From Muricea muricata (taxonomy: Eukaryota; Cnidaria; Anthozoa; Malacalcyonacea; Plexauridae): a stretch of DNA of 64,000 bases. The first letter of the stretch is position 1. Each line of letters begins with the position of its first letter. This document shows, piece by piece, positions 1 to 64,000 of the stretch. The position numbers were made by a program, and so were the translations under genes. Below the pieces are notes generated by a model. It saw only the letters and a list, made by a program, of their open reading frames with translations. It was not told the DNA's origin and searched no databases. The stretch is from NCBI GenBank assembly GCA_963855995.1, contig OY979718.1, positions 31,872,982 to 31,936,981 of the forward strand, given 5' to 3'.

Positions 1-511
1 ATAATGGACTCATGGCGGCCATTTTGGACTATCCTCATTCGTTATTCACAGACAAATTTAATAAAAAGAAACAGATATTATTGTGGAAACATTTTGTTCA
101 CACAATGTTTATCCATTCGGACCATTCCTACCGATAAAAATAATAATTCATTTTCAACATAGTATTATCTTAATTCTGTGATTTCATGCGTCTGAAAGAA
201 GGATTTGCATGGATGAGGTGTAACATGACATGGGTAGTTTATAAGTAATAGCTCTGTAAAGTTTAAATGCGCGCTACTTGAAAATAAGAACTAATCGCTA
301 CATGGTCTTATTGCTGCGGAGCGAGCGAGCCTTAAGCGAGCCAGCGTAGCAGCAGCCTAATTTGTTCAGTTAGCAGTCAAAAAGTAAATTTTTAACGTCG
401 CTTTGGATTCTGGTCGTGCGCATTTTGTATGTGCACCCGTCGTGCGCGTTTTGATGCGCAGTTTGAACAAGATTTCCTCACCGCACTACAAGTGTTTTTT
501 CGTTCATAAAC
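1..511. other. no gene seen; AT-rich flank
   Basis: I see no coding potential here. A short GAGC-rich stretch (about 316-352, repeated gagcgagc/gagccagc) is the only notable sequence before the miniature element that starts at 512. Confidence 0.5.
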
Positions 512-626
512 CAGCCTCATACCCAGGCGCTTTATGTGCGGTGGTGCTTGGGCGCTCGCTACTTTAGTAACTGACCTCTATATCTGTAACTGTGTTAAAA
601 GCACACAGCGCCTGGGTACGAGGCTG
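512..626. mobile_element. 115-bp miniature inverted-repeat element with 9-bp TSD
   Basis: The ends form a near-perfect inverted repeat: CAGCCTCATACCCAGGCGC on the left and its complement (gcgcctgggtacgaggctg) on the right. The element is flanked by the perfect 9-bp direct repeat ttcataaac (503-511 and 627-635). It has no coding capacity. A 9-bp duplication suits a Mutator-like non-autonomous element; that family assignment is inference from TSD length alone. Confidence 0.8.
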
Positions 627-765
627 TTCATAAACACTACGCTTCCTTGCTAACTCGTTTCAGGGTAGCTGCGCATTGCAGCGAATTATTGCCACCACGC
701 TGAATAAATCAGATGCTTGGAGGTATATAAACATATATTCATCACGCTTGTTTAGTAATAATGAT

Positions 766-3090
766 AATAAAGTTTTATTGAAGAACAACGTTTCGAAGCC
801 ATCATGGCCTCATTATCAAGTTCAAATAACAAAAATAGATAATTTTTATTAATTGTTATTATTTCTTACATATTAAGAACATTTCCTCGTATCGATTGTC
901 TTTGTTCGAAAAATCAGTCTTGTGTAGGGGATTAAAATTCGCTCTTCCTACTCGTGTTTGCCCAAAAGAAGTCCAGGCATCTTTCGAAAGTTTATACCAT
1001 AAACTTGAACCAAGTCTTCCAGAAGAGAAAAAGGAACTGACAGCAACAACTCTTCGTTCAATCGCACTGAATTACATCGCATCCAAGCACACACCACCAC
1101 CAAAATCCCTGTTAAGAACTCTGAATCAACTAAAGAAACGGAATGACATTGTCATCACGAAGCCAGACAAAGGGACAGGTGTTGTTGTTATGGATAAGTC
1201 GGAATACACGAAATTACTAAGTGAAGCATCTGTTAAGGACCGGGAGAAATTCAAACCAGTTTCACTTGAGAGACCAAAGACAAGGGGAAGACCATGGTCA
1301 AGAACTACCATCCACTGTTGCAGAAAGAGAAACAGCTTCAAACCACCGTACGGAAAATTCTGCCAGAGAGAGAAGCGGACAGTGTGTGCCCCAAAGGATC
1401 CCGCCTTGCTCACCTCTATGGGTTACCAAAGACCCATAAACCTCAACTATCAATGCGACCAATACTATCTGCGACAGGAACTTACAATTTCTTGTTGGCA
1501 AAATGGCTGGATGAAAGATTGAAACCTCTATCGATCGACAAATTTACCATCATGGATCCACTAAAGTTCGTTGAAAAAGTTCGTGGCGAGAAAGTCGAGG
1601 CAGATGAAATCTTAGTGTCGTACGATGTTACATCTCTCTTCACGAATGTTCCCGTTGATGAAACCATCAAGATTTTAGTCAAGAAAGCCTTCAAAAACAA
1701 CTGGTTTAACAAGACCTACAAGTTAAACCTCAAGAGATCTGATCTAGAGACACTGTTGAACTTGGCGGTGAATCATCAGTTGTTCCAGTTCGATGGCAAC
1801 CTACATGAGCAAGTTGATGGAGTCACTATGGGTTCTCCACTTGGTCCATTGCTAGCAAATACGTTCATGTGTTCGCTTGAAGAACGACTGGTTAAGCAGA
1901 AACAGATGCCTTCTTTCTACCGACGATTCGTGGATGATACTATCACAAAGCAATCTAGTGTAAAGTCAGCAAATGAATTCCTGTCAACCCTCAACAACTG
2001 CCATCCTTCCCTACAGTTCACAATGGAAATTGAAGTCGATGGCAAACTACCATTCCTTGGGGCAGAATTAATCAGAAAAGATGATCGACTCGAATCGAAG
2101 GTTTACATCAAGCCCACGAACACTGGATTGTTGCTTCATTTCGACAGTAATGTTGATATGAACTACAAGAAAGCCCTTGTTGTCACCATGTTGAATCGCG
2201 CATTTCAGTTATCATCTACGTGGAAGTATTTCACCGAGGAATGTGAGCGGCTGAGAGAAGTGTTTCTTCGTCTGCGATATCCTCCTTGTCTCTTAGATAG
2301 TATATTTTCGAGATTTATCAACAAGAAACATCAAACCACAACAGGGAGTGCCCCTGTAAATCAGGAAGAAAAAGAGAGTGCGTTGCGATTGCGAGTTCCA
2401 TTCAAGAGCCAAAAATCTGCTGACGTGTTGAGGAGACAACTTAACAGCCTATGCAATCTCGTTGGTACAAGAATTCAACCAGTCTTTTCGAGCAAAAAGA
2501 TCGCCAAAGAATTCCGAATCGAAGAAACGAAGCCACCTCTTGTGAATCGACAGTGCGTTGTGTACAAATTTCAATGTGATCTGTGTGACGCAGATTATGT
2601 CGGCTATACATGCCGACACTTACACCAACGCATTGAAGAGCACAAGGGGTCGATGATTGGTCAACACATGATAGAGCATGGTGAAAATACCGCGAGAGTC
2701 GATGGTTGCTTCAAAGTACTAAAAAAATGCCGAAGCAAGTTCGAGTGTCTGTTGTTTGAAATGCTCTTCATAAAAGACATTCAACCATCTATGAACAAAC
2801 AATCGGACTCGATACGTGCTAAGTTATTTACTTAGCTTAAATATTTTATGTATTTTAGTTTAGATTGCCTGTCTTTGTCTTAGTTTATCTGTTTGTCTGT
2901 TTATACTTATATATTGTATTTTGGCACGTCTTAGCGCATAAATTTGAACTTATTAACTTGCGCAATTGATTAAACGTCATTTGTAAACGTCATTTAAACA
3001 ATTTTAACTGTAAAAATGATCTATATTTGTTATTTGAACTTGATAATGAGGCCATGATGGCTTCGAAACGTTGTTCTTCAATAAAACTTT
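766..3090 (+). mobile_element. Penelope-like retroelement bounded by inverted ~70-bp repeats
   Basis: The polymerase gene at 896-2835 lies between two copies of a ~70-bp sequence in inverted orientation, about 766-840 and 3019-3090, with roughly one mismatch across the arms (core gccatcatggcctcattatc on the left and its complement on the right). Penelope-like elements often carry direct or inverted pseudo-LTRs, which fits. The 5' end of the coding region looks incomplete because no convincing upstream start is seen. An (AAT)n tract lies just beyond the right repeat. Confidence 0.85.
896..2835 (+). pseudogene. Penelope-like reverse transcriptase / GIY-YIG endonuclease, one frameshift
   Basis: The left part (896 to about 1294) reads through LKKRNDIVITKPDKGTGVVV, typical of the N-terminal part of Penelope-like RTs. 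It then needs a one-base frame change near 1290-1296. The rest (1294-2835) is open to the stop and contains SYDVTSLFTNVP (RT motif A region), MGSPLGPLLAN (motif B) and YRRFVDDT (catalytic YxDD-type box C). The C-terminal segment has CDLCDADYVGYT followed by a spaced R and EEH, a GIY-YIG nuclease with the CxxC usual in this family. RT plus GIY-YIG in this order identifies a Penelope-like element. The frame break makes this copy inactive unless it is a sequencing error. No other break is seen. Confidence 0.88.
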
Positions 3091-3140
3091 TATCGCTTAC
3101 GTTTGTTTCGAAATCTATTTCAAAAAGTTTGTTGATAAAG

Positions 3141-3249
<109 letters not shown>

Positions 3250-4051
3250 ATATATTTTGGGTTGCATAAATGTCATTTTCCAATAACCTATAAAATAATT
3301 AAAGCTCCGCAGCATCCCTACCTTGCAGGTAACCTAGTAATAATAATAATAATAATGATCTTAATTTAGCATACGTCGCAGACGCGCTTACGCACCCCAA
3401 AAAATCATGAATTTACTGTCTGTATATATTCATCCTTGTGCTGTGCTACTTTTCTCGACTTTTCATTTGAGTGATAGGGAAACGAAAAGTCTCTGTCATT
3501 AATCTGCGTTTTAGGATATTTTAAAACGTCAAATTGTTATTGGCGAATTTGGCGGCGCTGCAATATGAGAAAACTGTAGCGTGCACCCCGTCGACATTAG
3601 TATTAACGTCACTCATCACATTTTCATCTAATCCATGGATTTGGCGTGAAAGCCAACGAGGGGGCGCTAATTGGTTTTTCTTACAGTGAAGTCCGATTCC
3701 TTAATAAAAAATATAGTAAAATGCCTAAAAATAAATGCCATTTGTCGCCAGAGTATTTATTTTTTCCTCTTTTTTTTGTTTTGAAGCATTGCAGATAACA
3801 CAAAATTACAATTTTTTGGGCTGAGTAGGCCAAGTTAGTTTAATAAAATGCACTTGCGAGAAGACAAAGTATAAACATGTACTTCGCGCCGTGTGGCGGT
3901 ACTTTTATGACTATATATCGTCAACAGGAATTACATATAAAGCAAAAATTGCGCAGCGTATCTTTTGTGAACGTGTTATATCCGTATATATTACCCAAAG
4001 ACAAAGTGTGTTGCGCAAATGAAGATATTGTCCTTTATATTATGAAAAGCT

Positions 4052-4366
4052 ATGGTACGTAGATGCGCTTGGGGTACGTGTAGAAACGATGAACGGTTTC
4101 CTCATTTAGGGAAGCGAAATGCGAACGGCGATGCTGATATATTTTTAATTCGCTTTCCTTCTGCTCGATATGAAGGAGAGAGACGACAAAGATGGATAAA
4201 AGTTTGTCATCCAGGTGATAATTTTGAATGCACTAAAAACAGCTATATCGGCTGTAGCTTACATTTTGTCGATGAAGATGGATCAACGATGGAACACCCG
4301 GATCCTATATCTGCAGTAAAAAGTCATGAAAATGTAAGAATATATATCAGTTATACCAGCGTATAG
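4052..4366 (+). CDS. THAP-domain zinc finger fragment inside a transposon
   Basis: A 104-aa ORF starting MVRRCAWGTC. It shows the THAP C2CH signature: Cys pair CAWGTC, then RFP, then RRQRWIKVCHPG with the conserved Trp, then C and SYIGCSLHF supplying the last Cys/His. THAP domains bind DNA, commonly transposon ends. The ORF sits between long inverted repeats, so it belongs to the element rather than to a host gene. It ends soon after the domain, either as a truncated transposase or as a first exon whose 3' end I cannot place. Spacing of the C2CH residues supports the domain call well; autonomous function is unlikely. Confidence 0.75.
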   Translation: MVRRCAWGTCRNDERFPHLGKRNANGDADIFLIRFPSARYEGERRQRWIKVCHPGDNFECTKNSYIGCSLHFVDEDGSTMEHPDPISAVKSHENVRIYISYTSV

Positions 4367-4431
4367 GTATATAAATATTACCCGATTTTTTAAGGAAAGT
4401 TTCATGTATTCAACAGCACAAGCGATAGCGA

Positions 4432-4509
4432 CTAACCCTGGCTTAAGTTGGCTGTTCTCACACTAACACCGCGATCTTGCAGAAATCTTTTCAACTCAGG
4501 CATTTTCAT
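4432..4509 (-). CDS. SAP-like peptide fragment, convergent with the THAP ORF
   Basis: On the minus strand, from an ATG at 4509, the peptide begins MKMPELKRFLQDRGVSV. The LKRFLxxRGV pattern matches the first helix of a SAP DNA-binding motif, as found in some cnidarian and fish transposon or YqaJ-type proteins (family knowledge, not tested here). The frame stays open upstream to 4620 with a hydrophobic stretch, but the SAP-like part most likely starts at 4509. The frame stops at 4432. It lies in the same TIR-bounded element as the THAP ORF, in the opposite direction. Confidence 0.4.
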   Translation of the reverse strand: MKMPELKRFLQDRGVSVRTANLSQG

Positions 4510-5120
4510 CGATGTGAATTTTTTCTCGAGACTAATTACCATCTTGTATGCAATAAACCATAAAGCGCAAAACAATAATGCTAATGTGAATATGACTGTA
4601 TACCATGTGCATTGACACACTGATTTTCCTCATTCGCGCTTCAGATCTTTGCCCTTGCTATAATATATACGAATAACCTTGTTATATATATCATTAACGC
4701 GTTCACAAAAGATACATTGCGCAATTTTTGCTTTTTATGTAATTCCTGTTGACGATATAGAGTCATAAAAATACCACCACACGGCGCGAAATACATGTTT
4801 ATACTTTGTGTTCTCGCAAGTGCATTTTATTAAACTTGGCCTATTCAGCCCAAAAAATTCTAACTTTGTGTTATCTGCAATGCTTCAAAACAAAAAAAAA
4901 ACTGGAAAAAATAAATACTCTGACGACAAATGGCATTTATTTTTAGGCATTTTACTATATTTTTACTGTAAGAAAAACCAATTAGCGCCCCCTGTTGGTT
5001 TTCACGCCATATCCATAGATTGCGGCTAAGTTCACTTGTGCTTGCTATCATATTACCTTTGCAATTTATGTACGTTAATCGCGTCAAATTGTAATAAAAC
5101 TATATAAGACTTACATAGTC

Positions 5121-5760
5121 TAGTGCTGTGCACCGGAGCCGGAGTTTTGCCCTATTTTGCCGGAGCCGGAGCCGGAGCTGGAGCCGGAGTTTTTTCACCT
5201 CCGGCAAAACTCCGGCAGCACTTATTCGTGCTGCAAACTTCTATCATAGAATAGATCAACGAAAAAACTAACTCCATTGGCGAAAAAGTAAATACAGCCT
5301 AATACGGCTTGCCACAAACATATAAATTATAATTATGGTATTTAATGTTACTTTTGTGTAACTGTGACGTCCGTAAGACGGTAAAGCGCGTGAAAATTTT
5401 ATCTGAAAATTTCATTAAACGCTGCGACGCTATATGCTCACAATTATCAACATGAAAGGTCGAATATATGTTTTTAAGAATAACTGAAACATTGCTATTA
5501 ACTGTATGTTTTTTCCAGAAGAGAAAATGCGTCTTGTTTTACAAATACAATACCGTGCATTGTGCATATTGCAAAATGTAATGCGAAGAATGCGAAAAAA
5601 ACAAAGATGGTGTTTCCACTTTAAACTGCAAAAATTTTCAATTTTGACAAATTTACACACAAGCGTAAAATTTTCTGCTGGAGCCGGAGTTTTTTTGCCG
5701 GAGCCGGAGTTTTTTTTGCCGGAGCCGGAGGTGAAAAAACCGGAGTTTTTACAGTTCTAC
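5121..5760. repeat. GCCGGAG-rich repeat pair
   Basis: Two clusters of ccggag/gccggag motifs (about 5130-5215 and 5678-5750), separated by T-runs, bracket ~450 bp of AT-rich DNA. The left cluster ends with the complement (ctccggcaaaactccggc), so the units are partly inverted. Related GGAGCC hexamers recur near the duplicated genes downstream. No gene is supported between the clusters. Confidence 0.65.
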
Positions 5761-6154
5761 CATAGTCCCTGCTTTGGTAAAAGATAATATGTTATAATTT
5801 TACTGTTTACGCAACAGATCACGAGATTAAAATTCAAAACAATAGAAACTCCGAAAAATGTAAAAATATTGATGCTATAGCTTATTTACTTCTGTTTGCT
5901 TTTGTTGCCCGCAGCAATCTCTATCTTGCAGGTAACCTAGTCAACAGTACTAAACTGCATGTTGTCATTACAAATCTCCACACAAAAAAAATTGATAAAA
6001 TTGCAAAATATGCAAAATATGCAAACCTGTTGGAAGCACCGTCCGGAAACGGTATTTAATTAACGCTGACGCACTTCGAATTTGATACCTCAATGTCGTA
6101 ACACAATTCAAGTTCACATTCTATCATCTTCCTCGAAAAGTGTACGTTCAAAAT

Positions 6155-6715
6155 ATGGCAGCTTTTAAAGTATTATTCCTCGTTGTCGTTTTTTATTGTG
6201 GCACTCAAGCATTTGACGAGTGCCACGACGAGTATGATTGCCGTGGCTTAGAAGTATGCTGTAAAAAGAGATGGTCGTGGGACGATAGTGAATGCGCTTA
6301 TAGTTGTGTCGGGAAGTCTTGTGATTCAAACAGTGACTGTGGAGACGACTATTGCTGCAACAACATTTGTCGCTCGAGCTGTTCAGGAGACTCTTGTCTT
6401 ACTGATTCCGACTGTGATGGTGACAGTGAATTTTGTTGTGAGTATTCTTGTCAGATAGGCACCTGCGGATTGCACGGTTGGATTATCGCTGTAATAGTGC
6501 TTAGCATTCTCGGTGTTGTCGGAACAATCGTCGGTGTCTTCTTCTGTGTTTATTGCTCGTACAGACGCAGTAGATCTCCTGGACTAATCGTCAACGGAGC
6601 ACCACTCGCGGCGGCGCCAGCCACCACGATGGTCGCTGGTCCAAACTGCAGCTATGCTCAAGGCCAAGGACCACCACCAGTTTATCAACCGCCGCAACCA
6701 CAGATAATGAAGTAG
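6155..6715 (+). CDS. cysteine-rich single-pass membrane protein with PPxY tail, paralog 1
   Basis: Predicted 186 aa, no intron seen. I chose the ATG at 6155 because MAAFKV is shared by all three copies; an in-frame GTG lies 15 bases upstream. Residues 1-19 look like a signal peptide. Residues 21-104 hold three cysteine modules of the form C..x.DC...xxCC...C...C (for example SNSDCGDDYCC). Residues 107-134 are a hydrophobic span followed by basic YRRSRS, so the protein should be type I with the cysteines outside. The cytoplasmic tail is Pro/Ala-rich and contains PPVY (174-177), a classic WW-domain ligand. The layout recalls Shisa-type proteins, but the cysteine spacing is closer to WAP/dickkopf-like modules; I do not assign a family. 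Copies at 13015 and 24176 are close relatives. Confidence 0.85.
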   Translation: MAAFKVLFLVVVFYCGTQAFDECHDEYDCRGLEVCCKKRWSWDDSECAYSCVGKSCDSNSDCGDDYCCNNICRSSCSGDSCLTDSDCDGDSEFCCEYSCQIGTCGLHGWIIAVIVLSILGVVGTIVGVFFCVYCSYRRSRSPGLIVNGAPLAAAPATTMVAGPNCSYAQGQGPPPVYQPPQPQIMK

Positions 6716-9236
6716 GATTTTTGACAGTGAACCGTGTTGTGCTCAAGCAAAGTTTGACCTTCACAAGAACCTTTCATAGGCCTTTATATTGACCTGGGTT
6801 TTTTTGTAACCATGTATAATAGTTAGTGAAACGTAACAGAAAACTTACAAATCATATAATTTTAGCCATTATGAATGCAATATCAATGTATAGTTAGAAA
6901 TTAAGCTTGACTCGGGTAACTCGCGTACATACACAAGTGTATTTTCAGATTTAGAATTAAAATGACAATATTTGTTTTATGTATAGTTAAATATGCTGTC
7001 AAATTGGGTATCTATTTTTTTCTGTGGTGTCTGGAAGGCTTGTTGTTGTAATCGTAAATACTTGTTCACTTTTTAAGCTACTAATATAAAAATCATAGAT
7101 GCAGGAATATCATAAATCTCTCCTCCAGAGCGGGTACTTTTCATTAATATTCAAACTAGCAGCATACTGATGTTGCTCAACGACTAACATGTAATGGATA
7201 AAGCATGAGCAGCCGCTCTGCATCTGGATGAAAACGTTCGTATTCTTTCGTATATATTTTTGAGTGGATACTATCGCCAGGCACGCTGTCGTTTGTAATT
7301 TAAAGAAGGATCGATGCGTGACGTAATAAGACAATAATATAAATGACGTAATGTAAATCTGGGCGTATTTTTTACGTTCGTACGCAGTCATGTATGTAAT
7401 ATTTAACTCCCAGAGTCTCATCCTGTCTGGTACGAAATGTATGCTAGATGTTTCGATTATTGTGTTTGATGGGCATGTTATGGATGTTCAGTGTTCTTTC
7501 TTTCCTCAATAAGGCTAAATTTGATATTTCTTTCACTTTCTTGGTGAATTTGTGCATAGGTTTCCTAAAAATTTCCTGCCTTTATCTGACACTTTTCATC
7601 ATGTAAGCTTTCTGCTTACCTTGTACAATTGCCATTTTGTTCTGCCTGAAACTTTCTGATTTCATCTGGTGCAGAAACTAGTTTAGTACAATGTAAAGTA
7701 TTATCAAGAAACCCATGTGCAAATCGCGTGTAACTTGAGTTATTTTGCAACTGAGAGCTTTCTAACACACTCAACGTTTTCTGAGATCAATGGTCCCATA
7801 CATTCGACGACGTATCGACGAAGCAAGAAAATTAATGCGTCTTAAAATGTAAAAACCTTTCAGGATGTTCCACCACTGTTTATCAGAAGTCTGTCTTAAG
7901 CTCAACTGTATAATATACTTTTTAATTTCTCAGAGCCAGAGGAGTCATTGGTGAGTCTTTGCCGAAATGTCTTCACGATTCCATGCCAGTGATTTGGGTA
8001 AAACCGGCTATAGTTCTTGACAATTTACCACCTTCATCTTCCAATTCCATTGTTGTCATTGATTTAAATTTATTCGCTTTAGAACATATTTTCCTAAAAA
8101 TATTTGCTATCCTTCTATTAGACCTTTATTTTAGTGTTTAGCGTTTAAGCGTTTAGTAGTTAAATTTAACACGTTTTATTTTCGTGAAGTGAATCAATTT
8201 GTCCCTGGAAAAGCAAAGCAAATTTCATATTAGGTCGCATGAAATCGAGAATTCGACAGCGTAGAAGAACGAAAATGCTAATAGGTTATTTGTGGTTTGC
8301 GTGCGCGCAGGTAATGGTATATATTATTAGTTATCTGGAAACAGTGAGTTACTATATTAATTAACTGGTTTCTCAATCAAAGGAGAAACAAACAAACTTG
8401 TATTTCTATGGGTCAACCTTAGCTAACGCAATACTGACGGAATTAGAAATCGTTTAATTTTCGTCAAGCCACTTATTAACAACGGTAATGTTACGTAGAT
8501 GACACTTCAGTTCTAACTGCAAAACCTTCCGACATCTTCTATTTGCCCTGGATGCAATGCCAACTACGTAGGAAACCAAAAAAAACTGATCGCTGCTTGC
8601 ACACTGGATTAACCAAAGAACATTCCTCTGATGACTCTCCCGAAATATACAACCACTGATTATTAGCTGTAATGAATTCAATGTTATAAAGAAATAAAAG
8701 AATTAAACTACTCGAAATAAATCCTTATTAATTTTCAACTGATCATATCTTGTTACTTCACTATACAATAGTGCATGCATGTACAATATCATCATCATTC
8801 ATTTCCTAATGACCTGCACTAGTTTAGTCGAAACGTCGAAGTAAACCTTCGGAGAATCATCAGATACTCAGTGGTTCCCGTGATTTTTAGCAGAAATTGT
8901 GACGCATTTTGCGGGGCAAAAAGAACAAATTAGCGGGTCAAGTGTGTACTAAATTTTTCTAAAGCGTGGGGGACCAGGCTGGATCGCGCAGATATTTGCT
9001 CATTTTTAACAACCAGAGTATGACGTCAAAAAATTGTTATTGTGAGAAACGTGACAACCCAAGAATGACTCGATATTGATAGTTATTATATGTATGGGGG
9101 ATACACAAAACACAAGGGCAACTCGGTCCCTGTGCTCTCTCGACATTTCGACCTTTAGGGTATCCTATAAAGCCATGACCAATATCGATAGCTGCAGTCT
9201 TGAGAGGGTCACTACCTGACTCGTGCCCTGTCGTCC
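6716..9236. other. no convincing gene; diverged 3' flank of paralog 1
   Basis: The first ~600 bases after paralog 1 still resemble the 3' flanks of the other paralogs: attttcagatttaga, acatgtaatggataaagcat and cgtttgtaatttaaagaagg each have counterparts at 24880-25510. Beyond about 7320 I find only short unsupported ORFs. Confidence 0.5.
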
Positions 9237-9381
9237 CTTTATGAGAATACTACTCCAGAAAAAATATAGAGATCATTCCGACAAGGCTAAAAATGATACT
9301 CCAGATAAGTACAGATCGTTTTTGAAAATGATACTCACTACTATAAATCGATACAGCGATACCACCCACGATACACGTACA

Positions 9382-9412
<31 letters not shown>

Positions 9413-10020
9413 ATGCAAGTTTGCAGGGGGGCGGGGGGTATTTTAGGCCCCATAATCGACAATATAATTATTTATTAATGTAAATATACAAAATGACAGT
9501 ATTTAGAGCAAGACTTTTAGAATGGAGTAAACATGGTCTTTCTGCTTTGATGGATTTCTTTTTAGAAAGCGTGTGATGTTTGGCTTATACATGGTTTTAT
9601 GTATACGGCATAGTCGGCATGTACTATGTGTTTATACCGAGGTAAAATATGACACATATCTAAACGATAAATTTCGATTCCATTACAAGCAAACCACGTT
9701 TGATTATTGGGCGAAATCAATTTGATACATACATACATAACATCGATAACATACATAGGCTCGTTCGAAACTTCGAATTCATTTGATACGGCGTAGCCTA
9801 CATTAGCAGTTGATTAGCTTTATTTCTTTATGTGCTAAGTCGTAGTAGATGTATGCAGCTATTGGTCGAATTCACGAACGATAACTTGTGAATTAATGAC
9901 CTACTTGACATATAAAAAACTATATCAGACTACGCTATATCAGATAAATACGTATCGAAATATATCGATTCCACATTACGCGTCAGAGATCCAAGTGCCT
10001 AATGTCATTCTTGTTTTCTA
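9237..10020. repeat. segmental duplication, copy A, left part
   Basis: This matches 20732-21473 with few differences, from gagaatactactccagaaa to cattcttgttttcta. It contains four GGAGCC hexamers after acacgtacac, where copy B has about two. In copy A the match is interrupted at 10020 and resumes at about 12547. Copy B is itself interrupted at 21510-23559 by a different element. Confidence 0.85.
9378..9413. repeat. GGAGCC hexanucleotide array
   Basis: Four to five tandem ggagcc units followed by atgcaagtttgcagg and a G-run. The same motif in variable copy number occurs at 20861-20876, and its complement at 12851-12888 and 24074-24090. Confidence 0.85.
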
Positions 10021-11269
10021 ATGTGCGTCATATTAGTTGACCTGCGTCTAAGGACGTAAAACCTCATTCATATCATTAACGGGACGAAAGACACGGAAAT
10101 CGCCATTTCTTATTGGCTCTTGCTATATCACCTATACGCAAAATATGGCTAAACTAAACATAGTAATATTTGATTGGCTATGGCATGAGCTGTCTTATAT
10201 GCTAACTATGTTGTTCTGAGTTAATCGTTTTGTAATTTGCATGGTCAATACATGCAAATGATTATTGTACGAAGAAAGTCATTTTGACGGATTATGCTTG
10301 CAACTCGCAGTAATCTAATGACCGAAGGGATTTGTGATTAGTCTTCACCAGCTATTATAACAGCTACAATTTGTAGATGAAAAACACACTCTAGGCTCTA
10401 GCTGCGTGTCTGTCATAAATGTGGGCCGGGCCTATTGCACATTTGGTGAAGCATATTTCGCTCAGCTTTACGAATTAATCTTCGAGGTTGTCTTGGTCTA
10501 GCTCTTGGAGGCATCTCTCAAATGATTTGTCTTGCACGCATGGAGTTTCAAAAACTGCAGACTTATGATTTGCGTATACATTTCAGTCATTGTGCACTTA
10601 TTATGTTTGGGGTATTTGAAAATACATCATATTATCCAAGCTATAGAAATTTCGCGTATTGTATAACTGCCTCATTGTGTTTAATATGCACCTTTCAGAC
10701 AATTAGTCCTATGAACATTCCAAAACATACAGAATGTGTTCAATGTGATTGACATTGCGTGTCATTATACAGTATTGTGAGTTGTGATGTTGTGAACTGC
10801 CCGCTCTACACTTTTGCAAATGTTTGACGATAATTCTTGAACAATATAATGTAAGGTCTAGTTTGAAACATGCATCACAGCATTAGGTAGCTAATACTTT
10901 AAAAATCATGATCATTTTATTTTGTTCATTTTATCATGATCATACTATTTACGCGACGAGATCTACATAATTTAGCTAGGTCGCTCGTTTAGCCCTTCTA
11001 TGCACCTTATTATCGCATAGCCTTTATGCAACCAATCAAGTTTGAGTTTTTAACGTATGACGTTTGCATAACTGAATATAAGCACGTATACGTCCTTAGA
11101 TGCAGGTCAACTATTAGTTAACATGCACAACTTGACGAAAACGAACGAATATTCAGTTATGTTAATGTCTATCACATGTTTTATGCAAACTATACGAGTA
11201 CTTTTGAAATTAGTTAAAACGCATTGGCACGTAGGCAGCCATGGTTGACGACTTATATGTGATTGAGGT

Positions 11270-11400
11270 ACTTGTTGCTGAGCTGGATGTGGTTGGTGGG
11301 GATGTGGTTGAGCTGCTCGTTGCTGAGGTGGACGTGGTTGCATGGAGTGTGGTTGACAGAGTGTGGTTGACAGAGTGTGGTTGACAGAGTGGTTGACGAG
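11270..11400. repeat. GT-rich imperfect minisatellite
   Basis: Repeated gttgctgagctgga / gagtgtggttgaca units. The clearest section is agagtgtggttgac repeated three times at about 11345-11390. Pro/His/Gln-rich and Ser/Thr-rich minus-strand ORFs across it reflect the repeat. Confidence 0.75.
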
Positions 11401-11722
11401 GAAATAGAACTTGTTGTTGGGGTAATGGCATTTGTATACGATCCTTATCGCATGATATGCTTCTTGACGTTGCTCTGCATTTGCAAAATTTGCATATTCA
11501 TTTCGTCCACTCTTTCCATCAGACCCTGAAATATACAGTAAATACGTACATATACTACACATATACACACAAAATTGAATGGGTATTTTGTTTATACCTT
11601 TGCAAAAATCAATGTTTGATTACTGTACTTACTGCCTTACTTCACGATGAACGTAGTCTCGAACTCGCCTACGCACAGAATTGGCAACCAATGTGTGGTA
11701 ACTGCTCAATTCGGGATTTCTT

Positions 11723-11836
11723 TTAATACCATGGACTATAGTATCCCACGAAGCACCGTGTTGCCGATATTGCTCTGCAATGATAAGCCTTCCTCAGTTC
11801 TACGTTTCCAATCTTTACTCTTGGTCGAGGAGGCAT
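11723..11836 (-). CDS. short MPPRPR peptide in TIR element
   Basis: 37 codons, starting MPPRPRVKIGNVELRKAYH. The start resembles the peptide MPPRARPRQPRR read from 10514 on the same strand in the adjacent element. It is probably an exon or remnant of a transposon-encoded DNA-binding protein. I cannot name the family. Confidence 0.3.
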   Translation of the reverse strand: MPPRPRVKIGNVELRKAYHCRAISATRCFVGYYSPWY

Positions 11837-12547
11837 TGCCAGAAACTTGTTATCTTGGTAAACACGTGGAATTGTCCGTAACCTCCCAAGGGTTTAAAAC
11901 TTTCCATGAGCTTCGTAATCAACTAGCCAGTATAAGAAATTTTTCATGATGCAACGACACGAAGAGTGAATATAAAATAAGTAAACCCTTTCAAATTTAA
12001 TACCACGCATAATAAGATCATGCAGCTATATGTAAACTTGACAGCAATAATTGCTTTAAATAAATAGTTCATAAAATTCTACGCTCTTAAACGCATGGAA
12101 AGTTAAGTTCCAACCTTATAAAGTCTAGTCCTCACTAGCGACATAAGCATAAGCAAAATAACAAACTTTAAAGATAAATTTTCCTCTGAGGTTTATAAAA
12201 ACAAAGCAGAAAGAATTTTCTTTTGAATTTGCTTTTGTTTTGCCATAGCTTGTACTCGTGGTCTTATGTTTGTGCTTATGCTTATGTCGCACGCTTCGGT
12301 GGATGTCTTTGTTTTGTTTTACCTTGTGCTTATTCTTACGCCGATTAATCTGAAATTGAAAGGATTGATGTTTTTACACACACTGTTCACAGTACATGAT
12401 TTGAATATATCAGCTTAATCACTTGACGAAAATTCAAAATTTCTCGTGTCGACCAATACGCAAGCGAGTTTATACGCGTTTAAGCAACCTTTATCGTTCA
12501 GCTAGTGAAGCTATTCGTTCTTTTTCGTTAACTTGTGCATGTTAACT

Positions 12548-13014
12548 ACTTGAACTATAAATGTATAGCTACAGGCTGAACAGTACATGCAAATGATGTC
12601 ATATACACTAAACATATTTATGTACCTAAACATCACATAAAAGCCATCAAAGATGTCATATACACTAAACATATTTATTTACCTAAACATCACATAAAAG
12701 CCACCAAAGACCATATTTACTCCATTATAAATACCTTGCTCTATATATATACCGTCCTGAAGTCTTGCTCTATATACATCACCAAATATATTATTGTCAC
12801 TCTTATGGCCTAATGTTCATTCCCCCCCCCCCCCCCCTTGCAAGCTTACATGGCTCCGGCCCCGGCTCCGGCCCCTGCTCCGGCTCCGTGTATCGCAGTA
12901 TGGTTGTTTCGCTTTTTAGTAGTGGTCTCTTGAAAGATCGTTTGATTCCTTAATATCGAAACACAATTCAAGTTCGCATTGTATCGTCTTCCTCGAAAGG
13001 TATACGTTCAAAAT
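12548..13014. repeat. segmental duplication copy A, upstream region of paralog 2
   Basis: Matches 23568-24175. It contains two ~55-bp direct repeats (atgtcatatacactaaacat), a poly-C run at 12822-12838 and a CCGGCT-type hexamer array at 12851-12888. The last 50 bases (acacaattcaagttcgcatt, cctcgaaaggtatacgttca) are conserved upstream of all three paralogs and probably hold the shared promoter or 5' UTR. Confidence 0.75.
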
Positions 13015-13554
13015 ATGGCAGCTTTTAAAGTTTTCTTCCTCATTGTTGTTTTCGTCGTTTGCTTTGGAGGAACTCAAGCAGATGACGAGTGTCACAACGA
13101 TTATGACTGCCCTGGCTCAGATGTGTGCTGTAAACCAAAATGGTTCGATAATGAATGTGCTTCTAGTTGTGTCGGGAACTCTTGTGATTCAAACAGTGAC
13201 TGTGGAGGCGACTATTGCTGCAACATCATTTGTAGCTCGAGCTGTTCAGGATACTCTTGTCTTACTGATTCCGACTGTGGTGGTGACAATGAATATTGTT
13301 GTGAGTATTCTTGTCAGATAGGCACCTGCGGATTGCCGGGTTGGATTATCGCTATAATAGTGCTTAGCACTCTCGGGGCTGCCGGAATATTCGTTGGGGT
13401 CTCGCTCTGTGTTTATTGCTCGCAGAAACGCAGTAGATATCCTGGACTGCTGGTCCACCAAGCACCAGTTGCGACGGTGCCCGCCGCCACGATTGTCGCT
13501 GGTTCAAACTACAGCTATACTCAAGGACCACCACCAGTTTATCAACCACAATGA
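13015..13554 (+). CDS. cysteine-rich single-pass membrane protein with PPxY tail, paralog 2
   Basis: 179 aa from the ATG shared with paralogs 1 and 3. The plan is the same: signal peptide (about 1-21, ending GGTQA), three cysteine modules (SNSDCGGDYCC and TDSDCGGDNEYCC), a transmembrane segment beginning PGWIIAIIVLS, and a tail ending GPPPVYQPQ. The first module is shorter than in paralogs 1 and 3 (KPKWFDNEC lacks the SW pair). The reading frame is intact. The 3' UTR is interrupted 84 bases after the stop by the 2-kb long-TIR transposon at 13639, which may change its polyadenylation. Confidence 0.85.
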   Translation: MAAFKVFFLIVVFVVCFGGTQADDECHNDYDCPGSDVCCKPKWFDNECASSCVGNSCDSNSDCGGDYCCNIICSSSCSGYSCLTDSDCGGDNEYCCEYSCQIGTCGLPGWIIAIIVLSTLGAAGIFVGVSLCVYCSQKRSRYPGLLVHQAPVATVPAATIVAGSNYSYTQGPPPVYQPQ

Positions 13555-13985
13555 ACTAGGATTTTTGACACTGAACCGTGTTGTGCTCAAGCAAAGTTTG
13601 TCCTTCACAAGAAACTTTTCATAGACCTCTATATTTATGGGGCGCCAAATGTCTTTTTATTATTTAGCTCAATATCATTACTTTTTATCATTATTTAATA
13701 AATAAACACTTTTAAATCACGCTCAAGTTTGGTTGTTTAATAAATAACCACTTTTACATCACGCAAAAATTTGGTTATTTAATAAATAACCAAATAATTT
13801 TCAGACACTCGGCGCGCATATCATAATCTAGAAAACGCAGCCTCCTCTGGAGAGGCTAAAATTTGCAAACGTCCACTTCCGGCCATGCCAATAAAATCGA
13901 AAGAAGGCGCGCGAAATGTATATGTGTGGTTTCGGTTTACTCAGATACTGTTTAAATTGTTGCGGTCAAACGATAACATTTATAT

Positions 13986-14072
13986 ATGGCGGAGAATTCA
14001 GACAACGCTATGGCAAGAAGGCTAACAGACGCAATTGGAAGAGCCATCGCGGAAACCTTAAATGCGCGAGAG
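13986..14072 (+). CDS. TIR-embedded exon (left), MAENSDNAMARR
   Basis: An ATG opens 29 codons (MAENSDNAMARRLTDAIGR...) ending at agag followed by gtaaat, a good splice donor. The same exon is inverted at 15256-15342. Because it lies in both TIRs, it could be the first exon of the transposase in full-length relatives. Function unknown. Confidence 0.4.
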
Positions 14073-14328
14073 GTAAATAAATCGCTCAAATCAAATCAAA
14101 TGTAAATTTGGTCTTGAATTAATGAATATTATATTAGGCCATAACAGTTAGCTTCTTCTTCGGCTCCGTTGTTTATATGACCTCTAATACTATGGACATC
14201 TACCAATGAGACAACTTTATTCTGAGTTTATGGGGGGGGGGGGGGGGGAGTACTAGGTCCACCATAGCCCATGACAACTTCACCACATGTCTTAATACAA
14301 TATTGTGGAAAAACTAGCAAAGACTGTC

Positions 14329-14440
14329 CAGTGGCAGATCCAGCACCGTAGCACTAATTTGCATTACAAAACAAAGTGGTCTATGTTGAGCAGTTTCTTT
14401 TATGATGCAAATTAGTGCTCCAGTGCTGGATCTGCCACTG
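14329..14440. mobile_element. 112-bp miniature element nested in the long-TIR transposon
   Basis: Ends cagtggcagatccagcac and gtgctggatctgccactg are perfect inverted repeats, with a further inner pair ctaatttgcat / atgcaaattag. The CAGTGGC-type ends resemble hAT miniature elements. No clear TSD is visible. Confidence 0.75.
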
Positions 14441-14615
14441 CTGCCCCTAACAGTTGAGACAAACCATTTATATAAATGAAGGTTATATTATGAATAAAAT
14501 TTTGCCTCTCCCATTGTAGCCAGAGGGTAGGGTCCCGAGATCATGTAAACAGCACCTTAAGAATCTTTTTGGATAACTCGGCTAACCATATGGGCCAAAC
14601 GTATACAAATGTGCA

Positions 14616-14972
14616 CAGGGGCGTAACTTGGGTCTCAAGATTGGGGGGGGGGGGGGGGGTGTGAACTAATTTTGCTCGACAAAAGGGCATGCTTGAAAAT
14701 GCCATGCCCACACTAAGTAGATATTACTCACAAATAAAAGTTATTGTTAAATAAATAAAAGTAAAAAAAAATCATTTTGTTGCGCATTATATTGCACCAA
14801 CTTCGTAATTTCGTATTTTTTTACCTTTTAACGTAAACAAATTAAGTTTTCTTTAAAACACTTGGTTGCTTTTTGCCCGACTAAACACTTAGTTTTGCTC
14901 AACAAAACTGTTCATTTTAATCTTTGGGGGGTGAACCACCCCCCCCCCCCCTTCCCAGGATTAACGCCCCTG
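14616..14972. mobile_element. 357-bp hAT-like miniature element with 8-bp TSD
   Basis: Starts caggggcgtaa and ends ttaacgcccctg. Flanks aatgtgca (14608-14615) and aatgtaca (14973-14980) match at 7 of 8 positions. It contains a poly-G run (about 14643-14660) and a poly-C run (about 14938-14951) as inverted partners. CAGGGGCG ends with an 8-bp TSD are typical of hAT non-autonomous elements. Confidence 0.8.
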
Positions 14973-15255
14973 AATGTACAGTCGCCATAGGTAAGAACAA
15001 AAGGAACACTTACGTGTATTCATCAGTACTTGAACTTGTTTATATTTAAGTATCACATACATTGCACTTTTAGCGACCTAATCACAAAAAATGCCAGGAT
15101 GTTCTGAGCTTCAAATGAGTACTGCAATAGTCGAAACAGGAACATAATTTAATTTAACATTGAGATGAGTAGGATCGTGTGCCTCGTGGCCTAATATAAT
15201 ATTCATTAATTCAAGACCAAATTTAAATTTGATTTGATTTGAGCGATTCATTCAC

Positions 15256-15342
15256 CTCTCCCGCATTTAAGGTTTCCGCGATGGCTCTTCCAATTGCGTC
15301 TGTTAGCCTTCTTGCCATAGCGTTGTCTGAATTCTCCGCCAT
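15256..15342 (-). CDS. TIR-embedded exon (right), inverted copy
   Basis: The same 29 codons as 13986-14072, read on the minus strand from the ATG at 15342. One visible substitution changes Arg to Gly near the end, and the donor is gtgaat rather than gtaaat. Confidence 0.35.
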
Positions 15343-15676
15343 ATGTAAATGTACATTTCGCGCGCCTTCTTTCGATTTTATTGGCATGGCCGGAAGTGGA
15401 CGTTTGCAAATTTTAGCCTCTCCAAGGGAGGCTGCGTTTTCTAGATTATGATATGCGCGCCGAGTGTCTGAAAATTATTTGGTTATTCATTAAATAACCA
15501 AATTTTAGCGTGATGTAAAAGTGGTTATTTATTAAATAACCAAACTTGAGCGTGATTTAAAAGTGGTTATTTATTAAATAACCTAATTTGAGCGTGCATT
15601 TAAAAGTGGTTATTTATTAAATAATGATAAAAAGTAATGATATTGAGCTAAATAATAAAAAGACATTTGGCGCCCC

Positions 15677-15932
15677 ATATATATTTTCTTGTAATCTTTC
15701 GAATTATATAATTTTATAATGCATTGAATTTAATCACCCGTGTAAACTCGCGTGCTTGTGATTTTCAGATTTAGATTAAAATATAGTTTTATTGTATCAT
15801 TATATAGTTTTGTAATATCTTCAATCTCCCATTCAGATTATGCTTTAGATCAAACGCATTTTCATCAATACGCAAACCATCGGCACAGTGATGTTGTTCA
15901 AAAATTGAGAGATAGATAGAACGTTTAAAGTG
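15677..15932. repeat. segmental duplication copy A, 3' flank of paralog 2
   Basis: Matches 24803-25042 from ttttcttgtaatctt to gagagatagatagaacgttt. The match ends there in both copies. Unit A continues with unrelated sequence containing atacactgaagtgtatcc palindromes. Confidence 0.8.
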
Positions 15933-16194
15933 CCTATGATACGGTCCGCGGTTCGATGTTACTAAATATAGTAACTTTTGGATACACTGAAGTGTATCCA
16001 GCCAATCAAATGGCTGGATCTTGTGACTTCGGATACACTCTGATACAGTGGCCTTGATTTTGTTGCGCAATCGTGTATCAACCATGGTATCAACGAAGGC
16101 TGGCCGGGAATTCGGGAAAAGCTCGGAAAATCGGGGGTCATATATATTAACCAATCACAGTGGTTATATATTACCCTTGTTCTTCTTGTTCGAG

Positions 16195-16401
16195 ATGGCG
16201 TCTGGTTCGAACTTCAACAATGTGCTAAAGCAGCTTACTGCTATTTCCCGTCAATTAAACTCAGGAGAGGATGCTTTGAGCGAATTACATGTTGTAAAAG
16301 AACATTGGGATTGCGGCCGTGTTTTGGCCGAAGGCGAAGCTTGTGTTGAGCAGCAGTGCCAACAGAGAGAAAGTGCGAAGTTCGAATTCTCAAAGCTGTA
16401 A
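16195..16401 (+). CDS. hypothetical 68-aa ORF
   Basis: MASGSNFNNVLKQLTAISRQ..., helical and Gln/Glu-rich towards the end, no domain recognised. A CCAAT sequence lies about 45 bases upstream. The frame continues upstream to 16048, but the ATG after cgag (16195) looks the better start. It could be the first exon of the same degraded element that carries the OTU fragment 1.5 kb downstream; that is only a positional guess. Confidence 0.3.
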   Translation: MASGSNFNNVLKQLTAISRQLNSGEDALSELHVVKEHWDCGRVLAEGEACVEQQCQQRESAKFEFSKL

Positions 16402-17833
16402 TTTCCTAAGAGCCAGAAATAGGATCAATTTAAGTTAAAGCCCCCCCCTATGCATAGGGTGGCGTATATTTAAATAACAAAATTTCGCGTTTGAACATAC
16501 GCCCCCCCCCCCCCCCCCCCTTTAAACAAGCGTTCAGGACGATGTGAACCTGTAAGGTGAGGCTGGCGAGCACTTTATTAATGAAAGTATTTAACATTCA
16601 AAACGATATTCGAATCAGTAATTATGTAAATTTCTTGTTCTTTCTATGTAAATGTTATGAATATTCAAATCAAACGAGATTTCACAGCGTTGTTTGTTGT
16701 GTTCAAACATGAATTGATCAGCCCCAAGGCTGTACCGTATCAACCTGTATGACAGGTTGATCAAGAAATGTGTTTATTTTATATTGCTGAATTGTGGGAA
16801 AGATTTTAAGTGTAATTTACAAAATACAGGTTATACAGCCTCAACTAATTGCATAAGATAATCATAGTAAAACATTCTGTGATAAATTGATAATGATTGA
16901 TTTAAATTAATGGCAAAAAGACCACTGATGTATTTGATAATTTTGTCCAAAGGTCATATTTAGCAAGTAAAAAATTTGCAGTTTACTGTTTTAACACTTC
17001 ACAAGCACAAATTGGAGTTTTTATTCATGAGATAATTTACAGCAGTTGGGATTCTCTGAGCACCCTAATTGTTCCTGGTCATTACTCATTAGCAAATAGT
17101 TCTACTCTCACTGCTGTATAACTTACCAGTAGTTAAATTTATATTATAGCCAAACCAACATTTCTTTTGCAAGCAATTGTTCAACACAGCATCGCAATGT
17201 TGTTTGCACAAGAACAACTGGTTTTAATGTAGTTCAGACCTCCAAAGTAATTTTAAGCAACAAATTTACTATTTCCCATTTAGTATTGAGTACACTTATT
17301 ATTTATTACAGTAATGAAATGTAGGACATTGTGTCTATGCTGAATATGTGCCAGAATAATTGCAAGGGTATGTCAACCCTGCCAAATTTTAATGTATTAG
17401 CTTTTTGGGGTTGGGGTTGATAAAAAATGGCATGGGTCAGTTTTTATGCTCCACTTTGTGTTGCCAAATTCCAAGTTAAAAGTGTGCTAAGATTTCCATT
17501 AGACTATTAATGTAATACCATGCCAAACATATTCCCATTTGACTAAACCAAATGCACCCTGGATTTCGTTTAGTAAATTATATACAATGCTAACTTCTAT
17601 GTGCTTGAGTTTTTACTACAATAATTCTATTCGGAATTAATTTTAAGACATATGTATTTTAAAGGGCATCATAATATTTTTCCAGAAAAAAATTATTAGG
17701 GGTAAATACTTTATTAAAAATGGTATCTAGTGACATGATAATGCATGATTACTCATATACTAGTTATTTGCACTTGGAATATGAATGCTCAAAGCTCCTT
17801 CATAATAATTGTTCTGTATAAAATCAATATAGC
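16402..17833. other. no gene seen
   Basis: AT-rich DNA with two C-runs (about 16441-16447, 16502-16520) and a small palindrome (tgtatcaacctgtatgacag region). I see no supported ORF. Confidence 0.45.
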
Positions 17834-18231
17834 ACCTTGGCTGATGGAAACTGCCTCTACAATGCTTGCTCCATGGCACTTACCGAGATTCATATGTGTC
17901 AGCTGTTTTATGATGCCTATCAAGTATTGAGTTGTATGAAAATGCTCAATACTATGGCAGTCATCCAACAATTAAATTGATGCATAAAAAAGGAGCATTC
18001 ACTTCAATTAGAAATGCTTTTGCTATCTGTTTGTCTGATTCTGCCCTTTCCATTTTTGAATCACAAGGCCTTGTTGCAGCAGTTATTGAAGAAGCACAGC
18101 TTAATGCACAGAATTTTACTTTTTCATCTATGATTTTTCATCTATTGAGTCATACTACCATGCCAGCAAACATTCATCACCAAGAGAGGAGTGGGATTCT
18201 TTGGAAAAAATGTTTAATTGCACTGTGGTAA
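17834..18231 (+). pseudogene. OTU-like cysteine protease fragment, frameshifted
   Basis: From 17834 the frame reads TLADGNCLYNACSMALTE. The DGNCLYNA motif is the catalytic Asp/Cys region of OTU proteases. After YDAYQVLS the reading must shift, near 17926-17932, to continue as ELYENAQYYGSHP and on to the stop at 18231, matching the helical part that follows in TE-associated OTU proteins. The catalytic His region is not seen. OTU domains of this type are often carried by invertebrate transposons, so this is probably a transposon relic. Confidence 0.6.
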
Positions 18232-18814
18232 AGTGAGCCAATGATTAAATTTTAATTATTTTGATGCATCGAATGCAGTGAAAAAAAATTATTTTTGGTC
18301 ATTCCACACAAAATTTTAGACTTTGTGTACAGTATTATACATTGTATTATTGTTTGCAGCGTTTCCATGTCAGTAAATTTCGGCTCAAACTGTTGAAGTC
18401 AGCACAGAAAGTTGATTGTAGTCGTCAAATTTAAAAAAAAACGTCGGCAGGCTTACATTATCCGGTTAGACTTGTCACTCGTGAAAAATCTAACACTCAC
18501 CACGCGCAAAGGGTTTGGCATGCTGAGTAAATGAGTTGTATGTGGAATTTAATGCCTAACATAAGAAAGTAGTGTGAATAAATAGCTAATTTTGCTATCT
18601 TTTTGGACATTTTGGCAGTCGATTTTTGTTTAAAATTGACACGCCAAAACGCAGGAAATAGCATTTGCGGGGTTCTAGTTTTCAAAATTTTCTGGTGGAG
18701 CATGCCCCCAGACCCCCCTAGAGGCTCGTGGTTACGCCACTCGCGGACGCCTTCGGCGTCCAATTTTTGGATACGGTCAGATTTTATGCTAGATCCGCCC
18801 CTGGATGATCAGCC

Positions 18815-20726
18815 CATGGTATTTCACAATAAACTAAACGATAAAAACATACTGAACTTTGGCGCTTCAAAAAAAAAACTCGACTTTGCTCGAAATGTTG
18901 AAGTTCTGTTTGGAAGTTGAATGTACTGTAAAACGTTATAGTTATGGACTTCATAGTTCACATCATAGCCTTTGCATGCCTGGCTGGAAAGTTTGAAAAT
19001 TGCACGCCCGTGATTTCGAAAATTTACTATGAAATGTATAGAGAATGTCAAAACTGCACAACCAAGATCTCGATTGCACAATGCAAACTTTCCAGACTGG
19101 ATTGCATGTAATTATATACATCATTTGTATACTGATACTGTTTTATGATACTGCAAAGGTGGTATTAAATGGTATGTATATATGTAATTACTGGGAGGTA
19201 GTGGTGGTATGATAGAGCATTTAGTACATGGCCAAATTCAGAAGTTGTTGAAAACTGGATGCGACAATGTTGTGGGGGCAATTACATAATGATTGTTCCT
19301 GGTTGTCAACAGTATTGTTTGCGACATTGTTGTACCTGATTGTAGGCTGACTCAGGCTCAACAATATTGTTGAGTATTGTTGACAACCTGGAACAATGTT
19401 GCCCCAAATGCACTGTTGCATCCTGCATTCAATAACCTGTAACAACTTGTAATTTTTGACATCAGATTTGTTAATTAGCTGCAGTTTTGATAACCTTTCA
19501 AGATTTGCTAACCTTCCAGATTGTCAGAACCTGGTTATGCTTCTTCCCTGAGTTGGGAGGTTGATATTAATATATTTGATTAATTAGTGTTCTTGTTCCT
19601 CTTGAAATTAATTGTTCTTAAAGCCTGTGAAAATGAATACCAGTATATGAGTTGCTTCCGACAAATTATGAAGCACAAACCATGTATTTTCTTGTCACTG
19701 AGTAATTTAGCTGACATGTCAAGCAGTGGCATAGCATAGCACTGGTGCCCACCTGCCAGCTGGAACTGTACAGTACAGCTGTGAACTGCAATGGGTGATA
19801 AATGAAAATGATTATGCTAATATGTAGTTTCTAAGATGTAATACCTTGGCTCTTGAGTAAGATTTTAAAAATTCTGATGGTTAATGAACTGGATACGATG
19901 TAGTTAAGTATCAATATAATTGCTTAATTATTTAGAACCTAATCCCCCCTATTTTAGTGCCGGCCCCAACCCCCTAATAGTGACACAAATGTTAAGCTGA
20001 GCAATGGCCTGACATGGTCTGTCAGAGTACAATTTTTCTTCTTGGTCCTATGTGTTATCACTTAGGGCTTAGGCCTTGTCCCCATCAGTGGTAAATCTAC
20101 CGTTGACACATTAATTTTTTTGGAGGGAGGAGGGGGTGTGAATATACATACAGTATATCTGCCTGACTAGTTGCTTTGGAAATCAACCTCATTTCAAAAG
20201 AAATTAGTTGGGCAGAACAATAGAACATGAATATATGAATATTCAACCACCTCCTCCAATTAAAGCACTAGCTAGTAGCTATACCCCTGGTCTCCCTTAA
20301 TGCATTTTCGCTATTTTAATGTGTTTTCACCGTCCGTCCACACCAATATACTCTAGAATATGCGAAGCCATTCGAAAACGCATGCTGTTTTATTGGCTTG
20401 GTTTAGGCAGTCGAAGACTGATCGCCACATTTGTATCATTTCGATGAATTCCTAATCAGCGCTTTCTAACTGCTATATAATTATCATTTATAGGCCGGGG
20501 GCAGTTGTTCAAAGCAGGTTTAGCATTAACCCTAGATTAAAATTTAATCCACTGTTTTTGCATTTCAATATACTTAATCAGAAATTAAAAAAAACAACAT
20601 TTTTCATTGATTTTAATCCCTGCCTGTAGCTCTCAGGGGACCTTGCATGAGATTAATTTAATATCACAGTACTAGCATGATAAATTTAATATCACACCCT
20701 ACTAATATCACAACTGAGGACTGGAC
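18815..20726. repeat. 1.9-kb dispersed repeat, copy 1
   Basis: Near identical to 26741-29386 (copy 2, which carries a solo LTR), from catggtatttcac to ctgaggactggac. Inside are an older palindromic miniature element built on acaatgttgt / acaacattgt (about 19259-19430) and a degraded hAT-like miniature element with a GGAGGAGGGGG run and matching inverted tail (about 20105-20265). No coding region is supported, so this is probably a non-autonomous transposon or repeat of unknown class. Confidence 0.85.
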
Positions 20727-20731
20727 TGGGC

Positions 20732-21500
20732 AGGAGAATACTACTCCAGAAAAAATAGAGAGATCATTCCGACAAGGTTAAAAATGATACTCCAGACAAG
20801 TACAGATCCTTTTTGAAAATGATACTCACTACTATAAATCGATACAACGATACACGTACACGGAGCCGGAGCCATGCTAGTTTGCAGGGGGGCGGGGGGA
20901 TATTTCAGGCCCCATAATCGACAGTATAATTATCTATTAATGTAAAGATACAAAATGACAGTATTTAGAGCAAGACTTTTAGAATGGAGTAAATATGGTC
21001 TTTCTGCTTTGATGGATTTCTTTTTAGAAAGCGTGTGATGTTTGGCTTATACATGGTCTTATGTTTACGGCATAGTCGGCATGTACTATTTGTTTATAGG
21101 TAAGGTATGACACATATCTAAACGATAAATTTCGATTCCATTACAAACAAACCACGTTTGATTATTGGGCGAAATCAATTTGATACATACATACATAACA
21201 TCGATAACATACATAGGCTCGTTCGAAACTTAGAATCCGCGGCGTGGCCTACATTAGCAGTTGATTAGTTTTATTTCTTTATGTGCCAAGTCGTAGTAGA
21301 TGTATGCAGCTATTGGTCGAATTCACGAACGATAACTTGTGAATTAATGACCTACTTGACATATAAAAAACTATATCAGACTACGCTATATCAGATAAAT
21401 ACGTATCGAAATATATCGATTCCACATTACGCGTCAGAGATCCAAGTGCCTAATGTCATTCTTGTTTTCTATGTATTTGAACTATAAATGCATAGCTACA
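20732..21500. repeat. segmental duplication, copy B, left part
   Basis: Counterpart of 9237-10020. It lacks the 2.5-kb composite insertion of copy A and reads straight through ttgttttctatgtatttgaa. It carries about two GGAGCC hexamers instead of four or more. Confidence 0.85.
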
Positions 21501-21509
21501 GGCTACAAC

Positions 21510-23559
21510 CATAGATATAGGAGACCTAGATTGCTGACGTATACCTAGCGCGCGTGACCCCCAATAGAAGAATCCAAGATGGCGTCGCAACAGGGCAAAA
21601 ACATTAGGAATAGTATTACGAAAAACAGATCTGCGCGCGCGTGACCCCCAATAGAAGAATCCAAGATGGCGTCGCAACAGGGCAAAAACATTAGGAATAG
21701 TATTACGAAAAACAGGTTTTTGGACTTTTTTGGTCGTTTAACTGCTGCGAATCACATTCAACTGGACATTTTTGAAAATAAATCACTATTGCGGAGGTTT
21801 TGAACCTGAAATGAGACGAGTTGGCTAGATACTTACAGAATTATCGTTCGCTGAAGATTCCAAGGAGTGGAAGTTTTGACCGGTTCCGTTAGTTTGCGTG
21901 GATTATTGGACTTTTAACACTTCGAATCACGATCGATCGCATATATTTAGAAAACGATGTTTATCATATATCAAATATCGTTCGTTAAAGACGTCTGGAG
22001 TAGACAACTGGTTGTTTAGTATGTTCTTGTCGTAAATCTAACTTTTTTGCAAATTATTACTTCTAGTGATTTTGATTTTGAGTGTTATTTGGATTTTTGC
22101 TTAGTATTAAATGTGAAATTGAATATCTGCATAAAATTTGTCCTTCAGTACAGGCACACTACATGTTTTGCAGCAGGCATCATGGTTGACTTTAAGTTAG
22201 GATAAGCTAATAATGAGCATGCAGCAGTTCTGCTTTGGGCTTGCAAAGATGTCATATTTATTATTAATGGCTTGCAAAGATGTCATATTTATTATGTTTA
22301 TCAAATGAAAATTGATACCTATAGGCAGAAGTCAATATTACAAGTTATATTGCTTAATTATCTCTGTAGCAATCCTAAAGAATATCTGATTTTATAATAA
22401 ACTGTCTTGCCAAAACTGTGTTCACATTCCGACACATTTACAAGCATTTATAAATGTCTTGTTAACAAGCTTACAGGAGCTTTATAAAATTACAGTATTT
22501 AACAACATTTGTGGATTAAACAAATATTTCACAATATTTGTTTTCATCTTTGCAACACATTTGTCACAGGCACAGCTTGTTGACAAATGGTGAGATATTC
22601 TTGTGCAGATTTCAATATTGTAATTGATTTTGAGTAAAATCAGAATCACATTGGCAACCAGCAATTTTTATTTTCAACTTTATTAAGCTGTACATCTATA
22701 ATTTATAATACCAGACATTTTCTGAGTTTTGATCACACAAAACCTGGTCATTTTAACAGATCTTTGCTTCAAGTATATTAAATGTTAATTTGATTCATGC
22801 ATGTTATCAAGCCCCATGCATGTACACCTACACTTTAATAATATTATGAGTCTCTAAAACTATGCTTAGCTTTTCAGATTTACACAAATTATATGTATTG
22901 ATATCAATAATCATAAATCAATAGAAACCAATTGGAAGCATGGGTTTCTTTCATACTTATTTAAATCATTTGTTGTTACATTTGTGCTACTTTGTCAGCA
23001 GATCCTACACAAACAATCATTTCTCATAAATTTACAAAAACCATAATCAACAAACAAACAAACAAACTAAATTCTACCTTCTAGCTGGAGTTGATGTGCA
23101 GTCATAATAGCTGGTGATACTGAGGAAATTAACCCATGATATTTTTCATAAAATTCGGCAAACGCTTTCCTGTTCACAACTGAAACATCGATAATAAACA
23201 TCGTTTCCTAAATATACGCGATCGATCGTGATTCGAAGTGTTAAAAGTCCAATAATCCACGCAAGCTAACGGAACCGGTCAAAACGTCCACTCCTTGGAA
23301 TCTTCAGCGAACGATAATTCTGTAAGTATCTAGCCCACTCGTCTCATTTCAGGTTCAAAACCTCCGCAATAGTGATTTATTTTCAAAAATGTCCAGTTGA
23401 ATGTGATTCGCAGCAGTTAAACGACCAAAAAAGTCCAAAAACCTGTTTTTCGTAATACTATTCCTAATGTTTTTGCCCTGTTGCGACGCCATCTTGGATT
23501 CTTCTATTGGGTCACGCGCGCTAGGTATACGTCAGCAATCTAGGTCTCCTATATCTATG
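21510..23559. mobile_element. 2.05-kb DNA transposon with ~400-bp TIRs and perfect 8-bp TSD
   Basis: Ends CATAGATATAGGAGACCTAG and its complement. The perfect 8-bp TSD gctacaac is at 21502-21509 and 23560-23567. Copy A has an uninterrupted counterpart (aggctgaacagt, about 12570). The left arm has an internal 80-90-bp direct duplication (about 21548-21636 and 21637-21720) absent from the right arm. Both arms encode the MASQQGKN peptide. The ~1.2-kb centre is AT-rich without a transposase. CA-ended TIRs with an 8-bp TSD fit P- or hAT-type elements. This copy is non-autonomous. Confidence 0.87.
21666..21803 (+). CDS. TIR-embedded 45-aa ORF MASQQGKN
   Basis: 45 codons plus stop, starting MASQQGKNIRNSITKNRFLD. 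An upstream duplicate of the first part starts near 21578, and an inverted copy sits in the right TIR (about 23385-23495). Like the MAENSDN exon of the element at 13639, it places translation-start sequence inside both TIRs. No domain recognised. Confidence 0.3.
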   Translation: MASQQGKNIRNSITKNRFLDFFGRLTAANHIQLDIFENKSLLRRF

Positions 23560-23567
23560 GCTACAAC

Positions 23568-24175
23568 AGTACAAGCAAATGATGTCATATACACTAAACA
23601 TATTTATGTACCTAAACATCACATAAAAGCCATCAATGATGCCATATACACTAAACATATTTATGTATCTAAACATCACATAAAAGCCACCAAAGACCAT
23701 ATTTACTCCATTATAAATGCCTTGCTCTATATATATACAGTCCTGAAGTCTTGCTCTATATACATTTAACAATTAGTCGCCGAAGGCGAGGTGATCACAA
23801 GCCTATATTCACTGAGTCGAAAAATTTCCAGGTGTCTACTAATAATAATCCACTAAACTTTACAAAAATTCACTTTTTATTCACTACTGTATAAAAAAGC
23901 AAAAATCAAAAAGCTATAGTCACTGGCCAGTGACTATCACTTCAGAGACAGCGAATCTTGACCAATCAGAATGCAGGAAAATCAATAGTCACCTGGAAAT
24001 TTATACTAACACCAAATATATTACTGTCACTCTCATGGCCTAATGTTCATCCCCCCCCCCCCTGCAAGCTTACATGGCTCCGGCTCCGTGTATCGCAGTA
24101 TGATACCTTAATATCGAAACACAATTCACTGAGTTCGCATTGTATCGTCTTCCTCTAAAGGTATACGTTCAAAAT
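23568..24175. repeat. segmental duplication copy B, upstream region of paralog 3
   Basis: Counterpart of 12570-13014, including the ~55-bp direct repeats and the poly-C plus GGAGCC-complement block (24050-24090). It has an extra ~240-bp insertion (about 23770-24005) that includes agtcactggccagtgacta, a palindrome. Confidence 0.75.
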
Positions 24176-24721
24176 ATGGCAGCTTTTAAAGTTTTCTTCC
24201 TCGTTGTTATTTTCGTCGTTTGCTTTGGAAGAACTCTAGCAGTTGACGAGTGTCAGTACGATTATGAGTGCTCTGGCTCAGAAGTGTGCTGTAAACCAAG
24301 ATGGTCGTGGGAAGATAATGAATGCGCTTATAGTTGTGTCGGGAAGTCTTGTGATTCAAACAGTGACTGTGGAGGCGACTATTGCTGCAACAACATTTGT
24401 CGCTCGAGCTGTTCAGGATACTATTGTATTCTTGATTCCGACTGTGGTGGTGACAATGAATTTTGTTGTGACTATTCTTGTCAGATAGGCACCTGCGGAT
24501 TGCCGGATTGGACTGTAGCTATAATAGTGCTGAGCATTCTTGGGGCTGCCGGAATATTCGTTGGGATCTTCCTCTGTGTTTATTGCTCGCGGAAACGCAG
24601 TAGATCTCCTGGACTGCTGGTCCACCAAGCACCAGTTGCGACGGTGCCCGCCGCCACGATTGTCGCTGGTTCAAACTACAGCTATACTCAAGGACCACCA
24701 CCAGTTTATCAACCACAATGA
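24176..24721 (+). CDS. cysteine-rich single-pass membrane protein with PPxY tail, paralog 3
   Basis: 181 aa, intact and intronless. Signal peptide ends near FGRTLA. The three modules keep the cysteine pattern (KPRWSWEDNECAYSC, SNSDCGGDYCC, LDSDCGGDNEFCC). The transmembrane segment begins PDWTVAIIVLS and is followed by SRKRSRS. The tail is nearly identical to paralog 2 (LLVHQAPVATVPAATIVAGS...) and ends PPPVYQPQ. The extracellular cysteine part instead shares WSW and CRSSCSG with paralog 1, so similarity among the three is mosaic. Its 3' flank lacks the 2-kb transposon found after paralog 2. Confidence 0.85.
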   Translation: MAAFKVFFLVVIFVVCFGRTLAVDECQYDYECSGSEVCCKPRWSWEDNECAYSCVGKSCDSNSDCGGDYCCNNICRSSCSGYYCILDSDCGGDNEFCCDYSCQIGTCGLPDWTVAIIVLSILGAAGIFVGIFLCVYCSRKRSRSPGLLVHQAPVATVPAATIVAGSNYSYTQGPPPVYQPQ

Positions 24722-25110
24722 ACTAGGATTTTTGACAGTGAACCTTGTTGTGCTCAAGCAAAGTTTGACCTTCACAAGAAACTTTTCATAGACCTCTATA
24801 TTTTCTTGTAATCTTACAAATTATATAATTTTATGGTGCATTGAATTTAATCACCCGTGTAAACTCGCGTGCTTGTGATTTTCAGATTTAGATTAAAATA
24901 TAGTTTTATTGTATCATTATATAGTTTTGTAATATCTTCAATCTCCCATTCAGATTATGCTTTACATCAAACGCATTTTCATCAATACGCAAACCATCGG
25001 CATAGTGATGTTGTTCAGAAATTGAGAGATAGATAGAACGTTTAATTGAATCAATATTTACAGTCTTGGGAACTGAATTACTATTGAATTTACAAGAATT
25101 AATAATATGA

Positions 25111-25224
<114 letters not shown>

Positions 25225-25931
25225 TGCATATTTATCTAGAATATGTTTACATATAACAAATATAATAGTTGTTGACTCTAAAAGGTCTATAGTCTAAATG
25301 TAAAGTTCTAATTATTGACATGTAATAGATAAAGCATGAGCAGACGAGTGTTTCTTCATGAATTATTTAACTAAATTTTCAGTCGATACGTATTCACATT
25401 TATAATGAGAACGAGCCACGCTAATATTACTCATTTCATGGATTAATTTTTTGACTAAGATTATAAAAAAGCGACATCGTGGATGCGCATTCGTTTGTAA
25501 TTTGAAGAAGGAAGTGTAAAATATTCAATACATGGGTTTCACTCAATACTTTTAGATAGGACAACGCTTGGTGGTCAACTTTATTCATGTTTCCACTTTG
25601 TACCATGTGGAAACGAGCAAATTTTTTTATATATGCGCTAGCAAACCAAAGATCAATATTCATGATGAATATTTAACATGTTCCGACAACTATGTTTCCA
25701 TTTGGAGCTGACCATCCATCACGCGCTAAAGATATTACGTGACTGAAACCCGGCTATATTTCTTTTATTTAGTTAAACATGAACAAAATCCTCTAACATC
25801 ACGCATCGCTATTCCCTCTCCGTTCTTCGCGACCCTCTAATACTTTATGTTATGCATTACACTTCTCCTGGCCATAATAAAAATTAACCGTCTAGTTCAC
25901 TGTATAAAGTCAAAGCTAGCCATGTTCGACT

Positions 25932-26032
25932 AAAGTCCACAGTCCACACTTCCAAAGTCCACACAGTCCACACTTCTAAAGTCCACACAATCCACACTTC
26001 TAAAGTCCACACAGTTGTCCACACAGTCAACT
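25932..26032. repeat. AGTCCACAC tandem repeat upstream of DIS3
   Basis: Alternating aagtccacac / agtccacacttc units, about eight copies, ending some 400 bases before the DIS3 start codon. It may lie in the promoter or 5' UTR region. No function can be read from it. Confidence 0.8.
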
Positions 26033-26431
26033 TAGCCAAATCCGGATCTATGAAGATATCCTCAAATACCCACGATTTCCATGCCTTAAAAAACGAAATT
26101 CCAAGGTTTCCTTATCTGCCATATCTCAACATAATCCGTAAGAAAAAACAAAGTAAATCCACAATCCGATATGCTACAGCTGCTAAATCCCCAATCCGCG
26201 ATATTCTCACGATCTGCAAATCTGCCAACCCAAACGCAAATTACCCAAACGCTCCCAAACGTACTAAGAATTCACATAGAATTACTTCATCTAGTGCATA
26301 TGAACTGAATTACAAAATACAGATTGAAATTTGTACTACCATGCCTGCGAAATAAAAGATGTTTCATATATTTTTTGTTTGACGATATTTACCAGCATTT
26401 TTGGATTTTTACCACTATATTAAATTTAGGG

Positions 26432-29400
26432 ATGCTGAAATCTAAGACATTTGTAAAAAAGACGCGGAAAGGTGGTGTTATGAAAATCGTTCGAGAACAA
26501 TATCTTCGTGACGATGTGTGGTGTGGAGTGAAATGCTGTTCACGTTGTTGTCAAACAGAGCCTATACTCGATGCTAAACCCGAAAGAAATTCATTTGTTT
26601 TTAATTTTCCACATTTCATTGTTCCTGATACCAATATTGCTCTACACCAGGTATGTTGTATGTGGTATAAAGATCGCGAACTAGTGTTAATTTGTAATGA
26701 AAGTACAGTTTGCCTTATGTAAAACCATCAGGCATCAGCACATGGTATTTCACAATAAACTAAACGATAAAAACATACTGAACTTTGGCGCTTCAAAAAA
26801 AAACCTCGACTTTGCTCGAAATGTTGAAGTTCTGTTTGGAAGTTGAATGTACTGTAAAGTTATAGTTATGGACTTCATAGTTCACATCATAGCCTTTGCA
26901 TGCCTGGCTGGAAAGTTCAAAAATTGCACGCCCGTGATTTCGAAAGTTTACTATAAAATATATAGAGAATGTCAAAACTGCACAACCAAGATTTTGATTG
27001 CACAATGCAAACTTTCCAGACTGGATTGCATGTAATTATATACATCATTTGTATACTGGTACTGTTTTATGATACTGTAAAGATGGTATTAAATGGTATG
27101 TATATGTGTAATTACTGGGAGGTAGTGGTGGTATGATAGAGCATTTAGTACATGGCCAAATTCAGAAGTTGTTGAAAACTGGATGCGACAATGTTGTGGG
27201 GGTGTTACGAGAGTAAATGTGAGTGTAAAGATTCTCGCGTTTCGGTCCGGTTTCACTCGCAACTAATATCAGTGTGACCCAGATACATATATAAACTATT
27301 TATTTCTTAAATTTGTCTAACAGATAATTAGCGTCTCTATAATGTAATCAGATTATTATATAATTATATATATGTCAGTTCAACTTATCTCTCTTCTATG
27401 TCTGAGCACAACGCTTTCGGTAATGGTTCTTTCTTGATTTTCTTCAGTAAGAATCTTTAACTTCTTTATAGCAAATATTCACACGGCACACGGCCTTACA
27501 CAAATTGTGTGTAGTTGTTAAGGCACTAACGCCCTTCAATCCAACTCCCAACACTACACTACACACTTAACACCTAAGTTAACACTGCTGAGGAAGAGTT
27601 GTGCTCGACTTTTTATGCTGTTTACAGGGGAACTTATCATAAATTGCATAGTCATTTCCTTGGGAAGTTTTTAGAGTGTTTTTGAGTCTTGAATCTTCGT
27701 ATTGATTAATTGTTACGTATTTGTGGTAACTTGTCATGTCCGATAATGTAAGGTATTTGCTTGCTCGTGCATGCAAGAACTTCCCATGCGTAAAGGAACT
27801 CAAAGGAACTTCCCATATCTAAGTTCCTTAGCTATTTTATATATAAACTATCTTATTCTAAAACTAATAATACATTAAAATTGTTGTTTTATATAAAATG
27901 TCATATACATGATATTCACTATCATGTAACAGGGGGCAATTACATAATGATTGTTCCTGGTTGTCAACAGTATTGTTTGCGACATTGTTGTACCTGATTG
28001 TAGGCTGATTCAGGCTCAACAATATTGTTGAGTATTGTTGACAACCTGGAACAATGTTGCCCCAAATGCACTGTTGCATCCTGCATTCAATAACCTGTAA
28101 CAACTTGTAATTTTTGACATCAGATTTGTTAATTAGCTGCAGTTTTGATAACCTTTCAAGATTTGCTAACCTTCCAGATTGTCAGAACCTGGTTATGCTT
28201 CTTCCCTGAGTTGGGAGGTTGATATTAATATATTTGATTAATTAGTGTTCTTGTTCCTTTTGAAATTAATTGTTCTTAAAGCCTGTGAAAATGAATACCA
28301 GTATATGAGTTGCTTCCGACAAATTATGAAGCACAAACCATGTATTTTCATGTCACTGAATTAATTTAGCTGACATGTCAAGCAGTGGCATAGCATAGCA
28401 ATGGCGCCCACCTGCCAGCTGGAACTGTATAGTATAGCTGTGAACTGCAATGGGTGATAAATGAAAATAATTATGCTATGTAGTTTCTAAGATGTAATAC
28501 CTTGGCCCTTGAGTAAGATTTTAAAAATTCTGATGATTAATGAACTGGATACGATGTAGTTAAGTATCAATATAATTGCTTAATTATTTAGAACCTAATC
28601 CCCCCTATTTTAGTACCCGTCCCAACCCCGTAATAGTGACACAAATGTTAAGCAAAGCAATGGCCTGACATGGTCTGTCAGTGTACAATTTTTCTTTTTG
28701 GTCCTATGTGTTATCACTTAGGGCTTAGGCCTTGTCCCCATCAGTGGTAAATCTACCGTTGACACATTAATTTTTTTGGAGGGAGGAGGGGGTGTGAATA
28801 TACATACAGTATATCTGCCTGACTAGTTGCTTTTGAAATCAACCTCATTTCAAAAGAAATTAGTTGGGCAGAACAATAGAACATGAATATATGAATATTC
28901 AACCACCTCCTCCAATTAAAGCACTAGCTAGTAGCTATACCCCTGGTCTCCGTTAATGCATTTTCGCTATTTTAATGTGTTTTCACCGTCCGTCCACACC
29001 AATATGCTCTAGAATATGCGAAGCCATTCGAAAACGCATGCTGTTTTATTGGCTTGGTTTAGGCAGTCGAAGACTGATCGCCACATTTGTATCATTTCGA
29101 TGAATTCCTAATCAGCGCTTTCTAACTGCTATATAATTATCGTTTATAGGCCGGGGGCAGTTGTTCAAAGCAGGTTTAGCATTAACCCTAGATTAAAATT
29201 TAATCCACTGTTTTTGCATTTCAATATACTTAATCAGAAATTAAAAAAACAACATTTTTCATTGATTTTAATCCCTGCCTGTAGCTCTCAGGGGACCTTG
29301 CATGAGATTAATTTAATATCACAGTACTAGCATGATAAATTTAATATCACACCTGACCCTACTAATATCACAACTGAGGACTGGACATGTGACACTGTAA

Positions 29401-32303
29401 AAAATCACATTAGAAATAGAGTTTTTTGATTGGTCAATTTAAATTTGGAGTATAATATTATGAAAATACCATACTTGTGACATCACATTGCATAATGATA
29501 TCACCAAACAACAGCTTTTACCTTGTAGGAATGGCGACTTAAAATACAAATGCTCTATTTCAAACTTGCATATTCATTTGCTGTACATTTGCTGTAGGGA
29601 TGAACCGATAATTACACCAAATTTTGCTGTAATGTTCAGAAATGTATTGTAGACGCTGTAGGAGAAAACCACAAGAGAAAACCGCTCAATGCGTTAACTT
29701 TTCAGTATTTGAACGTATTACCTAAAATATTTCCATTTGTGTTTTTTGTTACAGATTGACTTTTTGGAGGATGCTGGAATCACCAATGTCATCATGTTGC
29801 AAACAGTGCTAGAAGAGGTAAGGATGATCAACCAGGAATTGTTCATAAGTTTCCTTATCTATACGTTATCCTTTTCAGGGTGGCTGCCCATAATCCTATC
29901 CAAACATGAATTCCACCCATCATGTTGAAATCACTGTTGAAATGTACTGTATATACATAGGTTGGATAAAAAAAATTGTTTCAAAAACTTACAGTATTGT
30001 TAGTACAGCTCTTTGCAGATAAGTGCGACGCGCGTTGTGCGGGCTCAAACTTGACGTTTGTCATATTTTGTTTATAGGTTTCGTTTTCGACTTCCCTGAA
30101 AAGTTTTACAACTTTTCCGGGACTGTGTTCGATTCTTACTTCAAGTCTCGCGGAGTCACAGTGTTACTAATTAGCATAATGGGATTGTTTACTTTGCAGC
30201 GCGTTGGTGCTAATTTTGGCTACATAAATGTCGATTATAAATGTCGGTTAGAATCCTCTACCCTTACGCCTTAGCCAAAATTCTAGTTCAGACGTCTCGT
30301 TTGACCCCGCCCAACGTTGTGTTTGCGCCGTCTCGACGTTACGTTGACACAACAAAACTTATTTCGAAAATTCAGCGCGCAGCGCACTCATTTGCAAACA
30401 GCTGTAAATAATGCGGTTATAAGAGGTTATTTCATCACATGCCGTATCCTGTACATCCCATGCAAATTAATGTAAGCGAGTTACAAACATTCGTGATTGT
30501 AGCAGAAAAATACAACCCAAGAGCGTTCGTAACTGATTTACATGCAACTCATCTTTTTGAAATAAATAAATAATGTCTATGATAATGTCACAATACTCGC
30601 GTTCGTGTTGAATATACAATATATATGTTGTGAATATACAATCTCTCGTCTTCGGCTCGCGATTGTATACTTACACAACACGGCCGCTCGCTCTGTAAAC
30701 ATTGCATACAATGCTCCAAAGGCCCTTCGTAACTACTAGTTATTTACACGCCGGGTTTTGTTTCTGGGGAATTTTTTGCACCGTAACACGTACCCTATGA
30801 AACTCAATCTTGAATTTAGTTTTGAAGCTCGATCTTCGTTCCGTGCATCGAAACGTCCGGTACAGTTAAAATAAAGTTGTTTGAGTTAAATTTGTCGCGG
30901 ATAGAATTGTTTTCAGCTGGAATTCAGAAAAGTAAGAAAAACTTGACTAGAAATCTCACGAGTCACAACACAAGAAAAACTACACATTATAGTGACAGTC
31001 GTATACAATGACTAGAACTCTTATTTCAAATAGTACTTCCTGTCTTAACTACTTCCCGGGGGAAACCATACTTCAGACACGCTGCAGTTCTTCTCAACTC
31101 AACTCAACTTTCTCTGCATAAAGCGGAGATAAACCATGATTTGTTTTTGTATCATTAAACAAGTATACAATAATGGTGAATTGATTGCATCCAATTTAGG
31201 TTAAACACTTGAATGCTTCTGTATATAAGAGGATACGAGATATAATATCATCGTCCAAGAAATCGTTCTATGTTTTCTCCAACGAACATTGCAAGTATGA
31301 CTAGCTATTATTCGACATTTTCACAATACACCCTAGCAAAAAAGGTGGCAGCATGTCGATTTTACCAGAATACATTGTGAGTATCGAGTAAAATAGCTGG
31401 GAAAAGATGACAAGAATCAAATCTAATGGACTGAAATTTTAACACAAGTGTAAAAATGACCGATTGTCTTTCCGTCTGTTCTTCAAAAGACGTTAATATG
31501 CCTTTTTAAACGAAACCGCAATGCATTCTTGTAAAATCGACATCTTTTTGCTTCGGTGAATTTCGTCAATGCTGTTCATATATGTACATGGATAAAATCA
31601 GCCTAGTTGCTGGCAAACTGGATCAAGTTAATATTTGTATTTTTAAGAGATACGTATGTTGAACGTGAAAAAGAAGAATCACCCAATGACAGAAATGACA
31701 GGGCGATCCGTGTTACATGCAGGTTTGTGCTAACATCATTATTTTAGAAAATAGTGTTATATTCATGAATGATTGGGCAAATGGTATAAAACAAATTGCA
31801 ACGGTAAGTAGAGTATACTTGTTTGCGAAAGGCTTTAATAACTCATGAAGAAAACACAAAAGAAATCATGAGTGTGAAGGAGTCTGTATACCCCGATACA
31901 GAATTCTGTTGATTTTCATAAACTTTAATTTTGACTTTCTCGCCTTATATAAGACGTATATATGTAGATGACCTTATATAAGATGTGTATATATTCGTTT
32001 AGAACATTCGTGGCTGTGTTGTATAAGATATAGAACTCTCGTCTTCGGCTCGAGTTTATACTGTATATGCGGGTGCAACAAGGCCGCTCATGTTGTAAAT
32101 ATTATTTCCATATCATAGCAACTTGCGCTTGTTCCCACTAAAGCTATTATGCATCTCTTCTGTATCGTCTAGGTGGTACAACAAACACATTGAGGAAAGT
32201 TTTACTGGGGATGATCAAAATGACATGGCAAGGATTATTTTACTGACAAATGACGCTGCGAATAGAGAGAAAGCCCTGAATGAAAATGTTCAGTGTTCTT
32301 CTG
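26432..32303 (+). CDS. DIS3: DIS3 exons 1-5: CR3 cysteines and PIN endonuclease domain
   Basis: Exon 1 carries the CR3 cysteine cluster ([10 protein letters not shown], residues about 31-40), used in yeast Rrp44 to bind the exosome core. The PIN acidic set is complete: D66 in [11 protein letters not shown]94 in QTVLEE, D143 in NDRNDRAIR and D178 in LLTND. This predicts endonuclease activity, unlike DIS3L-type paralogs. Exons 26432-26650, 29755-29817, 31200-31294, 31648-31722, 32173-32303. Intron 1 (26651-29754) contains a 1.9-kb repeat split by a solo LTR. Confidence 0.93.
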
Positions 32304-35300
32304 GTAAATCATTCAATACAGAGTATTAGAAACTTTTTAAATTTATTATACAGGGTGTCTCAAAAAACCGGACAATTAACATATAACTATATATTCCATT
32401 CAAAATAATGAAGAATTTGTAAAGAACATGCACGTGTACTTAACTAATAACTAATTCCATAACTAATTTTCTCACAAGAATATATAAGAATAAATAAGCC
32501 ACAAGAATAAGTCACAATACACCGCTCCTTGTTTTCCAAATGCTTGCCACGAGAATGTGTATCTACATGTATTCCTATTTCCCATGGCCTAAGGATTGTT
32601 TTTTATTAATCCAAGCCCAATGTAAATAAATATATTAGGTAACATGGGATATTAACGAGTTCCTATGATTCGTTATTTCTCATGCTTTAGATCTATTTTG
32701 CTATTCAACTGTTTTATACTTTAAGTATGCACCATATTACTGTTCCTTTCCAGTAACATCTCATTGTTTGAATAATTATTGTACAGCAATTATTGTACTG
32801 ATCAAGCCTCGACTGGCAACCCAATCTGAATTCATCTCTACTACAATTGTAGTTCAAGATTACGTCAAATCTCTCGAAAACAACGGAGAACTGTTGGACA
32901 AGCTTGCGTGGGAAGGTGCTAATTCTGCTGAACCAGTAAGTTACATAACTTGAAAAACACGTTTAGACAAGATACTCTTCGGAGCGTTACTCACCTGGGC
33001 TTATACTGAAATGATCGTGTAAAATCACTAAAACGTGTTGTGGCACTGAAGTGGCAACTTGGTCCTGATAGAAGCCTAAATCGAAAAACGCATTTCCTTT
33101 GAGAGATATATACATGCAGGCGAGACGTACTTAAAACGGAAACTACTGTTCTCTTACATGAGGCGGAAGAATGTTATTCTGTGCCGTCATAACAACAAGA
33201 ATGCAATTTGACTGTCTCGTTATTGGTCGCTTTTCAGCCATATAATACAGTATTGCTTCCACTTCTTGCGCACTGCTTGAAAAGAAATATTAAATTACTG
33301 TGTTTTTTCACGTAGGTCACAATATGCCTTATGATATAAAGGATATGCGTTAGTTAACCAGACTTCCTGTACGTTTTAGTTAGCTGATGGAAAATCGAAA
33401 CAAATTTTATATCCCGAACATTTACCTCTGGCCAAACTGCAGTCTGGTATCAAGTCTGGAAAGTACTTGCAGGTTCGTTGGCTGGTTCTTTAGTTGCTGT
33501 GTACTTTATGTAAGAAATCATGAACTGCCTTCAACATACTGCTGGCCTCACTAACACACTCCATCTCAGTACATCATACACGTAACGTAGTATAAATTTG
33601 TTTTAATCGAACTTTTTTCGATTTTGTATACGCGAATACATCCACACCGTGACCAACACGAAACTTGTTTTCCTTGTGTCATCTGTGTATTGCCATGCGA
33701 TGCTTTCGGAAGGGAAGGAAGGCCTTTCGGTGACAAAACGTTTCGTGTGCAGACGAAGCCAACGAAAACGGACACGTGTAGACGGGAATCTGTGCTGTAG
33801 ATACGCAGAGGATGTTTTGTAGAGAATGTGTTATGGGTTTGGCCACTATTTGGTTTTGGTAATTGTTGGGAAAGGCTGTTTATATTTTGGGGATTCGCGT
33901 GGCTTTCAAAAACTTAAACTTAAAACGTATGGTGTGGTCTGGTGTTAGGCTTTTCTTGGAAAAATTTCAAAATGTCGGACATTTACAAAAATTAAACATT
34001 CTGTTTGTTTTTTTTTAAACAGGGAAAGTTTTTCGCTAGTAGGTAAGAGAAACGCTTAAATATATCGCTAACCATAGCAACAGCTTCTGCTATGTACATA
34101 TTTCTAAGGTGACGTTACACGATACAATTTCTGGTATTGGGTTCATGTTAATCAGTTCCAACCAAACTCGTATCGTACTGTGCCGCAAATGACTTGATAC
34201 AAATGTGCATGATGTAGAAAGACAAATTTGATCGAGATATGATGAAAGATTTCAGTGGATTACCAGTAGAATACACGGTGAATTTAGCTCTTGTAGATAC
34301 CGGGTCGCGCAAAAAATGCCCCCCCCCCCTTTTTGTGTTGTGTCGTGAAAAGGACAGAAGACATGCAGCAATGTCTAACTTACATTTTTATACATGCTTT
34401 AAACATTTTTGTAAAATATTAGCCGAGATATAGGTTTAAAGTCACGGTAGTATTTTCGGCAAAAGATAAGGCCTAAAAGGGTATATAACACAAAAAAGCT
34501 CTTATGCAGGGTTTATTAAAAAGTAGACACTTTCAAGTAGCTGCAATTATATTAGGCTAAGCGTATTCTGCTGTATTAATTTGACAGCTCTGAATACTTT
34601 GAACGAAAAATACAATGTTTTGTACACAAGGGAAATCGACGATAATACCAAAGAGTGTAAAATCTTGTGCTGCTTTTCGAATCATTTAGTTCGAAGTATT
34701 CCGAACTGTCAAATTAATGCAACAGATTGCGGCTAATTTGAATTTGCGGCTACCTCCTCGTAGCATAATTGTAAACTATGCTCGTCATAAAGGTGAATCA
34801 ACTTTCAACTTTTTTAGAGACAACTATTTGGAAGCTAGTGTTTCAGTTTCAGAACAATGCGATCAGGTTAGCACGTGCTACTTCTCTGTAAATTTAAATA
34901 TCTACAAGTGTGGTGTGCGCATATAAAGTTTACAAAAAAGCTTAAAGCCCGAGTCCACTGACGATGCTCTAGTCTACCACTGTTGTTGCTAAATGGGGAG
35001 CGTAAAGGTCCTATGCATCGAGATTTCACGCCACACTTTTATTATATCAACATAAAGAACATTCTAAATGATTAAATAAAACATTTTTTACAACTCTCTT
35101 ATCTTGCTCTAACGTGCAGATGTTGAGCAATGTTTCATATGCAAATTAATATCACTGTGATGTCTCATTGCATAATAAGTAACTGCATTATCGCAAGAAC
35201 ATAGAATGTTCGACATCAAACCACATAGTTTGTGTGTGAACATACTAGAAGCTCTTTTATGTTATATTTTGATAAATTGAATTGATTGGCATCCTGCAAT

Positions 35301-38300
35301 ATTAGTTTGCAGTTAGACATTATGCATTGTGGCATCACAGTGATGTCAAATTGCATATCAAACATAGTTCAATATCTACACGACAGCAATTTATGAAAGT
35401 TTTGGGAAATGTTTTATTACGTCATTTAAAATGTTCTCTGTGCTGCCATCATAAAAATTTCATGCGAAATTTTGATGCATACGGCCTCTAAGATTCACGA
35501 CACGGCAGTTCGACGACTCATCCTCAAGCCTAATAATTTTTACATAGAACACAGCAACTATTTGTGGTCCCAGGAGTATTTCTCAAATGTGTAGTCATGC
35601 CTAATAAAGGTCAAACGTAAGCATTTTGCTACCACGTGGAAAGTGTTACTGAACTCCGCCTGATAGAAGATACCACATCTCAAACATCCTTTAAACAGTT
35701 GTTGCAAGATATTATAACACCATGTCGTCGAGTTTGCCGCCCCTTGTCGATCATAAGCTCCCTAGTATACAGCCAATATGCAGCGACAAAAAATTATGGG
35801 ACTAATCACAGTTTCACATGCAATGTAAAAATATATCATACTAAACACTATATTTTTAGTAAAACCACCAATGTGCTGATTTTATTTGAAACGTTTGCTG
35901 CATTTTCTTGATTTATCTTTGGTCGCTCATGTTTCACCTTTCACTATTGTCGATGTCAAACATAATTGAATTAGCTGTATATGCTCTGTCCACTACAGTA
36001 ACTCACGTGAGACTGATATCCAACTTTTGTTTGTTTCCAAAGATATTTATTCAGGGGCTAGTGAACCTGAATCGCGCAGTGAATGAGGACGTTGTTTGTG
36101 TTGAAGTTCTTCCTGAAAAAGACTGGACCTGTCCTTCATCGATCGTCATCGATGAAGGTATCAAGGAAGATGAAGCAGAGGAAAACACTGCCAAACAGGT
36201 TTGTTGGAATAGTTTTGAACTCTTGCAATCGTAAACATCAAATCACAAAAGTCATTTCGTTGCGGTCAGCTAGTGTTAGTACGACTGGTTTAAAGGCTAG
36301 GTTTAATTGTGTAGCCGATGAGGAAAAATTTCAAAATTGATTATCCTGTATGTATCTAGATAAGCTTACAAACCAGATGTAAACAAAAAGAGAAAATTCT
36401 GGGTTCATAGTTAATGTATCACAAGTATACAGTACCGTATATTAAAACGAAATAGGCGCTAAGAAATTCCGATTTTTTTGCAAAGCGTCCATCAGCATCA
36501 TTGGGTGCATTTCGAAATCAGTGTATGCTTTTCGTTTTGCAACTGTTAATAAAAAGCGCTTATTTTGAAATAAGCTAATATGAATCTAAGTAAAAGATGA
36601 AAATTTTAGATTTCCTATCCTACTTCAAATACAATCTGCACTCCTATTTCAAAGGTGCTACCACAACTTGAGATTTCATATGTGATATCTTTGGGATTTT
36701 AACAACTTAATAAAGTGCACAGTAGATGTGACGGTGTTTATGGTACGGTGAAGATTCTGCTTGGCTTGGCACCACACCACACCACCATGGGCATCCATTA
36801 CTGTTATTAAATGCTAGTCCGTTGAACAGATTTACTTTTTGTTTTGTAGAGTAAGGAAAGAAACAAGCGAAAACAAAAATCAGGAAAAGTAAGTAAATAA
36901 GTGATTGTAGTTTTTTGTGTTTATGTATGCAGGATCACGTCATGGGTTTAACGTGTTGTGTACGTCAGGTATATAACGTGTAGGTATATTTTAAAATGCA
37001 TTTAAATATCCAAACAGATAAATGTCTAATATTCTAGCAAGCCGTTATACCTACTGTATTTTTTTACTCTTTATTTAAAGGTCGTTGGAATTATTAGGAG
37101 AAATTGGAGACCATATTGTGGCGTCCTATCTCCGTCTCCCAACCCTCAGGTACTATGATGACAAGGATCATTACACGTTAACATGGAGCTTTATAAGAAA
37201 CACACTTGTAGGGAGGTGAGTCCGGGATTGGACGCACCGTTAAAATGTACCGAGGATTTTACTTTATACAGTATATAATTTCGCGTTTCGATAACAAACA
37301 TTTTAGAGGCCAACATACTATAGAATCAAACTACATGCAACCTGAAAAATGCTGTACAATATTACCTCATTCTTGTCGGAAAATGCATGCCTTTGTACCA
37401 AAACATTGCCAAAACTTATTATATAAATCAAATAAACCCGACCGCGAAGAACAAATTTCGGTCACCATGTTTTCATATGTCACGTCAGCAGGTGGGCTCG
37501 ACTTTGGACGCACCTCCTCTTAGCCAATAGGAAAGCGGCTAATACGCTAGGTATGAGATAATAGATTTGAGTACGGCTACGAGAACCAGTTTAGATTCTC
37601 TCGCGTGCAAACCCGTATTGTGTAAGAAAACCAAGATGTTATCAAGTTTGCAATAGCTGATTTTGAATGGCAAAATCTTGTAGCCGTGTGCGTTCTCATA
37701 GTCGTAATCAAATCTAAAGCTCCCTTTTGATGTAATCGCTGTTTTGAATGGCCATGCTAACCTACAGATAATTTTCGATATCGTGCAATTTTTCGTCTAA
37801 GCTACACGAACTTCATTTCGTAAATTTCAGGCAACCAGGCATCTATTTGTTGCTGCAGAGAAACGAATACCACGAATTCGAATCGAGACAAGACAAGCCG
37901 AGATTTTAAAAGGACAGAAGATCATTGTCAGTATTGACTCGTGGCCAAGAAGTTCCAAATATCCAGTTGTAAGTAGATGTACGCTTATACTGCGCGGCTG
38001 TACTGTACGTGCTGATAACGGGATTGTTTCGTTTTATCGAAGCTTTTCTCAAATTGCTTTCCCCGTTCACAAAAAAATAGTCGGAACTATAGTATGGTCA
38101 AAATATTCGTTTCTGTAGCGGGATTTGAACTCGCATTTTCGGCTTTCTAGCCCGCTGGTCTACCAATCGAGTGCATATATAGGTAACGGGGAGAGGTCAT
38201 TCAACTCTGAATTTAGTTTAATGTAAATTTTAAAATTTGCCGATGAAACATTCATTACATAAAAAGACAGGAAGAAGACGTACACAATGAAATACAGTCG

Positions 38301-41300
38301 GTGGCGAAGCCAGCCCGACATTTGGTCATGCAAATGCAAATTTTCCAGTGTTTATAGACCGTATAAGGAATCAACTTCTAAAGAAATGAATAATGATAAT
38401 GATTTAAATTAGCATAGCATGACCAAATTGTCTGGCTTGCTTCGCTATTGAATACAGTACATAACCATAATTCAACATATTAGACTGCATGCACGGAACG
38501 AGGAAGCCAAATTTCCTTTCCCATGTTGGACTTGTTGAATTAAGATGCCAAATTGATCTTCAACAGGTTTTCAGGTCCAGCCCCTTTCTATTGTTTTTGC
38601 CAGTTACGCTTTGATAGGAGCTACAGTACCAAAAGAAAAATATTTCTATTGCCAGCGACATAAACAGTTGTACAACTTTACATGTAATCTTCGTTGAGGG
38701 CGAAAACAGTTTTTTAGTACCATAACGAGACAAACAATTGTCTTCTCAAACAAGTTCGGTGTGGTACAATGAACGTTAGTGTTTGGATAAAAACAATTCC
38801 GAAATACCGAAATTTGCTCAATAAAAAGTGTTTTTCGATCGAAATTTTCTGTGTAGATAGGCGGGATGTAAATTGCCTTACAAAACATCGTCTTCGGAAA
38901 CAGCTTCGGCTAAGCAAGGCTAAGTCCTTATTGTAGGGCAATTTGTATCAACACGAAAAATTTCAATTAAAAAAAAACACTTTTTATTGAACAAATTTAA
39001 GTATTTCTGAATCTTGTTTTTGTCTAAAAACTATCTAGAAATGTGAAAGAGATATTCAAGGTCATTTGTATCGAGTTTTTTTGCTGCAAATTGTGTTTAT
39101 TTTTTGTTTGAAGCGAAAGTCTAACGTCTGTCAGTGTCATATCGTGAAAGAGTTGCCAGCATTAGGATATTATAAATGATAATATAATATGCACTTCCCG
39201 ATGCCTGTGTTTGGACACGAGGTAGTACATATATTATGTACTTTTTACGTTCGGGTAGAAGAGGTAAATGAAATTTGTTGTAAAACTTTTAATAAAGGTA
39301 TATACTTCAATAATTGTAACAAAAATACATATTTACTTTTACTTTGGCCGATTGTTTAAAACAAGGTTTTACATTGCATGGACAAACCAGCTAGATCTTT
39401 TATACCTGAGAAGAACAATTATATGCAAAACTAAATGTTTCGTTACGTACAAGACGTAAAAGTGCTTTTAAAATTTGACTTATCCACGGTTTAAGTTAAA
39501 CGTCTGTGATACAACCGGCGCCTGATAAAATATTTAAAAAATATATATATGTTATTTACCGGATAGGAGGTCCGGATGGGGAGAAACTGTGCCCGAGCTC
39601 TTGAGCAAGGGCACAGTTTCTCCCCTTTCGGACCGACGCTGCCGGTAAATAATAGATTTTTCACTCAAAACAATAAAACTCCGAGCAATGCGGCTTTGCC
39701 ATTTCAATTTTTTATTGAAAACATTTTTAAGTTAAAATTATTTATACACGCAATTCAATTTTGCACACGCGAGATTTGAAACAAAGTTGCCATACATGGT
39801 AAAAAACAAACCATTTATGGTAAGCGCTAGGGAAAACCGTTAGCGGTCCGGTTGAGTGGTCCGTATAGGGAAAAACCGGACCGCTCGTCAGCCAATCAGA
39901 TTACAGGATTCAGTGGGAAACCGGACCGGGAAAAAATAAATATATTTAGCTTGCGTCTATTTGCGCAGGGATTGTTGAGCACGCGACCAAATTTGCCGCG
40001 CGTGCTTGCCGTTTGCCGCGCGTGCATGCCGTTTGCCGCGCGTGCTTGCCGTTTGCCGCGCGTGCTTGCGTGCGCATTCGTTTGTTGATGTTCGTTTATT
40101 GACGTGCGCGTTCCTTTTTTTTACTTTTGTTTAAATTTTAACGAGAATTCGAAGTTCCGATTCATTAATCGCTTTGTTCTGCAAGAACTGGTTGAAATTT
40201 TATGAACTAACTTAGCTTTCACTAAAGTTTTACGTAACAACATCATCATATGTTGGAAGAACTATATTTTATGTGGATTTTATGCAGAACATACGTGTAA
40301 TCTTTAAAAGATTGCAATGTTTTTACCTCGACACAATATTCTGTCTTGGCGTTCAAGCGAATGTGAAATCGAAAACGAGGACATCGGTGCAAGTGAGCTA
40401 AACCAGTCCGACGAGACAAAAGAACAATGTGCAAGTGTAAATTTTCCGGATAGCAGATCAGTACAAGACCTTACATCTTTGTTTTCAAGGCTTTCGTTGC
40501 ATGAAACTGAGGGAAACAGAGACACCGACGCAAAAGATGAAAGAAATCCAATTGATGTTGGTTTTAAAGAGCAGCATGCCAAGCAAGAGCATATTTATTC
40601 CTCGTGGAGCCTTTCTAATACCCAGGGACAATTTATGAGCAACCAGGACTTTACATGTTATTTTGCATTACATTTTCAACCACTGTTTTACGCATACTTA
40701 CAATGCTGCTGTGGAAGCGAAAATTGTTATCTGCCGTCAACACAAACCGTTACCAAACCGCGCGAATCTTCATCGCACTGCACAAACAGCACCTTTTTAA
40801 ATCTTTTCAGTCATTTCTACATACATCGTTCAAGCTTTTGGTCATTCCTGGTAAATTTACTCGCCCGGGCAGGTCGCCTGAAGGCACGATTCGACGATTA
40901 CGCGAGAAATGATGTGTGCACTGATGATGTTGGTTTGAGCGAGAGTTCTGCTGAAGTGCGACGGAAAGATAGCGAAGGTTCGTTATTGGTACGGCGTGTT
41001 CCTTCGCAGAAACAAGAAACTCGTCTCGAAGAACTGGTTGCTTGTACAAGTGATGAGCATTCACCGGTGGTGGTCGATGGAAATGACCGGCTTGCGGGCG
41101 AATGCGAATTTAATTTCAGCGAAGAATCTTTAACAGAAGGATGTGGGGCAGATATAACAAAACAGGGTGCGTTCGACGAAGTTCGTGAAATGATGTTTTC
41201 AAAACACGGAAATAAAAAATTAAAGCAAGACTTCTTGGCTTTAAAAGATGGACAATATTCGGATGCGGAGGTGACTTTAACCGAGTCTCTCGAAGAAGCG

Positions 41301-44300
41301 AGGTTAAGGTTAATAGAAGATTTTGCAGAAGAGCGGACGTTAGTCGGAGAACAAGAATATCTAACATCAGAACGCATCATTTTCCTTGAAAATGAAATAA
41401 CTCCAGTAGCAGAGCAACAACATTTTAATTCACAGCAAAAGATTCATCCTGATGAAGAAGTTATTTCATTCGAAAGTGTAGAGGAGTATAATCTAGCAGA
41501 AGAACATGTGGATCATTGGAGAGAACTTACCTTCGTAGAAGAACAAGATAGTTTCATGGAAGAACTTGCTTCAACTAATAATCAAGAATACACTGCTGTG
41601 AATTGTTGCAGAGCTATTGATAAACTACTCGCCGAAATTAACGCTCACATGCGAGGAATGATTGTTGAAGAAAATACTTGTGACGATGGACTGGAGACTC
41701 GTGGGAAAGATCAAGGGACGTGTCTGGCTGGGCAAGAGATTAATCTCGAAAGACAGGCTATCTATGCAGAATGCAAAAAGGGGTATTTGGAAGATCAGGG
41801 ATCTAATTTCGAGGGAAGAATTTATCTGGAAGGGAAAGAAATGTATTTTGAAGGACTGGGAAAAGAGACATTTCGGACAGTTAGAAACGCATCCCCAAGA
41901 GCTAGAGAATTGCTGGAAAAATCCAGGAACTTATCTCGACCTCTATAATAAAACACTAAGTTCAAGTTGCTTTGTAAATTACTATATGTAACGAAATAAA
42001 TTAAAAATGTTATGTTAAAAAACATGTTTGATCTGAACATGTTAGATTTGCTCGATGAAGGTTGTTGGAATTTAATTAACTTCATCGTACTTTATGTTAT
42101 GAGGGTGGTTAATACCAAATAAAGAAGGACTTGTGCGTTTTGTGATACCAGCATTATATTTTTAGGAAATGTACACTTCAATATGACAAAGTGTATTAGA
42201 TTTGGACACAATTTAAAAGTAAACCCTGACGACGAAAAATTTGGGATTTCTTACATTTTACTATTAAATTCCTAGTCCATAAAAACCCCATGAAATTTCA
42301 AGTTAACACATTAGAAAAATCAATGGTATCATTCGAAAGGTTACAAAAAACTATGTATAGAACGATTGACTGACACTGTCAATTTTCCTAGCACAACTCA
42401 AGTTATAGCTATTTTGAGCTGTTAAAATGAGCTCAGAATCGCGCAGAAAGAATTGGTACTACTATACTAGCCCAAAAATGCGTTTTGAACGGTTCGTATC
42501 TAAAGAAGTATTTAGGAATAAAAAAATTCCCTTAAATAACCAATACATAGTTTTTCACAAGGTTTCAAATGATGTGATTCATTTTGTCATCAGTAAAGTT
42601 GAAATTTCATGCATTGTGTTAATATAAGACTTTAACCGTATCTAACATTCGTTGTCGTATGAAAGTGTACATTTCTTTTACATATGGTACTGGTATCACA
42701 AATTCCACACTTCTAGCACGTAGCTACCTAACTAGTGTTATTTTGATGGTCTTGTTATGTTGACTTTCCCAATAAATACTATGGTTACATGATGCTCTAT
42801 TCTATCCAATGTATAATGCCGTATGAAAGCAGAGCATTGGGTTAGAGTACGACTACAAGAACCAATGCACCTACAAGATTTTTGTTTCTTAAATTCTGTC
42901 CTACAAACCCGTATTCGTCTTTGCTTTCGATCCTCTTCAGTTTTCAAGGCACATTATTTAAAAACAGGATACTATGAAGTTTGCAATAGCTGATTTTCAG
43001 CGGCGAAATCTTGTAGTCGTAGTCAACCATAGTCAAATCTAACGTTCCCTATTATATCGTCTGGACACTGCCTTAATATCTATTAGTTAATTTCACGACA
43101 TGGTTAGGCTTTTTAACGTAGCTCAATACCGTTTTAGTGGTAAAACGGTTCCAAATCAACTACTGGAGTTACATTAAGTCCTTAACAGTCTTTTGTATAT
43201 ATTTCTACAGCCCACTCCCCCGGTCCATACACCTGTAATGACAATTGTGGATTGTAGTATTTGTGCATATTGTGGGATATCACGTCTCTGCTTATAACGT
43301 CCCGTGTTTTATGACGTGTTTTCTTGTGACATTTTGTCGCACCGTATAGTTGAACTTTTTCTTCAACTTTTGATAGGGTCATTTTGTCAAAAAACTTGGC
43401 TCCATTGGTGATAAAGAGACGGAGAATGAAGTTTTACTTTTGGAACATGAAATTCCTCATTTGCCATTCTCTACGGCAGTTCTGAATGATTTGCCGGAGG
43501 AAACGTGGTCCATTAGCGATGAGGTAATGTCATCTCGGCAGATATCCGCCATTACTGGGAGGAGTGAATGTATATGAAAAAATTTTTCATGTTCAAACAT
43601 CAACAACGATAAATAATGCACGTACTATAAATTATTTTGACAAATATACTAATTAATACCGTTACTCGTGGGTGTATATCCACACTGGGCAAACTGAAAA
43701 ACATGCATAACCACAGGAGGGGAGGGATCGAATCGAACCTATGGCCGTTGGAGTGCGGTATCGACGTAATCTTAAGTGCAATCATCATTTTATGTCACAC
43801 ATAAACTATTACATGTGGGTACACACAAGATATATAGCTGGTCAGCTCTAAGCCGTTCCTTACAGCAATGGCTAGCGTTTCTTCAATTTTTTGCACGCGA
43901 AAATTTCACATTCGTTTGACTTTTCACATGTTAAGTGTTCCAATTTTACATGCGAATGTTTCAAAGCACTAATTTCACATGTGAAAAGATGTGTAAAATT
44001 TCACATCTGAAATGATTTCAATTACAATTACAACATTTTCACATGTGAAATGTTGTAATTCCACTTAAATTTTCAAACTATATCAGAATTTTTTGTCAGT
44101 TAAAACTCCTGCTCAATTGCTTTGTAATATGATTTCTGCCAAGTCCGTGCATTATAAATATATCATTGAGCGATGAGAAGAAACGGTACCCGTCTAGCTA
44201 GCAAAGCCAGCAAAATTTTAAATATTTGTATGTTGTGTATGTAGGAGATAAAGCTTCGTCGAGATCTTCGAGACTTGCCAGTCTGCAGTGTTGATCCACC

Positions 44301-47300
44301 AGGTTGTACTGATATTGACGATGCTTTACATTGGAGGCCGTTGCCAAATGGAAATTATGAGGTAAATTATTTTATATAATAACTACAGTGAAACACGCAA
44401 TTTGATTGGTCAATATCCGTGCAGGATGAGGCAGTCCTGCACGGGAACTTTGAAAGTTGACATCGCTACGTATTTTCGAGATTGTTTTACGGGTTTTGAA
44501 TTGCCGACAAAAATCATTTCAACTTCTGAAATTAGTATAGAATGAAGGAAAGTCAAATACCAAAGCACAAAGTAAAGAAACTATAATCATTTATGTTGTC
44601 AAGGGTTTATAATGTGCTGTATGCTCGTCTTCTTGTTTATTTTGTCATCAATTTAGCAGAAATACGATTTTTTGCATTTGCATATTTTTGTTTTAGTTTG
44701 TGCTGTAGCGATGAAAATACAATCGTTCTAATCAGCATGCAACATTATCTATAAGAAACGAAATTATATTTGCCGACAGCACAGTTCCCACTTCAAATGG
44801 TGGGATTTTTAGTTTTTTCTTTACATAAACATACAAAATGAAACTTACATATCCGCCACTTTTGGCCGTTCATAACATTGGTTTTTTACAATATATGCTC
44901 TTCGGTTTGGTATCAATTTGTGTCTCTGTTAAAGTACTATATTTTCACCAAGATTTAGAGCAAAAAAGCACAAAACAAAAAAGTTGTGGGAAAAGTTTTA
45001 AAATTGTGTTAGTTTTAGCGTACGGCCGAATGCCGAGAAAGCTACAGTTGACGATTCTTGGTACAATCGCGTACTTCATCAATGACTTAAGAAATGTTAA
45101 GCGTTGTTTCACTGTAGTTATTTTATAAAACAATTACCGAATAGTTTTCCGTGCATATAATAGCGTCATATCCATGCACTTGAGTTACAGGTTGACTTTC
45201 GGAAAGCGTAAAAAATCACTCACCTGCGGCTCGTGTTTTTACGCTTTCCGAAAGTCTCGCCACAACTCGCGTGCATGCATGACGCTATCCTGCACGGAAA
45301 ACTATTCGGTATTCCTTTAGATGAGTCAACGTAAAACAAATATTGAATGACTTTGTTTGATTCTAACGATCCTACCTGTTTGAGCCTACCTGTCTTTGGG
45401 TTTTCATAGTTTGGACTTGATTAAAAGAAAATCATGCGAACAACGTTATGATAATGTTATGGCTTATATACCTACATATCTCGAGATACACAGAGAACAC
45501 CGATGAATGTAAAAACCTTTTAATCTATTTTGATTTTAGGTTGGCGTACATATTGCTGATGTAACTCACTTTATTCATCCGGGCACTGCTATAGATCAGG
45601 AAGCAATCAATCGTGGAACAACAGTATACTTAACAGACAGACGTATTGACATGGTTCCACCTTTATTAAGTTCTAACTTGTGCTCATTGAAGTCGAATGT
45701 TGATAGGTATTTATTACTATTTTACTATAATTTGTATATAAAATAGGAATTTGGATGAAAATGAGCTGGTGCACAAGCTCTGAGAATGCTTTCCTAGAAA
45801 ATCGTTCCCACATATGCGTGCAAAAAATTAAAGAGCAATCCACGATTACGGAAAAGATGCAGAATGCATTGTCAACGTCAGGTGGAAAATTAATGAATAA
45901 AGATGACATAAGATCACCTAATGATGAGAAATTTTAGCACAATAAACAAATCGACCTCCTGTCGTACGTCTATCTTTTATAAGACATCCATTCGCTTTCT
46001 GTAAATATTTTTGACCACAATGCATTACTAAATTATTATGCATGCATTAATTTATTTTGTGACATTGTACGGCATTGTCCTTTTGTGTATAATTTTTGTA
46101 GAGATAAGTATTTTGTCATAGGAAATTTAAAAAATATATAAAAGTTTACTGAAAAGCAGCCCCAAATAATTAGGGCGTTGTCAGTCAGTGAAATGTTTCA
46201 TTTCGAAATTTTTGTCTGGAAATAGCAGGAATTGCACCAAGTAGGAATGCCTTATACTTTTGCGTAGTTCCAATGGGGATTTTCTCACCATTACTTGTGT
46301 TGTGTTCTGACCATAGCACAATTTCACAAAATCTTGGAGTGTTGCAGTTAATTTCACTTGTATAGTTATGATCACTTACCAAGAAGTCAACCCATGCTGT
46401 ACGGCATAAACATTGTTTAACGAGTGTTGTGATTTTGTGTTTTGTCAGGCTGGCATTTTCTTGCATTTGGGAAATGACGCCGGAAGCAGAGATTGCTGAT
46501 ACCTCGTTCAAGAAAAGTGTCATCCGTTCAAAGGTACAATACAACGTGTTTAGAGTATTTCAGATGTCTCTTGACAATCCTACGTATGTAAGTTACTATT
46601 TAGTTCATATACGTTTTGATGCACATCGTGCTGGGGGGGGGGATTTTGCATTACAGAAGTTTCGAGTTATACGCGAATGGCCAACGCAAAATGCTGAACA
46701 GCAATAGTTGTTTTTGACATTTTAATTCTAAAGATTAAAATTTTCAATTTGTGGGCAATTAGATATATCCTTATGACATGAAATGGTTTTTTAGAATTTT
46801 GGTATTCTTTTTTGAAAAACTTGATGCTGAAGAACTGTTTAATTGTTTAAAGACAGAGCTTTAAGGCCACAAAACTGTTCTATATATGCCTGGGACAAAA
46901 TTGCACAAAAATTATGGCAGAGATACATTTTCTGTTCATTGGCTGTATTTATCTCGCTGTAAAACCAATGGTGTTTTAACGTCATTTTGATGCAAATCTT
47001 TTCCATACGTAGGTCATTCTTCTGCCTCACGGCCACGTGGTCAAACGTTTAATAGTCCCTTTAGTATCATGTTTTTCGAATAAGTTACACTGCCTAGTCA
47101 TTGAGCAAAGAACCCTATAGCTCTAAAATAAAAGAGTTTGTGTCATATGCACTTTTTAATCTTGATTATAAATTGAAAATCAATTGTAGTATTCGATAAA
47201 TACATCTGCTATGCGACTGCAGGGTGAAATCAGTGTATCATAGACGATCATAATCGTTTTGTTTTATATTAGATTACTATTAATAGTGTTGCATTGGATA

Positions 47301-50300
47301 TACAAACTCCAGCTGAAGGCGAGAGGCGTACGTCTTATGCAACACAGACACGAATGTTGTGATTAGCCATTTTCTAATCGAGAGCGCAAAGCATGCATGG
47401 ATTGTTTGGAGAGACAATAAAAGGACAGACTTTCCCTTGCCCTACTCCCCCCCCCCCCCCCCCTTTTACCAGATCATCGTGTCTTGAAAACCAATGCACT
47501 GTCCCCCTGTATCCCAGTCAGGGCCGAAACTAGAACGTTAATTGGGGGGTGTATATTCATATATTCAAGTTCTGCCCGACGAGTTTCTTTTCAAATGAAA
47601 TCAAATTGATCAATTTGAAAAGAAACCCGTCGGGCAGAACATGAGTATATGAATATACACCCCCCCCCCCCCAATTAACGTTCTAGTTTCGGCCCTGATC
47701 CCAGTATCCGACTGTCTCCAACAAAACCTCTTGTTAACAATCACATACTAGCTATAAATTGTTATTTGTTACTGTCGTCTAGTTCTCGTTCACTTATGCT
47801 GAAGCTCAATTTCGGATTGATGACAAAACACAAAATGACGAAATTGCCACAAGTTTGAGACACTTGAATGCTCTGGCGAAAATCCTCAAACAGAGGAGAG
47901 TCGACAATGGGTAAGTACCTACAAGCAGTCTGTACTAAGGTTGATCGTTATATTGACACGAAATTGCATAATTTTGCTACTTCGTCATTGATACGAAGGA
48001 GTGGGGGGGGGGGGGGGGGCTGTGTTTGTTTTTTGGCACTCACGAAAACTAGTAAATTACGCAAAGTAATCTTGCGTATTACCTAGGCCACTTGATAACT
48101 TTCTTTGCGCATGGGAGGAAACACACGATTTCGGCATAGCGTTGGCTTACTAATTTCGCATGAGAACATTGTTGGAGTCACATTGAGCAGCCCCTAGTGC
48201 TTCCCCTGGTGAGAATCAACCCGCAACCTTAGAGATAAAAAGACGAGTGACTAAGCAATTTGCTACCGAATCTTGATTGTCATGTTCTATACAATTAAGT
48301 GCTCTCCATCATAGCAGATAATTGATAATTGTTTTCATTTTTAACAGGGCATTAACCTTGGCTTCACCAGAAATCAGATTCCATATAGACAGCGAAACGC
48401 ATGATCCAATTGACGTTGAAACGAAAGAACTGAGGTGTGCAGATCTTGCTCCTTTTAGTAACGTTGACCAATTTACGAAATACTGCGGCTTCATTTTAGG
48501 TTTCCGATTTTCGTCCTTTAAGTACACTCATCATACGTTGCTTCAACGTTGGCTATATCTGATAAGGTTGATGATGTAATGAATGACCTTATGACAATAT
48601 TTCTTTCTGCTACAGGGAAACAAATTCAATGGTAGAGGAATTCATGTTGTTAGCCAATATATCGGTGGCGAAAAAAATCCTTAGTCACTATCCAGAATAT
48701 GCCGTGCTGAGAAGGCATCCCTCGCCTCCGGCATCTAATTTTGATCCGCTTGTAAAGGCTGCTAAATCCAAGGTATGGTGTTGATTTCGGTGTTGTCCAT
48801 ATATTAACAAACAGTGAATTAATTTTTCAAGTGTCTATTGAATAGGATTATAATGTCGGTTGTGTTGAGGTAGAGATGCAGGGTTGCACATAATTCTATT
48901 GAATTCTCTCGTCGCAAAGTTCCCCTGTTCTGACGTCATGCGGATCCGATGATGAGTATTAGTATCTATGATGGCAGTATACATATTATTTATTGAGATG
49001 TTTTGACTGGCCAAAAGCGATGAATGAAATCGTCCTATCCGTGCGGTAGTGTCCCAAATTTGGAGTTATGAGATCACCATAGATTATTGAAAACACATAT
49101 TCGCCTTAATAACTCCTCAGATCCTACTCGACCTCATTCAATAATTGTTTTAATGATTTTGTTTAAAAAAAGTGATATATTGTGTTTCAAAAACGATATT
49201 AAAAATCTGTCAAAGGTTTTGAAACGTATAGAATAGCACTTTTAGATGGAAGAAGTATTATTTTTATTTACCTCAGAATGTGGACATACAAGTGGACACC
49301 GCGAAATCATTGGCTGCCTCTTTAGAACAAGCTTCGTTACCTGAATTTCCGTACTTCAACACATTACTTCGTATTTTAACGACGAGATGCATGTTACAAG
49401 CTGTGTATTTCTGTTCTGGAACTCTACAAGAAGAAGAGTATCTTCATTATGGTCTGGCTACGCCTATTTATACTCATTTCACTTCGCCCATCAGAAGGTC
49501 AGTTGGTCAACTTGCTGGTCAATATCAGACAACTTTTTCCCACTGTTGTTGGTTGAACGTGACTGAAATATCCAGTTGACCTCTGATAAAGATTTGAAAA
49601 CCTCGCGATTATTGCGCTGCTGCTACAAATTTTGTGTCAAAGGTCGAAATCAATCGAAATTCCTGCTATCTCGATTGTAGTACAATGCCTGACGGGATTG
49701 TCTTTCGAACTTTAAAATAATTATTTCTGTATGTTGAGTTTTGAACGCCCTAGAACACTGCAAAGTACGATTACCTTTTTTTGATACACCCTGTGTAGTA
49801 GGAAAAAGTGTGGCACGGCAAGCAAGGGTCTTCTTCTTGTATATCACTTTGTACCGGACTTTTTGGTGCCGAAAAACTGAATTATTTAACTGAATTAAAG
49901 TTTTATTTTTTATTAATAATTTGTTCATCACTGTACAGGGCAATGCACTGTGATTTTTTGTTAGTTGATTATTCCGTTCACTGTAGAAGTCTCAAAAATT
50001 GTTTCACAAAAACAAAACATTAGCGCGGCCACAGATCAGGTATAGAACCAGATGTCTCACTAAGCAAAATTTATGTCCGCGATTTTGAAGAGCTCGCGTC
50101 AGCCTTCGTCAGATTTGCTCGCGTCAGATTTGCTCGCGTCAGATTTGCTCGCGTCAGATTTGCTCGCGTGGCGTGAATCTTTCTTGCTAAAAAGAAGCAG
50201 CGTATCATTTATCAGTAAAATTCGTCAAGAAAATAAAGATCAATAGGTAGTTGCGCCTAAAATCGCCGTTTAAGGTGGCTCGATATAGTAATGCTCACAA

Positions 50301-53300
50301 ATAAAGACGGCATGCGCCAAATTTAATATAATTCACACAAATCTTCTTATATATCTCTTTACAACAAATAGATACGTAAAACGTCGAATATTGCATGTCA
50401 TGGGAGATGCTGACGCCATTTCGCGCGTAAAAAATGCAAACTGAATGCGGATTTACTAATTGCTGACGTCATTAGAAAATGCAATTTTTAAAAAACAATC
50501 CACAGTATCTCGTTATTTTGTACGGTGACCTATCTTGAAATTTTGCATGCAGCTTTGTACCACAAATATCGTTCTTTATAGAAAAAATAAAAAAATTCTG
50601 TAAAGCCAAAAAAAAAATATTTAGAAAAATAGCATTTTTGCATTTTGACAAAGATTGGCCTTACAGAATTTTTTTAAACTTTGCTTATCTTTAGCTTATT
50701 TTGTAAGAAAAGTAGTGCGCAAAAAATAATTGGGGGTCACCGTGCTTATTTTTCACTTATGCAGCAAAATACACCGTTTTTAAGCAAATTTCATACGCAA
50801 GTGTTGCCATAGCAACGGAGCATCGGTCATCAAAACTGCCATAGTTTGAAAGAAAATATGTTAAAATAGATGAAAAATTCAATACGGTCTTATTTAAACT
50901 TAACAGTGTAAAAATTAAAAGTGTTAAGTACACTATAGCTTAATTTTTTGAAAACTGTATCGAGCCACCTTAACTGCCAAAATTCTGCATTTTCACATCT
51001 TTTTGCTTATAAAAAATGGGCATTACACTTGCCAATCCAATTCGTGCTCTCACGTAAGCAGTACACGTCAGCGTGGCAAGTGCCATTGCGTGAGCAATTC
51101 GTGCTCTCTGGTTGCGTCATCTCGCGTGTGCAATTCGTGATCAGCCGAAAAATCGCGGACACGAAAACATTAGGAATAGATAGGAAGTGCGACATCTGGT
51201 TCTATACCTGATCTGTGGCGCGGCCCCTTCATGAACAGGCTCTCAGAAACAGTACATTAAAGAATAGTGGTTCTTCAGATAGAATAAGGTTGGGCTCCCT
51301 CCGTCTCTAGCCATACTTAAAAACTCAGAGTAACACCACATCATTTTTACCTGATTACGTACTTAACACCGGGTCACGGACTGTTGTTCTGGACTGGACT
51401 GGACTGCATTCTCTGCGTGATTTCATTATTACCATTCATTGTTTTTAAGGTATTCTGACATTCTCGTTCATCGACTGTTGGCTGTTGCTATTCGAGCTAT
51501 TCCTTCATTCCCTCAGATGTTTAACAGGCAAAACACACAGGTGAATACTTCTTCTATACCTTTCATGGCGGCGAAATTCTAATTTGGGGGTCAAGGGCCT
51601 TTCTACCTGATTTTTCTAATATTGGTAATATTTGTACCTGAACTTGTAAATGTGGGATGTGTGGATATGGGTGATTTAAAACCTAATACTGCAAGCAAAG
51701 GGTGTCAAGACCTGCGAGGCGTTGGCGCCAGGCTGGAAAACATCCAAAATTTGTAACATCTTAGTAAATAGAATTATACATGGTTTGGAGCTTTGCTTAC
51801 AAAACAATATAACTTATCATCTATGTTATTGTTCAGGTTTGTCCATAAGTCGGTATCTATCTGTTAACGTGACGAGATAGGCCCCGTATTTATGCATAAA
51901 CCTACTGGGGTGGGTCTTTGCGAAAATATTGGTCCTCTTGGGGAAAACACAATGATTAGAAAAACGCAATGAAGCTCGTAACATAATTTATGCGTTTTAT
52001 TAACTTTTGTAACATTTATGCGTCTTTTAGAAACATATTTATATTGCCTTGCTACCTAAATATTGCATAATCTAGCTGAATTACGAATGTTCACAGACAC
52101 CAAAGTCCGGTCTTAAGAGCATCAGAATTTGTAATTGCTGGAAATGAATGATCACTTGATTGTTACTTGATTCTTTTTCACTTACAACCAGCGGCCACCT
52201 CTACCCCATTACACACACTCGGTTGCTGTGTATCTGCCCATCCCACCGCTGCTGCATGCATTTGAATGGAGTGTTGATGACACTCAAGATATTGTGTATT
52301 GTCTCTTTAGGAAATTTGTAATAAGTTGAACAAACGTCATCACATGGCCCAGCTGGCTTCTCGAGCTTCTGTTGAATTGCATACTCAGGTTCGTTTTAAG
52401 TTGCATAAAATTCATTGCATTATGCAGACGAACTTTAAAAACTGTAATACAAGGCGTTTTTTGACATTGCAATGCTTTTTTGACAAGATATTTCATTTTG
52501 AATTTTATGTTTTGCCTACTGTTTACGTCCACACAGTTTGCATAATGAGTCGTCATATGAAGTAGACTTACAAAGTTTTTCCTTGAAAAAGAAGATGTAG
52601 AAATAAATGGTATGATCATTCTCTGCCCTTAACGTACACATAAGGTCAATATTTTAGGAGTCTTTTTCATGTAGGGCATTGATAACTTGTAATCTAGCAT
52701 TTAACAACAATTCATAATGCAAAGTGTGGCGTAATTGATGACCATTGAGACAAAAAAGACGAAAAACTAAGGAAAATCTTTAAAACACAGTTCTATAGTA
52801 TACCTGTCGTAATCAAAACAATATCAGCCCTCTCCCCCTTTCTCCCCTTGCAGTTCGAATGTGCTTTTTGTATGTTTGCATAGTGAATATAAACCTAGTG
52901 AGTATAATTTATTGGAGACACCATTTAAATTTATTATCGCAAAGCTGAGAGCGCAAAGCTTTCCATCCATGAATTCGAAATTTTATCAGTACTGATAATA
53001 TGAATTTACGTGCTGTTTCCACAAAATTATAATCAGTAATGGGTCATCATAAACATTGCCGAAATTACTGAAATTATGCAGCCGATGCGAACGTTGTAAC
53101 CTATTAAAATTACTGGTTACAACGTTTGATAATACCAATATTTATTGGAATTATTTATCCATCTCATGCATATAAAATTAACCTGACCCAACCCCAACCC
53201 TAACCCTAACCGTGATAATCCCAATAACTTATTGGATACAATAATCTGATAATAATCTCACTGGGTTACAACGTTCCGATCGGGTGAATAATGAATAAAT

Positions 53301-54493
53301 ATTTGTTTTCATTTTAAGCTGTTTTTCAAAGATCGCGCTGTGACAGAAGAAGCGTACATTTTGTTTGTGAGAAAAAATGCGTTGCAAGTGTTGATCCCTA
53401 AATATGGAATTGAAGGAAATATATTTTTACGCGACGTAACCTCACGAAGTAAATTTGACGTTGAGGTACGTAGTGGTAGTGTAGGGTGTGGAGGGAACGA
53501 GGGGGCGTGCCATTTTAAATTGGTCTATCTCCCACTATCTTTTTGGACCATGGCGAAATCCCCTTGACCATGTATATCATATCTTTTAGTTGTTTGTTTG
53601 TTGTAGTATATAAAACAGACGATTTCTTTTTTGCAGGAGTCATCGTTAACGATTGGCGATGTCAGATTTAACGTATTTTCCAAAGTTTTAGTCCAAATTA
53701 AGGTTGAAACATCTTCATCAAGGAATCGATTTGTCAATATTTCCCTTGTGCAGCCTGTGGTAGGTGTTTGAGCTCAATTTTTTTATTTTTCAAGTATTGT
53801 TTACTTGCAGAGACCACGGACATGATTGTTTTATTTTCTGGCTAACTTCATATTAATATTGCTTGTCACACACGAGAGCTGGGGTAAAAACGAAACCGCA
53901 CCACGATATGTCCTACCTATCGTGTTTTAGCAAGTTCCTTCATAGAATTATATAGAATTTTTATCAATATATAATGTTTATGAAATGCAAAACTAAGTTA
54001 TTTAAAAATGATTTGACAGCGAAAGATATGGTGCCACGAAGATTTTCATTGCAAATATTACTTTTTTAAAACATTTTTGTTGAAATTTTTACTTCAGTTA
54101 GCGCTCCAACCTTTGTTCATGAGATATTTCAGTTTCAACTTTTTGGTTGAACATCACAGTTTGCATAATTGTACTTTACACTTGGACACTTTACATTCTA
54201 CTTTAGGGGTACCTTGAGTTATGCGTTAAAAAACCTAGCCTTGGCCAAAAACATTTTCAATAGCCAGTGAAGACGTTTAGCAAAAGTGATCAGGACTTAT
54301 CACTTACCTAAAGTGTTTGTCTTATTGCACTTGCCACGAACTTACGATTAGGATACTAAATTGATGCATGTTCTATTGTATTTTAAAATCGACAATTGTC
54401 TTACAGGTACCTGGATTAAGTGTTGATCCATTGGATGTTGATCCCACAGCAGAGACTATCCAGCCAGAATTAAAAAAGTTAAGGACAGCTTAG
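26432..54493 (+). CDS. DIS3: DIS3 / RRP44 exosome complex exonuclease (25 coding exons)
   Basis: Encodes the catalytic subunit of the RNA exosome, with 3'-5' exoribonuclease (RNB) and endonuclease (PIN) activities. The start [12 protein letters not shown] matches animal DIS3. Coding exons: 26432-26650, 29755-29817, 31200-31294, 31648-31722, 32173-32303, 32853-32935, 33380-33472, 34726-34866 (start uncertain), 36043-36198, 36850-36888, 37081-37149, 37831-37968, 43377-43523, 44245-44361, 45540-45706, 46449-46533, 47783-47910, 48348-48434, 48616-48772, 49277-49497, 51450-51540, 52311-52388, 53319-53465, 53637-53759, 54407-54493. All junctions are GT-AG and in phase as modelled. Predicted length is 978 aa; human DIS3 is 958. 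No stop or frameshift is seen. It is DIS3 rather than DIS3L because of the complete PIN acidic set and the start. Confidence 0.95.
26741..29386. repeat. 1.9-kb dispersed repeat, copy 2, in DIS3 intron 1
   Basis: Matches 18815-20726. It is interrupted at 27203-27931 by a solo LTR; without the LTR and one TSD the lengths agree at about 1.91 kb. Few substitutions separate the copies, so the spread was fairly recent. Confidence 0.87.
27203..27931. mobile_element. solo LTR (729 bp) with 5-bp TSD GGGGG
   Basis: Starts TGTTACGAGAG and ends ATGTAACA (TG...CA ends). It is flanked by ggggg at 27198-27202 and 27932-27936; the empty site in copy 1 of the host repeat (ttgtgggggcaatt) has a single ggggg. 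A TATATAAA-like sequence lies about 85 bases in. No internal retroelement coding sequence is present, so this is probably the product of LTR-LTR recombination. Which LTR superfamily it belongs to cannot be told from the LTR alone. Confidence 0.9.
30600..30685. repeat. hairpin repeat with TCTCGTCTTCGGCTCG loop, in DIS3 intron 2
   Basis: tgttgtgaatatacaatc pairs with gattgtatacttacacaaca around tctcgtcttcggctcg. A relative lies at about 32010-32075 in intron 4 (tgttgtataagatatag ... gggtgcaaca, same central motif, followed in both by ggccgctc). Confidence 0.55.
32853..37968 (+). CDS. DIS3: DIS3 exons 6-12: linker and cold-shock domains
   Basis: Conserved landmarks in order: [10 protein letters not shown] (exon 6), [19 protein letters not shown] (exon 7), RDNYLEASV (exon 8), [18 protein letters not shown] (exon 9), a short basic exon 10 ([13 protein letters not shown]), [14 protein letters not shown] (exon 11) and [15 protein letters not shown] (exon 12). 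These are the two cold-shock OB folds that guide RNA to the RNB site. Exon 8 is odd: the only in-phase acceptors near it (34726, or 34690 further out) add 22 or more codons relative to human DIS3. The better-placed AG before 34793 is out of phase with the exon 7 donor at 33473. Confidence 0.85.
34568..34725. mobile_element. palindromic miniature element ending at DIS3 exon 8
   Basis: Left arm ctgctgtattaatttgacag and onwards pairs with the right arm ending ctgtcaaattaatgcaacag at 34725. Arms are about 45 bp with scattered mismatches. The last two bases (AG) are the in-phase splice acceptor used for exon 8 in my DIS3 model. Confidence 0.65.
35127..35372. repeat. inverted-repeat element in DIS3 intron 8
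   Basis: caatgtttcatatgcaaatt and onwards pairs with tgcatatcaaacatag. An inner palindrome cactgtgatgtc / catcacagtgatg occurs in both arms. No coding capacity. Confidence 0.5.
37562..37716. mobile_element. miniature inverted-repeat element in DIS3 intron 11
   Basis: tagatttgagtacggctacg pairs with atagtcgtaatcaaatcta. A related copy lies at 42842-43042 in intron 12, sharing the internal tttgcaatagctgatttt and aaatcttgtag. Confidence 0.65.
38115..38180 (-). ncRNA. tRNA-like sequence (SINE or tRNA pseudogene)
   Basis: On the minus strand, tggtagaccagcgg resembles an A box and gagttcaaatcccgc a B box. Between them ggctagaaagcc forms a 4-bp anticodon-like stem. The acceptor stem does not pair convincingly and the variable region is short, so this is unlikely to be a working tRNA. 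Confidence 0.4.
38296..38447. mobile_element. miniature inverted-repeat element in DIS3 intron 12
   Basis: gcgaagccagcccgacattt and onwards pairs with accaaattgtctggcttgct, with gcatgacc / ggtcatgc in both arms. Non-coding. Confidence 0.6.
39552..39652. repeat. 101-bp strong palindrome in DIS3 intron 12
   Basis: ttatttaccgg ... ccggtaaataa at the ends, with ggggagaaactgtgcccgag pairing with aagggcacagtttctcccc in the centre. The arms are nearly complete over about 45 bp. It could be a miniature element or an extruding hairpin. Confidence 0.75.
39988..40076. repeat. 20-bp CG-rich tandem repeat upstream of the nested gene
   Basis: Four copies of ttgccgcgcgtgcttgccgt with one c-to-a variant, in otherwise AT-rich DNA. 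It ends about 240 bases before the ATG of the nested ORF at 40317, so it could be part of its promoter. Confidence 0.85.
40317..41948 (+). CDS. orphan 543-aa ORF nested in DIS3 intron 12
   Basis: One uninterrupted ATG-to-stop frame of 543 codons, on the same strand as its host gene and inside the 5.4-kb intron 37969-43376. Such length is very unlikely by chance in AT-rich DNA. Residues 1-95 are polar. Residues about 112-135 ([20 protein letters not shown]) and 160-182 ([22 protein letters not shown]) are hydrophobic and could be two membrane or amphipathic segments. Residues about 290-450 are very acidic and Glu-rich with a loose repeat of the type EEQxxFxxE ([29 protein letters not shown]), likely helical. 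Residues 485-525 contain a second loose repeat ([23 protein letters not shown]). An AATAAA overlaps the stop and another lies ~45 bases on. No transposase, RT or known domain is recognised. Confidence 0.7.
   Translation: MFLPRHNILSWRSSECEIENEDIGASELNQSDETKEQCASVNFPDSRSVQDLTSLFSRLSLHETEGNRDTDAKDERNPIDVGFKEQHAKQEHIYSSWSLSNTQGQFMSNQDFTCYFALHFQPLFYAYLQCCCGSENCYLPSTQTVTKPRESSSHCTNSTFLNLFSHFYIHRSSFWSFLVNLLARAGRLKARFDDYARNDVCTDDVGLSESSAEVRRKDSEGSLLVRRVPSQKQETRLEELVACTSDEHSPVVVDGNDRLAGECEFNFSEESLTEGCGADITKQGAFDEVREMMFSKHGNKKLKQDFLALKDGQYSDAEVTLTESLEEARLRLIEDFAEERTLVGEQEYLTSERIIFLENEITPVAEQQHFNSQQKIHPDEEVISFESVEEYNLAEEHVDHWRELTFVEEQDSFMEELASTNNQEYTAVNCCRAIDKLLAEINAHMRGMIVEENTCDDGLETRGKDQGTCLAGQEINLERQAIYAECKKGYLEDQGSNFEGRIYLEGKEMYFEGLGKETFRTVRNASPRARELLEKSRNLSRPL
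42842..43042. mobile_element. miniature inverted-repeat element, relative of 37562-37716
   Basis: Ends ttagagtacgactacaag and gactatggt/agtcaaatctaa form an imperfect TIR. The centre shares tttgcaatagctgatttt with the intron 11 copy. Confidence 0.55.
43377..52388 (+). CDS. DIS3: DIS3 exons 13-22: RNB exoribonuclease domain
   Basis: Exon 14 holds the catalytic block [16 protein letters not shown], supplying D500, D506, D508 and D509 in this model (equivalent to the human Asp cluster around D487). Exon 15 has [12 protein letters not shown] and [16 protein letters not shown]. Exon 18 has [14 protein letters not shown]. Exon 19 has [18 protein letters not shown]. Exons 20-21 join to give [18 protein letters not shown], the RNA-contacting SPIRRY motif. 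All residues needed for hydrolysis are visible, so active exoribonuclease is expected. Confidence 0.94.
43891..44058. repeat. TTTCACATGTGAAA palindrome cluster in DIS3 intron 13
   Basis: At least four ttcacatgtgaaa-type palindromes and half-sites (ttcacatt, ttttcacatgtt, ttcacatctgaaa), the last ending tgttgtaatt opposite aattacaaca. Probably a degenerate miniature element. Confidence 0.6.
45135..45311. mobile_element. miniature inverted-repeat element in DIS3 intron 14
   Basis: taccgaatagttttccgtgc pairs with gcacggaaaactattcggta. Inner arms gactttcggaaagcgtaaaa and ttttacgctttccgaaagtc also pair. No coding capacity. Confidence 0.8.
47519..47697. mobile_element. 179-bp hAT-like miniature element with perfect 8-bp TSD, DIS3 intron 16
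   Basis: Arms of about 80 bp: cagggccgaaactagaacgt ... acgttctagtttcggccctg. Perfect TSD atcccagt (47511-47518 and 47698-47705). It includes a G-run and opposite C-run. Degraded relatives are seen in 20105-20265, 28780-28940 and 56585-56705. Confidence 0.9.
48070..48285 (-). ncRNA. tRNA-derived SINE-like sequence, DIS3 intron 17
   Basis: On the minus strand, ttagtcactcgtctttttat resembles an anticodon arm with a TTT centre. It is followed by aaggttgcgggttgattctc, a degenerate B-box region. Non-tRNA body sequence follows to about 48070. The call rests on motif similarity only. Confidence 0.35.
50030..51217. mobile_element. 1.19-kb TIR element with 7-bp TSD, DIS3 intron 20
   Basis: cacagatcaggtatagaacc pairs with ggttctatacctgatctgtg. 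TSD gcgcggc at 50023-50029 and 51218-51224. It contains a 15-bp tandem repeat (gcgtcagatttgctc, four copies, about 50094-50169) and, nested inside, a TTAA-flanked element. No transposase is recognised. Confidence 0.85.
50274..50969. mobile_element. 696-bp TTAA-flanked element nested in the TIR element
   Basis: Starts ggtggctcgatatagt and ends actgtatcgagccacc, flanked by ttaa (50270-50273 and 50970-50973). The TTAA target is characteristic of piggyBac and Kolobok groups; which one cannot be decided without a transposase. Confidence 0.82.
53085..53280. repeat. GGTTACAACGTT inverted repeats with short telomere-like tract, DIS3 intron 22
   Basis: gcgaacgttgtaacc, ggttacaacgtttgat and gggttacaacgttccg form an inverted set. 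Between them is aaccctaaccctaacc (about 53196-53211), two to three units of the TTAGGG-type animal telomere repeat, most likely incidental or part of the element. Confidence 0.6.
53319..54493 (+). CDS. DIS3: DIS3 exons 23-25: S1 domain and C-terminus
   Basis: Exon 23 gives [20 protein letters not shown] and [12 protein letters not shown], the start of the S1 OB fold. Exon 24 continues through [19 protein letters not shown] to LVQPV. Exon 25 begins [12 protein letters not shown] and ends KKLRTA plus TAG at 54491-54493. The C-terminus is short and lysine-poor compared with the human tail. Confidence 0.9.
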
Positions 54494-54516
54494 TAGGCGT
54501 CAGAAATGGGGAAAAT

Positions 54517-54756
54517 TTACTTATTTTCACCAACCATGTTTATCACCTCCTCGGGCACATGCTGCTGTTCTTGTATCTTCGATAAAAAATTGCTGACACT
54601 GTCGGGTAATTTATTTGCAATACAAGAAATTATACGCTGGCGAGCACTACACTTGTTCAGTGAAATGAACAGGGCGTTGCCTAAAAGTACTGAAGGTATC
54701 GGGCCAAGAAAGTAGAGGCCAATCCATAACAAAACATTGCCGCATACGATTGCCAT
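54517..54756 (-). CDS. candidate small membrane protein, convergent with DIS3
   Basis: 79 aa, starting MAIVCGNVLLWIG. Residues about 5-33 are strongly hydrophobic (VLLWIGLYFLGPIPSVLLG) and the rest is polar and helical (RQRIISCIANKLPDSVSNFL). It ends 23 bases past the DIS3 stop, so 3' UTRs would overlap. It is intronless as read, though upstream exons cannot be excluded. I do not recognise the family. Ordered amino-acid composition and position make it a plausible real gene. Confidence 0.4.
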   Translation of the reverse strand: MAIVCGNVLLWIGLYFLGPIPSVLLGNALFISLNKCSARQRIISCIANKLPDSVSNFLSKIQEQQHVPEEVINMVGENK

Positions 54757-55208
54757 TCTAATTTATGGAAATGAGTCATTGAGTCCTACTCATCATTCTG
54801 AAATGTGTTATTTCTAAGCATGACTTTACTTGATCACATACGTAAGAATCGGTGCGCAGAAGGGCATTAATAATCACAATAATAATGTATAAAGATCTTA
54901 TAACTGCGGTTTTTAGAGGAATTTTCAGGTGAAACTGTTAGGTTGTAGGCTCCTCAGCTCCTGAAGGGAAAAAAAGGACATGCAGTTGCGTCCAACAGCA
55001 TAGCACGAATTTTTCAAGATGGATTTTTACTTAGGCTAAATGAATTGAACACGTGTTCAATAAATCTCTTTATTTATAAGTTGTAAACTCGCTATTTTGT
55101 AGCCATATGATGTATAGAAAACAGTACAGGGTGATATTTATAGGTTATCACAAGAGGGTGATATCAGGTAATTTCATGTCATGTTTTTACATTTTTTGAT
55201 ACACAACT
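54757..55208. promoter_or_regulatory. possible shared promoter between two divergent small genes
   Basis: This ~450-bp gap separates the starts of the minus-strand ORF ending at 54756 and the plus-strand ORF at 55209. No specific elements are identified; the call rests on arrangement only. Confidence 0.25.
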
Positions 55209-55499
55209 ATGGGGAAAGAAAAAAAGAAAACGAAGACACCAAATATTGCGATTAAAAAAATGGAAGGTTGGCAAATCAAACTAGAATTTTTTTATTCGAA
55301 AGATTTTACAGAAACCCAGTCGTGGCCTCCTCGACATCGAAAAATGTATGTAAAACCGTCGTTAAACCCGCCTGAAAAACCTCCTGTACCTGACTCTATC
55401 GAATGCGAGAATGGTTCAATTAAAGCCACAACGGAAGTCGAATCAATGCCGCAAGATGTCAGCTTGCCCACAACAACCAATGTGTCGTCGGTGGCATGA
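55209..55499 (+). CDS. hypothetical 96-aa basic/proline-rich protein
   Basis: ATG at 55209 followed by GKEKKKTKTPNIAIKKMEGW, then WPPRHRKMYVKPSLNPPEKPP and a polar tail ending NVSSVA. No domain recognised. The left breakpoint of the 2,848-bp tandem duplication falls in codon 20. The second copy (58116-58347) therefore lacks the first 19 codons and has a stop just upstream in frame, so only this copy can be expressed in full. Confidence 0.4.
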   Translation: MGKEKKKTKTPNIAIKKMEGWQIKLEFFYSKDFTETQSWPPRHRKMYVKPSLNPPEKPPVPDSIECENGSIKATTEVESMPQDVSLPTTTNVSSVA

Positions 55500-55674
55500 T
55501 TTACCATGATGAGTCGACATTGTGGGAAGGCATTTGGACGACGCACTGCCACCATTGAGCGATTCAATTTCGATAAGTACTCTCAACCATCCCTTAATGC
55601 AATTCCTTATAAATATTAAAACTGGTTATTACGCTCATTTGGAAGATTATAATAGAACATTGTGATATAACACT

Positions 55675-56019
55675 CTAATTCCAATGCTTTTTAAATGTGA
55701 TCATAGAATTGTTCATAAATATTTTACAATTTAATAGTGTGACATGTCGCTTGCCACAGTTTCTCGTCCCATGATGCTTGTCAGTTTCTTTTTTACCTTC
55801 GGGCACCGCAAGTAATTGTTTTCCCTCATGAAAATTTACACATTTTATCGCCGCGTCTGTTGTTTTTATGTTAATTTTTAGATATTCTAGCTTCTTGAAC
55901 GTTAAATTTTGATATGTGATGCCATCAGTACCGAAACGTTTTCGTTCGCGGGGAAAAATCTTGCAATTCATCATCGAGCATGTCGTCCAAACGACGTAAA
56001 ACTGAACCGAAGCGGCCAC
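55675..56019 (-). CDS. hypothetical 114-aa ORF, conserved in both tandem copies
   Basis: MAASVQFYVVWTTCSMMNCK..., open in both copies (second at 58523-58867) with two amino-acid differences. Overlaps head-to-head with the plus-strand MSSKRRK ORF. No domain recognised. The copies are too young for open frames to show selection. Confidence 0.25.
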   Translation of the reverse strand: MAASVQFYVVWTTCSMMNCKIFPRERKRFGTDGITYQNLTFKKLEYLKINIKTTDAAIKCVNFHEGKQLLAVPEGKKETDKHHGTRNCGKRHVTLLNCKIFMNNSMITFKKHWN

Positions 56020-56135
56020 ACAGCCGCGGCCACGACGTTCTCCAACGGATCCTTCAATCCATCAAAGACACAAAAACGGATTTGTTAGTTTGTAATTCGA
56101 GGATTGCTGCCCTAGCAGCTCATTCTGATGGTTAA
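55980..56135 (+). CDS. short ORF MSSKRRKTEPKRP, possible gag-like remnant
   Basis: 51 codons starting MSSKRRKTEPKRPHSRGHDV and continuing VLQRILQSIKDTKTDLLV, helical. About 110 bases on, a different open stretch reads EFDVPEVHSQNLQRLQKCS. Together with the Ty3/gypsy-like RT debris 900 bases downstream, this may be what remains of a retroelement's first ORF. Repeated at 58828-58983. Confidence 0.25.
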   Translation: MSSKRRKTEPKRPHSRGHDVLQRILQSIKDTKTDLLVCNSRIAALAAHSDG

Positions 56136-56584
56136 GTTTTTCCAAACGATGAAAACGTTTGTCAGTTTCGGTGGGAATCTCGAAGATATCGCTGTTAAGC
56201 CATCAGAATTGACTATTCAGTCTTAGAATTGACCGTTAAGTCACCAGCAGCAGTCACTCCGACGGAGTTTGATGTCCCTGAAGTACACTCTCAAAACTTG
56301 CAGCGCCTTCAGAAGTGCTCGCTTCTTTTTTGGAAGAAAATTCCCAGTGAAAATTATCATATGCATGACCAGATCAATTGATGCCCTCGTAGCGCCAACA
56401 CGATGCCAGCATGTGGTGCAGCAGGTGCCATGCCGAAATAAGAAGTTCGTCCAAGAACGGGGCAAAGAGCTGCAAACAGTCCAACGTGCCTTACCGAACA
56501 CGGCAGGACCCCTTTGTACACGACGCGATGGCTTAGAATGTGGCTCTTTAGTGCACCATTGTCATTAGCGACCGGTGTAACCAG

Positions 56585-56705
56585 GTCACTAATGAGGAGG
56601 GGGGGTATTCATATACTCACGTTCTACCGAACGATTAGATCGATTGATTTTTGGAAAAGTCGTCGAACAGAACACGAAAATATGAATAACTCCCCCCCCC
56701 CCCCC
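56585..56705. mobile_element. degraded hAT-like miniature element (copy 1)
   Basis: A G-run followed by tattcatatactcacgttct pairs with agaacacgaaaatatgaata followed by a C-run. The second copy lies at 59435-59553. Related to the intact element at 47519-47697 (tattcatat, gttctg and C/G runs in the same order). Confidence 0.55.
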
Positions 56706-56904
56706 TCCTCCCCTCTATATTATCGCTCTAGTTACGTCTCTGTCACTAACTTTTTGCTTATCGGGATCAGCTTACACACACGTATTTAACTTTCACCCAA
56801 CAAAAACATCATGTGTTTACATCAAAGAATACACAGAATGAAGTCCACTTTGACCTTAATCATCGACGACCAGAAGAGTAAGATCAAATGGAATATATAC
56901 AGAA

Positions 56905-57085
56905 CCCAAGATTGGAACTCGCGATGCAGTGCCCATTAAACAGTTGCCTCGACGTTTAGCTAATGCACGTCGACCAGTTGTGGAGGAGCAAGTTAATGGC
57001 ATGCTGGGCCACTAGGGAATGAAGTATCCGCCGTGGTTTTAGTATCTAGCCTCATAGTTTTGGTGCGGAAAAAAAGATGGTTTAG
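56905..57085 (+). pseudogene. decayed Ty3/gypsy reverse transcriptase start
   Basis: Reads GTRDAVPIKQLPRRL, then VVEEQVNGML, then after stops and a frame change SSLIVLVRKK. This matches the order of the conserved gypsy RT entry region (DAxPIxQxPRR, EExxxMLxxG, SPIVLVxKKDG). Several stops and frameshifts make it non-functional. The duplicate lies at 59753-59932. Confidence 0.65.
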
Positions 57086-57192
57086 TTGGGTGTTTTTTCG
57101 GGGTTTTCGAAAAGTAGATTTTCGAAAGTTGAACAAAGTAGCGGTGCAATAAAACCCCGCATACTTTAAAGAACCAGTTAATTTTGATTTAA

Positions 57193-57894
57193 GTGGTTCT
57201 TATATACTGTAACTGGCGCTTAGACAGAAATCATGCTAACGCAGTTCTTAACTGGTTCTTATTTCCATTCAAAAACAGCTGTTGTTTTGATAAAATACTT
57301 GCATGCATGCTGTGGATGAAAGACATAATTCATGGTGACAAGGTCGCAGTATTTTGTTTTTTATTAATACCATTTAATACGTGAAAATGCTCAAAATGAT
57401 GTACTACCAGTAAAGGAATTGCTCATGACTAAATGGTTAAAACAAATATTTTTAATAATGAATTATTAAACATACTAACAATTGCCATTTCTGTAAGAGA
57501 TTCGTTTAGGCTCTCCATTTTTTATTTTTGATATATGGTGTATACCTGGCACTACGAGAAATTAAAGAATATCCCTCTCCCTGGATTATAAAACAGTCAT
57601 GCTTTTTGGGATATTATTGTAAGAAATAGTAAAGATATTTGGCGGTTAGAATCCAAATGGTCAGATCACGACCGAATGTTGGCAGAGGTTTCCTCCGAAT
57701 TTTCTTTCAATTTCTCTCGCGCCCACAATCACAGTCGTTAGCGGTCATACAAAAAGTTACCGAAACCCACGGAAAACTAAAGACGTTTACGGGAAAACTC
57801 GGAAATAAATGCGGAGGAGAGGCGAAAACGATCTAAAACATGACAATAGATGATAAAATCACAACGTCTTTACCAAGGGCTGCTTAAGACTGAC
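57193..57894. other. no convincing gene
   Basis: A 63-aa ORF (57193) and an ATG-started Arg/Ser-rich ORF MVRSRPNVGRGF (57657-57836) are open in both tandem copies, but nothing beyond duplication supports them. Confidence 0.4.
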
Positions 57895-57960
57895 ACTTCG
57901 ACGTCGAGGTCGACGTGGTATATCTTTTAAGATATACGACGTCGACCTCGATGTCGAAGT
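57895..57960. repeat. 66-bp CG-rich palindrome (copy 1)
   Basis: acttcgacgtcgaggtcgac pairs with gtcgacctcgatgtcgaagt around tatatcttttaagatata, with two mismatched positions in 33-bp arms. Repeated at 60743-60808, where one arm base differs again. Confidence 0.9.
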
Positions 57961-58114
57961 TCAGTTAATAGTACTGACTCTAGCACTGACTGTCGGTTTT
58001 GTCAAGAATCTGGTCAGATCTGTGAATTGAAAACATCTTCTTTGATTGACCTAAATTTACCACAACCAAAACAGATAAATGTGTAAAATGACCAATAAAC
58101 CTAGGCCTGGTTTC

Positions 58115-60966
58115 GTTGGCAAATCAAACTAGAATTTTTTTATTCGAAAGATTTTACAGAAACCCAGTCGTGGCCTCCTCGACATCGAAAAATGTATGTA
58201 AAACCGTCGTTAAACCCGCCTGAAAAACCTCCTGTACCTGACTCTATCGAATGCGAGAATGGTTCAATTAAAGCCACAACGGAAGTCGAATCAATGCCGC
58301 AAGATGTCAGCTTGCCCACAACAACCAATGTGTCGTCGGTGGCATGATTTACCATGATGAGTCGACATTGTGGGAAGGCATTTGGACGACGCACTGCCAC
58401 CATTGAGCGATTCAATTTCGATAAGTACGCTCAACCATCCCTTAATGCAATTCCTTATAAATATTAAAACTGGTTATTACGCTCATTTGGAAGATTATAA
58501 TAGAACATTGTGATATAACACTCTAATTCCAATGCTTTTTAAATGTGATCATAGAATTGTTCATAAATATTTTACAATTTAATAGTGTGACATGTCGCTT
58601 GCCACAGTTTCTCGTCCCATGATGCTTGTCAGTTTCTTTTTTACCTTCGGGCACCGCAAGTAATTGTTTTCCCTCATGAAAATTTACACATTTTATCGCC
58701 GCGTCTGTTGTTTTTATGTTAATTTTTAGATATTCTAGCGTCTTGAACGTTAAATTTTGATATGTGATGCCATCAGTACCGAAATGTTTTCGTTCGCGGG
58801 GAAAAATCTTGCAATTCATCATCGAGCATGTCGTCCAAACGACGTAAAACTGAACCGAAGCGGCCACACAGCCGCGGCCACGACGTTCTCCAACGGATCC
58901 TTCAATCCATCAAAGACACAAAAACGGATTTGTTAGTTTGTAATTCGAGGATTGCTGCCCTAGCAGCTCATTCTGATGGTTAAGTTTTTCCAAACGATGA
59001 AAACGTTTGTCAGTTTCGGTGGGAATCTCGAAGATATCCCTGTTAAGCCATCAGAATTGACTATTCAGTCTTAGAATTGACCGTTAAGTCACCAGCAGCA
59101 GTCACTCCGACGGAGTTTGATGTCCCTGAAGCACACTCTCAAAACTTGCAGCGCCGTCAGAAGTGCTCACTTCTTTTTTGGAAGAAAATTCCCAGTGAAA
59201 ATTATCATATGCATGACCAGATCAATTGATGCCCTCGTAGCGCCAACATCATGCCAGCATGTGGTGCAGCAGGTGCCATCCCAAAATAAGAAGTTCGTCC
59301 AAGAACGGGGCAAAGAGCTGCAAACAGTCCAACGTGCCTTACCGAACACGGCAGGACCCCTTTGTACACGACGCGATGGCTTAGAATGTGGCTCTTTAGT
59401 GCACCATTGTCATTAGCGACCGGTGTAACCAGGTCGCTAATGAGGAGGGGGGGGGGTATTCATATACTCACGTTCTGCCGAACGATTAGATCGATTGATT
59501 TTTGGAAAAGTCGTCGAACAGAACACGAAAATATGAATAACTCCCCCCCCCCCCTTCTCCCCTCTATATTATCGCTCTAGTTACGTCTCTGTCACTAACT
59601 TTTTGCTTATCGGGATCAGCTTACACACACGTATTTAACTTTCATCCAACAAAAACATCATGTGTTTACATCAAAGAATACACAGAATGAAGTCCACTTT
59701 GACCTTAATCATCGACGACCAGAAGAGTAAGATCAAATGGAATATATACAGAACCCAAGATTGGAACTCGCGATGCAGTGCCCGTTAAACAGTTGCCTCG
59801 ACGTTTAGCTAATGCACGTCGACCAGTTGTGGAGGAGCAAGTTAATGGCATGCTGGGCCACTAGGGAATGAAGTATCCGCCGTGGTTTTAGTATCTAGCC
59901 TCATAGTTTTGGTGCGGAAAAAAAGATGGTTTAGTTGGTGTTTTTTCGGGGTTTTCGAAAAGTAGATTTTCGAAAGTTGAACAAAGTAGCGGTGCAATAA
60001 AACCCCGCATACTTTAAAGAACCAGTTAATTTTGATTTAAGTGGTTCTTATATACTGTAACTGGCGCTCAGACAGAAATCATGCTAACGCAGTTCTTAAC
60101 TGGTTCTTATTTCCATTCAAAAACAGCTGTTGTTTTGATAAAATACTTGCATGCATGCTGTGGATGAAAGACATAATTCATGGTGACAAGGTCGCAGTAT
60201 TTTGTTTTTTATTAATACCATTTAATACGTGAAAATGCTCAAAATGATGTACTACTAGTAAAGGAATTGCTCATGACTAAATGGTTAAAACAAATATTTT
60301 TAATAATGAATTATTAAACATACTAACAATTGCCATTTCTGTAAGAGATTCGTTTAGGCTCTCCATTTTTTATTTTTGATATATGGTGTATACCTGGCAC
60401 TACGAGAAATTAAAGAATATCCCTCTCCCTGGATTATAAAACAGTCATGCTTTTTGGGATATTATTATAAGAAATAGTAAAGATGTTTGGCGGTTAGAAT
60501 CCAAATGGTCAGATCACGACCGAATGTTGGCAGAGGTTTCCTCCGAATTTTCTTCCAATTTCTCTCGCGCCCACAATCACAGTCGTTAGCGGTCATACAA
60601 AAAGTTACCGAAACCCACGGAAAACTGAAGACGTTTACGGGAAAACTCGGAAATAAATGCGGAGGAGAGGCGAAAACGATCTAAAACATGACAATAGATG
60701 ATAAAATCACAACGTCTTTACCAAGGGCTGCTTAAGACTGACACTTCGACGTCGAGGTCGACGTGGTATATCTTTTAAGATATACGACGTCGACATCGAT
60801 GTCGAAGTTCAGTCAATAGTACTGACTCTAGCACTGACTGTCGGTTTTGTCAAGAATCTGGTCAGATCTGTGAATTGAAAACATCTTCTTTGATTGACCT
60901 AAATTTACCACAACCAAAACAGATAAATGTGTAAAATGACCAATAAGCCTAGGCCTGGTTTCGTTG
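58115..60966. repeat. 2,848-bp direct tandem duplication, copy 2
   Basis: Continues from copy 1 and ends at tttcgtt (60960-60966), after which unique sequence resumes. It contains the second copies of the minus-strand 114-aa ORF (58523-58867), MSSKRRK ORF (58828-58983), gypsy RT debris (59753-59932) and palindrome (60743-60808). The 96-aa ORF is beheaded here. Confidence 0.95.
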
Positions 60967-62538
60967 TAAATGTATAAATATACCAAAGTGACCGATGCGA
61001 TAGAGATATATGTACGCCGTACAGCACTGCTATCTACAGTTAAATACGACTAATGTCAGAACAGCTCAGAAAAGAAAAGGTAGATCTACACTTTGCTACG
61101 ACAGTAACGACCAAATGGAAACTAGGTTTTAATATTCGCTCAGTTTTCTTTAGGTCGTACTTCCAGGTTCAGAAGAAGGGTAATTCGTAATGCTTATCAA
61201 ATGTCGTCTGTTCACAACGCAAAGTTAAATTTTGGCATGTTGGATTAATGGTGATTTATGCGATCGAACACGTGGTTAACCATATAAATCCCAAATCTAA
61301 AGGATCACTCCACCATTGATATGTATTATGACTGGATAGGGCATCGTAATTCAAAGGCCCGCCAAAAAAGCCGGGAACACGTCATGTTTTGAGACCAGCG
61401 GTCGCGTTGAATGGTACCACTCAAGGGGTGAATCGGCGTAGTTTGTGTTAAAAACTGGTTTTTAGCAAGCTTTTGCCATAAGGCATAAAATCTTGTGGTA
61501 GGAATCTATAACATTTGATGCTCAAGCTTAAGTGGGGCTATCCATCATGGCCGGCTACAAGTCTAAATATATGACATACTTCGGACTTCGAAACACATTA
61601 ATGAATGCACTATCCAGCTTTAATAATACTTGTAAATGCTTCATTCTTGCTTATGCAGTCGTGCGTGTTTTGGGAACGTTTCCGATTGCCTTCATACGGC
61701 CCTCGCCGAGTATCTTCGAAGTGAAATGGTAGTTCTATTCCGGCAGCAGCAAGAACAACCACAGGCTGGCGGTTAAATACGACACGGAGAGCCACCATAA
61801 GAGCTACAATCATAGACAAAACTGTTGAGACGTTTGTGAATATTCAGCTACTTATCCTCCCCTCCACCCCAAATCAATGTTGCGTGACTAAAAAAATGTT
61901 TTTAGTAATACCGTTCACATGCGTTTGTGAAATATGAAGAACAACATTGAAATGGGGGTAGGGGGGAGTGTGTGAATGAACTTTTGAGGTACCTATAAGA
62001 GATAAAACAACAGCAAGTATAATTTAGAAGCTTTGTCTCAACAGGTTTTGTCTAAGATTGTCTCAAAAGAAATGATAAACAATGAAACATGAATTTGCTA
62101 TGCAGAATGACAAAAAACGGAGACAGTTGCATGATACATTATCTATACCAAATTTGTTTTGCTTGTTTATGTGCTTTTTGAAATATGAGAGCCGGATACG
62201 GGGGGGGGGGGGGGGTGATCGAACTTGCAATTTCTTTGACAGAAAGAAAATGCAATTGAATTGCATGTCTTGAATATACGTTAATTTTGTTTTCTGGTTT
62301 GAACAAATGATATGTAAACTAGTCTTGTTCCTTCGAAATTTTACAAAGGTAATAATTTTGGCAGTTTCAAGTAATTTCCGCTCATATGTTATCACCTAAT
62401 GTTACGCAGGAATTATCGCACAATCATGGCACCTTTTCAATTGTAACAGGTTTCATTTATCAATTGTAGCACATACTGTGTTGTGTTCATACGAAAGGTT
62501 CGGCAGCTGTATGAGTCAAAAGCTTGCTTACTTTAGCA
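60967..62538. other. no convincing gene; short ORF at 61547-61732
   Basis: MAGYKSKYMTYFGLRNTLMN (from 61547) is open for 61 codons. In another frame CLHTALAEYLRSEMVVLFRQ reads about 61690-61780 and ends QPQAGG-stop. The two could be exons joined across a short gap, but I cannot support a junction. A G-run (about 62200-62214) lies in the remainder. Confidence 0.35.
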
Positions 62539-63577
62539 ATGGTTTTTATCGGAAAGATTGACCCAGAGATACGCGCATATATTAAGTACAATAAGAATGC
62601 GTGTGTGAAAGATTTGATGAAAGAGACAAATGTATCTCGTGCGCAAATTTATCGAATCAGGAAAGAGCCGCTTCGATTAAAAGCAATGTCAGGGAGGTTG
62701 AAAAGATCTGGTGGTCGCCCTGAGAAATTATCTATACGTGACAAGCGTGCCTTACTGCGCGAAATAAAAGTTTTGCGACGAGATGATGGCAACTGGACAG
62801 TGAAGAGATTAATGGAACAAGTGAACGTCCAACATGTATCTGTTAGAACTGTTACCCGATTTTTACATGCAAATGGATACAGATACCTGCAAGCACGCAA
62901 AAAAGGCCTTGTTAACGAAGCGGATAAAAAGAAACGAGTTACATTTGCCAAGAAAATGATGAAAGAGTACGATGAAGATGTTTGGACGAAGAATATTGCA
63001 TTTTACCTCGATGGTGTAAGCTTTGTGTATAAAAAGAACCCAAAAGACCAGGCCACCGCTCCGACAGGAAAAATATGGAGAAAGGCAAACGAAGGTCTTA
63101 ATTCTGGATGCACTTCAAAAGGTAAGAAATGCGGAACGGGTGGAAAGACTGTGAAGCTTATAGTAGCCATTTCCCATAGAAAAGGTGTCATTTGCTGCGA
63201 AAGGTATGAGAAGATGGATGGCCCATTTTTTGCCTCATTTGTTGAAAAGCATTTTAGCAAATTGATGAAAGCATCCTTGCCAAAACAGTGCAGTCGTAAG
63301 AAAAGTCATTTCATCACTTAACTGCCCACTGCTGAAAATACCCCCACGAAGTCCCGATCTGAACCCTATAGAGAATATATTTCACTTGGTTCGTAAACAA
63401 CTCGACAAGGATGCTTTGGCAAAGAACATTTGTTGTGAGAGCATGGATGATTTGGAACATCGAATCAAAGCAAGGTTTATGGCCATTCCAATCGAAACAG
63501 TTGACAAAACCATATCTTCTATGTCTTCGAGGGTTAAGCAAATAGTTCGCAGGAAAGGAGAACGGCTAAAATATTAA
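62539..63577 (+). pseudogene. Tc1/mariner-type transposase, frameshifted with internal deletion
   Basis: From the ATG at 62539 the N-terminus shows helix-turn-helix DNA-binding regions (VKDLMKETNVSRAQIYRIRK; GRPEKLSIRDKRALLREIK; VSVRTVTRFLHANGY). The first catalytic Asp is in IAFYLDGVSFVYK. The frame stops at 63321 after SRKKSHFIT. In another frame, from 63320, CPLLKIPPRSPDLNPIENIF supplies the third catalytic residue (Glu of PIEN) and the reading continues to 63577. The segment that should contain the second Asp (DxxPxQ/H) is missing between the two parts. This copy therefore cannot be active. Confidence 0.88.
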
Positions 63578-63820
63578 GTAAATAAATTTTTTACACTGCA
63601 TATTTTATTTCGCAAAAAACCCTTTCTTAAATATCAAGCATATTGTCACTTCGGAATAATAAAATTTTAGATTAATTCACCCCCGTTAAATTAATAGGCG
63701 GGGTTTGCGAGAAGGCTAGATTTATGAACGTTTACCTTATTACTAATACTACATCAGAGAATGCTCAGAAAATAATTCTCCTATACTAACATTCCATTAG
63801 GTAATAGAGCATAAGCTTAC

Positions 63821-64000
63821 AGGTAACCGACAGGTAACCAACAGGTAACCATTAGGTAACCAACATCGTTGAGGCCAAAAACATTACTCGTAACAGGTAA
63901 CCACAGGTCACCACTAATTTTGTAAAAGAGAAGAAAAAATATTTCTTTTATAGTGAATATGTTGGTTACCTGTGGTTACCTGTTATAAAACATGATTTAT
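63821..64000. repeat. CAGGTAACC repeat cluster, cut by window end
   Basis: At least six copies of caggtaacc/taggtaacc on the left and the complement (ggttacctgtggttacctgt) on the right, forming an inverted arrangement across 63821-64000. Its full extent is outside the window. Confidence 0.8.

Follow-up and report, generated by a model that had tools for sequence, protein, structure and literature searches.

An open reading frame of 543 codons lies wholly within one intron of DIS3, the gene for a catalytic subunit of the RNA exosome, and on the same strand. The frame carries a coding signal, and is flanked upstream by a CpG-dense stretch and downstream by AATAAA signals. The explanation that we hold to be probable, although well short of certain, is a host protein-coding gene nested in sense in the DIS3 intron of an animal, probably an invertebrate, unspliced at least over the 543 codons and encoding an acidic product; its transcription, the function of its protein and an effect on DIS3 are what we infer from these features.

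The open frame and its host intron

DIS3 exon blocks were found on the + strand from 26432 to about 53762 of the window (the whole 64-kb stretch of DNA that was analysed), and those flanking the open frame were placed by matches to human RRP44/DIS3.

37828..37968, + strand: DIS3 exon 5' of the frame (human RRP44 in the PDB, E 2.8e-16); start approximate, taken from the start of the match
37969..43376, + strand: DIS3 intron holding the frame (11th or 12th), from exon matches and splice borders
40317..41948, + strand: 543-codon single open frame, the coding part of the candidate nested gene, from the frame and coding statistics
43377..43523, + strand: DIS3 exon 3' of the frame; end set by eye at GAG/GTAATG

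The intron measures 5.4 kb, with the donor GTT/GTAAGT and the acceptor GATAG/GGTC. The preceding exon is in phase 0 at its 3' end, and the segment 43377-43541 beyond the intron matched human RRP44/DIS3 in the PDB with an E-value of 2.6e-17. The sequence-only reading had placed the frame in DIS3 intron 12; its location inside a DIS3 intron and on the DIS3 strand was upheld, but the number can only be given as 11 or 12, because two of the eleven exon blocks counted ahead of the intron are weak (32855-32908, E 0.27; 34795-34842, E 3.1) and no match to human DIS3 residues about 329-343 was recovered among the exon blocks of the window.

The frame opens with an ATG at 40317 and closes with a TAA at 41946-41948, giving a product of 543 amino acids in one frame, and its start, stop, length and strand are as that reading had described them. 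Such a frame is beyond chance expectation, since the longest frame left open in any of 300 Markov simulations comprised 191 codons (mean 91) as compared with the 546 stop-free codons observed, and since its three-base periodicity was reached by none of 1000 simulations. The codon score was +0.086 bits per codon in frame; the other two forward frames scored −0.036 and −0.065, and the maximum among 165 overlapping chunks of intron was −0.095. GC content at codon positions 1, 2 and 3 was 0.529, 0.376 and 0.346, respectively.

The coding signal is lowest in the first third of the frame (−0.087, weak, yet above the other two frames of that part), which could fit a gene copy that has decayed or fallen silent, or a young open frame without function. 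We regard this as distinctly unlikely: the frame contains no in-frame stop, compared with about 26 and 39 in the alternative forward frames (rates 0.048 and 0.072), and G is the commonest base at codon position 1 in all four quarters, a count made without a per-quarter control, both of which speak against decay or silence.

Synonymous codon use of the frame correlated with that of DIS3 at r 0.88, which barely exceeds the range of the intron chunks, as these themselves reach 0.86 (mean 0.77, n = 55). With the other frames of the window the correlation was 0.67 (Penelope-like), 0.73 (Tc1-like) and 0.51 (Cys-rich genes), and the greater nearness to DIS3 than to the two element frames thus favours a host gene. 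The coding part can do without introns, even though a donor-like site is present at 40978 with a score of 9.0 (real donors, 4.0-12.2), besides others at 41167, 41783 and 40851. As 40978 is the top donor-like site of the region 39400-43300 and falls inside the frame, the frame may nevertheless be spliced and comprise more than one exon.

Flanking signals and the alternative of a DIS3 last exon

The sequences on both sides of the frame contain the following features.

39841..40140, no strand: CpG-dense stretch, candidate promoter; highest CpG peak of the window
39890..39898, + strand: CCAAT-box-like site bordering the CpG peak; weak
39992..40069, + strand: CG-rich 20-bp minisatellite, 3.9 copies
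40088..40316, + strand: presumed leader with five upstream ATGs
41947..42123, + strand: three AATAAA, candidate poly(A) region

CpG density just upstream of the frame rose to 28 per 200 bp (mean 6.8, sd 3.9), and transcription of the nested gene would probably begin in this stretch. Its 33 CpGs are divided between the minisatellite (15), the preceding 151 bp (12) and the following 71 bp (6). With 15 of the 33 falling in the minisatellite, the peak may be repeat DNA and not a promoter; the CpG level of the 151 bp before the minisatellite was equalled in 2.8% of 6362 windows. The CCAAT-box-like site is weak evidence, as the 64 kb hold seven such sites on the + strand and six on the − strand. The ATGs of the presumed leader (40088, 40202, 40250, 40271 and 40282) would impede translation unless removed, and a putative leader intron, 40090-40287, would take out all five if spliced. 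A reading of these ATGs as a stress-control signature was rejected, five being the window average (5.2 expected).

Downstream, AATAAA occurs at 41947, where it overlaps the stop codon, at 41995 and at 42118; at least three such signals were present in 0.6% of 180-nt windows, and the transcript of the nested gene probably ends at this cluster. The minisatellite and the AATAAA signals, both named in the sequence-only reading, were thus located, and the promoter-like and poly(A)-like appearance of the flanks favours a host gene.

The same poly(A) signals would also serve a transcript in which DIS3 uses the frame as an alternative last exon, with splicing into it from the exon that ends at 37968 and a 3' end at about 42 kb, so that the product would consist of the N-terminal part of DIS3 joined to an acidic tail. 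The upstream exon is in phase 0, and an AG at 40309-40310 would keep the reading frame. However, with a splice-acceptor score trained on 14 DIS3 acceptors, this AG scored 4.2, whereas the training acceptors themselves ranged from 4.7 to 12.3, and the best three acceptor-like sites of 39300-40700 (40288, 40490 and 40570) are all out of frame. As the CpG peak and the long, ATG-started frame also point to a start of its own, a DIS3 last exon appears quite unlikely.

Relatives, copies and the predicted product

Relatives of the product were sought in profile libraries, the PDB, and prokaryote, viral and phage collections. There was no match in Pfam up to E 10 and none in NCBIfam or PHROGs up to E 1, and the only two matches in the PDB (E 1 and 2) were judged to be chance. 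Neither of two pattern matches in viral contigs, and none of 94 in prokaryote contigs, was confirmed as a relative, and the phage search returned one coiled-coil match, repeated across 10 Vibrio phage records, with an E-value of 0.9. Within the 64-kb window no second copy was found at the DNA or protein level, tblastn giving the self-match and otherwise E-values of 0.48 or worse, nor were any RNA families or tRNAs. A literature search found no paper joining DIS3, a nested gene and an intron.

The sequence-only reading had left the choice between a lineage-specific host gene and an undescribed element. That the frame codes for a protein of a mobile element, undescribed or domesticated, or of a virus that inserted in the intron would fit with its lack of any known family and with a repeat-rich window, which holds a reverse transcriptase frame and a Tc1-like frame, as well as palindromic elements in the intron itself. 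Two short inverted A+T-rich pairs bracket the frame (39709-39734 with 41997-42022, 26 nt, 77%; 39332-39346 with 42209-42223, 15 nt, 87%). A few direct pairs, short and imperfect, also lie on either side of it, e.g. 39351-39374 with 42547-42570 (24 nt, 75%). All these pairs are presumed to be chance; no long terminal repeats bracketing the frame were found in the intron, and its three palindromic stretches (38777-39033, 39552-39652 and 42139-42702) do not bracket it. A separate 61-bp match joins 42960-43020, outside the frame, to 37627-37687. The absence of a transposon protein motif, already noted from the sequence, was borne out by the Pfam search, in which no domain of a transposase, a reverse transcriptase or another element protein appeared up to E 10, unlike the reverse transcriptase and Tc1-like frames of the window, which do have matches. 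The PHROGs and viral-contig results likewise argue against an element or virus, as does the codon use. An inserted element is therefore unlikely, and codon use, the flanks and a single copy in the window without clear terminal repeats favour a host gene.

The two hydrophobic segments that had been described for the product were found again, within residues 106-141 and 159-192, but they are weak, the best 19-residue Kyte-Doolittle mean being 0.93, and their profile is unlike that of ordinary membrane spans; a third group, weaker still, covers residues 425-451. Similarly, the EEQxxF-like and YLEGxxxYFEG-like internal repeats reported earlier are present, although weak. Structure prediction yielded useless models (mean pLDDT of 33.7 for the full protein and 39.9 for the last 124 residues), and with values so low a fold search is meaningless.

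The arrangement of a hydrophobic patch, acidic repeats and upstream ATGs resembles the general layout of PPP1R15 (GADD34/CReP), and a BLAST piece aligned residues 380-423 with the CReP core. In PMC4394352 the family is defined by a conserved core at the C-terminus, some 70 residues long, with an RVxF motif and W and R positions, and the core is placed on a separate exon there and in PMC10743859. Only the broad layout, a hydrophobic patch and an acidic repetitive part, is common to PPP1R15A/B and our product, which is without the conserved PP1-binding core. The piece matching the CReP core was equalled in 292 of 1000 local shuffles, and that of GADD34 in 354 of 1000; GADD34 gave a best E-value of 1.3 against the product, and the RVxF-W-AR pattern had no match in the six frames of the window. 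Neither the Pfam search nor the two PDB matches, both to other proteins, pointed to PPP1R15. A separate core exon, sought downstream of the frame, was not found, and with a BLAST piece no better than shuffles this candidate was rejected. A diverged stress phosphatase subunit with a C-terminal PP1-binding core is thus not supported by the sequence and is very improbable indeed.

As the structure models were useless, the flexibility of the product and the roles of its patch and of the whole as an adaptor are guesses from composition. The nested gene would encode an acidic and probably flexible protein. Its N-terminus is polar, a patch at about residues 106-192 is weakly hydrophobic, and degenerate repeats form a Glu-rich tail. 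Through the patch the protein could bind a membrane or a partner; anchored in this way, it would most likely serve as an acidic scaffold or adaptor, its short helices and repeats offering docking sites.

Possible effect on DIS3 and comparison with known nested genes

As the nested gene is in the sense orientation and has a promoter-like stretch and poly(A) signals, some DIS3 transcripts may be cut short by its transcription or by its poly(A) site. The protein read from such transcripts would stop at about residue 413 (human numbering), without the RNB exonuclease domain. A bolder proposal, which we consider highly improbable, is that a lineage-specific nested gene without a recognised fold acts as a DIS3 switch. 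Its activity would lead to a truncated DIS3 that retains the N-terminal region, including the PIN domain, but not the RNB exonuclease, and the two genes would form a see-saw that controls RNA decay.

If transcribed, the frame represents a kind of protein-coding gene that annotation can miss, as nested genes are disabled by default in some gene-modelling programs; according to the same source, nested genes typically amount to 5-10% of all genes, with almost none in several annotations (PMC10282587). It would also offer a non-mammalian case, with DIS3 as the host, in which to ask if host transcripts are shortened by a nested gene that starts in CpG-dense sequence.

Nested genes in introns are a known arrangement. 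In a nested pair the internal gene is typically short and has no introns, and in most pairs the two genes lie on opposite strands (PMC8467205). Like the intronless nested genes of animals, our candidate is a single open frame in an intron of a gene that is long and has many exons, but it lies on the same strand as its host and no parent gene was recognised. In this last respect it also differs from Mcts2, a retrocopy whose parent gene is known. The H13/Mcts2 pair resembles the present one in that a gene with a CpG-dense stretch upstream is nested in a host gene, and there an active nested CpG-island promoter leads to early polyadenylation of the host (PMC13309782). The effect on the host was measured for H13/Mcts2, whereas for DIS3 it is a possibility by analogy and does not imply imprinting: the candidate nested gene might influence DIS3 expression, and DIS3 transcripts could come to a premature end through its transcription, as in H13/Mcts2.

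DIS3 and the frame-bearing intron

With a human DIS3 query and blocks chosen by eye, tblastn traced this RNA-decay gene over 26432-53762 (+) as 23 collinear blocks, 21 of them at E ≤0.001 and a weak pair at 32855-32908 (E 0.27) and 34795-34842 (E 3.1). Independently of that query, human RRP44/DIS3 was the best PDB match of the first exon (E 1.5e-20) and of the exons upstream (E 2.8e-16) and downstream (E 2.6e-17) of the open frame, outranking DIS3L and DIS3L2 wherever those two appeared. Both RNB-region exons scanned matched Pfam RNB, and the short first exon gave no Pfam match. From how far DIS3 has diverged and from what the window contains, we judge the animal to be an invertebrate. The upstream exon match ends at chain position 414, with one more codon preceding the donor, and the downstream match begins at 416. 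The sequence-only reading had placed the frame within DIS3 intron 12 on the same strand; exon matches and splice borders uphold the nesting and the strand, but the number can be given only as 11 or 12, since eleven blocks lie ahead of the intron and the counterpart of human residues ~329-343 was not recovered among the blocks.

37969-43376, +, DIS3 intron containing the frame (splice borders; phase 0)
40317-41948, +, open frame, ATG to TAA, no internal stop, 543 residues
41947 (sharing bases with the stop codon), 41995, 42118, +, three AATAAA signals
26734-27202 and 27932-29386 (span 26734-29386), first-intron copies of stretches at 18808-20726

The last of these are recent copies, 471 and 1459 bp long and with 97-98% identity, found upstream of DIS3 and in its first intron. 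A tandem duplication (55267-60966; 2.85 kb, 98.9% identity) lies directly past the last recovered DIS3 exon block. The frame-bearing intron also holds a G+C-rich palindrome at 39552-39652 (32-bp arms, 88% complementary, 2-bp loop), single copy in the window.

Coding and flanking signals

Eight frames of 150 aa or more open with an ATG in the 64 kb, and the single 543-codon frame, confirmed as uninterrupted, is the longest of them; the second longest (513 aa) is a reverse transcriptase (Pfam RVT_1), and another of the eight, of 160 aa, is contained within 40317-41948 on the opposite strand. The 543-codon frame has 546 stop-free codons, against no more than 191 when the sequence was simulated 300 times with an order-1 model, and its 3-base periodicity was matched by 0 of 1000 simulations. 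Using a codon score trained on DIS3, the frame attained +0.086 bits/codon, against −0.036 and −0.065 for the two shifted forward frames, between −0.125 and −0.055 across it on the opposite strand, and a mean of −0.174 (maximum −0.095) in 165 overlapping pieces taken from the remaining introns of DIS3. The first third scored lowest (−0.087), yet higher than that third's other frames. Synonymous codon use agreed with DIS3 at r 0.88 (shifted frames 0.62 and 0.73), which is supportive rather than decisive as intron chunks reached 0.86 (mean 0.77, n=55), and much of the resemblance thus comes from base composition alone.

All eleven CpG-richest 200-bp windows of the 64 kb fall in 39821-40220, directly upstream of the frame, the top three with 28 CpG per 200 bp (window mean 6.8, sd 3.9). 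This peak needs qualifying: a 20-bp minisatellite (39992-40069) supplies 15 of the 33 CpG of 39841-40140, and the 151 bp preceding it hold 12, a count attained by 2.8% of 6362 windows. The AATAAA signals noted earlier downstream of the frame are indeed present, and at least three occur in 0.6% of 180-nt windows. The five ATGs in the leader (40070-40316) equal the average for window DNA, so that their number carries no information; a predicted splice from a donor-like site at 40090 (score 6.4; 14 training donors 4.0-12.2) to an acceptor-like site at 40288 (8.2; 14 training acceptors 4.7-12.3) would take out all five. Within 39400-43300 the highest-scoring donor-like site falls in the frame itself (40978, score 9.0), which counts against a single exon.

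The predicted product and the mobile-element alternative

Residues 1-110, polar, acidic, net −10
Residues 111-200, enriched in Phe, Leu, Tyr and Cys, net +2
Residues 201-300, net −10
Residues 301-543, Glu-rich (17%), net −26

The polar N-terminus and Glu-rich tail described from the sequence were recovered, whereas the two hydrophobic segments proved weak (best 19-residue mean 0.93) and the internal repeats degenerate. Because of this weak hydrophobicity, these segments are better read as a putative patch, peripheral or binding a partner, than as membrane spans. Structure prediction, suggested as a check, gave no usable fold (AlphaFold2, single-sequence input; mean pLDDT 33.7 and 39.9); such values without an alignment may reflect scarce data as much as disorder. 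The stress subunit PPP1R15 was considered for its layout. Its defining C-terminal core, ~70 residues encoded on their own exon (PMC4394352), was not found in the frame or in the rest of the window, and 292 and 354 of 1000 shuffles did as well as the best local alignments.

The alternative of an undescribed element was also weighed. Profile searches found no mobile-element domain in the product, in agreement with the motif-free sequence-only reading, and a second copy of the frame is absent from the window at the DNA and protein level. Three palindromic MITE-like stretches lie in the intron, none bracketing the frame. Of the 21 inverted pairs listed, two short A+T-rich ones flank it (26 nt, 77%; 15 nt, 87%). 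A handful of imperfect direct repeat pairs, also short, lie around it as well, and both kinds are presumed to be chance. Codon use of the frame correlated at r 0.67 with the reverse transcriptase frame, which we take to be Penelope-like (RVT_1 itself being a Pfam match), at 0.73 with a short Tc1-like frame, and at 0.51 with three Cys-rich paralogs, compared with its 0.88 for DIS3.

The reverse transcriptase frame occupies 839-2835 (RVT_1 in 1294-2832). The Tc1/mariner-type transposase at 62539-63574 carries HTH_Tnp_Tc3_2 and DDE_3 pieces split over two overlapping frames, and is thus a broken copy here. The Cys-rich single-frame proteins (6155-6715, 13015-13554, 24176-24721) show, as read by eye, an N-terminus resembling a signal sequence and a single hydrophobic span in the C-terminal part; their codon use is unlike that of DIS3 (r 0.52), and the one tested (13015-13551) had no Pfam match.

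Proposed role and comparison with known nested genes

As no finding here points to an enzyme, we propose that the frame is probably a host gene, encoding a putative acidic, flexible adaptor. The layout lends itself better to testing: the putative gene would lie nested in sense orientation, with a CpG-rich start and downstream poly(A) signals. The arrangement itself is familiar: where they are annotated, nested genes are reported to make up usually 5-10% of the gene set (PMC10282587), and internal genes are described as typically short and intronless, with same-strand nesting rarer than opposite-strand (PMC8467205). Across mammalian host genes, transcription has been reported to end early, ahead of intragenic CpG islands that are themselves transcribed (PMC7470969), and at H13/Mcts2 transcription of the nested gene is described as causing intronic polyadenylation of the host (PMC13309782). 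The present locus resembles H13/Mcts2 in having a candidate nested gene behind a CpG-dense stretch; by this analogy, the nested gene might bring about early ending of DIS3 transcripts, and the short transcripts would then code for roughly residues 1-413 and lack the RNB exonuclease.
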